This document shows positions 1 to 64,000 of a stretch of 64,000 nt of DNA, piece by piece. The notes beneath the pieces were generated by a model that was given only the letters and a program-made list of their open reading frames with translations, did not search any database and had not been told where the DNA came from. The stretch covers positions 28,967,963 to 29,031,962 of the forward strand of contig NC_091142.1 in NCBI RefSeq assembly GCF_041381155.1, written 5' to 3'. A program made the position numbers and the translations under genes. Position 1 is the first letter of the stretch. Each line of letters opens with the position of its first letter. Source of the DNA: Argopecten irradians. Its lineage: Eukaryota; Mollusca; Bivalvia; Pectinida; Pectinidae.

Positions 1-604
1 ACATTTGTAACCGAAGAAAAATACTTAATCGCCTGCTCCTGTTTTTGATAGTGAAAAAATGTCAGCGGTGGAGCATCTTTAAACTTCGATTTGGATATAT
101 ATGGCTACATCATGTACGTCAATAACCTACTATTATTGTATATTTGCCTTTCATAAAAGAAAGAATTAAAGATCAGGCCTGTCAGACAGTTTTTAACTCA
201 TTACATACATGTATGTCGAGTAAATGTGATCTATAAAAGTATATGATAAAGCATCTCTAAATGATTATTACCAGGATTTCCCTAATTTCTGTATGTTGAC
301 TTGTGTATTTACAAGTATAAGTACTATGAATGAACGCATAGTTTAACGTCTGTAGTGAAAGTATATAAAACTTTCTAGTAATACACTGTGCGTATATATA
401 ATAAGTTAACTAGATATAGCAACTTTTTGCAATCTAAATTATGTTATAATGAATGTAAAAAATATGTATACAATGTATATGTATATATTTTTGTACAGAT
501 GGGTCATTGACCCAAAGTCAATCAAGAATTGAAATGAATTGATAAATTGAAAAACCGAGTAATGAGAGGTTCATTCAAATGATTCCTTTATAATATTTTG
601 TAAT
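1..604. other. AT-rich non-coding flank
   Basis: I see no gene, RNA or repeat structure here. The stretch is AT-rich with scattered TATATA runs, and no open frame has coding character. Confidence 0.5.
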
Positions 605-3268
605 TCATTGGAACAAATAAGGCGTCATAACCCACGCATGCGCATGTCGCAATAGCAAATCATGTACAGGGAGTATGGGGTACAGGGTACAGGGTACGGG
701 GTACAGGGTACGGGGTACAGGGTAGAGGGTACAGGGGTACAGGGTACAAGGTATGCAAGTATGACTCGGAATAAAATTACCGACTGCCATTGGTATGAAA
801 GTAATTGAAAAATTGCTTTTATATCAAGTAATAAGATGTTCCTTGAAACGATTCCTTCATAATCTATTGTAATTCACTCGAACATCTAAGGCGTCATAAC
901 CCGCGCATGCGCAAGCCGATAGTCCGTAATAGCAACTCATGTAGTGGGTAGGGGGTACAGGGTAGAGGGTACAGGGTAGAGAGTAATGTACAGGGTACAG
1001 GGTAGAGGGTACAGGGTACAGGGTACAGGGTACAGGGTACAGGGTACAGGGTATGCAAGTATGACTCGGAATAAAATTACCGACTGCCATTGGTAGAGGG
1101 TACAGGGTACAGGGTAGAGGGTACAGGGTACAGGGTACAGGGTACAGGGAGGGTACAGGGTACAGGGTACAGGGTACAGGGTACAGGGTATGCAAGTATG
1201 ACTCGGAATAAAATTACCGACTGCCATTGGTATGAAAGTAATTGAAAAATTGCTTTTATATCAAGTAATAAGATGTTCCTTGAAACGATTCCTTCATAAT
1301 CATAACCCGCGCATGCGCAAGCCGATAGTCCGTAATAGCAACTCATGTAGTGGGTAGGGGGTACAGGGTACAGGGTACAGGGTACAGGGTACAGGGTACA
1401 GGGTACAGGGTACAGGGTACAGGGTACAGGGTACAGGGTACAGGGTACAGGGTACAGGGTATGCAAGTATGACTCGGAATAAAATTACCGACTGCCATTG
1501 GTATGAAAGTAATTGAAAAATTGCTTTTATATCAAGTAATAAGATGTTCCTTGAAACGATTCCTTCATAATCTATTGTAATTCACTCGAACATCTAAGGC
1601 GTCATAACCCGCGCATGCGCAAGCCGATAGTCCGTAATAGCAACTCATGTAGTGGGTAGGGGGTACAGGGTACAGGGTACAGGGTACAGGGTACAGGGTA
1701 CAGGGTACAGGGAGTACAGGGTACAGGGTACAGGGTACAGGGTACAGGGTACAGGGTATGCAAGTATGACTCGGAATAAAATTACCGACTGCCATTGGTA
1801 TGAAAGTAATTGAAAAATTGCTTTTATATCAAGTAATAAGATGTTCCTTGAAACGATTCCTTCATAATCTATTGTAATTCACTCGAACATCTAAGACGTC
1901 ATAACCCGCGCATGCGCAAGCCGATAGTCCGTAATAGCAACTCATGTAGTGGGTAGGGGGTACAGGGTACAGGGTACAGGGTAGAGAGTAATGTACAGGG
2001 TACAGGGTACAGGGTACAGGGTACAGGGTACAGGGTACAGGGTACAGGGTACAGGGTACAGGGTACAGGGTACAGGGTACAGGGTACAGGGTACAGGGTA
2101 CAGGGTACAGGGTATGCAAGTATGACTCGGAATAAAATTACCGACTGCCATTGGTAGAGGGTACAGGGTACAGGGTACAGGGTACAGGGTAGAGGGTACA
2201 GGGTACAGGGTACAGGGTAGAGGGTACAGGGTACAGGGTACAGGGTACAGGGTACAGGGTATGCAAGTATGACTCGGAATAAAATTACCGACTGCCATTG
2301 GTATGAAAGTAATTGAAAAATTGCTTTTATATCAAGTAATAAGATGTTCCTTGAAACGATTCCTTCATAATCTATTGTAATTCACTCGAACATCTAAGAC
2401 GTCATAACCCGCGCATGCGCAAGCCGATAGTCCGTAATAGCAACTCATGTAGTGGGTAGGGGGTACAGGGTACAGGGTACAGGGTACAGGGTAGAGAGTA
2501 ATGTACAGGGTACAGGGTACAGGGTACAGGGTACAGGGTACAGGGTACAGGGTACAGGGTACAGGGTATGCAAGTATGACTCGGAATAAAATTACCGACT
2601 GCCATTGGTAGAGGGTACAGGGTACAGGGTACAGGGTACAGGGTAGAGGGTAGAGGGTACAGGGTACAGGGTAGAGGGTAGAGGGTACAGGGTAGAGGGT
2701 ACAGGGTACAGGGTACAGGGTACAGGGTACAGGGTATGCAAGTATGACTCGGAATAAAATTACCGACTGCCATTGGTATGAAAGTAATTGAAAAATTGCT
2801 TTTATATCAAGTAATAAGATGTTCCTTGAAACGATTCCTTCATAATCTATTGTAATTCACTCGAACATCTAAGACGTCATAACCCGCGCATGCGCAAGCC
2901 GATAGTCCGTAATAGCAACTCATGTAGTGGGTAGGGGGTACAGGGTACAGGGTACAGGGTAGAGAGTAATGTACAGGGTACAGGGTAGAGGGTACAGGGT
3001 ACAGGGTACAGGGTAGAGGGTACAGGGTGTAGGGTACAGGGTAGAGGGTACAGGGTACAGGGTACAGGGTACAGGGTATGCAAGTATGACTCGGAATAAA
3101 ATTACCGACTGCCATTGGTAGAGGGTACAGGGTACAGGGTACAGGGTACAGGGTACAGGGTACAGGGTACAGGGTACAGGGTACAGGGTACAGGGTACAG
3201 GGTACAGGGTAGGGGGTACAGGGTACAGGGTACAGGGTACAGGGTACAGGGTACAGGGTACAGGGTAC
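605..3268. repeat. Higher-order satellite: heptamer tracts alternating with a ~200-bp block
   Basis: Tracts of the 7-mer CAGGGTA (with GAGGGTA variants) alternate with a conserved block. The block runs from TATGCAAGTATGACTCGG through a CCATTGG core to GTAGTGGGTAGGG. The landmark TATGAAAGTAATTG recurs at about 793, 1231, 1501, 1799, 2300 and 2776, so the higher-order period varies from ~270 to ~500 bp with heptamer tract length. Some units lack the central block, for example near 1100 and 2150. Each full block holds the NRF-1-type palindrome CGCGCATGCGCA (902, 1308, 1610, 1907, 2410, 2885), with a diverged copy near 633, and a nearby GCGTCAT or ACGTCAT. Long open frames reading CTLYPVP on the minus strand are only the 7-mer translated. 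Confidence 0.93.
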
Positions 3269-4690
3269 TAGAATCAGTTACATTACACTACATATGTTAC
3301 ATGTACATACATATAATGCATATTTATAAAAGTAGACCCCGACATCCTTCATACCCTTTCTAAAACCCTATCATACCGCGACAAACGTGCCCCTTTCCCG
3401 CCTCATGTATGTATGTACTACATACCTCTATTTCATATTTGGAAATCCTTCAGAACACCACACAAAAAGGATTAGGCTTATTTATTTTTTAAAGTTCTGT
3501 AATAAGTTTACGGATTTATTCGACAAAATTTCGGGGCTTTCCGTGTACGAAAATAGAATAACATGTACAGTAGTAATAATGCACGCACGACCGATAAAAA
3601 AGACGGGACAAAACATAGATACTAGATACAATGGCCAAATATGCATGACATGTACTCGTGGTATGCACGTTTAATAGTTCAACTAACACAGGGCCATGAA
3701 ACAACCTATTTCTTATAAAAGACAAATCATTTACAAGACCGCTTCATTGTATTATCTAACCGTGCGCAGTTTTGGAAAATTTCAAAAGTATACGAACAGT
3801 CCACAGGGATTTGAGAAATAGTTTGTATCAATATGGACACGCTAGATAGCCTATATATATATATATATTGACCATTATGAGACGGTTTAGGGGTCTAGAT
3901 AAAAAAAATCAGTAAAAATCGTATTCTACATAAATTGCGGGCGAAATTGCGAGCATACTATTTACAATGGCTGTGACGAGTTTTACGATGTATTATGATG
4001 ATTTTAAAGCGTTCTTAACATTGTAATTTTTCGATTTTAAATAAATTGCGGGCGAAATTGCGAGCATACTATTTACAATGGCTGTGACGAGTTTTACGAT
4101 GTATTATGATGATTTTAAAGCGTTCTTAACATTGTAATTTTTCGATTTTAAATTACCTGCATTTATATAATGATAATATTGTGAATGTCGTCATATCATT
4201 ATGCAACCCTGCTCGATCTGAACATACCGGCTTCACACCATCGGCACATTGTTGTGTAACTCAAAGTATATGTACAAAGAAATGTAATAATGAATTAATT
4301 GTCTTGCTAAGACTTATACACATTTTTTTAAATACATGTAGTAGAATCTCTAAAAGGAAGTATGAAAACTGTGCAGGAGGACCCTTTGTTTTTTCTTTTA
4401 ATCATGCGCGTATGTTTGTAACAGATGATTTTTTTAATCAAAACGTAGGTCTAAGGAGGTGGGCCGCAATAATTGTCCATTTTCACTACAATCTTATTTT
4501 GCACATAAAATTACCAGTATGTATATCAAAACTCCCCGGTTAATTTTATGTGTAAACTATAAATTACATACATGCACAGTCGTATTACTCCAGGGTGGAC
4601 TGAATAGGAAAGTAATACTTATTCATTCGTGAAAAATGACCTTATGTTTAACCCCCACATGATACTCTACATGGTATATGTACTCGACAT
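3269..4690. other. Intergenic, no gene recognised
   Basis: This is AT-rich sequence between the satellite and the promoter of the first gene. It holds a short TATATA run near 3855 and the 111-bp duplication listed separately. A 120-codon open frame at 4181-4543 shows no domain, no repeated residues and no splice context, and I do not call it. Confidence 0.5.
3930..4151. repeat. Two-copy 111-bp tandem duplication
   Basis: A unit starting ATAAATTGCGGGCGAAATTG occurs at 3930 and again at 4041, directly abutting and essentially identical over 111 bp. The near-identity implies a recent duplication. No function is apparent. Confidence 0.92.
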
Positions 4691-4699
4691 TAATGGCAT

Positions 4700-4934
4700 C
4701 ATCATTTGCATATAGTGACGTCATTTTATAGGTTATGACGTCAATAATGTGTCATTATGTAGGGGATAAACATGCTACCCAATAAGTCGGAATATAACAT
4801 ATTTTTCTCCGTGTGTAAGACCTAAGACCTGTGGCTAAAATCCACATGCATGTTGACAGTTCCGCTATCGGCACACCGGCTTCCGGTAGTTGATTGTCTC
4901 AGATGACGTCACAACTCATCGGAACTCAAGGGAG
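4700..4934 (+). promoter_or_regulatory. Probable promoter and non-coding exon 1 of the HCFC1R1-like gene
   Basis: Three perfect CRE palindromes (TGACGTCA) lie at 4716-4723, 4736-4743 and 4904-4911. An ETS-type core CTTCCGG lies at about 4880-4886. About 20 bp after the last CRE comes a consensus splice donor, GGAG|GTAAGT, with the exon ending at 4934. The first coding exon at 6827 begins directly behind an acceptor (TATATTTAG), so an upstream non-coding exon is required. This is the best candidate, and intron 1 would then run 4935-6826. The CRE and ETS sites are seen; their use as a promoter is inferred. Confidence 0.5.
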
Positions 4935-6336
4935 GTAAGTCATAGAAAAAAATCTGTCGTCAAAAAGATGTGAAGATTGCTTTCATTAATTTTACTATTT
5001 AGAGACAAAATATAAGTAAATATCAAACTCATATATGTTTTAATAGGACATAAAAATGTTTCTAGCGTATTATCTCATTTTACATGTCCCTTCTGTTTTT
5101 ATCACCTTTAAGGCTTAAAATTAGCAAAAATGGCTGAAAATGGTTTAAAAGAGGTAGGGGTAGCATATGTTATTACATGTAATTTGAGGGAAAATAACAG
5201 TAAAGGAGACTACTTGAAAATAATTTCTACAAACATCCATACATAACAAATACTTCATTAGGAAATTATGGCTTTATTCTCTCTTGTATATGGTCAAAAC
5301 GGCAAAATTTCTATAAAATCCAATATTTTGTCAACTAGGTATCTTTGAGTGAAAATAGCTCAAACACGAGCACACGGACATACAATAAATGTACATGTAT
5401 GTTTTAACTCCTATTTCCTAAAATCTATATGAGAAAAAAAAGTTTAATACAAGAAACTTTGAATTTTCAGAGGAGTATATCATTAATTTCAGATTTGGAG
5501 CACTGAGCATTTAGAGGCTTCCGTACAGTAAGTTGGGTCGACATGTTTCTGACACTGATAGGGTTCCGTGGCTAAAAAATATGGAGAGGGAACAAATTTG
5601 TACTTTTAAATTGTTATATAGTTTAAAATAGTCACCATGTATTATAAGAAATAGAATAAATCAATGCTGCATATTTATGATTTATGATACAAAAGTAAAT
5701 CACGAAAGTTTTACATGATATTTTTATTTTACGACAATAAAGACTTTACGACAATCACAAAGGACGGAGGCTGCCGTAAACTGGTCGTATATTATTTTTA
5801 TTGAGGAATTTGTTTGAGAAAAGCTTTCCCAAACATTCACCACGTGCTGGTGGTAACATAAAAACATGTGGTTTAATCACTTACGATAGATACAAACATT
5901 AATTTAACAATGGTGTGACATTAATGGTTTAAAGGAGGCTTTTTGAGGTAAGGAAAACAGGGACAATGGTAACCACCTTTTAACGATATTGCAGTGGCCA
6001 GTGTGTTTTTTTTTTTTTTGCGACTTGAATAAGTAGATTTTGCCTTGTAGAGTAGAGCCGTAACACGCACCTTACGGTTATTCACAGATGTGTAGACTAG
6101 ACATGTTGAAAATTTTATGCGTTTATGCGTTTAATGCTTTCAATGACAAAAAACGGTTTTCATTGAAAAAAATGTATGATATCCATCAGTCAATTGCAGT
6201 TTATATAATTAGATGTCTACTTTCTCATTTAATTTTCAACACACTCAATTACACAACGCAAACTTCTGGTGCACAGGATGGACATAACGTTAACGCTGCA
6301 CATGGGTAACAGTTACCACTTTGGATGATCAATGGC

Positions 6337-6562
6337 ATGGGGCAGCGGCGGCCAAGTGGTTCCGATGTCATGACATATTACCACAAGCCCTCCACCTCTG
6401 GGATGTGTGTTTGAATCCCATGTGGGGCAGTTTCCAGTTACTGGCCGTTGGTTGGTGGTTTTTCTCCTGGTACATCGGTTTTCTCCACCAAAAATCCTGG
6501 CACGTTCTATATGACTCTGGCTCTATATATGTTAATAAAAACATCAAACTAATAAAACTCAA
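6337..6562 (+). mobile_element. tRNA-derived SINE (bivalve, MetaSINE-like)
   Basis: The 5' part is a tRNA-like Pol III promoter: an A-box-like GGCCAAGTGGTT at ~6350-6361 and a B-box-like GTTTGAATCCC at 6409-6419. A conserved central region follows (GGCAGTTTCCAGTTACTG, GGTGGTTTTTCTCC), and the tail is A-rich (AATAAAAACATC). This layout and wording match the abundant SINEs of bivalves as I remember them; the MetaSINE label is less certain. A short ATCAAT at both ends may be a remnant of the target duplication. It lies in intron 1 of the HCFC1R1-like gene. Confidence 0.8.
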
Positions 6563-6828
6563 CCCAGGATAATCAATAAGTTAACTATACCCAAATGCAG
6601 GATTTTGTTAATGAACACTGAGTTTTTTTGTGTGTGTCAGTATGTATGTCTGAATGTTAAAGATTTGGGTTTTTCTTTATTTCATGTGTTATACCTTTAA
6701 GTGTTTTGCAAGTCTTGTTTCAGGTAAGAAGGGCTGTGTTTCCTTATAATTATTCATTTGTACTGATGAATATGTGTATGTAGTTGTGTACTAAAATAAT
6801 AAAATGCATTTGTTTGATATATTTAGGC

Positions 6829-9800
6829 ATGGTATACATTAATCCGCCTGGAGTAACCATGGTATCCAATCCGGACTTTGGGGTATTTTCCAATAATAAC
6901 TACTTGAGAGATGTGGAACAAATTACAACAGGGACACAACAACCTATGACAGAGACTTTCCAGTACAATAACCAGCAGGCAAGGATCCCAATCTCTGCAG
7001 CCTCCTCGGGACTCCAACTTTCTGTACAGTCTAGCAATAGTCCTTTTTTCACTAATCAGACAGCAGTCAAACATTCACAGCAGCAAGGCTCCTGCCTGGA
7101 CAATCCTTCTTTTAACAGTGCTACACCTTCAATCTTCCTCCCTGGAAATTCAATTTCTGATATGTCCTACACACAAGTACCACCATCAGGAGTGATGCCT
7201 CACCCCCAGGGTCCACCTGTTGGGATGATTCCTCACCCTACAGCCCTACCCCCACAGACTTTGCCAGTAGGGGTGGGAGTTAATCCTTATCCCGGTGGCT
7301 TTACTTTCAATGTCCCCACCCAAGCTAACCCTATCACTGGAATTCCATCCCAGGCCTATCAATCCAGAGGGTTCAGTTCTTGTCATGCCCCAGGGCTGGG
7401 GGCAGCTTGGCAACATGCTGTACCACCGCAAATGCCTTGGGGTGATGCTATGAAATTACCTCATGGAATAACGACATTTACTGGAGATTCTTTGGCACCA
7501 TCTGGGGTTGTATCCCTTACACAAAGTATGGCACCTTCAGGACAAACTGTTGATAGTCAAACAGGCACTATACGGGATATGAGAAGGTCATTGATGTCGG
7601 TGCGTGAATCATCACCAAGACCCAAAATGCCTACAGAGTGAGTTCATGCATCATTCATAATGCATTTTACATTCATATTATTGCTTCTTCTTTTACTATA
7701 AGGTTACCAAATACAAGCTCATCAAGTTTAATCTATTATAAACAACTGAATTATGTAAGCATCATGGTACAGATACATCATTACATTTATATTGTAGACA
7801 TACTTTTTTAGAATAGTTTTATTTTAGTGCTTTTTGCGCATGCGCTGTCTTTGTAGCACTAATTTCTTGTACAGTGCTAAATTCTAGATCTGTAGTAGGG
7901 TATTTCTGGTATTGAATCACCGAATTGCAATAATTTACATTCATGCTATTGTAATATATCATAATTGACAACTTTTTGCATTTGTACTAAGATTTGAATG
8001 CACTAAGTATGTTTAATTACAGTACATGTAACTTTATATATATTTACTGATCTTTGAAAGTAAATAATCTAGACTTGCATTATGAAAAGCCTTATATAAA
8101 TAGTTACACTGCATTAAATAAGTCTTGATCACTCCTCTTAAATTTGTTAAGTTTTCAAAAAAAAAAAAACCCAACAAAAAAACAGGATTTTAAAATCAAT
8201 TGATATTCATAAAAACATAAAGTAGTAGAAGTGTACTGCTACTCATTGCTTCTTACAATTGTTTTCATGTTTTGTCTAGGTCCATGATAACTTCCTCTCC
8301 TAGTGTTTCATCAAGAAAACTTAAAAGACATGCTCCAGAGGATGAAGTGGATTACTTGTAAGTATTGTCTTTTATGCTGTGTTTTGCCAAAAGTACGGAA
8401 AGATTTTCTCCAGGTGGTTTTCAGACACAGACAGGATAGTGATTTTTAGCAGTATTTGACAGAGTGTGTGAGTGCAGATATGAATTTTCCTGGAGTATAT
8501 ATTAATCTTCACAGCATTGAGGTAGATTAGGTATTTTCTGTTTGTGCAAACAACAAGGCAACAATACATGTGTTGGTAACTTGGTGTATGCGGTAGGTGT
8601 ATTTTTGCAGTGCTAATGTTGGTTGCAGGATACGTAATACAGTACAAATAACATGTATCATTATTTTTCCCATAGATTACCTGGTGTTGACAAAAAGGTT
8701 TTCATCAGCGAGAGAAAGATGATGCAGAGCATGAAGGAATTATCATTGTACCCTTCTAGTCACCAACCCCCTTCACTGCAGTGCCCTTTGACCTCTATGA
8801 CCCCTACGACCTCTGAAGGAGCAGAAAGGTTACAGCACTTCAAAGAAGTTGAAGAAAGGTCAAGATTTCAAATAATCTGAATTATTTTTATGCTTTCAGT
8901 CTCTCTTTAGTTAATAATTAGGTATATTTTAAATGGGTTGTTTTATAAAAATACTCAATATTGAGGAATGCATGTTTTTAAAATATTGATAAAAGCTTAT
9001 TGTCTCAAAAAATTATTTAATATGTTACCAGAATATAAAAGAAAATTATGACAAATGGTTAAAAGTGTTAAGAGGGAATTTTATAAACGATTGCTGTAAC
9101 TTTTTGGAATCAGAACATCATATAAGAGTGTTTACTATGTATAGTAGTAATTTATTGGCATGTAAAATATTACTAGATTTACATGTAAATCATGCATGAC
9201 CCTTTGGTACACAAACCTTTACAATAATTGATGTTGTTTTGATTATTGTAGATTAGTCCTAGAGGATTCTGATGATGAGGAATCTAAGCCAAAACTACCA
9301 CAGGGACCAAAGCTGGAGATTTTAGATAATAGAAGTTTTACACAGGGCATTCTCAAGCCTACCTCACTATTACCACAGAAACTCCTACAGGAGATCACGT
9401 AAGTTAAAACAGCCAGAGAAAATAGGTATTTGTTTTACATGTATAACATTCTTAACTGATGGATTCCAACTGAAAGTTACCTGAATTGATTTTTAGATGG
9501 TCCACCAATTAATGTTATTTTTTGAGTGGGTCAAAATGCCAACTTAAGATGTTTGCCACCTTGAAAAACATATTTTGAGTTTCTTTGTCATTTTCATCAT
9601 AGAGATTCAGCTTTTTTTCATTCCATTGCATCCATGACAACCTTTAATAACTTACATTCACTTGTAATTTTAATGTTTAGAGATACTACTCCAGAATAAT
9701 TTATTGGACTGATTTTTATTTCCATGAAGGAATCGGCGGAGCATGGAAGTTGTTTTGTGGAAACCTCCAGGCGACTTTGCCAAAGATTTAGCACCAAAGT

Positions 9801-12800
9801 TCAGTGAACAGAACCAAGAAAAATTATGTTGGAAAAGTTCAGAAAGTGGTGACCATTCCAGTAATACCAGATACCAGAGTGGAGAACCATTTAGCAAACA
9901 CAGGTGAGGATCAATGGTCATAATGCTTGTTTTACTGCATGACAATCAATTCAGGTTAAAGTGTTTAGATTTGAATATTTTATATTTGCACGTTAGAGAG
10001 TTATCTGTCCTTGTGGGTAGGTATTGATAGCGACGTCATGTGTTTGCGAGCGTCACGTCATAATTTTTTCGAGAAAGTGACATGAATTGCGCTCACAAAT
10101 TAAAGGATTTGTGCAGTCAAAAATGATAATTTCAGTTTATGCTGGAAATGGCTTTATTAGCACGTGTAGAAACCTCTCCGTGCCGCACGCGACCGGAATA
10201 ACCTGTAAGCCGTCGATATCGAGGTCCAAAATTCTGACCGCCCGATTATGCTCTATGATTCTAGCTCTAAACCGCGTGTGACGTCATAATAGTCCATGGC
10301 TTATAGCTGTACTATAACTGATGTGCTATCACTTACATCGACGGTCACAGGAAAAGGCGATCAACGATTTTTTATGATTACTTTTAAGTGAAGTTAATCG
10401 TACAATAACTTTGGCTCGAATGTAAATAACTAAAAGAGTGAAATTCGATGTTTCAAATACTTTAATTTATGCTCTAATAGCAGGTATCTTCGTGTAATTA
10501 TGAAAGAAAATCCACACAGAAACAAAAGTTTCAGATTTTTTGTCGAGTTCAGCAACGAATAAGCTTTAATTAGATCATATTTTCCTGTAGTCTGTATCTG
10601 TGATACATTGTGAATGGCAAAGTTTGTGACTGTAAAACTAAATTTTATGTAACAATTTAAGAAATCCTTGATTAAAGCATCAAGGATATGATGATTGATG
10701 TACGTATATACACACCGATGATTGATCATTACAAACATTGTGTTGTGTGTTGCTAACCGAATAAATTGAGACACATTTATTACAATACCGAAAAAACGTT
10801 TCATCATATGGTAGGAAGAATTTATTTTTGATATTATAAAAGATCTTAATATTGAGATATTGAGCAAAACAAACTATTTTTAGCTCACCTGGCCCGTCCT
10901 CGTCCGTAACATTTCCTTTAAATTGCTACTAGTCATAGAGTTCTGCATGGATTGTAACCAAATTTGGCCACAAACATCCTTGGGGGAAGGGGAACAGAAC
11001 TTGTATAAATTTTGGCTCTGACCCCCCGGGGGCAGGAGGGGCGGGGCCCAATAGGGGAAATAGAGGTAAATTCTATAAATCGCTACTTGTCCTAGAGTTC
11101 TGCATGGATTGTAACCAAATTTGGCCACAAACATCCTTGGGGGAAGGGGAACAGAACTTGTATAAATTTTGGCTCTGACCCCCCGGGGGCAGGAGGGGCG
11201 GGGCCCAATAGGGGAAATAGAGGTAAATCCTATAAATCGCTACTTGTCCTAGAGTTCTGCATGGATTGTAACCAAATTTGGCCACAAACATCCTTGGGGG
11301 AAGGGGAACAGAACTTGTATAAATTTTGGCTCTGACCCCCCGGGGGCAGGAGGGGCGGGGCCCAATAGGGGAAATAGAGGTAAATCCTATAAATCGCTAC
11401 TTGTCCTAGAGTTCTGCATGGATTGTAACCAAATTTGGCCACAAACATCCTTGGGGGAAGGGGAACAGAACTTGTATAAATTTTGGCTCTGACCCCCCGG
11501 GGGCAGGAGGGGCGGGTCCAATAGGGGAAATAGAGGTAAATCCTATAAATCGCTACTTGTCCTAGAGTTCTGCATGGATTGTAACCAAATTTGGCCACAA
11601 ACATCCTTGGGGGAAGGGGAACAGAACTTGTATAAATTTTGGCTCTGACCCCCTGGGGGCAGGAGGGGTGGGGCCCAATAGGGAATTTAGAGGTAAATAT
11701 TCAAATTCCTTCAGAAAAGAAACAATGAACCTGTATTCAGAACATTACTTGGCATTACAAACCAGGTGAGCGATACAGGCCCTCTGGGCCTCTTGTTGAA
11801 AAGGTACAAGATATTATATCTATATATAATGCCTGTATACAAATACTTTCATTTTCATTGGAACACTATATGTGGTTACTTTTTGGATTATACGATAAAT
11901 GTTCATATATCCAGAAACATATATACATTACGTATATATGTTTCTCATATATCATACTATTAAATCTCGGTATGATATACAAAAGGATCGACAGTGAATA
12001 TACTATTTTAAGGATTTAGTATAATTTTTAAATAATGAATTTAAATCTACACTTATACTGTAATTTAGAAACATATATCAGAAATATCATTGATGTATTT
12101 CTGCTTTTTAGTAAACGTTATGGATAAAGTTTTAAAGGCAACAATATAGATATACATATTATATTCGGTATAAGTTAGGTACTGTTACTCCAATATCACT
12201 TAACTGATAACCGTCCATATGCATTTTATTTTTACTCAAAACTGTGCCGTGTTTGCATCGTTATGGCAGAAGTTTGAAATAAAAACACGGATTCTAGATA
12301 CATAATGTATATTCATGCTAAATTTTGGGATTTAACTCGTAAAAAGATAAGTGTTACATTATACTGTTTTTTTATTACACAGAAATTTACATAATATGCT
12401 ATCTAAATCTCAGTCCAGACTGATCCGAACATCATTTTGATATCACTATCAAATTGGACTGATTATCTAATCTAAAGTTAGATATATGCTTGTTTGAATG
12501 TTTGAAATGGTGTAAATGGAATGTTTTGAAACTGAAAATATCTACATAAAGCTAGAATAACCATTTACTCGAAAAACTCAAATTGTAGATCTAACGTGTA
12601 CAAGTATGTGCTGTATAGATGTATAGTGACTAGGCTTACCTTGTATTGCCGCGGACTACTGTGACATCACAAGACCAAGTGACTGCTTAGCTCATTATCT
12701 CTGAACCGTAGACGACACTAAACCCGTAAATCACGACCAAAACCAACCGATAGCGCTAAAGCTAGGCGATTCGTTGGGTGGGACTTAATTTTTCATTTAT

Positions 12801-13112
12801 CCAAAGCAATATCCTGACGTATTATCAAAAAAAAAATTTGGCTGCACAAATCCTTTAATGACATGCATCACAATGAATACCTACCTGCAAGGGAGTTAAC
12901 TTTGTAATATTCAAAGACGTAATAGTTAACATATGCAGTGTAAAACACTTCAATATTGCATTATCAGTTGCAAATCATTGTGTTTTTGTCTCTTTGTAAA
13001 GATTTTACACAACATCTTTTACATTTAAATATTATTTTGTTATTTCAGTGAAGAATCAGTAACCATGGACACAGAAAGTTTTAATGACCTGGATGATGAC
13101 ATGCAGTTATGA
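6829..13112 (+). CDS. HCFC1R1: HCFC1R1-like protein (host cell factor regulator family), 484 aa, six coding exons
   Basis: The coding exons are 6829-7637, 8280-8357, 8676-8858, 9252-9398, 9730-9903 and 13049-13112. All junctions are GT-AG, the frame is continuous, and the stop is TGA at 13110. The first ~275 residues are low-complexity, rich in P, S, Q, G and T, and probably disordered. The C-terminal part resembles vertebrate HCFC1R1 (HPIP) as I recall it, in order: a basic KLKRH with an acidic EDEVDY; a segment KVFISERKMMQSMKELSL (human FLSEENMATHFSQLSL); MEVVLWKPPG (human ELLLWRYPG); and the last residues DDDMQL (human GDIMEL). HCFC1R1 binds HCF-1 and promotes its nuclear export. The protein here is over three times longer than the human one (138 aa), and I find no (D/E)HxY HCF-1-binding motif. 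All five internal introns are phase 2, so every internal exon is skippable in frame. The exon structure is firm; the family name is moderately supported. Confidence 0.75.
10104..12854. mobile_element. 2.75-kb DNA transposon with TTAA target duplication, non-autonomous
   Basis: The termini are inverted repeats: AGGATTTGTGCAGTCAAA at the left and AGGATTTGTGCAGCCAAA reversed at the right. The target duplication is TTAA at 10100-10103 and 12855-12858. TTAA targets are typical of piggyBac-type transposases. I see no transposase inside, so it is probably non-autonomous. It sits within the TA-flanked MITE and itself contains the tandem-cored element at 10882-11797. Confidence 0.75.
10882..11797. mobile_element. 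Tandem-cored interspersed element (pearl-like), five 157-bp units
   Basis: The outer ends are inverted (AGCTCACCTGG at 10882, CCAGGTGAGC at 11762), and the right end continues into GGCCCTCTGGGCCTCTTG. The core is about five near-identical 157-bp units, with CTAGAGTTCTGCATGG recurring at about 10936, 11090, 11249, 11406 and 11563. The units contain GGGGGCAGGAGGGGCGGG. Fixed flanks around a ~160-bp tandem core is the plan of the pearl-type (Helentron-related) elements described in bivalves. The family label is inference; the structure is seen. Confidence 0.72.
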
Positions 13113-13442
13113 CACAGGAATTGACCAATCACAGCTGTTCATTGTTTTTTCTATCTTGATTGGCTGTCCATCAACCAGGAACCATTAAGCTAAGCAGATA
13201 GTGAGCTAATCACGCGCATCAGATGTTGTGAGAATCTGTTGATATCATAAGTCAGGTCTTAAACCGATTCTGTTGATTGGTTAATATGAGGAACCAATTG
13301 CAAAGCACTGTGTTTTAAGAAAAGAATGATTATCTAGACTTTACTATGAAAATACAACACAATATTGAATAGAAAATTAAATGTAAGGCAAATATATTTC
13401 ACCAGTCAGTTGAAGGTGAAGAAAGACTATTCATGCTTTATG

Positions 13443-16400
13443 AACAATGAACTCTGACAGATAAAACGCTTTTAAAGCAGAAGAAATTTGATGTTTATAT
13501 TTGCGAATCAAAAGAGGGGTGAGGTTTGCTATTATGTATACTTGCACACATTGTACATTGCTACAACCAGCAGAGTGGTTTCTGAAATACAGCTTTTCAT
13601 TTTCTATCAATTTATAGATAAAAAAATTGAGCATCTCTTCATTACATTTGATTTCATGACAGAAACAATCTCATTTCATAACAAAGACGCAATATTAATG
13701 AAGAATAAAATATCATTTTTTCATTATGAAAATCAGTTATTTTGTTTTTTTTTAACATGAAATCAACATTGCTCGCGAGCAATAGAAACGTTCACACATG
13801 TATGAGAAAGATTTCTTCACTATCTTTCTACCAAACAATTTTCTGAATCTAAGATGGCTCAAAATATAATAATCCATGTTGGAATATGATGGTTTCCAAA
13901 AAAAAACCAGGAAGCATAACTAGGGGTTAAGGGATGATTAATTGCTCAAAAAAGATTCTTCTAGTATGTGAGAAATAGGAAAAATGTTTTTGTCAAATTC
14001 AAAGATGGTAGCTTGTGAACCATCTTGTTTTTGGGTTGGTACCAAAATGCAACCTACACAACTGTTATACAGGCTATAATATTATACCCCTGCAACGAAG
14101 TTAAGGGGGGTATACTGGAATCAGGTTTTCTGTCTGTCGGTAGACACAACTTTGTCCGGTGAACTAAACTACTGGACAGATTTTGATAAAATTTGGTACA
14201 CAGAACCCAGATATAAAGGGAAGTTGAGTAAAGTATATAGGGTTCTGCAATGTCCCCTAGAGCTATTAAATTTGTGTAGCAGTCATCCACTCTGGTGACA
14301 GTGCTTGTTTTGATCTATTAGAGTTATCTCCCCTCATTACACTCTGTCCGATGATATACCGGTAATACACTCTGTCCGATGATATACCGGTAATGGTTGT
14401 TATTTAAGTTGCAGAGAATGGATCTCACCTGCTCAGCTGAGTTCATTCTTCAGGAAATGTTAAATAATGCAAGTGTATACATGTATTGTGACAGAACACT
14501 ATAGACTTATAACATTCAAGTAAAACAGCACAATAAACTCTGTAACAAATCTGATATATTTTGTTTGATGATTCACATTTTATTTGCTCATGTATTTATA
14601 TATTTACAAATATTTACAAAATTTTTGAGCAATATAAAAATGAAGTTTATGAAATAAGCTCATACACATTTCACTTTAAGCTAGATATTTACATTCTTTT
14701 ATCAATAAAATATCTTCATATTAGGGGCGATATCACAGATTTCTTTAGAAGCTGGCATACCCATCATACGTAGTACACCAAAAAAAACATTAGACAACAA
14801 CTGTGATGAAAACAAAATAAATATAATATATAATTTGTATATTTACATTTTCCTACTTCTGATTCTTGTTTTATATAAAGCACAGCCAATAATGTCCCTT
14901 TTTTTACAGGAAAAGTGTGTCAGCAGTTTTAATACTGATGACACAAATCTGTCTTTGTTTTCCAAAGAAGTAAAACTTTCTGGTATTGAAGGAGATTGAG
15001 CCAATCAGAATAATTGTGACATATAAGGAAGACCAAGTTAAATTTCAAGGTCACGCCTGCTTACATTTCTGAATCAATTTAAGATACCAGCTAGAAATAT
15101 GTACTATTATACTTTGTGTAACATTGTTTCATATGTCCTCCATGATTTGATTAACACATCATTAGAGACCTAGCATTTCTCTCTTGTGTACTGTTATTGA
15201 ATCTTTCTACGTTCACAAAAAAACCCAATGTATATGTAATACTGGTAATCATTCACCAATCAGAGACAATATTACATGTCACTTGTAAGAATCCACCAAT
15301 GTTTATTTGTTTTTGTGATGTCACTTTTGTTCAGCTCATTAACCAATGAGAAATCCTGTTACATTTCACTTTGTGGTGTCTCATTGTACATGGAGAATCC
15401 TAGCACTTCCTTGGAGAACATGTCTGCTGTGATCTGATGTGGCAGATTCTGGTCGATAATGTCACCAGCTTGTGACGAGTCAAACTCCTGTAGCTCACTG
15501 CTGCCACCTTCAGCGTTAAAGCCCAGCAATGTAGTCAAATATTCTGCTAGTTCATACTCTGTCATATGCTCACCTGCAAACAAAGTCAAAAGGTGTTTTA
15601 AATTCAGCATTTAATGGCGTTTATGATTATTAAATTGTATGCTATATCCATGATAATCCGGATGCAAATAGTTTGGAAAACTCACATTACAGACAGAATA
15701 TCAGGGAACAAATGATTACCGTATTCTCTGTAATTAGCACCCCTCGCTTTATAAGTGTCCTTCCTCCCTTCTGGAGAAGGAGTTGAAGTTGTGTAAACGC
15801 CCCCCCCCCCTCCCATCCTATAGATTTAACAATATTTTACAATGAGTGATGCTTCTAACATCAGTGTTGAAGGAATTTCAAGGAAAGTATTTAGAAGTAA
15901 AAAATGATAGCTATGAAAATTAAAGTATTTACCTTTAGTTTGTAAATAGTCGAGAAGATCTCCCCTCTCAATGGCACTGCCTTTATGTGAAGCCACACCA
16001 AGGATATCAAAGGCTTCAATCAACTTCTCAGGATCAAGGCCAAAGGCAGGGCGATGATTTGTGTATACTGATGATAAAAGATATATAATTCATTGATAAT
16101 AAAACAGGTTCAATAAACAGAAAATAATTTGAAAATAACATCAATTTCAAATATTCAACTTAGTTCCACTTAAAGTCAACTTTTTATTGATGCATTGTAA
16201 TTTTGAGTATTTAAAGTAGTGTTTAACATACACAAAACAATTCTACAGAATCCTTTAAAGGTTTTGATTAATATAGGTCAGATATCAAAAATGTAGGTCA
16301 CATTAACCTCAACATGTCCTTGATATAGCAAACCATAATGATATTGCTTTGAATTGATGTTATTGAAATGTTCCTAGAATAAACTATGACAATCAACAGA

Positions 16401-17026
16401 ATGTTGAAGATTCTTTGAGTCAAAGAGAGGAAAACCACTTAATTATACTGTTCTTTTTTTTAATTTTATATTTACATTTTTTAAATTTCACTTACACTTG
16501 ATGAATTCTCCAAGATCGATGGAGTCAACATATTGCCCTGTCTCCACATATCGACTAAATTTCACCTCATTCAGCATATCTTCTATCTGGAATGTAAAAA
16601 AATGACAAATACATCATGTTTGAACATGTGAAATTCTGAATGAAAATCAGAAATCCTGAATGGCTCCCAGAATACAATGTAGTTTCAAAATTTTCAAGCA
16701 GGATTTAAAAAGGTTCAACTGTCAGGGTAGCATTTCATAATTTATGATGTTTGTAACCATAAGGCCTTAATTACTGTAGAATACATTGGTCAACATCCTA
16801 AAATATCAGCTGAAATGTAACATTGAAAATAAAATTAAGAGATCAATAATGCAATATCTACTGATATCCTGTAAAAATCTTAAACTTAATCCACCCCTAT
16901 TTTTTTATTTTCTGATTGCATGGGTACTTCATTGCTCAGGATCGACTTACCTCTTGCTCTGAGGGGTAAAATCCCATAGCTCTCATAACAAATGGAACTT
17001 CAGAAAGTGGTATCTTTGTAGTTACC
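13443..17026. repeat. Tandem segmental duplication, unit A
   Basis: This 3584-bp unit is repeated immediately to the right (17027-21023). The two are nearly identical, with scattered single-base differences and small indels that I estimate at ~1%. The left edge is at AACAATGAACTCTGAC. The right edge falls inside a CFAP251 exon, where GTTACC is joined straight to the start of unit B. The unit covers the CFAP251 3' region and its last three exons plus part of a fourth. Non-coding parts hold a 29-bp two-copy repeat (CACTCTGTCCGATGATATAC, near 14340) and a ~200-bp stretch near 14090-14290 that resembles an interspersed repeat. Confidence 0.95.
15359..17026 (-). pseudogene. CFAP251: Duplicated 3' exons of CFAP251 (partial copy A)
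   Basis: Copies of the last four CFAP251 exons lie at 16951-17026 (partial), 16496-16586, 15933-16067 and 15359-15573. The last three keep their acceptors, donors, frame and stop, and the predicted residues match the complete copy. The partial exon is cut at the duplication junction, so its first 30 bases and its acceptor are missing. The block has no promoter and no 5' gene part. It could be expressed only by read-through past the end of the complete copy at 19354, with splicing into the acceptor at 16586. That would give extra EF-hand-region exons. More likely it is an unexpressed duplicate, or an assembly artefact from two haplotypes. Confidence 0.85.
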
Positions 17027-20000
17027 AACAATGAACTCTGACAGATAAAACGCTTTTAAAGCAAAAGAAATTTGATGTTTATATTTGCGAATCAAAAGAG
17101 GGGTGAGGTTTGCTATTATGTATATTTGCACACATTGTACATTGCTACAACCAGCAGAGTGGTTTCTGAAATACAGCTTTTCATTTTCTATCAATTTATA
17201 GATAAAAAATTGAGCATCTCTTCATTACATTTGATTTCATGACAGAAACAATCTCATTTCATAACAAAGACGCAATATTAAAGGCCCATTACCTTTCCGG
17301 AGCAAAATATAAAGTTTTCTTAAAAAACATTAATAACACCAGAAAATGCATACCGATGATCTAAAATAAGGTTACGACACCAAACATATGCAAGATTGCC
17401 TGCGTAATATATGAAAACAGCGGAGAGTCAATTCGCTGTTTTGCCGTCTGGCGCAGTGATATTCAACTACCGCGCGGCATTTAGGACGACGGCGGGAAAC
17501 ATAATACGACCCGCGTTATGAAAATAAACATTTTATTTATTTTAATCAAATCGTTCAGAAGGTGATGATAAATGTAGTATTAACGGTAAGTTAATAATTT
17601 TTAGGACTCTACAAAATTATTGATCCTGTTTTACATTCCCATTTTTAAAATTAAAAGCCGTTTCGGAAAGGTAGTGGGCCTTTAATGAAGAATAAAATAT
17701 CATTTTTTCATTATGAAAATCAGTTATTTTGTTGTTTTTTAACATGAAATCAACATTGCTCGCAAGCAATAGAAACGTTCACACATGTATGAGAAAGATT
17801 TCTTCACTATCTTTCTACCAAACAATTTTCTGAATCTAAGATGGCTCAAAATGTAATAATCCATGTTGGAATATGATGGTTTCCAAAAAAAAACAGGAAG
17901 CATAACTAGGGGTTAAGGGATGATTAATTGCTCAAAAAAGATTCTTCTAGTACCGGTATGTGAGAAATAGGAAAAAATGTTATTGTCAAATTCAAAGATG
18001 GTAGCTTGTGAACCATCTTGTTTTTGGGTTGGTACCAAAATGCAACCTACACAACTGTTATACAGGCTATAATATTATACCCCTGCAACGAAGTTAAGGG
18101 GGGTATACTGGAATCAGGTTTTCTGTCTGTCGGTAGACACAACTTTGTCCGGTGAACTAAACTACTGGACAGATTTTGATAAAATTTGGTACACAGAACC
18201 CAGATATAAAGGGAAGTTGAGTAAAATATATAGGGTTCTGCAATGTCCCCTAGAGCTATTAAATTTGTGTAGCAGTCATCCACTCTGGTGACAGTGCTAG
18301 TTTTGATCTATTAGAGTTATCTCCCCTCATTACACTTTGTCCGATGATATACCGGTAATACACTCTGTCCGATGATATACGGGTAATGGTTGTTATTTAA
18401 GTTGCAGAGAATGGATCTCACCTGCTCAGCTGAGTTCATTCTTCAGGAAATGTTAAATAATGCAAGTGTATACATGTATTGTGACAGAACACTATAGACT
18501 TAAAACATTCAAATAAAACAGCACAATAAACTCTGTAACAAATCTGATATATTTTGTTTGATGATTCACATTTTATTTGCTCACGTATTTATATATTTAC
18601 AAATATTTACAAAATTTTTGAGCAATATAAAAATGAAGTTTATGAAATAAGCTCATACACATTTCACTTTAAGCTAGATATTTACATTCTTTTATCAATA
18701 AAATATCTTCATATTAGGGGCGATATCACAGATTTCTTTAGAAGCTGGCATACCCATCATACGTAGTACACCAAAAAAAACCATATTAGACAACAACTGT
18801 GATGAAAACAAAATAAATATAATATATAATTTGTATATTTACATTTTCCTACTTCTGATTCTTGTTTTATATAAAGCACAGCCAATAATGTCCTTTTTTT
18901 ACAGGAAAAGTGCGTCAGCAGTTTTAATACTGATGACACAAATCTGTCTTTGTTTTCCAAAGAAGTAAAACTTTCTGGTATTGAAGGAGATTAAGCCAAT
19001 CAGAATAATTGTGACATATAAGGAAGACCAAGTTAAATTTCAAGGTCACGCCTGCTTACATTTCTGAATCAATTTAAGATACCAGCTAGAAATACGTACT
19101 ATTATACTTTGTGTAACATTGTTTCATATGTCCTCCATGATTTGATTAACACATCATTAGAGACCTAGCATTTCTCTCTTGTGTACTGTTATTGAATCTT
19201 TCTACGTTCACAAAAAAACCCAATGTATATGTAATACTGGTAATCATTCACCAATCAGAGACAATATTACATGTCACTTGTAAGAATCCACCAATGTTTA
19301 TTTGTTTTTGTGATGTCACTTTTGTTCAGCTCATTAACCAATGAGAAATCCTGTTACATTTCACTTTGTGGTGTCTCATTGTACATGGAGAATCCTAGCA
19401 CTTCCTTGGAGAACATGTCTGCTGTGATCTGATGTGGCAGATTCTGGTCGATAATGTCACCAGCTTGTGACGAGTCAAACTCCTGTAGCTCACTGCTGCC
19501 ACCTTCAGCGTTAAAGCCCAGCAATGTAGTCAAATATTCTGCTAGTTCATACTCTGTCATATGCTCACCTGCAAACAAAGTCAAAAGGTGTTTTAAATTC
19601 AGCATTTAATGGCGTTTATGATTATTAAATTGTATGCTATATCCATGATAATCCGGATGCAAATAGTTTGGAAAACTCACATTACAGACAGAATATCAGG
19701 GAACAAATGATTACCGTATTCTCTGTAATTAGCACCCCTCGCTTTATAAGTGTCCTTCCTCTCTTCTGGAGAAGGAGTTGAAGTTGTGTAAACGCCCCCC
19801 CCCCCTCCCATCCTATAGATTTAACAATATTTTACAATGAGTGATGCTTCTAACATCAGTGTTGAAGGAATTTCAAGGAAAGTATTTAGAAGTAAAAAAT
19901 GATAGCTATGAAAATTAAAGTATTTACCTTTAGTTTGTAAATAGTCGAGAAGATCTCCCCTCTCAATGGCACTGCCTTTATGTGAAGCCACACCAAGGAT

Positions 20001-21023
20001 ATCAAAGGCTTCAATCAACTTCTCAGGATCAAGGCCAAAGGCAGGGCGATGATTTGTGTATACTGATGATAAAAGATATATAATTCATTGATAATAAAAC
20101 AGGTTCAATACACAGAAAATAATTTGAAAATAACATCAATTTCAAATATTCAACTTAGTTCCACTTAAAGTCAACTTTTTATTGATGAATTGTAATTTTG
20201 AGTATTTAAAGTAGTGTTTAACATGTACACAAAACAATTCTACAGAATCCTTTAAAGGTTTTGATTAATATAGGTCAGATATCAAAAATGTAGGTCACAT
20301 TAACCTCAACATGTCCTTGATATAGCAAACCATAATGATATTGCTTTGAATTGATGTTATTGAAATGTTCCTAGAATAAACTATGACAATCAACAGAATG
20401 TTGAAGATTCTTTGAGTCAAAGAGAGGAAAACCACTTAATTATACTGTTCTTTTTTTTAATTTTATATTTACATTTTTTAAATTTCACTTACACTTGATG
20501 AATTCTCCAAGATCGATGGAGTCAACATATTGCCCTGTCTCCACATATCGACTAAATTTCACCTCATTCAGCATATCTTCTATCTGGAATGTAAAAAAAT
20601 GACAAATACATCATGTTTGAACATGTGAAATTCTGAATGAAAATGAGAAATCCTGAATGGCTCCCAGAATACAATGTAGTTTCAAAATTTTCAAGCAGGA
20701 TTTAAAAAGGTTCAACTGTCAGGGTAGCATTTCATAATTTATGATGTTTGTAACCATAAGGCCTTAATTACTGTAGAATACATTGGTCAACATCCTAAAA
20801 TATCAGCTGAAATGTAACATTGAAAATAAAATTAAGAGATCAATAATGCAATATCTACTGATATCCTGTAAAAATCTTAAACTTAATCCACCCCTATTTT
20901 TTTATTTTCTGATTGCATGGGTACTTCATTGCTCAGGATCGACTTACCTCTTGCTCTGAGGGGTAAAATCCCATAGCTCTCATAACAAATGGAACTTCAG
21001 AAAGTGGTATCTTTGTAGTTACC
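17027..21023. repeat. Tandem segmental duplication, unit B
   Basis: This is the second unit, 3997 bp. It differs from unit A in length mainly by the 400-bp transposon at 17282-17681 plus its 4-bp target duplication. Its right edge (21023) continues without a break into the rest of the CFAP251 exon at 20948-21053, so this unit is joined to the working gene. Confidence 0.95.
17282..17681. mobile_element. 400-bp MITE with TTAA target duplication (empty site in unit A)
   Basis: The ends are inverted: AGGCCCATTACCTTTCCG on the left and AGGCCCACTACCTTTCCG reversed on the right. TTAA is duplicated at 17278-17281 and 17682-17685. The matching place in unit A reads ATATTAATGAAG with a single TTAA and no element, which is a true empty site. 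No coding capacity is seen. TTAA targets point to a piggyBac-type or similar transposase. Confidence 0.92.
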
Positions 21024-24000
21024 TCCCTTCTTCCCATATCATTTACACCTTTACTGAAAACATCAAAAATGAACAAATTCTCATTATTATATACCAATAT
21101 GCATACATTGACATTGGAATGTAAAAATATTCCCAAGTGGAATGGGAAAGAAAACATAAACATTGATAAAATCATATGGCAATTTTAGAAAGGCATTAGT
21201 TTAAATCTTAGACTAGTTTAAATATAAAAATTCATTGTTTACTCACTAAATCATTTCATTTTAGTCTTATTTATTCATTTGTCTGTTAATGGTATCCGAG
21301 TATCAGGGCTTACACTTACTTTCTGATCTGTGCATAGTAGAAATAGTCTTCAAGCTCAGCAAACAGCTCCCCTTCTCTCCCACCCTCTAAAAGCCCATAG
21401 AATGGTACTAGATCCTCGCCTCCAAGGTTAGACTGTGCTTCTAATGCTCTGCAAAATTCAAAATATTATAGATAAATAAAATGTTCAATTCTACAATTTT
21501 TTTTTTTTTCAAAAAAACTAAAGTTGAATCTATATCAATTTTGCACCAATTATAAGACATGCATTGTATTATATTCATGTCTTTTTTATTATTTACAATA
21601 TTTTATGAGGTTAACTTTAACTCTATGAAAATCAGAGCCAAAGGCAGTTGCAGTTATTTTCAGTAGACAAAACCCCAGCAAATTCAAAAATCTTATAAAG
21701 GCTTAAAGGTACATTCTGAACAATAAATGTCCTCTGACAAATAATTGAGAGATATTTAACTGACTAAGATATTCCATTTTGGATAAATTGGCCAATAAAT
21801 GGTGGCCTTTCCCGTAATGGCCTCATTGTGAAATTAACAGTACACAATAACACATACTTGAGGTTGATCTCCCACATGTGAACCGTAGAGTCTGTCCCTC
21901 CAGAGGTAAAGATGTATTTTCCATCGTGACTACAGGCCATATTTGCTACCTTTATAGAGAAATAGAAAATAGTATTGAAATTATAAATCATACAAATCTA
22001 GAGACAAGATTATAAACAGCACAAAGCATAACATCCTTTTTAATTATGTTCTTTAATCCACTGTCTGATTTTTGTTTTTGTTAAGCTGCACTTCTGTTTC
22101 TCAGTAGAAATGGTGCGGCTTCTACTTCGGATAATATGGTAAATAAATTCTGTATGTAAGTCAATCAAATATATTGTGTATGCAAATTTTATGCAAGATG
22201 ATGATGAAGATGTCTATATTTCATTTACCTCTGCAGGATGTGCTATCAAAGCCATGGCGTTGTGTGGGTTGCCGTCTAATGGTAAGATGTGTAATCCGAC
22301 CTTGTATTTGGTGATATACACTACATAACGCTTGTCCCTGGCAGGATCTTTGGTTGGTAGTACACACAGTCTGTGAAATAAAATCCATAAAAATTATAAA
22401 AAAAACTCAAGAAATTGTTTTCATTTTTTATTACAGCATCTAATTAATTGATCATATCTCAGAATTTTGAGAAACTTAAAAAAATACCAAAATGCTATAT
22501 GGTCTGCAATGATGTCATTAAAGTGGAAAAGCCTTAGTTCTAAGAGGAAAAATAGTAACCCTGCAATTGCCACTACCTAGGACTATTGGTAAAATGTCAG
22601 ATGCCTTATCCAAATAGTCACAATGTACAGCCAAGAGGATGTGCCTTAACCAAATGACTGCTGCAGTCATCAAGAGATGGAGGGCTATTTGTAAAAAGTC
22701 AGACACCTTACACTGACACCTCAACACTATATTCTGACAATGTAACAAAATAAATCACCATAAGAGCAAGACTTACTTTTGGATTGGGCTACCATATGTT
22801 GGACCAAGTAACGTCTTCCTGCACATTTTTGTTGTGGCATTGTACAGCTTGAATTTAAACTAGAAACAAGAGACAATTGTGCAAAAAGTTTTTGAAGTCC
22901 ACAAACCAGAGCTCAAGACAATCAAAGATACAAAAAAAGCTGTCAAAACTTCTCATAATCAGCACAGTATATTATGTATATAATTGCCAATAATTCATTT
23001 TTCGATAATTTCAAATTTGAATATCAAACACACCTGATCATTGGCTGTAACAATAAAATGCTCTTTTGTGATTGGTGGATACCAGGCCATACACTGCGGG
23101 ACAGCGCTTTGTTCTATCCTATCGGTACTCGAGATCCGAATGTCGTCTTGGTCACTATTTTCAAGGTCGTACTCTACCTGTAGAAAACAAAAATTCAGAA
23201 AATACATTGTTTTTTTCCCATAAATATCAATACTGGCATGTGTTAATTAACAGCTGAATCTTGCTAACTCAAACTCAATTAGTTCATGAAATGGTAAATT
23301 AACTAGTAACTTGAATGCATGCTCAAGTAATTCAAAATTTTACAATGATACTTTAACTTCAAGTCAACAGGGTTTCCTTGTATGTAAATTCAGTTTAATT
23401 GTTATAACTTTTTGAGAGAAAAACATATTGACAGATGTTTCTAAATACAAATCTTTTTATTTTTAATGCATGACATTACATTCAAAAAATGATATTACAA
23501 AATGCAAGATTATGATATGAAAGACAGTATTACATACCAGCACTCTGTCCATTCCAAGGGAAAGAAGACGAGGCTGGTCAGTATCGAGATGAACTCCGAA
23601 CATGATATCTTTGATGGGTTTGTAGTGGGCGCGGTACCGACCAAGGTACATGTAAGGCTCTGCACCTCCTCTTTGTCTTCGGAACAAAGTCATTGTGAAC
23701 TCTGCATCCTGACAGGAAAAAAAATACATGCATACAATGTAATTAAACCATCCAAAAGTTTTTTCCTAAATATGTATACATATATCATTATTTTTGATCC
23801 AGAAAAAGTGACAAACATTTATAGCTGTATTAATAAATTGTCAATATTCAACATCAGGTCGTTTTTTATAAAAAATTTGTTTCAAAAATTAATTTTCTGA
23901 ATTTTTCTAGTGAAGTCTTAACAAGTAAATAAAAAAAAAGATTATTCAATAAAATGAACATCTTTGGAAATCACTTACTGCTGTAGCAAGGAACTTGGAA

Positions 24001-27000
24001 TCATGAGAGAAAGCGATGTGTGTTATCGCATCTCGTGCGTATCGGAATGGTTCAGCAATTTCATCTTGTAATGTGATAGAATCCAATATCCTTACTGAAC
24101 CGTTCACAAAACCAACAGCTGAAAGACACAAAATATTGTTTGATACATGACTTAGTTCTCGATCTTTGTTTTTGACATTTTTCTCTGCAGACTATCTTCA
24201 ATATATTTCTAAGCTTGATTCAACCTTCTTATATCTTTCATGCGATCTCTAAATTATTTGTCCATTTTGTAAATAATTGCAGAAACATGTAAACTGACCT
24301 CATGGGTTGTATATGTGTGCCTTCATATTTAATGTTTATATTAATGTTGGAAACACGAAGGAGAAATTACCTGTGTTTGAACACACAACGAGGACAGGTT
24401 TTTAAATGTATGGACATATTATCAAAACATTTATGACATTTTAATTAATTTTATAGATTTTCAGACATGGTTTACATACCAATATAAGCTCCTTTTGGAT
24501 CATAAGAGCAACAGCGAATCAGATTCCCTCTTTCAAAAGTTCTAGTGACCATCACATGCCTACATTGCAAATGCAAAATATTTCAGTTGTTTTATTTGAT
24601 CATTTCATTTTTAAAAGAACATGCTAGAATTAGGAGAGACCTAGATATATTAATGAAGTCACAATAAAAAACAAAACAAAAATTCTTATTAAGCTTCATT
24701 GCAATTTGTATAGCAATTGACATTTGTACAACCATGTTTACTGCAATTCAATCTTTAAAATGTAATCGCATACATGTAGATGCAGCATAAAAAATATCTA
24801 GCTGTACTACAATTTAATGTGAATAGACTTACTTTTTTTCGTAATCCCAAATCTTCAGCATACCAGAGTAACTCCCGATCACAATGTATGGTCTAGAAAA
24901 AAAGGAAATTAAATTTATATGTGACATGTAATTAAAAAATTGCATTTGTTTTGATGTATTATTTCCTCTATCTTGTCTGAATTAAATAAGCCAAATGTTA
25001 AGTAGGATATAAACACTGTAACATAATACCATTACCAATAAATCATTTTGCATGTTGTTTAATCATGGCAATCAAAAATTACATTTTTTATCCTTATTTT
25101 CTATGTAATGACAAACAACAGAGATGTAGTTATGCTAACAGACTTTACAACTCTACAATCACAAATGATTTTATAGAAGACATAAACAGAAATGCTTATC
25201 GAATAAGTTAGCATAACTGAATAAATTTGAAGATAACAAAACGAGTTTGAGAGAGAAGGGGAGATAACTCACTGTCTAGGATGAGCTGTAAGGGCGTGAA
25301 TAGCTGCATCATGTTCTCTGTGTATCACCTAACAGCAGAAAAAAAAAAGATAAAAAATTGCTCTAGTTCAAAACATGTCAAGCAAAACATATGCAAACAT
25401 ATTCTAACATATTTGAATATCAAAAACTAATTTCTGGGTACATTTTTATGAGAAAAACCCCATATATTTTCGTCTTTGTGTTTGCTAATGTTTTTATATT
25501 AGTACCAAATTGTCAAACTTTCATCAGATCATTCACAACAAATATTAAAAAACACCTGATTTTCAGAAGCATCAGATTAAAGAGTAATTAGATTTGACCT
25601 TGACCTTGTTCATTATATACTGACCTTGACCTTGGTGCCATCAGCTGTAATACTTCCGACGATTGCGATGCTACTGCCAACAACGAAATCTTTGATGACA
25701 AACTTTTTGGCCTCAATTGTAGCATCTGGAGGATAGTTTGTTCCTTCTTTGGCTCTAGAAAATAAAACAGATCAAATATATTTTAGTCTTGCTTAAATTG
25801 GAAGCTACAATTACTAGATATAATTGCAGAAGCAAGTTTCTGAAATCTGCATATGAATATTTCTGTATAGTTAAAAATGTTTTATTTTGTTCAATTTCTT
25901 TTTTGATATCAGTTGCAAAATCAATTGGAAGACATAATTTATGTAATAATATGATTCTGTGTAATTTATTTGGTTGATAAAACATACACTGTGTATACTT
26001 ACACTGCTTGGAAATCAGTATTGTATGCAAAGGAGACTGATGTGATTGGTCCAAGATGAAAATCTTGATACCTACAAATACAATCATAAGATAGATTATA
26101 ACAATTACAAACATGACTGTATGTAATGACGTGGTTCCTGTAAAATAGCACTTTTTCTTAGTGTGATTGTCGCTGTACACAGTTTTGTTGGAGTGGTGAT
26201 AGACATTGGTAATCAAATCTAACGAGTACATGTAGTAGAGTTAAATCTGATTTGTGTTACTATATTCTTAATCAATGGGTGGTAGATTCTTTTAAAAATA
26301 TGTTCAAATTACTTTTCCTCAAATTGAATTTTGTAATAGATCTGATATCTAGTATAGCACAAAGGCTGACATGATACATGGTAACATAATATACTGATAT
26401 AAACAAAAGAACAATAGTATGTGTATACTTCTCATAATAAATGGTGTTATCAATACAACATATATCTCTAGTCTAAGAATTAAAACCCTATTAGAATTAA
26501 TTTTTGGCTGTGGGGAAACAGTATGGTTCATTGCAGAATCATACAAGAGAGTAAATTTTATCTCCTATCATCGTTAAAGCCACCACATCATTGTACTTAC
26601 CAGTGAACTAACTTCAGACTTTCATCGAAGAACTTGACATGGCCAGCCATATCTCCTACAACTATGTATCTACAAAACAAATAGAAAACATTTACAATAT
26701 TATTGTGTGACAAATCTAAATAACTACTGTAATATAAATGGAAATGATTTATTTTTCTTTATCTCAGAGTAAGCAATAAAACACAAGAGTACTAGCCAGA
26801 GTATGTATATATCATTCCTCTAATAATTATCATTGATGAAAAAAAATCTTTAAAATATATTAAAAGTTACTGGATATTGCAGCAAAATAATACAGGCACC
26901 ATATATATGCAGCAATAACACATAATCACCACTATTCAGTTTCATATCAAAGCTTTTCATATAATGATGTTTACTTGTGTTTTTTGTCAATATTGAGTTT

Positions 27001-30000
27001 CTTTGTTGATCTCTAACATAAATTTAATGAAATGAGAATATGCTGTATATCCTATTACATAACTCACTTTTCTGTAGTTTGGAGGACGTTGATTCCTCTG
27101 TCCTGAAGCCTTATTATTTTCAGAGCCTTTTTGTTGGCGGAAAGCTCCATACTTTTCACTGAAAGACAATAAAATAGTCTGATAATTGATAGCATCTACA
27201 TGTAAACTGTTTTCAGAAAAACCATATGATTTAAAAAAAAAATAAAAATACCTTAAAATCCCCGTTATGTTTTTAGTGAATCATCCATTACTGCATGTTT
27301 ACTTAATTTTGTTCAAAATTACATACAGTTTCGACAAAAAAGGCAGAGTGAAAATTATAAAAATAGAAAACCTAAATTTTTGTCTTAAAATATCCTCTGT
27401 AAAGTGTAGATGTCATATCAAAAACGTGAAAATGCCTTTATTTTATATTTACATTTTGTGACTGGTTTGTTATTGTCCCAAACAACGAGGTTTCCTATGG
27501 AGGTTCCGGAGTAAACTCGAGAACTGTTCCGCTGGAAGATGGACTGACTGTAGCGACCAACAGGTTTGTTGAAATCTTGATCAGTAAGTGGAGGAGCAAA
27601 ATATTCCATGTGCTTGTCACTCTGAAAAATTGGAAAACACATTATTACAATGTAACTGAACATCATGTTTTGTTTGGAAAATAAAAAGTTCCAGAATACT
27701 TTGAGTATTCACAAAAATATGTCTATTTAGCTCCAAAACTTTTGAGTAGTGATGAACCTTTACATGAATACTAGTGTCAAATGAGGAGTAGCAACAGGTA
27801 TTACAATTATAGTCAGCCACTAATTGGCTAACAGTTCTCTAGTAATACCGGTATCTGTATTTATTGGTAATCTGGTTTCACAAACTTGAACTTGTATAAT
27901 TGATTTGTTTTTTTCTTTTTCTTCTCAGCTATTTTCCTCTAACATTATAATTAATTCATTTTTTATAAACATTAAATACTTATTGCAAGAGTTAAATATT
28001 CTGTAATAGAAAATCGCCAGAAAATCACTCTTTGTTGTAGTCTCTGTTCAATGTACAGAATGATTGTCTATCATTTCTAGTCACTTACCCAGTGGTAGAA
28101 AATAACTTGTGAGTCACTGTTTGTCACCAAATAATGAATATCCTCTTCGTTAAATTTGATGAAGTTTTGGACGCCATAGTTTGGCTTCAATTCAGCTGTA
28201 CACATAGGGTTTTCTCCATCAACGGTCCAGTCCCATATAGCCAGTATCTAGAGGATGATCAAAATATTGTACTACAACTTTGGTATTACAATAATAATCT
28301 GATTCAAAAATCATTTAAACATTATAGTATTCTTTGATGATCTTATTTCAAAAAAATTAATGAGCTTAGCATAACCGCATAGGAAAATTAATATGGTTTC
28401 AAATCATATTGTAAAAACATGTTCACTCTAATATAATAAATAGCTATAGACTAACCTGTTTCTTGGCAGAACTAAGTGTTGCTAGGTAACGCGCATCAGG
28501 AGTCATTGCCATGGCAACAACACCACCTTCCTGATCATCATCAAAAATTGTCTGCACTGGTACTCTGGAAGTTGTCAAGCCATTTAAAATTAATTGAATG
28601 GTATTGGTCAAAAAATGATTATTCGTTAATTTATTATATAGAACTCATTTCTATATTTTTTTCATAATTTCAAAGAACTGAAATATTTCTATCAAATATA
28701 TGCCGCAATGTTCACCCTTTACTTTATTAAATATCCCAGATATCAACCATAAATGGAGACCGATTCTATTATGATATATGATCAATTAAACATAATCAAT
28801 CATTTATCAACCTAAAGTGATGGTGTCCTTTATTCATCAATGATCTGAAGTACCCTGATCCCATATAACCGAGATATTGATAATGTCCTTGACTCCAGTG
28901 ATGATGTCCTATATATATAAATACCCTCTGTAATGGTATTCAAGACCCATGTATCATACTGACCCTGTGTATGTGTCCCAGATAATGACCATACTGTCCT
29001 TGCCTTTGTCGCCTGTTGCCAGCCACCGTTTGTCTTCGCTTATGCATGTGCATGTCAAGGGGTTCGCCTGCAACAATGACAACATCCTTAAACAATATTA
29101 CAAAATGTAATTGTGACTTTAGGTGAACTGGATTATTTTCATTAGAATACACATAAAGCTTTAAGATGTAAGTCCTCTACCGTATCAAATAACAAATAAA
29201 GATTACGGATGAAGCTTGTGCTCATGGTCCTTTTAAAAATATTCCTGTAGAAATCTTTGGAATGAAATAATCAGGCCTTTTTCATTTTCTAACTATGAAG
29301 GGCATTGTTAACTCTAATAAAGTGATTCAAAGAAACTCACATGGCCCTGTAGAATGTGTTGTCGATTAGCCTCATAGTCGTATAATACACCAACATGTGC
29401 ACAGGCATACATGATCAGTTTTCTGTTGTTGTCAGTAAGGTTCTTCACTGGGATGTTCCTGTTCAACCCAAACGACCACACTACATTCTGAAAGACACAA
29501 ATATTAAATGATAATTATGTAATTTTATCATCAGACACCGAGGAACAGTATTCCAATTGTCATTAGATATATGATGCTATTTGAATCAAAACATACAGAA
29601 AAAATATATATATTTGACTATGAACCACGTTCTGTAGTTGGTAATTCTATTTTATATGAAGTTTATCAAGTCACATCTAATTCTAAGGTGTTATCATTAA
29701 AATCACATGTTGAATGAATAATTACCAGAGCTGTATTTGACATGGTGCCTTCAATCTGTGAGGGTTCCCGTTCAATGACAGGGATTTGCGGAGCATCTGG
29801 GATTACAGCTTCACGCTGTGGTTCCTGTTGTGTGCTCATTGTACCCATGGTTTCAGTAGGTGGTGGAGGAGACAATGTTTTCTCACGAGTCGGTGGACTC
29901 GTAACCTCTGGTGGAGCAGCTGTTTCACTCTGCTGTTGAGATACTTCAGTCTGAGTTGGCTCTTTGGAAGCTTCAGTTGTTGGAGCTGGGGCCTCTGTTG

Positions 30001-30580
30001 GGGCCTCTGTTGGGGCCTCAGTGGTTGAGGGCTCCTGTGGAGCCTCAGTTGGTGCTTGTTCACTTACTTCACTTGGTTTGGGTTGATCTGCATCCATTGA
30101 AGTATCGGTTGTGAAAACAGGCACTAATTTCTCACCCTCTTCTGCCACTGTTTCCTGTACAGTCTCCTCATCTTTCTCTGTGGGTGCAGGTTTATTTTCT
30201 TGTTCTATTTCAGATGCTTCTTTCTGTACCTGTCCCTCCTCCCCAGTAACTTCTGTTGTCTCTTGGACTGTCTGTTCTGTCGGTAAATCTGCGTTACTTT
30301 CTTGTTGCTGTTCACCTTCTTTGCCTTCTTCTTGAGTACCTCCAGCATTTTCATTTACATCTTGCGGTGTCTCCTCGGTAGTGCCAGCCTGTTCAGTTGG
30401 TGGTTCGGCATCTACTTTCTCCGTTTCTTGTTGCTGCTGGGTTTCCTCTACTTTAGCCTCAGTTTCCTCACTCTTCTCTTCTTGAGCTTCTCCTTCCTTT
30501 GCTGGTTCAGTAACGATTTCATCTTGTTTTTGTTCTTCTTCTTGTGTTACAGGTGCACTTTGTCCCGCTTCGTCCGCCAT
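19354..30580 (-). CDS. CFAP251: CFAP251 (WDR66), cilia- and flagella-associated WD40 protein, 1181 aa, 24 exons
   Basis: CFAP251 belongs to the calmodulin- and spoke-associated complex at the base of radial spoke 3 in motile axonemes. Exons, 5' to 3' (high to low): 30580-29726, 29487-29341, 29067-28964, 28564-28456, 28247-28089, 27621-27453, 27158-27068, 26669-26601, 26071-26003, 25754-25625, 25328-25273, 24892-24833, 24559-24480, 24118-23979, 23708-23538, 23177-23034, 22859-22777, 22370-22229, 21949-21858, 21448-21320, 21053-20948, 20583-20493, 20062-19928, 19568-19354. All are GT-AG with a continuous frame. Residues 1-280 are a Glu/Gln/Thr-rich acidic tail. A long WD40 region follows (for example [32 protein letters not shown]), then an EF-hand-type end with [14 protein letters not shown] and [13 protein letters not shown], both close to human CFAP251 (1149 aa). 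The start is the ATG at 30580. AATAAA on the minus strand near 19297-19302 could be the poly(A) signal. Confidence 0.94.
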
Positions 30581-30955
30581 ATTTAATTCCTCGAATAGCA
30601 CAAATATACAGGGACCCTATTTCACAGACAACCAGGGCTCAACCCTTTACCAGTTTTCACAAACGCCTACAATATCCACACATATATTTTCAGCAACACT
30701 CTTTTCCACCATGTTTGTCCCTAGCAACACTGTTTACTTGCGTTGAGCATGCGCAACTATCGGAAATGAATATGTATGTCGTCATCTTTTTTTGTTTATT
30801 TGGAAACAGATTCTATGATACAAAAATATTTTTAATGGTATATGTTTCTTTTAAATCTAAACAATCATGAAGTAAAAATTGAAAATTAAAAATCAAAAGA
30901 TTGAGTTCCTCTGATTATTTTATTTACGACTTTCTGAAATTGTTCAAATTCCAAG
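30581..30955. promoter_or_regulatory. Bidirectional CFAP251/PIGL promoter with X-box-like and NRF-1-like sites
   Basis: The start codons of CFAP251 (minus, 30580) and PIGL (plus, 30956) are 375 bp apart and divergent, so this gap must hold both promoters. GTCCCTAGCAAC at 30717-30728 resembles the RFX X-box that drives ciliary genes, with AGCAAC the stronger half. A second AGCAAC lies at ~30692. GAGCATGCGCAAC at ~30746-30758 matches an NRF-1 half site. No TATA box is obvious. The motifs are seen; their function is inferred. Confidence 0.5.
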
Positions 30956-33900
30956 ATGGCGGGAAACATGACAGCGGACTTCCTAGTGTTTTTATCAAAA
31001 CATCAAGACGAAATTACAACTTACGTTGTATATCCTTATTTGATCTTAGCAGTCGTCGTGTATCTAGTGTTTGGAAGTATAAGGAGTTTTAATTATAGAA
31101 CAATTTCTGCGTCTGTGCCTCAGAAAATCCTGCTAATCACCGCTCATCCAGATGACGAATGCATGTTTATGTCTCCCGTTGTACTGGCCCTTGTACGAGA
31201 GGGACATTTAGTTAGCGTATTGTGTCTTACTACAGGTACGTGTAAGCTATCGGTATCGTTTTAATTATACACGCCTTTATTTAAGGTCATTTGGTGGAAG
31301 ATTAATGGCTTTTACTGTCCTACAGATAAGTGGGCGTGTCCCATCAAGGTATTTACATGTGTAGGTCTGTACATGATCATGGTGTACTGTAACAGCAATG
31401 GCATTATGGGAGATCTCCCATTGCGAACTCGGACCATTGTATATTCCGCTTATTCAAACATTGACTATAAAAAGAAAAGTCACGTCGCCCATATGGGCTA
31501 GCAATTTAACATTAAAAAGAAACTAATATATAACCATTCTTGCAATATTATAAGAAAAAAATCTTAATTGATATACATATGCTTTCCATATATTTACACA
31601 ATTATCAGAATTATACCATGTATACATGTACTGGTCGGGTATTTCCTTATACTGACTGCCCTATACAGATATCTTACAGGGGTATAGTTAACCCGTAACC
31701 CATTCCAACTCTTACCCACCAACCCTTACCCAAAATTGGCGAAGTCGTACCCAAAATATTTGGCGAGCTCGTACCCATGATTGGCTAACCCGTATCCGTC
31801 AAGTTCTGTTGGTTTTCAAATTTAATTAAAGATATTAATGTTAATTTCCTCTGTTTATCTTATACAATATATCACGGGCCTAAATAATTGAGTCGATGTT
31901 GATATATTCCATTACCTGGTAAAATCAGAAAATATCTGGTAAAATGCTATATACTTTTCAAGATTACAAATACACTACAATACATTAATCAATAATGTTA
32001 CATTTACATACACATGTACTTTGAAATATTTTACAAGGTATAACATCTGGAATAATTTTGTGTAAAAGTTAAATATATTTCTAAAACATCTTCTGAGCCA
32101 GTTGTGACTTTACACAGCAAATGTTCAATCATTTTAAAAGCTGATTTCCTTTTTGTTTGACTGTCTTGTAAAAAAATCCCATGAAGCAAAATAGATTGTC
32201 TCTAAGCCTTTCTGCTTTTTGAAAAACAAGTCTGTAACCCATAGATGATAACTTTCGAACAGAAATTCAATAGAGAAACAATAAAGATTGAAAAAAAGGG
32301 TTGCGTCAATTTGTTGCTGTCGTATAAATAATGTGGGTTATTGTCAAGAAAACACATGTGAAATTATTTTGAAAATCAATAAGCTATATACGGGAAAATA
32401 CACAAGAGGGGGAAAAATGTTAAATTACTAAAAATGAATAAATCTTGGCTGGAATATCTTGTGTACCATTTTGTGATCACTAACTAGTAGCATCTGATTG
32501 AACACAAATATATTAAGTCTTATATAAATCACAAATATCTACATGAACTATAAATTTTATGATGGGTACGAGTACGCAAAATTCAATGGGTACGGGTTCG
32601 CCAAACTTGGGTACGGGTCGAATTCGCCATGCTTGGGTACGAGTTCGCCAAATGTGGGTACGAGTTTGTTTGGGTACGAGTTTGAATGGGTACGGGATCA
32701 CAATAATTCATCTTACATACCATAATATATGAAAAATCTTAGGTTGAATGCAGATATATTGCATATATTTGGTAAATTGTCGTGTACATATCATGCAAAA
32801 CTCATCTTCACTATATACAATGTAATCAGCTAGAATACAGTATGTGAACTACTTGTATAACATTATATTGTTATGATAAACTGAAGTATCGGTCAGATTT
32901 GATTCTACCTACATATTTTCCAAAATGTTTGTTTCGAAACAATAAATGTTAGTTAGCCTGTACACGTTATAATTTTAATTGTAGGAAATTATTATGGCTT
33001 GGGAGAACGTCGTAAAGAAGAACTATTCCAAAGCTGTGAGTTGTTGGGAGTTGGCAGACAACAGGTCAAGATAGAGAATAACTGGTTAGTTAAACATGGG
33101 AAAAAGATGTCCACACAGTTGGAATTACTTCTTTGTTCCATATTTACCATTTCAAGTAAATCGTATCCTACAGACGTTTGATGCGATCCTGGTGTCATGT
33201 GGACAATCTTGTTAATATTACTTCTTTGACCCTGGTTAGTTATATATACATATATGCAATACAGGAAGAAGATATGTGGAAGGTATATCGGTAACATGAC
33301 TCCACAATTAACTTATAGGTATATGGCCTGAACCAATGTTCTCATATTGATAAAACATGTTCTCACAATGACAAAAGTACATGCATGTCATTTCATTGAG
33401 GGTTGTGGGGATTGATAATAATTACAATGATAAATGAAGCCATAGCAATTTTTTCACACACTTTGGTTTTGGGACATATTGTAAAGTAATCAGACCCTAA
33501 TATAACATTATAGTTCCAGTCTTATTATAATTCACAATTGTTTTCAAATATAAAAAATTATATTGGTAGAAGACGGTAAATAATTTATGTATTTTATGAC
33601 TTGTAGCTTATATCCAGACAATCCATCTGTAACTTGGGACGAGGAAGCTGTTAGTGAGAGGATGAGATCTACAATCTATTCTATACAGCCGAATGCAGTA
33701 AGTATCATGTTTTAAAAAAAACATGCCATATGCAGTAATTATAAATATCAAGTACATGTAATACCATATAACATGAGAAATAGTCAAGATACACTCTAAA
33801 ATCTTATGAATGTGAACTGACTAAGCTTGAGCAAATATAATATTCACTAAGTATTTTTTGAACTTCGTAAATGCAGACCTGTATTAATATCTTGAACGAG

Positions 33901-36900
33901 TTGGAAAATAAGATTTACTGGACTGTAAAATTATTATCAAAAATTAAAATTATAGAGTTATTGCCCTTTTCTTAGTCATTTTTGATTTTGAGTGTGTCAT
34001 TTTTAGATGAGTATATACCTAGAGGGAGGAAAAATTAGATTTTGTGTATCGAAAGCCATAAAAACCTTGAGATATGTTTTAAGTGAACATCTGGTGTGGA
34101 GAGTTAACCCTTGCTATCATTCCTAAGATTCTATTAATCACCATCAACCCGATAATCATTTAATCACTCTTCGCAATATTAGATGATAAAGATTAAAGTT
34201 TTCAACCACTATCATGAAATAAGAGATCCTATCCCATCCTGTTCTGTCCAGATCTTCTGTGGAGGCAGGAGAGCTGTGTCTAGCTATTCTAACATTTGGT
34301 AACACATGTGTTTTTCAGGTGATTACATTTGACTCCAGCGGTGTCAGTGGACATGGTAATCATAAAGCAGTTTACTCTGCTCTAATGTAAGTTTGTATCA
34401 TAGAACAGTTTACTCTGTTCTAATGTAAGTTTGTATCATAGAGCAGTTTACTCTGCTCTAATGTAAGTTTGTATCATACAGCAGTTTACTCTGTTCTAAT
34501 GTAAGTTTGTATCATAGAGCAGTTTACTCTGTTCTAATGTAAGTTTGTATCATAGAGCAGTTTACTCTGCTCTAATGTAAGTTTGTATCATAGAGCAGTT
34601 TACTCTGTTCTAATGTAAGTTTGTATCATAGAGCAGTTTACTCTGCTCTTATGTAAGTTTGTATCATACAGCAGTTTACTCTGCTCTAATGTAAGTTTGT
34701 ATCATAGAGCAGTTTACTCTGTTCTAATGTAAGTTTGTATCATAGAGCAGTTTACTCTGTTCTAATGTAAGTTTGTATCATAGAGCAGTTTACTCTGCTC
34801 TAATGTAAGTTTGTATCATACAGCAGTTTACTCTGCTCTAATGTAAGTTTGTATCATAGAGCAGTTTACTCTGCTCTAATGTAAAGTTTTGTATCATAGA
34901 GCAGTTTTACTCTGTTCTAATGTAAGTTTGTATCATACAGCAGTTTACTCTGTTCTAATGTAAGTTTGTATCATAGAACAGTTTACTCTGCTCTAATGTA
35001 AGTTTGTATCATAGAACAGTTTACTCTGCTCTAATGTAAGTTTGTATCATAGAACAGTTTACTCTGCTCTAATGTAAGTTTGTATCATAGAACAGTTTAC
35101 TCTGCTCTAATGTAAGTTTGTATCATAGAGCAGTTTACTCTGCTCTAATGTAAGTTTGTATCATAGAACAGTTTACTCTGCTCTAATGTAAGTTTGTATC
35201 ATAGAGCAGTTTACTCTGCTCTAATGTAAGTTTGTATCATAGAACAGTTTACTCTGCTCTAATGTAAGTTTGTATCATACAGCAGTTTACTCTGCTCTAA
35301 TGTAAGTTTGTATCATACAGCAGTTTACTCTGCTCTTATGTAAGTTTGTATCATACAGCAGTTTACTCTGCTCTAATGTAAGTTTGTATCATAGAAAAGT
35401 TTACTCTGCTCTAATGTAAGTTTGTATCATAGAACAGTTTACTCTGCTCTAATGTAAGTTTGTATCATACAGCAGTTTACTCTGCTCTAATGTAAGTTTG
35501 TATCATACAGCAGTTTACTCTGTTCTAATGTAAGTTTGTATCATAGAACAGTTTACTCTGCTCTAATGTAAGTTTGTATCATAGAACAGTTTACTCTGCT
35601 CTAATGTAAGTTTGTATCATAGAACAGTTTACTCTGCTCTAATGTAAGTTTGTATCATAGAACAGTTTACTCTGCTCTAATGTAAGTTTGTATCATAGAA
35701 CAGTTTACTCTGCTCTAATGTAAGTTTGTATCATAGAACAGTTTACTCTGCTCTAATGTAAGTTTGTATCATAGAACAGTTTACTCTGCTCTAATGTAAG
35801 TTTGTATCATAGAGCAGTTTACTCTGCTCTAATGTAAGTTTGTATCATAGAACAGTTTACTCTGCTCTAATGTAAGTTTGTATCATAGAACAGTTTACTC
35901 TGCTCTAATGTAAGTTTGTATCATAGAACAGTTTACTCTGCTCTAATGTAAGTTTGTATCATAGAGCAGTTTACTCTGCTCTAATGTAAGTTTGTATCAT
36001 AGAGCAGTTTACTCTGCTCTAATGTAAGTTTGTATCATAGAGCAGTTTACTCTGTTCTAATGTAAGTTTGTATCATACAGCAGTTTACTCTGCTCTAATG
36101 TAAGTTTGTATCATAGAACAGTTTACTCTGCTCTAATGTAAGTTTGTATCATAGAGCAGTTTACTCCTACTCCGCTCTAATGTAAGTTTGTATCATAGAA
36201 CAATTTACTCTGCTCTAATGTAAGTTTGTATCATAGAACAGTTTACTCTGCTCTAATGTAAGTTTGTATCATAGAACAGTTTACTCTGCTCTAATGTAAG
36301 TTTGTATCATACAGCAGTTTACTCTGCTCTAATGTAAGTTTGTATCATAGAGCAGTTTACTCTGCTCTAATGTAAGTTTGTATCTTTTGTCTTTATACAG
36401 GGACTTCGAGATCTCAAAATGATGTGTGTAAAGTACGATTTACCTTTGATTAGTCCCACCTTCCGGTGACTATGACGTCACAAAAATCATGTCAAATGAT
36501 GACGACATAATCACTGGATAGTGGCCATGGGATTAATCGATGGTAGATCATGGTTTCTCTAGTATAATGTATTTGATGTAATTTAAAAGATATTTTGAAA
36601 ATTGCAGCTATATTTATAAAATTGATATACTCAATAGATATTTATGAATGCTAAAATACAGTAAAACCCCTATAACTCGAACAGCAGGGGACCAGGTCAA
36701 TAGTTCGAAGAATACGGGGTATTCGACTCATCCTAGGTTGGTCATGATCGACAGTCAAAATGTCCGGTTTCAAACTATGACAAACAATGCACGGCAATGC
36801 CATTTTGATTACCCTATCTTTCAGCAATTTTAATTTCTTTATTTAAGTGTTTTATTGATAGCAATATCAAGTTGAAAAAAAATTATAACATAAATTTAGC

Positions 36901-39900
36901 GTTTGAAAAAGCTAACGAGAAAGCCCTAAATCAAAGTCATTCACATCAGAGTAACCGATCGTCATCTAGGTTAATGTACAATCCATATTGGTCAACAAGG
37001 AGTACATTTTCTATCATTTAATTATTACAACTCATTCAAAACATTTACAAAATACATACCCACAATAAAGTTATTAATCAGCATATTTACGGACATAAGA
37101 AATGATATCTATAGATGTCTATTTAGTAAAAGCGTAACGTTGGGTTACATGTGTTCACGAGTAAAGTTACAAAATACAATATACGGGAAAAGATAAGGAA
37201 CTCACTGATAAAATGTACTTTGCATATATTGTTTGATATCGTTTAAATCTTTCGGCAAATAACATTGTGTTAGCCTGTCGAACGAAACCAACAAAGAAAT
37301 TAAAAAATATATAAACTTTTATAATTAGGTGGACGTCAGCAATATCTTCCGCCTCTTTGTCATTTCACAATGCGTGCTTTCTATTAACACGGATCAACAA
37401 CTTCCGTATTTTCGTATTTACAACGAAGATTATTACGAGAGAAACATCAATAACTTAATGCCTTTTCTGAAATATTTAAATAAAGTTAGCATCAAACAAC
37501 GACTTCGGGTAGGTAGGTAATAATGACACCATTAATCCCTTAATTACCTAAGGGCTTGACACGCCAACTGTATAAACACAAGATCGTGAGCAATTATCCA
37601 TGACGGTCGGTGCAGTCAGGTGTGACACAGGTAACAAAATCTCAAGGGCCGAACACCTATTCGACGAATACAAGGGTAAATACTATGTATTTGATGAAAC
37701 GGGGACATTTTTCTGTTCGAGGAATAAGGGGTATTCGACGAATAGCTGTTCGAGCTATCCGGGGTTTTGTTACATAGATTATATAGAGAGACGGTCGGGA
37801 CCGTACGACCAGTTCGACGAACAGGGGGTATTCGAAGAATCCGGGTTCGATTTAGAGGGGTTTTACTGTATGTTTTACTATCAAAATATGTATAATTCAA
37901 AGCATAAACATTGATGTATACTGTTAACTATTACAGGAGTATGTGCAGCAAAGGGATCCTGCCTCAGAGTAAGTATCTCATGTGTTCATTCTCATGTCTC
38001 AACAAAGGGATCCTGCCTCAGAGTAAGTATCTCGTGTGATCATTCTCATGTCTCAACAAAGGGATCCTGCCTCAGAGTAAGTATCTCATGTGTTCATTCT
38101 CATGTCTCAACAAAGGGATCCTGCCTCAGAGTAAGTATCTCATGTGTTCATTCTCATGTCTCAACAAAGGGATCCTGCCTCAGAGTAAGTATCTCATGTG
38201 TTCATTCTCATGTCTCAACAAAGGGATCCTGCCTCAGAGTAAGTATCTCATGTGTTCATTCTCATGTCCCAAAAAAGGGATCCTGCCTCAGAGTAAGTAT
38301 CTCGTGTGATCATTCTCATGTCTCAACAAAGGGATCCTGCCTCAGAGTAAGTATCTCATGTGTTCATTCTCATGTCTCAACAAAGGCATCCTGTCTCAGA
38401 GTAAGTATCTCATGTGTTCATTCTCATGTCTCAACAAAGGCATCCTGCCTCAGAGTAAGTATCTCATGTGTTCATTCTCACGTCTCAACAAAGGGATCCT
38501 GCCTCAGAGTAAGTATCTCGTGTGATCATTCTCATGTCTCAACAAAGGGATCCTGCCTCAGAGTAAGTATCTCATGTGTTCATTCTCATGTCTCAACAAA
38601 GGGATCCTGCCTCAGAGTAAGTATCTCGTGTGATCATTCTCATGTCTCACCAAAGGGATCCTGCCTCAGAGTAAGTATCTCATGTGTTCATTCTCATGTC
38701 TCAACAAAGGGATCCTGCCTCAGAGTAAGTATCTCATGTGTTCATTCTCATGTCTCAACAAAGGGATCCTGCCTCAGCATAAGTATCTCATGTTTTCATT
38801 CTCATCTCTGTCTAAACAAAGCGATCCTGCCTCAGAGTAAGTATCTCATGTTTTCATTCTCATGCCGGTTAAACAAAGTAAGTGTCTCATGTTTTCATTC
38901 TCATGTCCGGTTAAACAAAGTAAGTATCTCATGTTTTCAAAAAAGTAAGTCTCATGTCATGTTTTCATTCTCATGTCCGGTTAAACAAAGTAAGTATCTC
39001 ATGTTTTCATTCTCATGTCCGGTTAAACAAAGTAAGTATCTCATGTTTTCATTCTCATGTCCGGTTAAACAAAGTAAGTATCTCATGTTTTCATTCTCAT
39101 GTCCGGTTAAACAAAGTAAGTATCTCATGTTTTCATTCTCATGTCCGGTTAAACAAAGGGATCCTGTCATCATTGATTTGGTTTTGTTACGGATTGGAAT
39201 CCTATCATGATGACTGTTTAACACAGTGACAGAGACTACATATGATTTGGTGTGGCTCTATTTTGTTGCACAATAATATTGTCACTCTTTACATATAGAG
39301 ACAGAATATTAAAGGGACAATTCACTCAGGCTAATTCTTTACATAACCAAGAAGCAAAATATGGCATAAATGTATTGTTCTACATTTCTTATGAAACATA
39401 TAACATAAAATATTGACAAATTCCACGTCATTGTTTAGTATTTTAATCTATACCGTTGTAATTATAAATCGTTGATCAATACGATTCAGCAGGTAAAATA
39501 TGTACGCTGTATCTATACCCGAGCCAACGTCACGCATGTTAAACAAATGAATTGCATAAACACTGTGTAGGTGATAAAATGATTTTTTTAGACGAGTCAA
39601 TTCACCTAATAAGGTAAACACATTACTGTCAGAGCGATTTGAGCACTTCTAGACAAAAGGAGCATTACTCTACGAGCAAGGGACGGGATTCGGCATACAA
39701 GATGTTTGACCACAATGTGTAATGGTGGACAGTGAGCGAGTTTGAACATTCCACACGCATTTAACCACCATGGGCTTTTCTGGCATATCACAGTAAAACC
39801 GACTGATCTAATTTCCATTAGAACTGGTTTTTTCCGATATATGTACAAATTTTAATGTTCTTTTAGCCTGAATTGTCCCTTTAAATAGAATCAAACATTT

Positions 39901-42900
39901 GTCTGTCCAATAGACAGGAATATAATATCTTAATCTGATTTTGACTGGTTAGCAATAGGCTTGTAGCTATAGAGTGTGTGTAACTTGATCAGCCAAAATT
40001 CTAACATAGATTGTGATATCCCTGTTCAGTTGACAAATTAACCCATGCTTGGTTATTTGTCAGTTATTAAAGGAAAACTGATGAAATCAAAATTGATGAT
40101 GTGAGTTGATATTTTCTCCTAGCATTCACTGATTTGTCAACGGTTTTATCCGTGAGAGATTTCTTTGTCAACACCTAGGGTATGGCATATTGGGCACGCT
40201 AACCTTTTGAATCTGAAGACAGTTACATGAAGTCATGACTTCATGCAGTGTAAGCGTGGCGTGCATTGTTGATGAGGGGAAAAAAAACATTCCCTACCCA
40301 GAAAAAAAAATCATTTCTTACCTATGAGAGTGTGACAATGAAATCACAACCCTCAGGGGAATTCCTGAATGTTCAACGCTTTGCAAGCCATGGGTTGGAT
40401 GTTCATGAATTACCCCTTGGGTTGTGATTTTGTTGCTACACCCTCTATGTAAGGAAAGTTTCTATAAGTCATACACAGGATAATCTTGTGAAGTTTATAA
40501 GTCTTTTTTGTCCGTTATGGTATATATCCTATTCACTGTTGCTTACAATGTTTTTCTGCTCTCCTTCCAGATTCCAGAGTGTTCTGTTTGAACAGTGTGA
40601 ATATCCTCCGGAAGTATGTCTCCTTCCTTGACCTTCCTCTGTCCTATGTGATTTCCCGGAACATCTACATTTCCTCACCATTAGCAGTCCTGAAATCATG
40701 GGTAAAGATAAAAACAACTACATCATAAGATCTGTTCTTCAAGTTGATATTTTGATAATGTGTGATAACTGTCAAAGCATCACACGTTTTTCTATCTGTT
40801 TAACTTTTATGTCATTGATATACTGTACTCAGTAACAGTAATCAGGAAGTTAGTTTGTTGATATATCTTATGCATTGAATTACACCTCCTCTAATCTCAG
40901 TGAGTGTTGATCAACAACAACAACAAAAAATGAAAGTATTCACCTGTTTGAATAATTAAAAAATATTTCCAAAACTTGTTTTTTTTACAATCTATGTTTC
41001 TAGTTCTGACAGAGATTACAATATGAGCTGACAGAGATAAAATATGACCTGACAGAGATTACAATATGACCTGGCAGTGATTACAATACGACCTCACAGA
41101 GATTACAATATGATCTGACAGAGATAAAAATATGACCTGAAAGAGGGTACAATATGACCTGACTGAGATTACAATATAACCTGACAGAGATAAAAATATG
41201 ACCTGAAAGAGGTTACAATATGACCAGACAGAGATAGAAATATGACCTGAAAGAGGTTACAATATGACTAGACAGAGATAAAAATATGACCTGAAAGAGG
41301 TTACAATATGACCAGACAGAGATAAAAATATGACCTGAAAGAGGTTACAATATGACCAGACAGAGATAAAAATATGATCTGAAAAAGGTTACAATATGAC
41401 CTGGCTGAGATTACAATATGACCTGGCTGAGATTACAATATGACCTGACAGAGATTACAGTACGACCTGACAGAGATTACAATATGACCTGACAGAGATA
41501 AAAATATGACCTGAAAGAGGTTACAATATGACCTGACAAAGGTTACAATATGACCTGAAAGAGATAAAAATATGACCTGAAAGAGGTTACAATATGACCT
41601 GACAGAGATTACAATATGACCTGAAAGAGATAAAAATATGACCTGAAAGAGGTTACAATATGACCTGACAGAGATTACAATATGACCTGACAGAGATTAC
41701 AATATGACATGAAAGAGGTTACAATATGACATTGACATGGACTACAATACGATCTGACGGAGATTACAATATGATCTTACAGAGATTGAAAGAAGTTACA
41801 ATATGACCTGACAAAGGTTACAATATGACCTGAAAGAGATAAAAATATGACCTGAAAGAGGTTACAATATGACCTGAAAGAGATAACAATATGACCTGAA
41901 AGAGGTTACAATATGACCTGACAGAGATTACAATATGACCTGAAAGAGATAAAAATATGACCTGAAAGAGGTTACAATATGACCTGACAGAGATTACAAT
42001 ATGACCTGAAAGAGATAAAAATATGACCTGACAGAGATTACAATATGACATGACAGAGATTACAGTACGACCTGACAGAGATAACAATATGACCTGACAG
42101 AGATTACAATATGACCTGATAGAGATTACAATATGACCTGACAGAGATTACAATATGACCTGAAAGAGCTTACAATATGACCTGACAGAGATTCCAATAT
42201 GACATGACAGAGATTACAGTACGACCTGACAGATTACAATATGACCTGACAGAGATTACAATATGAGCAGATAGAGATAACAATATGACCTGAAAGAGGT
42301 TACAATATGACATGACGGAGATTACAATATGACCTGACAGAGATTACAATATGACCTGACAGAGATTACAATATGACCTGACAGAGATTACAATATGACC
42401 TGACAGAGATAAAAATATGACCTGAAAGAGGTTACAATATGACCTGACAGAGATTACAATATGACCTGAAAGAGATTACAATATGACCTGAAAGAGATTA
42501 CAATATGACCTGACAGAGATTACAATATGACCTGAAAGAGATAACAATATGACCTGAAAGAGGTTACAATATGACATTGACATGGACTACAATACGATCT
42601 GACGGAGATTACAATATGATCTTACAGAGATTGAAAGAGGTTACAATATGACCTGACAAAGGTTACAATATGACATGAAAGAGATAAAAATATGACCTGA
42701 AAGAGGTTACAATATGACCCTAAAGAGATAACAATATGACCTGAAAGAGGTTACAATATGACCTGACAGAGATTACAATATGACCTGAAAGAGATAAAAA
42801 TATGACCTGAAAGAGGTTACAATATGACCTGACAGAGATTACAATATGACCTGAAAGAGATAAAAATATGACCTGAAAGAGGTTACAATATGACCTGACA

Positions 42901-43268
42901 GAGATTACAATATGACCTGACAGAGATTACAATATGACATGAAAGAAATTACAATATGACATGAAAGAGGTTACAATATGACATTGACATGGACTACAAT
43001 ACGATCTGACGGAGATTACAATATGATCTTACAGAGATTGAAAGAGATTACAATATGACCTGACAGAGATTACAATACAACCTGACAGATGTTACATGAA
43101 ATTATTTGTTTATTTTGTAATTTATATATGTTACTGTATGTTTTACAACAGAGAGCCATGTTTGCTCACAGAAGTCAGCTGACCTGGTTCCGTATCCTGT
43201 ACCTCATCTTTTCGCGTTACATGCTGATTAACACCCTCACTGAAGTCTGTCACCATGGAGACTGCTAA
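30956..43268 (+). CDS. PIGL: PIGL, N-acetylglucosaminyl-phosphatidylinositol de-N-acetylase, 272 aa, seven exons
   Basis: PIGL removes the acetyl group from GlcNAc-PI at the ER membrane, step two of GPI-anchor synthesis. Exons: 30956-31235, 32985-33084, 33607-33697, 34319-34386, 37937-37968, 40571-40701 and 43152-43268 (stop TAA). The frame is continuous and all introns are GT-AG. A membrane segment lies at residues ~24-41. The zinc/catalytic motif AHPDDE is at residues 63-68, and the second metal motif SGHGNH is at residues 167-172. NYYGLGERRKEEL, NSVNILRKYVSFLDLPLS and the end HRSQLTWFRILYLIFSRYM closely follow human PIGL (252 aa). Three introns carry large tandem arrays, two of them built from the exon end and its donor. 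About 5 kb of the 12.3-kb gene is satellite. Head-to-head with CFAP251. Confidence 0.95.
31690..32702. mobile_element. Foldback-like element with iterated ~20-bp terminal units
   Basis: The left end (31690-31799) holds several imperfect copies of a unit reading TTTGGCGAACTCGTACCC. The right end (32562-32702) holds the same unit inverted, GGGTACGAGTTCGCCAAA, also several times. The middle is AT-rich without coding capacity. Inverted ends made of iterated short units around an inert centre are typical of foldback DNA elements. No clear target duplication was found. It lies in PIGL intron 1. Confidence 0.65.
34361..36383 (+). repeat. 38-bp minisatellite (~53 copies) made from PIGL exon 4 end plus splice donor
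   Basis: The unit is CATAGAACAGTTTACTCTGC followed by TCTAATGTAAGTTTGTAT. The first unit (34361-34398) is the true exon 4 end, encoding HKAVYSALM, with the intron 4 donor AAT|GTAAGT. About 52 further copies follow, with variants at GAG/GAA/CAG and CTGC/CTGT. Every copy repeats the donor. Each also has CATAG before the coding-like part, a weak acceptor-like AG. Length is constant apart from two units with small insertions (near 34885 and 36165). Confidence 0.97.
36659..37868. mobile_element. pogo/Tigger-like non-autonomous DNA transposon
   Basis: The ends are inverted repeats, CAGTAAAACCCCTATAACTC on the left and CAGTAAAACCCCTCTAAATC reversed on the right. They are flanked by TA at 36657-36658 and 37869-37870. 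Subterminal TTCGA-rich repeats (GGGGTATTCGACGAAT) lie near both ends. CAG-starting ends on a TA target fit the Tc1/mariner superfamily, and the wording is close to pogo/Tigger ends. No transposase is visible in 1210 bp. It is in PIGL intron 4. Confidence 0.78.
37947..39160 (+). repeat. 54-bp and 42-bp minisatellite made from PIGL exon 5 end plus splice donor
   Basis: The first copy is the real end of exon 5 (AAAGGGATCCTGCCTCAGA, residues KGILPQ) with its donor GTAAGT and the intron start (ATCTCATGTGTTCATTCTC). About 17 copies of this 54-bp unit run to ~38870. From there to ~39160 there are ~7 copies of a shorter 42-bp variant that has lost most of the exon part but keeps AAAG|TAAGTATCTCATG. 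Every 54-bp unit repeats the donor CAGA|GTAAGT. Confidence 0.95.
39315..39880. mobile_element. 566-bp MITE with TTAA target duplication
   Basis: The inverted ends are AGGGACAATTCACTCAGGCT on the left and AGGGACAATTCAGGCTAAAA reversed on the right. TTAA is duplicated at 39311-39314 and 39881-39884. No coding capacity. It lies in PIGL intron 5 just after the exon-derived array. This is the third TTAA-target element in the window, each with different terminal sequences. Confidence 0.85.
41006..43095. repeat. ~22-bp minisatellite (~95 copies) in PIGL intron 6
   Basis: The unit is ACCTGACAGAGATTACAATA plus TG, alternating with variants such as CTGAAAGAGATAAAAATATG and CTGAAAGAGGTTACAATATG. A distinctive block (ATTGACATGGACTACAATAC) recurs near 41730, 42573 and 42980, which shows higher-order copying. 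Unlike the arrays in introns 4 and 5, it is not derived from a flanking exon. The long minus-strand frame reading VISVRSYCNLFQV is only the repeat translated. Confidence 0.95.
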
Positions 43269-43420
43269 GGGAGACAACTCATCTATCATGAAACTACATA
43301 ATACTAGTTCCATATCCTGTATCTCATCTTTTCACAATACATTTTGAAAAACACTCCCACTGAAGTCTTGCCACCATGATGACTTTTAAGGGAGACAACT
43401 CAGCTGCTGTCATCAAACCC
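43184..43420 (+). repeat. Diverged tandem copy of the PIGL last-exon end in the 3' UTR
   Basis: The segment from CTGGTTCCGTATCCTGTACC through the stop codon to AGGGAGACAACTCA (43184-43303) is followed at exactly 120 bp by a diverged copy (CTAGTTCCATATCCTGTATC, 43304-43420). I estimate ~80% identity. The second copy lies after the stop codon and is non-coding. It shows that exon-end duplication has also happened at the last PIGL exon. Confidence 0.9.
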
Positions 43421-45565
43421 AACAGGAAAGAAAGCCAACTGAAACACACAACTATTATTTTAGATTTAATATTTAATACGATCCAATCAATATTTTTTTG
43501 ACCCTCTTGTGATTTTTGTTAAGATACAGGTGACTGTATAAGATTCTTTAAGTGTGTTTAAATTTGTGCACCATTTTTTCTTAGGCAATTGAAATATTGA
43601 ATTTGCACATAAACATTATTTTCTGTGAAATTTAAAGTTACTGGTAACTATTAGCTCAATAATCTAGTTTATTTGTATGTAGCTGAATTTGTTCATGAGT
43701 TAGAAGATTTTTTAAAATAAATAATGCTATTAATGATACAAAAATAAGAAAGCAAAGCAAATAAATCAAAGATGATGTAACAATTGTAAAAGTTGTGGTT
43801 AAAAATTTAAAATTCAATGTAAAATTGATAAAAGTGGAATTGATAGACATACCTCAACCCTTGTGAAAGGCCTTGATAGGCAGCACAAGGCTTTCCAAAT
43901 TTGGACCAGCAAAATATCTGTTTGACGACCAACGCATGTAATTTTCTATAATTCTGAATGTATGTGGATGATGATTTTATTGTAAATGTTATGATATAGA
44001 AGCAAAAATTAGGTGTAGTGTGAGGTTATTAAGTTAAATTATGACAGATATGGACAATTTCTTTTTTACTCTATAGTAAATATATTAGAAAGTCGACTGA
44101 GGTAATTTTGATGTTTCCATATAGTATATACCGGTAGGTACATTTGTATAGGATACAACATTTGTATAATTCTAGTGGAGGGAGGTAATTATAATCACAA
44201 TCTATATCAAATGTACGGTATTATGGGTGTTGGTGGAGAAGGGAATTCATAAAGAAGTCTGACCTTAGAGTCAGTGACAAAGGGAGATAATTTACCAACA
44301 TTTACCTACATATCACAGGCAGCTTTTCTGCTGATATATTTCGTCCTCTGGTGTTGTGTACTTATATAATCAATATGTATATTTAGATATATATGTTAAT
44401 TTGATATTCCTCGCTTGTTATCCTTTTATATTGATGTCTTTTTTTTTTGTTACATACTTTTTATTCCTGATTGGCAGTACGTATTGTTGATTAATTTTCC
44501 CCAGCTTTATTGTTTGAATACCTCTGTAGACAGTGTTTATTTAGTAAAGATAGATTATATAATTTAGTCTTATTTCATTGATAGTAACTGATCACTTGTG
44601 GCACACATCAACTTAACTAAATGTACTTAGAAGATTCCAGTACATCATTTATTGTTGAGAACTGCCCAATGAACTAAGCATTTTTCAATTTCTGAATAGC
44701 TGTCCCTGTTAACGGAATGACAGGTTTGAAAAAATAATGATAATAAAACTACTCTGGGTTTTAACTGTAAGTAGTAAATGTATAGATTTGTTAGTTTTGA
44801 ACTAGTCAATTATCATTAGTAAAATATTTCATTTATTTTTGGTAATTTTTACTGACAGTAATCATATAAACTACAAATGATAAAAAATAGATCGAAATAT
44901 TTACATTTATAAGTAATTGTTAATTAATATTCATGAGTTATAGTGTCAATAATAATGAGAATACCTAAAATTAAATATGCTACATAGTAGAATATAATTG
45001 TTTCTGTGAAAAATAAAGTAGTTTTTACTCAGCAAAGTTCTATGCATTTAAAGTAAATGTTCCTGTATATGATTACAGTTAGTGTATTTTCTCCAAAATT
45101 GACTGCTATTTTATAGAAGGAAATTTACGGCAAGGTAAAATGATTGATTCTCAGCCAAATAATTATTTTGACCGTATAAGGTTTTGAATTACTGATATTT
45201 TGCTTTTACTCTGTGCATTCATTAACAATTGTTTTATTCAATGAATACATTATTGCCATTTGAATGAGATTTTTTTTTATTATTATCCTAGTCTTTTTGA
45301 TGAAAACTTTTTTATACAAAACCTTACAACGTTAAGAAGTTATTTTTAATTGGATTGTACACTGTATTTAATTAGTAAATTGACAAATCTATTTTGATTT
45401 TTTTTTGCACTGAAAAGCATTTAATGTGATTTACATAAGAAATAATCAATTGATATTATATGTATGTGCAATTTATAATCTTATCAGCTTTCCTTTACGA
45501 ATACATTTGAAGTTAGAGATGGATTTTGTTGGTTTTTAATGGTAGATTGTTGTCTTTGCAAGATA
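43421..45565. other. Intergenic, AT-rich; no gene seen
   Basis: This is the sequence downstream of PIGL. AAATAAAT near 43717 could be the PIGL poly(A) signal. Otherwise I see long AT-rich sequence with no open frame of coding character, no RNA gene and no clear repeat. Confidence 0.5.
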
Positions 45566-45713
45566 CAGAGTTACCTCCCTTGTAGGTAGGTATCCATTGT
45601 GACGTCATTATTTTGTAAACCAAATGCATGGCATTTTCTCTGAAAAGTGTGATGTTATGCTCGAAACACATGATGTCAAAATTAATACCTACCTGCAAGG
45701 GCAGATAACTCTG
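45566..45713. mobile_element. 148-bp TA-flanked MITE, intact copy
   Basis: The ends are inverted repeats, CAGAGTTACCTCCCTTGTAG on the left and CAGAGTTATCTGCCCTTGCA reversed on the right. Both continue into GGTAGGTAT, with TA on each side (45564-45565 and 45714-45715). It is the same family as the split element at 9996-12904. A CRE-like GTGACGTCAT lies inside the left arm. Confidence 0.85.
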
Positions 45714-45750
45714 TAATACGCTAATACAAAAAAGTTTGGTGGTCTATATA

Positions 45751-46048
45751 CGGTAACATGCAAAAAGTCTTCGTAATTTTTTTATTTTTCCCTATATTTT
45801 CTATGTATTTTTACATTTTTTCTTTGATTTTATTGATCTCATCTATTGGCGGATTTTCTCAAAAACTGCATGAAGGAAAATTATGTTTATATTATGAGCT
45901 GAAAGTGTAGATAATTTTCTACAAGTATGCGGAATTTGATCAAAATCCGCGCCTAGATCAGATCAGGAAAAATCAAAGAAAAAATGGAAAAAAACCATAA
46001 TATATATACGGAAAAATAAAAATTACGAAGACTTTTGGCACACGACTG
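45751..46048. mobile_element. 298-bp TA-flanked MITE (Tc1/mariner type)
   Basis: Long inverted ends share AAAAGTCTTCGTAATTTTT and an ATTTTTCC run. The outer edges read CGGTAACATGC and CAGTCGTGTGCC reversed, with TA at 45749-45750 and 46049-46050. It is non-coding and sits 35 bp from the previous MITE. Confidence 0.8.
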
Positions 46049-46854
46049 TATTATTCATATTTTATTTAAATTTGAAAGGGTTATTCCATGATTACTTGGG
46101 AAAAGATAACTTATCAGGATAATAAAATACCTTAAAGAGTTATACGATGACATGTCATCAATACATGTGGCACCCGTTGTTGGCAATATCAACAATTTTG
46201 ATGTGTTACAACGTTCCTTTGATGATATCTTGATGAAAATCGCTTTTAATAAGCTACTGACTTTCATTTTGACCTTTGACCTGCATAAAAAACATGCTGC
46301 AAAACACACATTCCACAGCACTCACCCTACCTCGTCCCTGCTCACCCTAAACCGTGTTTTTGTGTGATTGTTTATATAGGCAGGTAACTGACATTACTGT
46401 CCGCTTTGATGACGTTATTGGACCAGGTGCTCTGCTTTTTATATTCAATTATGCCAAAGTTTGAACTCTTAAACAGCTTACTACCACAGGAAACCAATTA
46501 CCGACAAACACATCTTTTTGGTCACATTCGTCGTCAGTTTATTTTGATGGAGACAGAATGACAACCTTTACCTTTGTAACATTCTTATTAGTATCCGGTG
46601 GACCTAACGGTGGTCTTTTGCTCTTGCTTTACTCTCCGCGTGTCGAGAGGAGATAGTATAAATTCATGAATCTTGAATGGCATATGTATATACGGCCATA
46701 GTAGTTCTAAGACTGTAAAAGTAATAATCTGCCAAACGTCATCCTCCTTTCGTTAGTACATAGCTGGCCACGCCCTGTCCACTCATCTTGTATATTCTCA
46801 CACTAGTTCTTCCTGTTTGAGATCCTGTTTTTAAGATCTTCCTGTATTTTCTAT

Positions 46855-48650
46855 ACATTTTCCCTGCTTACGTGTATATATAGGAAAGCATACACAGTAT
46901 ATCGTTAAAAACTGTATGGAAAACAACATTCTTTTGAATTACAATATTTGCTTCAGTGGTTCTACCACTGCCTTTTTCGCACTTCTTAATATAATCTTTC
47001 CTTTCTATGGCCGACCACTTCTGTCGGCTGCTTTTATTCTTTGCTGTCCATGGTCAACATTTGCCTTCAGCTCTCCCCAATATTTAATTTCCGTAACCAA
47101 CCACTTCCTTCTGCTGTTTCCAGTCTTTGCTTTCCATGGCCGACCACTGCCTTCTCAACTTTTTCTTTCCATGGCCGACCACTGCCTTTTCTCTCTTCTC
47201 AGTCTTTGTACTCCGGTCGCTTCCTCCTGCTTTCCTCAACTCTTTCTTTCCGTGAGCAACCACTAAAGTTTCGCTATTCTCAATCTTTTATTTTCATGAC
47301 CGACAATTTCCTTCGGTCCTTTTCAACTATTTTCTTTTCTTTGCAAGACCGACCATTTTCTCCACCTCTTTTTAACTTTTTCTCGTCTTGATTTGGGAAT
47401 TCTACATCTTTTCTTTCCATGGATAACCACTGATGTTACGCCATTCTCAGTCTTTCTTTTTCAGGTCTTTCAACTTTTCTTTCCAAAACCGACGACTTCC
47501 TTCTGCTTCTCTCAACCCTATCTCTTCATTTTCGACCACTGAAGACTCGATCATCTCAATCTTTTCTTTCCGTAGTCAACCACTGCAATTCTCCATCTTT
47601 TGGCCTACCACTGCCTCCATCTCCTTTAACCCTTGGTTTCCATGGCCGACCATTGCCTTTTCTCAATCTCCGGTTGACCACTGTATTTTTGAGCTCGTTT
47701 CAATCTTTGCTTTCTAGCTTTTCGCATCCCCGGATTGTCAATTGCCAGGATCATCATTTCATGTTTCCAATACTTAAATGTTTTGTGATTATAAGAGCTG
47801 CTATTCCGATGTTTGATTACACATGTGTGTGACTACCGTGTCAATATTTATTCATGGTTTATACATTTTCCCTGCTTACATGTATACATAGGAGAGTATA
47901 CACCGAACGTCGTTATAAACTGTATGGACAGTATTACAATATATGCTTTCCATGGTTGACCGCTGCCTTTTCGCTCTTCCTAATCTTATCTTCCCTTGGC
48001 CGACCAATTCAGTCGGCTCTTCAAATTTTGCTGTTCATGGTCGACTTTTGCCTTCAGCTCTTTTCAATCTTTTGTTCCCGTAGCCAACCACCTTCTTCTA
48101 CTCATTCCAATCTTTGCTTTCCATAGCCGACCACTTCATTAAGATCTTCTCAACCTTTTCTGTTTATGGTAGACAACTGCCTTGTTGCCCTTCTCAGCCT
48201 TTTCCTTAACCTCATCTTTCCATGACCAACCATTTCCTTCGTCTCTTTTCAATCTTTCATTCCGTTGCCGACTACTGACGTTTCGCTATTCCCAAGCTTT
48301 TTTTCCCGTGAACTACCACGTCTAACGGCTCTTTTCAATCTTCCTATGGCCGACCTTCGCCTTTTCGCTTTTCTCAATTTGCGATCTTTGCCTTTTGCCA
48401 TTGCCGCTTTTCTCAATTTGCGATCAATCTTTGCTTTCCATTGCCATTGCCGACTACTGCCGTTCCGCTCATCTCAATCTTTGCTTAAGTTTCCATGATC
48501 GACCATTGGCTTTTTGCTGTTTTCAATCTTTGCTTTCTAGGTTTTTCGCATTCCAGGATAGTCATGTTTTCAATTCTTGATCGTTCTGCAAGTTTACAGG
48601 AGTTACTATTCCGATATTATACAAAAGTATGTCAATATTTGTTCATGTCT
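46855..48650. repeat. Diverged ~1-kb tandem duplication with a CT-rich degenerate minisatellite core
   Basis: Two blocks start alike (TACATTTTCCCTGCTTAC, at ~46856 and ~47865) and end alike (CTATTCCGAT and GTCAATATTTATTCATG). Between these landmarks each holds many degenerate copies of TTTCCATGGCCGACCACTGC followed by a CTTTTCTCAATCTTTG-type tail, with ~50-60-bp spacing. Open frames through it reflect the CT-rich strand bias and are not genes. Confidence 0.75.
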
Positions 48651-48986
48651 ACCTCTTTTCTCTACAGATAGTTGTAGGATGATCTTATTCAAGAATGAGC
48701 TTATCTCGATTTGGCTGTCATTGTCTATATAGAGTTTATAGCTTTGCAGAAAACATCATATTTGCACGCATGGGATGTTGGTAATCATATCTACGCTACG
48801 TCATCCTCCTAAACATCTCAGAGGTTACTATTACTGTCGTTATATCTACCCCTGGACTATATCATAGCAAAACTAAATTAGATAGATTTGGGCCTTTGAT
48901 GGACATCAAAAGAATCGAATAACCGTATACACTGTATGGCTTTTTGAAGTTGAGCGTCAATATTTGTTATCTTCAAAGAAAGCCTC

Positions 48987-51900
48987 TCTCTAGACTTGTG
49001 ATTGGTCAGCTTTTTTATCCTGATCTGACCGAAGGTCAGGATGACCTATTGTCATCGTGTTTCGTCCGTCGTCGTGCGCCGTCCGCCGTCCGCCGTGCGC
49101 CGTCCGCCGTGCGCCGTGCGTCGTGCGTAAGACTATTTATACAAAAGCCTACTCCTCCTTAACCCTTGAGCGGATTACATCCATATTTGGTGTGAAACAT
49201 CATTGGGGAAGGACAATCATATTTTATATAAATGAGCCTGGTCCGACCCCTTGGGGCTGAGGGGTGGGGCCCCAAAAGGGCAAATTTTCTTAATTTTAGC
49301 TTTAAAATCCTACTCCTCCTTCATCCTTGGATGGATTTCATCCATATTTGGTGTGAAACATCATTGGGGATGGACAATCATATTTTATATAAATGAGCCT
49401 TGTCCGACCCCTAGGGGCTGAGGGGTGGGGCCCCAAAAGGGCAAATTTTCTTAATTTAAGCTTTAAAATCCTACTCCTCTTTCATCCTTGGATGGATTTC
49501 ATCCATATTTGGTGTGAAACATCATTGGGGAAGGACATTCATATTTTATATAAATGAGCCTGGTCCGACCCCTAGGGGCTGAGGGATGGGGCCCAAAAAA
49601 GGGCAAATTTTCTTAATTTTTGCTTTAAAATCTTACTCCTCCTTCATCCTTGGATGGATTTCATCCATATTTGGTGTAAAACATCGTTGGGGAAGGACAA
49701 TCATATTTTATATAAATGAGCCTGGTCCGACCCCTAGGGGCAGAGGGGCGGGGCTCCAAAAGAGGAAATTTTCTTAATTTAAGCTTTAAAATCCTACTCC
49801 TCCTTCATCCTTGAATGGATTTCATCCATATTTGGTGTGAAACATCATTGGGGAAGGACAATCATATTTTATATAAATGAGCCTGGTCCGATCCCTAGGG
49901 GCTGAGGGGTGGGGCCCCGAAAGGACAAATTTTCTTAACTTTAGCTTTAAAATCCTACTTCTCCTTCATCCTTGGATGGATTTCATCCATATTTGGTGTG
50001 AAACATCGTTGGGAAGAAGGACAATCATATTTTATATAAATGAGCCTAGTCCGACCCCTAGGGGCAGAGGGGCGGGGCTCCAAAAGAGGAAATTTTCTTA
50101 ATTTAAGCTTTAAAATCCTACTCCTCATTCATCCTTGAATGGATTTCATCCATATTTGGTGTGAAACATCATTGGGGAAGGACAATCATATATTATATAA
50201 ATGAGCCTGGTCCGACCCCTAGGGGCAGAGGGGCGGGGCTCCAAAAGGGAAATTTTCTTAATTTAAGCTTTAAAATCCTACTCCTCCTTCATCCTTGGAT
50301 GGATTTCATCCATATTTGGTGTGAAACATCATTGGGAAGGACAATCATATTTTATATAAATGATGTCCGACCCTAGGGCAGAGGGGCGGGGCCCCAAAAG
50401 GGCAAATTTTCTTAATTTAAGCTTTAAAATCCTACTCCTCTTCATCCTTGATGGATTTCATCCATATTTGGTGTGAAACATCATTGGGGAAGGACAATCA
50501 TATTATTATATAAATGAGCCTGGTCCGACCCCTAGGGGCAGAGGGGCGGGGCTCCAAAAGGGGAAATTTTCTTAATTTAAGCTTTAAAATCCTACTCCTC
50601 CTTCATCCTTGGATGGATTTCATCCATATTTGGTGTGAAACATCATTTGGGAAGGACAATCATATTTTATATAAATGAAATAGATCCGACCACTATGGGC
50701 AGAGGGGCGGGGCCCCAAAAGGGCAAATTTTCTTAATTTAAGCTTTAAAATCCTACTCCTCTTTCATCCTTGGATGGATTTCATCCATATTTGGTGTGAA
50801 ACATCATTGGGGAAGGACATTCATATTTTATATAAATGAGCCTGGTCCGACCCCTAGGGGCTGAGGGATTGGGCCCAAAAAAGGGCAAATTTTCTTAATT
50901 TTAGCTTTAAAATCCTACTCCTCCTTCATCCTTGAATGGATTCCATCTATATTTGGTGTAAAATATCATTGGGGAAGGACAATCATATTTTATATAAATG
51001 AGCCTGGTCCGAACCCTAGGGGCTGAGGGGTGGGGCCCCGAAAGGGCAAATTTTCTTAATTTTAGCTTTAAAATCCTACTTCTCCTTCATCCTTGGATGG
51101 ATTTCATCCATATTTGGTGTGAAACATCGTTGGGGAAGAAGGACAATCATATTTTATATAAATGAGCCTGGTCCGACCCCTAGGGGCAGAGGGGTGGGGC
51201 TCCAAAAGGGGAAATTTTCTTAATTTAAGCTTTAAAATCCTACTCCTCCTTCATCCTTGAATGGATTTCATCCATATTTGGTGTGAAACATCATTGGGGA
51301 AGGACAATCATATTTTATATAAATGAAATAGATCCGATCACTATGGGCAGAGGGGCGGGGCTCCAAAAGGTCAAATTTTCTTAATTTAAGCTAGATCCTA
51401 CTCCTCCTTCATCCTTGGATGGATTTCATCCATATTTAGTGTAAAACATCATTGGGGAAGGACAATCATATTTTATATAAATGAGCCTGGTCCGACCCCT
51501 AGGGACAGAGGGACGGGGCCTAAAAAGGGGAAATTTTCTTAATTGAAGCTTAAAAATCCTACTAGTCCTTCATCCTTGGATGGATTTCATCCATATTTAG
51601 TGAAACATCATTGGGGAAGGACAATCGCATTTTATATATGAGTCTGGTCCGACCCCTAGGGGCTGAGGTGTGGGGCCCCAAAAGGGCAAATTTTCTTAAT
51701 GTTAGCTGGCCCACTTCCTGTTTTCAGATTTTGGTCTCAAATCTCAATGAAAATTGGTCTATAGGGGTTTAAATTAATGCCGAACAACATGCAAACATTT
51801 TCATTAAGTCTTTGGTTTTCCAAGATGGCCGCTGGCCCACTTCCTGTTTTCAGGTTTCAGTCTCCAATCTCAAGGAAAATTGGTCTATAGGGGTTTTAAT

Positions 51901-52249
51901 TGATTCTGAAGGGGAACTTTAGGTGAGGACAATCATATTTTATAAAGGACCGAGCTAAGACCCATGGGGATAGTATGGCGGATGTCCAAAATGGAAGCTT
52001 TGCTGAAATTTGGCTTTAAAATCCGTAAATGGGTTACAACCATATGTGGATGAAGGGCTACCAAGTTTGTTCAAGAATGACATTTACCTATTTCAGAAAC
52101 TTACATATTCAACTAAGGAGTTCCTTGTATTGTTTATATTAATCGTTAACCAATACTTTATACTGTGACTTTGTTGTTTTGTGCAATGAGTCAGATGACC
52201 GTTAAGGCCCATCTCTAGACTTGTGATTGGTCAGCTTTTTTATCCTGAT
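48987..52249. mobile_element. 3.2-kb tandem-cored element between 38-bp direct repeats
   Basis: A 38-bp sequence beginning TCTCTAGACTTGTGATTGGT occurs at 48987-49024 and again, identically, at 52212-52249. Between them (49025-52211) lies a left part with GTCCGTCGTCGTGCGCCGTC, then ~16 units of ~157-163 bp (AAAATCCTACTCCTCCTTCA, GGGGCAGAGGGGCGGGG) to ~51700. After that comes a two-copy 126-bp repeat (GGCCCACTTCCTGTTTTCAG at 51708 and 51834), and a right end CAGATGACCGTTAAGGCCCA. The layout and core match the element at 10882-11797. No coding capacity is seen. Confidence 0.82.
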
Positions 52250-52849
52250 ATCCTTTCGTTTAGGATGTAATGATGGTAATAGTAACCATTGGAATATCAA
52301 CATTAACGCTATATCTATATGTGTAGATTGACATGGTTGTTAAGTTCCAAGGCCGTCCCTCTTACCTTCCTTACAATACTGTTATCATAACATTTTACGG
52401 GTGTTCCGAGTGCTGATACAAAAGTACATGAACTGGCCACGGCTGCTTTAGTCTTAATCTTGAATCGTAGATACTTTCAGTAAATGGGAAAATTCTCCCA
52501 GCCGCAACCTCCCAGGGTAAATTTCGACACTCCTCAGGAATACACCAATCTTCGAGATAAAAAAACTTGTCGTACTTTCAGTAAACGAAAAACTTTTTTT
52601 TTCACAATGAAGTCGCAATATCCCAGGGGAAATTCCTACACTTTCCATGAATAGATAAATCGAACATTGTAAGATTCTTGTTTATGGATCCCGATCGTTG
52701 TAGCCATTCTTGCCTCCTACTAAATGGATGGCCAAGGTTTGACAGCTTTCGTGAGATCCATATTCTTTCATGCGATACATACATTTATTAAGCATCTTCG
52801 ATAGCAAAGGGTCACAATCCATCTACTCTTTTTCTGAAGAGTAATAGGC

Positions 52850-53140
52850 GGATTGTACGATCAAAAAGAATAGGCGGACCGCATGATCAAAAAGGAGTAG
52901 GCGAACCGCACGATCAAAAAGGAGTCGGCGGACCGCACGATCTGAAAGGAGTAGGCGGACCGCACGATCTGAAAGGAGTAGGCGAACCGCACGATCAAAA
53001 AGGAGTCGGCGGACCGCACGATCAGAAAGGAGTAGTCGGACCGCACGATAAGAAAGGAGTTGGCGGACCGCACGATCAGAAAGGAGTAGGCGGACCGCAC
53101 GATCAGAAAGGAGTAGGCGGACTTCACGATGAAAAAGAGT
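52850..53140. repeat. 27-bp satellite, ~10 copies
   Basis: The unit is GGAGTAGGCGGACCGCACGA plus TCAAAAA. GCACGATC recurs every 27 bp from ~52881. As 27 is nine codons, both strands stay open across it: plus reads GVGGPHDQK, minus reads RSAYSFLIV. No start codon, signal or splice context ties either reading to a gene, so I record it as a repeat only. Confidence 0.9.
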
Positions 53141-53934
53141 AAGTGAACTGCACGGATCGTAACCCTTGGATAGTGATGGTTAACATCACCTATATAATTG
53201 GCTTATTGAGGAACTTGTAATATTCTGATTTCCTTTTCTGATAGTATACAATTACAGGTACGACGTTAAGGGAAGAACTTAAGTTGAAATTATCCTACTG
53301 CAAATGGATGGATGAAAAGCTACGTGACACTTTAGCCAGAATTGCTATTTCTGATTATGTCTTCTGGGTGAACAATCAATGCTTACAACGAACTCCTTTT
53401 TTCGTTTTCTCTACGAAATGGAAATGGTCAGTGGCTAAGTGACTGGGAAAATCATAGTCAGCCTTGATATTTCGTTTGATTTGCCTCTACCCAGTCGTCT
53501 TTAAACCAAGTGTAGGATAAAATCAACACATAACATTTGAATTTGATATAAAACGAACAAAAATATGCGCGATGAAGCTTTAACTGAAAACTTAACTTTA
53601 TTCTTGATACAACTTCAAGTACGTGGGTTGCATCTGTTGAAATAAACTATTTTATTGAGTGTTTAGTTTGATCACGTGTTCAGACCGAACTCCAAATTTC
53701 ACTTATCACTATGAAATCGCAAGAATTCCTTCGGCTACGGCACAACTTAACCCGTGAATTGAAATAGTGGAAAAAAACTGCACTCATAATAATAGAGTTA
53801 AAATTAAAAGGAATGGCATCATTATATTATTTGCATTGTAACCAATTATTGTGGAGAATACATTTTCCTGACATGATCACAGCTATATTCTGAGCTAAGT
53901 CTTTCTTCACACTTTCTTTATGGGTTTAGTGGAA
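53141..53934. other. Intergenic, possible lone exon not called
   Basis: An acceptor-like TACAATTACAG precedes a ~60-codon open stretch ending at a TGA near 53443 on the plus strand (contains KLSYCKWMDEKLRDTLARI). It has no start, no donor partner and no family I recognise. The rest holds AATAAA-type signals on the minus strand (for example near 53650) that could end the FN3 gene. Confidence 0.3.
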
Positions 53935-56900
53935 TCAGATAAAGCCTTCGTCATCTTCAATCACAAGATCTGCGTCCTTATTTCCTGGTTTTGAATCTGT
54001 AGCTCCACTTGTGCTTGGTGCAGGATTGCTCACTGGTTTCGGCGTCGGTTTTGCGATAGCGCCGACACGTGGTATAAATGTTGAAGGAGGTGGAAATGGT
54101 GCTGATACTTCGTCCTCCTCATCGTTTATATCCCCTGGGGCAGGGCTTGACAACCAGACATCACGCGTTGTGACCTGTCCACCACTCGGCTTACGTGATT
54201 TGTTATTTCTGTAATTATCATCGTCATCACTGCCGCTATCGAAATCGTCAAAAGGTTCTACTCGCGAACCACCTCCACCACCACCACCACCACCACCACC
54301 GCCAACACTGAAAAACAAAACGTACACGAAATGTATAGAATATTTACATAGAAATAGTTAAAATTAAAATTTATGTAATTATGTATACCTTTGAAGTACA
54401 TATTTGTACTTCATTTTCATATAAAACAAAAACTATTTATTTTATGGTCCAATCTGTAAATAAGAAGTTAAGACACTTTGAAGATCACCTGCAAAGCTTC
54501 TTCTGCTAATTTATTCGGGTTTTTTCTTCTTCTAGGAAGTGTCGACAGGTATCGATTTTATGGTAATTGCAACAGCTCGGAGAAATATATCATTGAAGAT
54601 TGTCGGGAATTTCTCCGAGATTTTACGATTGCTACTTACCCTGCGGCAGCACCAGCGCCGGTCGCTGCGCCACCGCTACAACAACATGCAATGCCAAAGA
54701 TGAGAGCAAATATACCAAAGAAGCCGATGACGCCCATATAGATTGTGCAGGGCATGCCATTCCAGCCAATCTCGATTACACCCGGGATCATTTCATAGCA
54801 AAAATATTTCTTCTCTTCCTCTGTAACACAAAACATACCACATAGAAGAAATATTCCTTCTCCCTTGTGATCGAATAGCAGAAATAATTCTTCTCTTCTT
54901 TAGAAATACAAAATATGCCACATAGCAGAAATACTTCTCATCTTCCCCTGTAATAACAAAACACGCCACATAACATAGATATTTCTTCTCTGTAGTACAA
55001 AATGTACTGATGTACCGTTATTATACAAAGAGGAGAACATAATGTTCAGAAATATACTTTAAAACATTTTTAAATGCATATTCGCAAAGATTTTGCGTAG
55101 TGGCATGTGCTTCCTTCATTGGGGGATATATTTGGCATGCCTCTTACATAGTGTTTTTCACTCCTTAATCAATTCCTCATCGTCAATATCCTGCGTGACA
55201 GAGTATGTGAGGTACCCTCGGTCTAAAGCGTATCGAGGATTTATAAGTGAGAAGGATTCGTGACTGTCTCTTTACATTACTAAACATCACGCGAGATGCC
55301 TATGAACCGGGGATAAAAACCTTTTTTCTCAACAAATACTTATCTTATCGAATCAAACGAAACACCAATGTAAAGTTTATTAAATTTCACAACGTTTATC
55401 ACCTGCTTTAAGAACGGAAGATTTAGAGGATATGTCTTAAATTTTCGTTTAAAAAAACGACAGCTCATGAAATGACGGCCTGCTTCAGAAAGTAAGACGG
55501 TAACCCTCGCACCCGCAAGCTACATCAAAGGCTGACCCGGCGGATATCAAAGGAAAACAGTCGTCGCCCAACGTCACGGTCAGTGCACAAACACAAAAGC
55601 GTCTGCCTTGGACTTCCCCAAAGTCTAGTGTCACTTATCCTTCTCATATACGTCCTTGAGCGTATCGATGGAGACTTTATAACCGGGACCATTCGGATGT
55701 ATAAGAATTACTTCCCTTCGTTGTATTTCGTCAGTACTGAGTGAAACGAAGGGAAGTAACTCTGATAAATCGGAATGCACCAGGATATATTGTAGAAGTA
55801 ATGCCATCATGTTTCACCAATTTGCTCGATTTCCGATAATGACATAATTTTGGAATACTTTATTTCTAAAATTCTGCTTTTAAACAAATACTTTTTTCAC
55901 ATCCATATTGATACCATTTTAACAGATTTACTCAACTTACCTGGTGCGGTTGTTACTGGCCCTGTAAAATAAAATTAAAAAAAAGATAAAATGATATTGT
56001 TTTTAGAACCAATGACATAGACTCATTTATACATTCTTGTCAGAACCGATAAAACAAATTATTAAAACAATCATTTTGTCCGTGCCTTCACACAAAAAGA
56101 GTCGTATCCATACATGCATCTATTCATAATAGATGTCTTTAAAAATCAGGACATAGAATAGGTTTAATTTTTATCTTTTCTCATTTTTTTGTAGAATCCT
56201 TAAATTGGACGTCAAATGTCATCGCGTAATTTACGACTATAAATGGAACCATGCATATTCATAATGAGATTTCCGGATACGAATCGGTTTTTTTTTATAT
56301 TGAACGACATACCCCATGTTTTGTCGATGTCAGTAGTTTGTGGACCGTCCCCCACGGATGTGTAAGCTAAGACGCTAACAACATACTTGGTGTCATAATC
56401 AAGATTACTAATAACGTAATTGAAAGTGGCGTTGCTGACGTCAACAGTTTGTGGTGTCCAATTATTCAGAGCGAAGTAAACAATCTTGTAACCTGTGAAA
56501 TACAAAAGCTTATTAATCATTTAGTAATTGCAAATTTCTAAAAGGTATATCAAAACACGTCAATTAAAACAGAATATGAAATTGTGGATTTTGAACATGC
56601 AGTTTTCGTTTTGAGTACACATTTTTATCGACTCCTATATCGGAACTTAATTTTAAAAAAAAATATCAGCGTTTGTCTCTTTGATCGTATCCGCACGTGG
56701 CGTTGAAGTTTGTTAACGCTTCATTTCAAAATTATAGAAATGAAAGTAATCTTTGGGAGCATAGGATCGGGGAAGTTTGCATGCTCCAAGGAGAAAGTGG
56801 AGAAAAATCTGAGGAAACCCACAGTGATCCTAGGAGAGGAGAAAATCTGGCAGAGAACACAAAGATAAGAGATCTAGAGGCCGAAGAGCCAACAGAGGCA

Positions 56901-59900
56901 TATGACGAGAGCGAGCCAAAGCTTTGTGAGGTTCGCAAAATTTTCAAGAAGGTACGAACAGGATCAGCACCATGAACCAACGGAGAACCATTAAGGGTTT
57001 ACAAGAACTACCCAGGACTGTTGAGAAGGTTATGACTTTTGTTTAGGAACGTATGGAGAAGGTGGCGTTTTGGCAGAGAGCTGGATTTATAGCAGAGGGC
57101 TGCTTTTTACCAAAGGAAGGATACTAAAAACCAATCAGCCAGTTCAGGACCATATCTTTGCTGAATGTGGAGAAAATGTCATGTTAGCCATCTCAGCAAA
57201 GCGATGGACGAAGTACATGCTGGACAACAAATACAAAGACAATTTAGTGCAAAGGGAGACATTCCAGGCGTATCTAGATGTCTGGAACACACCAGCGTAC
57301 TGACCCAAACAATCAGGGAAGCAAGGGAAAACAAGGTCGATGTTGCCCTGGCTCGACCTGCCTAATATATGTGGATGGTTCCATACCACACAAACTAGAA
57401 GAGATGACGACGGAAAAGTATCATGTGCCCGAGAAGTTGAGAATTCTTCTCAAGGATAAGTTTAACAGATTCCAGATGCGCCTCACTATAGGAGACTACG
57501 CAACAGCTTGGAAGAGACTGGAGGTCGGGATCACAGGGACTTGTAACGTAGGTTGTGAGAAAGTCTGCTGTGTATACATGTGTACTATATACTATATAAA
57601 AGGACAAGGGAACCAACGACTCGCTTGGAAGAGGTACACCTGCCTCTACAAAAGTCGCCCGTATTCCGTCAAACATGGATAAATATGTACATATTTAATA
57701 CCAATATATTCTTAAATAAATTTTCGACATGGAAAACACAACTTCAAACACGAATTAATATATTAACATACCTTTATTTCACTATGAACGTGGAAAATGC
57801 AGTCAGATATCACCGATGTCGTTTTGCCTGTCCACTGAAATCTAGGTTAAACACGTTTGTGTAGATATTGTGTACCCCATACCCGGACCCGGACCGGAAA
57901 CACCATATACCCGGTGTCTGTACACTAAAAGCTACAATATTAGTACAACATTAGAGCCTCAATTTAAGTTAGATTCTTCAATTAATGATACATGCATCTC
58001 AAATAAAGGTTCTTCTAAGAACCTTAACCGTGAAACTTAATTTATACAGAGTCTGAGTACAGAATTTCAGTGCAGTATCGGGTAAGGGCGAGTACACGAA
58101 AAAGGTACCCATCATCAATTACAAAATGGCGGATTATACGAACAAGAGTCGAGTGCTGGATAAAAAAAGTGTGATTCATCGCTTAGCTGTTGGATTGGAT
58201 TAATGAAAGAGTTATCAGAGATAGCCTATTTGTATTTGCAATGGGAAAATATCACCAGAAAGTGAAATGAATGCATACAAAATTTGTTACAAGGGAATAT
58301 GAGTGCTTTTGACCTAGATTTCAGTGGACAGGCAAAACGACATCGGTGATATCTGACTGCATTTTCCACGTTCATGGTGAAATAAAGGTATGCTAATATA
58401 TTAATTCGTGTTTGAAGTTGTGTTTTCCATGTCGAAAATTTATTTAAGAATATATTGGTATTAAATATGTACATATTTATCCATGTTTGACGGAATACGG
58501 GCGACTTTTGTAGAGGCAGGTGTACCTCTTCCAAGCGAGTCGTTGGTTCCCTTGTCCTTTTATATAGTATATAGTACACATGTATACACAGCAGACTTTC
58601 TCACAACCTACGTTACAAGTCCCTGTGGTCGGGATTGCCACTGGGTGCACGATATCTGCCATACTCTTTGCAGCAGCGTTGGACTTGATCATTAATGCTG
58701 TTGAGAAGATGAGTAGGGGTCGTACCTGTCAACAGACAGTAGGCGACCACCAACCAGAGCTTTTATGGATGACGGTAACTACAAAGACAGCGGTAGAAAG
58801 AAGGAAGACCCTCAGAGATCCAGAATATATGATCACTTGGGCCCGCATGAAGTTCAAACCAGTCAAGTGCCGGAGTCTCGTTCTAAAAGCAGGCAAGGTA
58901 AAAGAGCCTTGGCAAGTGGTTTGATGTTTCACTGAATGGCAGAGACAGTGTGGTACGTAGAAATGAAGAAGCAGCCAGAGGAATGGATTAAGGCAGTTGA
59001 GAAGACTGGAACTCCCAGGGAAGTTCAAGGCCTGGATATACCAGCATGGCGTACCACCCAGACTTTTGTGGCCATTGGTCGTCTACGAATTGTACAGAAG
59101 TCAAGAACTGTCATGGGTTCCCCACATTTCATCACATGCTCATTTATACTTGTCATATTATTCCACAATGCCATATTAATGGCCTATTATGGAGATTTTC
59201 AAATACTTACCAAGAAGTACGCCATTCCTGTATATTTCTTCAACCTCATCCCAAACAACATCCACTTCCGAGTACGATATCCCGGTAGCGTTCACAAGAG
59301 GTGGAGCACCATCAGGGGCTAGGGATAAATATGTGTGCTTATGGTGATAATGCTATGGATACAAAACATTGACTTGGTAATCGTCATATACATGACAGTG
59401 ACCATAATAGGATACATCTTAATTATATGTATAAACCATCACTAATTTTCAGATTACTGCGGTGCTAATAATATTTAGGCAGTAATGTACGTTTTCGCAG
59501 TTTATATTTATTTTCTCAGTACATTACGTACAATACATTTACCTGTATATGATAAAGCATACAATGAACTTGTAATAATCGGAGCGAATACTGGATGCAC
59601 CTTATATGGTTGTGCGCGTCATTTGATGAGAGGTACATACCATCTGTCATAGATTTACAATCCAGGGTGACATCAGCCTCGTTCCCGCTGGCAGTGTAAC
59701 AATGCAGGTTTGCTGTGTAGACAGCATATTTCCCCACGCCATACACTGTATAGGTCTGCACCAAGTAACCAGGGATGTCGACTTGCTGTAATTTAATAGA
59801 TAACTACGGTTACAATGTATACAGAATGTATTTCTGTACTGGTCTTTTCATTTTCACAATTCATCTTTTTTATCACCTCCTTTAGTGGAATATACAGTCG

Positions 59901-62488
59901 GAGCTACCTTTCCGGCACTTAGAACTTAAATAAGACACATCTTACATATCACATCTAGTATTTATTGGTCAACTGATGCCGTTAGGACAAGCACCAACAA
60001 ACAAACTGAATGATCGAAAACAATGTAACTTGTTGTGAAATCCTCGACCTGTTGTGGAAAGTTAAACTGATATTTATGAACATCAGAGATATATTGTCTG
60101 ACTAAAAAGTACGGGTATTTCACAGGTTGTTGGGCTCACTGTAAGTGTATGAATTAATGAAGAGGCACTGTTAATCTTTTGATTGTAGATAGTGCTATGC
60201 TGGGGAAATGTTTGACCTGTACGTACCAGGAACTGGATGATATGTAGACTGTTCAACAAAACAACAGTGTACTTTCCGAGATATTATCGACCTGTAGACC
60301 ATCTGACAGGAAATAAGCATACCTACTTAACTCATCGCTCAGAGCCTATCTCATTTTGCCTTCTTTTACTTCTAGACCATATACATCGTATCTTCCGTTT
60401 ACTCGATTTGTAGCTAGCTCTTCCTTTTATGAGGTGGAAGAGATCTACTGAAAAGAAGTAAGCGTTCTTACCGCGAAATCGTCAACATTTACATTGTATA
60501 CTGTCTGACCGGAAGTTAGTGTACTAACAGGAAAGTCATTGACCTGGTTACCATCTGACCGGAAATTTGCGTACTTACCGTTAAGTTATCGAAATGTATA
60601 GAACATCAGACCCCAAGTTAGCGTACGTACCGGGAAGTTACCGACATTAAGGCCATCTTAACGGAAGTTATAGCGCACTGAACGGGAAGTTATCGATCTA
60701 AAAACCATATGACCGGAAGTTATAGCGTACTTGATCATTTGACCGGAAGTTAGCGTACTTATCGGGAAGTTATCGATCTAAAAACCATGCATATGATCGG
60801 AAGTTATAGCGTACTTACCAGGAAGTTACATTGTATCAACCTGAAGACCATATGACCGGAAATAAGTGTCCTTACCGGGAAATTATCAATCTTGAGACCG
60901 TCTGACCCGAAGTTAATGTACTTACCGGGAAGTTATATATATATCGATCTAAAAACCATATGACCGGAAGTTGGTGTACTAACCGGGAAGTTATCAACCT
61001 GGAGACCGTCTGACCGGGAGATGGTAAGATGATAGCCCTGTACCTGACTCATGGGGTCGTTTGGCCTCACCCAAGTGAAAACAAAGGTCGTTGAGTTGGT
61101 GGAGGTGCATGCAAAATTAGACGGAATAACTGAAAATATAAAAAAATACAACTATTTCCATATATGGTGTGATCCGTTAAAAATGTAATTTTATTAACGG
61201 ATCACACCATATATGGAAATATTTGTTCGTCTTATCTAACAAAAATATTTTTCGTGTCACCTATGTGCCGTCGTCGTCCGGTCATCTACGTAGCTATAAA
61301 AAGAACCTCAACATTAGATATAATCTACACAGTATTTGGACCTATCCTCGTTTATGGGATCTGGGATTTTGGGTGAAAATTCTTCTTCTATTTGTGACGT
61401 ATATCTGCTATCCTATTTGCTAATGCTTTTTCTGGTTTACAAGTTTGAATAAGGAATGATGCAGTTGCTAGGTATTGATCGTATGTCGGTGTTTTTTTTC
61501 TGTGGACACTCCGATTTTCCCCGTCTCCTTAACCTGCAGACATGTGCTTAAACGAACATGACTGAATGTTAAAGGAATATTAAAAATAAAAGGTTATGAA
61601 TCGATGATTTCTTTTTATTTTCTTAATAAAGACATCAGTAGAATTTTATGAACACTTGTAAGTTTGTAACATTTAGCATCTTCTCGCAAGGATCATTAAT
61701 TCAAACTTTTTTTTTACTCCAAATAATGACAGTTTCAATCGTCCATAAATGCGAATTGAAAATTGTAAAATTAAATTGTTTGAAATTGAAAATTGTACTG
61801 CCTCTCTTCATTAATCTCGGAACTTTTATTTTCCCGGATAATATAATTTTGTACCAGTTGCTCTTACATTTGCCTAGTTGATTCTAGTAATTCTAGTTAT
61901 GCAGAAGCAAATGACCATCGTCATTATTCTCTTACTGAGTTTAAAATGCTTGTAAAATAAATGAAATATTTCCGACTCAATTTACTTGGAGTGTCATTAA
62001 TTAGTTTGAAAACCATACAAACCGATCGCTATAGACCGACTTCCGTTGGGTGGCCGTTATATCGTATTAAGTATCAATGATATCACTATAGTTTACTATA
62101 TTCATAAGAAATTTAGCTATATTCGCTATTTCGACGAGATTTATATCGAAACTTACTGATATTGTTCATGTTGTTCATATTGTATATTTATTTTACGAGT
62201 GGCCAATGTTACTTAGGTTTTTATCTTATCGCAGATAAAACTGATAAGTTCTCTTTATGTAAATTATATTTCAGAAAACAATTCTATCCAAAGATATATT
62301 TTAGTACTGGTTTATATAAACTTTAATGTAATTTACATTTTTAGGATGAATATTTATATTCTAAAGTCATCAGAAGACCTGTGTACTGCTTAAATTATAA
62401 ACCCCATAAAATTTAATAGATACTTACATTGTCCAAAGGCCGGAACAAAAAATCCAAAAATCACCATAAACACGCCGAAAACATCCAT
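53935..62488 (-). CDS. Fibronectin type III single-pass membrane protein, 404 aa, eight exons
   Basis: Exons 5' to 3' (high to low): 62488-62428, 61129-60984, 59785-59641, 59318-59211, 56492-56313, 55961-55941 (21 nt), 54820-54640 and 54307-53935 (stop TGA). All are GT-AG with a continuous frame. Residues 1-19 are a signal peptide (MDVFGVFMVIFGFFVPAFG). Residues ~21-117 form one FN3-like domain and ~118-213 a second, with the typical NLDYDTKYVVSVLAYTSVGDG near its end. Several N-glycosylation sites are present (NST, NAT, NWT, NAT). After a short PVTTAPG linker comes a membrane segment at ~246-265 ending in CCC, possibly acylated. Then follow an Ala/Gly hinge, a run of 11-12 Gly, and a cytoplasmic tail rich in Asp and Pro. 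I know no named orthologue; a receptor or adhesion role is inference. Confidence 0.82.
55704..55763. repeat. Short inverted repeat (19-nt arms)
   Basis: The arms AGAATTACTTCCCTTCGTT and, reversed, AGAGTTACTTCCCTTCGTT enclose a 22-nt loop. They resemble the ends of the MITE family at 45566 (CAGAGTTACCTCCCTTG) and may be a solo remnant. It lies in the intron before the 21-nt exon of the FN3 gene. Confidence 0.7.
56780..59110 (+). mobile_element. Broken retroelement fragment with reverse-transcriptase coding traces
   Basis: Plus-strand fragments left and right of a later insertion resemble the reverse transcriptase of a widespread invertebrate retroelement that I recall as LINE-like. Recognisable pieces include IPGVSRCLEHTSVLTQ on the left and ARMKFKPVKCRSLVL on the right. 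It is clearly a fossil with several breaks and no intact frame. No long terminal repeats were seen, and the outer limits are approximate. It lies in intron 4 of the FN3 gene, opposite in orientation to it. The exact class is uncertain. Confidence 0.7.
57532..58627. mobile_element. Foldback DNA transposon with 316-bp inverted repeats and 8-bp target duplication
   Basis: The arms 57532-57847 and 58312-58627 are inverted copies of equal length (316 bp) and nearly identical. They begin CACAGGGACTTGTAACG and enclose a 464-bp non-coding centre. The direct repeat GTCGGGAT (57524-57531 and 58628-58635) flanks it exactly, an 8-bp target duplication. It has inserted into the retroelement. An 8-bp duplication fits hAT, P or Merlin-type transposases; I cannot choose, as no transposase is present. 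Confidence 0.93.
60440..60984 (-). repeat. Degenerate ~52-56-bp array made from FN3-gene exon 2 end plus splice donor
   Basis: Read on the minus strand, exon 2 ends GGTCTCCAGGTTGATAACTT + CCCG at 60984, with donor GTTAGT. Downstream in the intron, about 10 diverged copies of that end follow (for example GGTCTTCAGGTTGATACAAT, AACTTCCTGGTAAGTACGCT). Most keep CTTCC[CT]G|GTAAGT and the spacer AACTTCCGGTCAT. Copies vary in length and carry small insertions, so this array is older than the two in PIGL. Confidence 0.88.
61154..61220. repeat. Perfect 27-nt inverted repeat upstream of the exon 2 acceptor
   Basis: The arms 61154-61180 and 61194-61220 are perfect inverted copies (starting ATTTCCATATATGGTGTGAT) around a 13-nt AT-rich loop. 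On the minus strand the hairpin ends 24 nt before the exon 2 acceptor at 61130, where a branch point would be expected. It may be a MITE relic; an effect on splicing is conjecture. Confidence 0.93.
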
Positions 62489-62640
62489 CTTATTGATCTA
62501 TATTTAAGAATGTCCCAATTTATCAATAATAAATTTCGTCTTTTTTTAAATCTTGTAACCTCGATCACTTCGGTCTACCCCATATTTGAGACTACCAGAC
62601 ACTCTGTGAAGTAATATATATATATTTATATATAATCTAC
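62489..62640 (-). promoter_or_regulatory. Possible TATA-type promoter of the FN3 gene
   Basis: A run of TATATATATATTTATATATA at ~62615-62634 lies ~125 bp upstream of the start codon at 62488 and could serve as a TATA region. It could equally be a simple repeat, as TATATA runs are common in this window. Confidence 0.3.
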
Positions 62641-64000
62641 GGCTTACACTCATTAAGCACGGTTAACTTGAAAAATATTTTCGATTCAAAAACATTTTGT
62701 ATTTCCTTTCAAATTAAACGCTTTCACCGCGTAAGACATTCTGTAGCACCATGCGCTTTCATAGGTAAATTATATGAATTTTTAAAATATCACTTTTGTA
62801 AGTGATAAATCATTTTATTAAGATCAGGGTAAATTTGACCATTTTGAAATGTTATTTGATGAGCCGCCAATCTAGTTTGGCAAATTAGCAAATCTTTTCT
62901 AAACGGATTATCGCTCTGAAATAGGTTTACTTGTACTTGGTGTGGTCGGCATAAGGAACACGCCTTCACCGTGACGGCTTTTAAATTTAAAACTGGAAAT
63001 AAGTTCGCGAATACTACACTTTAATACAGCGAAAGATGATGTAACTTATCATGATCAATAGAGAAGATCCGTCTCCATGAAAAAAACCACCTTGGACTTA
63101 GCCAATCATTAATGGCGTAACTTTTTATTTCGTCATCTTTGATTGGCTAAGTCTGAACTTAAGACAATGATGGGCTTAAGATTGTTTCATGATTTTGATG
63201 TTCATGCATTCAACACTAATTATGTATATACATGTATAGGGGTCAAAGAAGTAATATCAACAGGATTTTCCAGATGACACGGGATCCTATCAAACGTAAG
63301 TCTGTAGGATAGGAATTACTTCAAATGGTAAATATGGGACAAAGAAGTAATTCCAACCGTGTGGACAAAAAATAGTCAAATTTTCGAGGCGATCACACAA
63401 AACGAACACAATATTATGATAATATACGTAATATGATACGAATAGTAATACGGAACAATGAAAGTAGACATATATACATATATATATATAGTTGGAAAAA
63501 TGATATTTTCAACTCTTCGAAATGGACCAATTACAAAAACTGTAAATCATTTTTCCTCCACGTATGTTTGTAAATACTCTGAATTTGAATGGTGTTGATA
63601 AAGGTATGAATATATCGATCGTGAAAATAACACCACCACGAACGATTTTTACAAACAAATAGAGAAGGTATTCACGATTACAGTATTCATTTCACTTTTT
63701 TTCCCTTTTACTTTCAAAGTTGTCATCTCCGGAGAGACATAATTATTTAATACTTTCGAAATTACCATTTAGACTTTTACTCACAGCGTAATGCATAATG
63801 CATTCTGAAGATTAACCTTGGATTGGTATTTAATTAATACGTTACGTTAGTTAGTTTTTGTGTTAATCCAGTATACACGTAAGGTGTTCAAATACTAATC
63901 TGGAACTGTTTAAGTGTCTGCTATTTATATTGATTACAAAGCATGACTTATATCATTTACATGTCGGTAAGAATTATGAGTTTCGAAATGGAATGAAAAA
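62641..64000. other. Upstream non-coding region with an inverted CCAAT pair
   Basis: No gene is visible. GACTTAGCCAATCA at 63095-63108 is repeated exactly inverted at 63140-63153. That places two CCAAT boxes face to face with 31 bp between them, 600-670 bp upstream of the FN3 gene start. The rest is AT-rich, with a TATATA run near 63480. Confidence 0.5.

Follow-up and report, generated by a model that had tools for sequence, protein, structure and literature searches.

Tandem copies that run across exon-intron boundaries have been described in amphioxus as mirages (PMC3087553, PMC3902484). According to the available parts of these reports, the units are 10-160 bp long and occur at 5' and 3' boundaries alike, with examples in Adh3, the globins BflGb6 and BflGb9, TnC, and PGBD5. 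The AG/GT signals are present in many, not all, of the units, regular splicing is undisturbed, and the arrays are unstable in length and somatically. Tandem duplication or DNA repeat expansion has also been described as a source of gene structure in the intron gain of the potato RdRp gene (PMC4974935) and of Cryptococcus (PMC2395259).

The window analysed here, which is the whole stretch of 64,000 nucleotides from Argopecten irradians, contained three arrays of this kind. Like the mirages in the accessible text of the amphioxus reports, the arrays consisted of minisatellite-like tandem units across the exon-intron boundary, here of an FN3 gene and a PIG-L-like gene, both boundary types were hit in this genome (donors at loci L059 and L080; acceptors at L062, L071, and L072), and the splice signals were kept in many, not all, of the FN3 units. 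Unlike those reports, as far as their available parts go, the host is another genome, known here from one assembly, an array can hold up to 53 copies, and acceptors, intron interiors, and random sites were compared. As judged from their sequence, the arrays appeared to match mirage-type structures, a kind already reported in lancelets. Among the literature matches listed, which were mostly non-subscription, neither a genome-wide survey of mirages nor mirages by name outside lancelets were found.

Introners are said to occur as many splice-signal-bearing copies per genome. With the introners in the available part of one report (PMC9860276), our arrays share the presence of many copies with splice signals within one genome; unlike introners, the copies here stood head to tail at one place and came from the exon next to them, and the genome search gave no dispersed copy of the FN3 array. 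Tandem duplication would be a source of new gene structure here as in potato RdRp and Cryptococcus, but, by what the available parts of those two reports describe, the present case differs in that an existing intron was lengthened and no new intron or exon was observed.

Three arrays at the exon ends of two genes

The FN3 gene is located on the minus strand. Its signal-peptide-like exon 1 (62428..62488) ended at a GTAAGT donor without a listed array and was joined in frame, by hand translation, to the 146-nt exon 2 (60984..61129), which is the seed exon of the array. The genuine donor of exon 2 was GTTAGT (60978..60983, minus strand; read at 60983-60978), as the earlier note had it, and the exon/intron junction read CTTCCCG/GTTAGT. 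Exon 3 (59641..59785, minus strand) had a donor without a listed array and was located within the Pfam fn3 match of the joined exons (E=1.1e-07). At 61221-61153, ~23 nt upstream of exon 2 and beside its acceptor, two nearly perfect inverted arms of ~28 bp enclosed a short loop and formed part of a 135-nt fold of -50.9 kcal/mol.

In the intron following exon 2, ten degenerate copies were arranged head to tail at 60462..60973 (minus strand) in units of 50-58 nt, one of which was truncated to 28 nt, in line with the approximately ten copies of the exon end and donor that the earlier note had described. Each unit was composed of the exon-2 tail, the donor, and ~10 nt of the intron start, with the exonic share corresponding to the terminal ~48 nt of exon 2. 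An outlying diverged relative of the unit (repeat family D2), carrying GAAAGT at the donor place, was present at 60265..60316 on the same strand. Local alignment of the exon tail with its own intron gave a score of 59, while the maximum among 500 Markov shuffles was 29. Compared with the exon copy, the copies were 68-86% identical in the aligned positions, gaps uncounted (n=9, the truncated copy omitted), and the mean pairwise identity of the ten full units, namely the exon copy and nine others with the truncated one dropped, was 76%. A genome search with the array, which skips very common words, returned a single match in the assembly, and a dispersed-repeat origin of the FN3 array was rejected on this result.

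The GT at the donor place was retained in 7 of the 9 scored copies; among all ten, GT was lost in two and the site was deleted in one. The claim that many copies carry the stronger GTAAGT needed correction: the exact motif was found in 3 of 10 copies, and under a generic donor matrix six of the nine scored copies outscored the genuine site. Read-through past exon 2 reached a stop after 16 intronic codons, ahead of the first downstream donor, and so the use of a decoy donor should truncate the FN3 protein. The 15-nt stretch encoding VDNFP, which the earlier note had proposed as an in-frame pseudo-exon, is inside the genuine exon. By direct reading, copy 9 contains an analogue, VNDFP, whose use as a micro-exon would be hypothetical.

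The PIG-L-like gene on the plus strand contained two arrays, so the claim of three junctions in two genes with one architecture proved right. The exon at 33607..33697 had a GTAAGT donor without an array. The tail of the next exon read (34319..34386) was the seed of array 1 at 34359..36384, which consisted of 53 copies of 38 bp with 96% matches, each unit being composed of the exon tail, GTAAGT, and the intron start. The tail of a 32-nt exon (37937..37968), which was joined in frame to the exon at 34319..34386, was the seed of array 2 at 37949..39158, where 17 copies of 54 bp were followed by eight copies of 42 bp with most of the exonic part deleted. In this 42-bp variant (38836-39158), GTAAGT was kept in the units read by eye and absent from the last partial unit. 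The joined exons matched Pfam PIG-L (PF02585) with E=3.5e-08, and a comparison of the protein with solved structures gave no match. Near 40.6 kb there was a stretch reading SVNILRKYVSFLDLP, of the kind expected next in such a gene; we take SVNILRKYVSFLDLP to be the expected continuation by comparison with human PIG-L.

The units of the three window arrays were mutually unrelated, and each was equal to its own exon tail. Divergence differed by array, from the 76% mean pairwise identity of FN3 to the 96% matches of the 38-bp PIG-L array. The authentic boundary copy at the array edge appeared intact, as indicated by the open frame and the Pfam fn3 and PIG-L matches across the seed exons. At the junctions read in these two genes, arrays were present at three donors and at none of the acceptors.

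Other repeats were observed as well. The window contained a 3.3-kb direct duplication (13695-17026 and 17682-21023) with 99.0% identity, and arrays of the heptamer GGGTACA inside a larger tandem repeat of ~475 bp (678-3268). Satellite-like repeats of 157-161 bp with a similar consensus by eye were present at 49143-51707 and 10914-11698 of the window and at loci L006 and L016. At locus L019 (3757-4643, minus strand), 10.7 copies of an 83-bp unit showed by eye an acceptor-like end, a body of ~54 nt, and a donor-like GT, and this array may resemble an array of mini-exons.

Donors, acceptors and intron interiors around kinase exons

The sample consisted of 60 of 142 kinase-domain matches in the 846-Mb genome, all partial-domain, hand-picked before the sequence was seen; full-domain matches were omitted, and further partial ones were omitted without a fixed rule. 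Each exon was taken with 450 bp on either side, and its boundaries were predicted by a generic matrix. Seven of the 60 predicted donors scored below 4 and are possibly misplaced, which would dilute the boundary matches. For the detection of boundary copies, 40-mers were locally aligned to 400 bp of intron with a score of at least 30 and inspected by eye.

Of the 60 exons, two carried copies of the boundary at the donor (95% interval 0.4-11.5%) and three at the acceptor, and all five matched the kinase domain. The donor arrays contained 12 copies of 39 bp (L059) and 2.3 copies of 95 bp (L080). The acceptor array of L062 contained ten copies of 46 bp across ..GGTCAG/ATCTGTGATTTTGG, where the matrix had placed the acceptor one repeat unit too far upstream and the true one, by eye, is likely ..GGTCAG/ATCTGTG; the acceptors of L072 and L071 carried boundary copies too. 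The same architecture was thus present at further genes of this genome, which bears out the proposal of a general process.

In an edge test with equal 220-base spans, in which copies were demanded on one side only, 2 of 60 donors and 2 of 58 acceptors were positive (3 of 58 acceptors when only an intron-side copy was demanded), giving 4/118 for the pooled boundaries. Interior sites of the flanking introns showed edges of the same type in 17/536 and of the opposite type in 5/529, and random sites in 18 stretches of 10 kb showed the two types in 159/8532 and 163/8532. Neither type was seen at sites inside the kinase exons (0/120 each). The boundaries did not differ significantly from same-type interior sites (Fisher, p=0.78), from random sites (p=0.29), or from the pooled interior (22/1065, p=0.32). 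Up to five interior sites were taken per intron and the 17 same-type matches fell in 13 introns, so the interior sites are not independent; two of these 13 introns (L071 and L072) also carried a boundary copy. Since opposite-type edges were rarer and the pooled comparison gave p=0.32, boundaries might still exceed the interior by as much as a few fold. Of 4068 random sites, 19.3% had a tandem copy no more than 400 bases away in one direction or the other. Arrays with an intact edge copy were shown at both boundary types, with a similar rate of edges in the intron interior, and it looks as if, in this small sample, boundaries were affected about as often as the surrounding intron.

Donor words in the genome and donor columns in arrays

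Pairs of the donor word CAGGTAAGT spaced 20-50 apart numbered 2460+1888 (4348) in the genome compared with 78+86 (164) for the reversed word, and those of a second donor word, AAGGTGAGT, numbered 617+602 (1219) compared with 33+14 (47), a ratio of ~26 for tandem pairs of the two words. As singles, CAGGTAAGT occurred 19404 times compared with 5409 for its reverse, and AAGGTGAGT 6634 times compared with 4784. At a period of 40 there were 147 donor-word pairs compared with 1, and among the 100 matches listed these came from 22 distinct loci over ~652 Mb, not counting one dispersed repeat. Because an array adds pairs with every copy, pair numbers do not give numbers of events, and the 26-fold ratio was therefore not taken as the size of a donor preference; its face value was rejected, as the 100 CAGGTAAGT pairs listed fell in 4 arrays (in 6.5 Mb) while the 100 control pairs listed came from 22 loci (in 495 Mb), one of which carries GGTAAGT. 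The 100 AAGGTGAGT pairs listed fell at 9 loci in 110.6 Mb.

The numbers of loci and their densities come from a count by eye among the matches listed (64 independent loci for CAGGTAAGT), except that the control density was taken from totals. Per independent locus, the tandem rate was 5.2% (1.4-13.4%) for CAGGTAAGT, 1.4% (0.7-2.8%) for AAGGTGAGT, and 0.7% (0.45-1.1%) for the control, which for both words is reversed CAGGTAAGT, the reverse of AAGGTGAGT having been counted without a locus listing. By locus, the donor words were thus in excess by about two- to sevenfold, and the intervals were wide. The acceptor word TTTTNCAGG gave 964+585 pairs compared with 1059+726 reversed and 23131+22903 singles compared with 22057+22036, and a polypyrimidine word gave 6+16 pairs compared with 2+51 and 1366+1304 singles compared with 1734+1774. 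Neither was clearly commoner singly than its reverse, which implied that these words do not mark acceptors here, and being unspecific they were not used as evidence for acceptors without arrays. The enrichment of donors over acceptors and introns looked for after the earlier note was not evident in the small kinase sample, but donor words did far exceed reversed words in tandem.

Five donor-word arrays were examined. That of L024 began where a guanylate-cyclase-like exon (Pfam) ended, and that of L026 began at an open exon-like stretch which ended at a donor and had no Pfam match. The array of L022 began at repeat-like sequence where no exon was visible, and in L023 and L025 the array edge was outside the examined sequence.

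Within five arrays, the nine donor columns had fewer mismatches than the remaining columns, for example 0/345 compared with 75/1262 in L025 and 2/477 compared with 47/1540 in the 38-bp PIG-L array. The comparison is biased because three of the five arrays were picked for carrying the donor word. The donor window ranked 18/38, 17/54, 4/46, 17/48, and 5/42 among all unit windows of the five arrays, and in L059, the sixth array tried, the donor was lost from the consensus. Donor-column conservation within arrays is suggestive.

How the arrays may have arisen

We consider it probable, at about 73%, that the arrays are minisatellites begun by duplication across an exon-intron boundary, as part of a general tendency to tandem duplication for which splice sites would not have to be special. 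Tandem duplications would be very frequent in non-coding DNA, and some would begin across a splice site, presumably via ordinary replication slippage or unequal exchange. In a donor array, the outermost 5' copy would stay the working exon end and the extras would be intronic, while in an acceptor array the 3'-most copy would stay the exon start. Arrays may be tolerated at boundaries because this outermost copy is intact; the copies past the first would be free to expand and decay, selection would probably clear duplications within exon bodies, and splicing would be mostly correct despite the arrays.

The earlier note had tied the arrays to the 5' splice site, through R-loop or nick-linked slippage. 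A process of this sort, which could also be U1-linked, would preferentially amplify the exon end and donor into the intron. The three donor and zero acceptor arrays at the junctions read in the two window genes, the ~26-fold excess of donor-word tandem pairs with 147 compared with 1 at period 40, and the two of five donor-word arrays (L024, L026) that adjoin an open stretch ending at a donor are consistent with such a process. It is unlikely, however, as acceptor copies were equally common among the kinase exons (3/60 compared with 2/60) and boundary edges had about the same frequency as interior edges of their type (4/118 compared with 17/536, with 5/529 of the opposite type in introns); moreover, copy number and the commonness of the donor word (19404 compared with 5409 singles) both weigh on the number of pairs, the L022 array starts at repeat-like sequence, and the sequence examined for L023 and L025 stops short of the edge. 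A donor preference of uncertain size is possible. It is doubtful that minisatellites in this genome are seeded preferentially at strong 5' splice sites, with a few percent of consensus donors amplified into decoy arrays, a rate several times that for ordinary words, which would imply a transcription- or U1-linked duplication step.

It is improbable that selection retains intronic arrays of 5' splice sites, either for U1 snRNP binding against premature polyadenylation or for splicing tuned by decoys. The lower mismatch of the donor columns in five arrays points that way, but three of these arrays were chosen by the donor word and the donor windows ranked from 18/38 to 4/46; in addition, FN3 lost GT in 2 of 10 copies and the site in 1 of 10, and the consensus of L059 has no donor. 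Insertion of a dispersed element, such as an introner or a minisatellite-carrying transposon, that supplied the exon end is highly improbable. One donor-word pair was indeed dispersed with the same sequence (C2:52929305, C9:33732172, and C9:33805894), but the FN3 array gave a single match in the genome search, with its seed within the fn3 domain, and the three window units were unrelated and matched their own exon tails.

The gene-anchored test suggests that such arrays can appear without any special role of splice sites. If the duplication of exon edges is routine in this genome, for which 2/60 donors and 3/60 acceptors give wide intervals, the arrays would be natural experiments on the choice of a donor among equal or stronger copies, and such genomes would also inform on how the borders between exons and introns shift.
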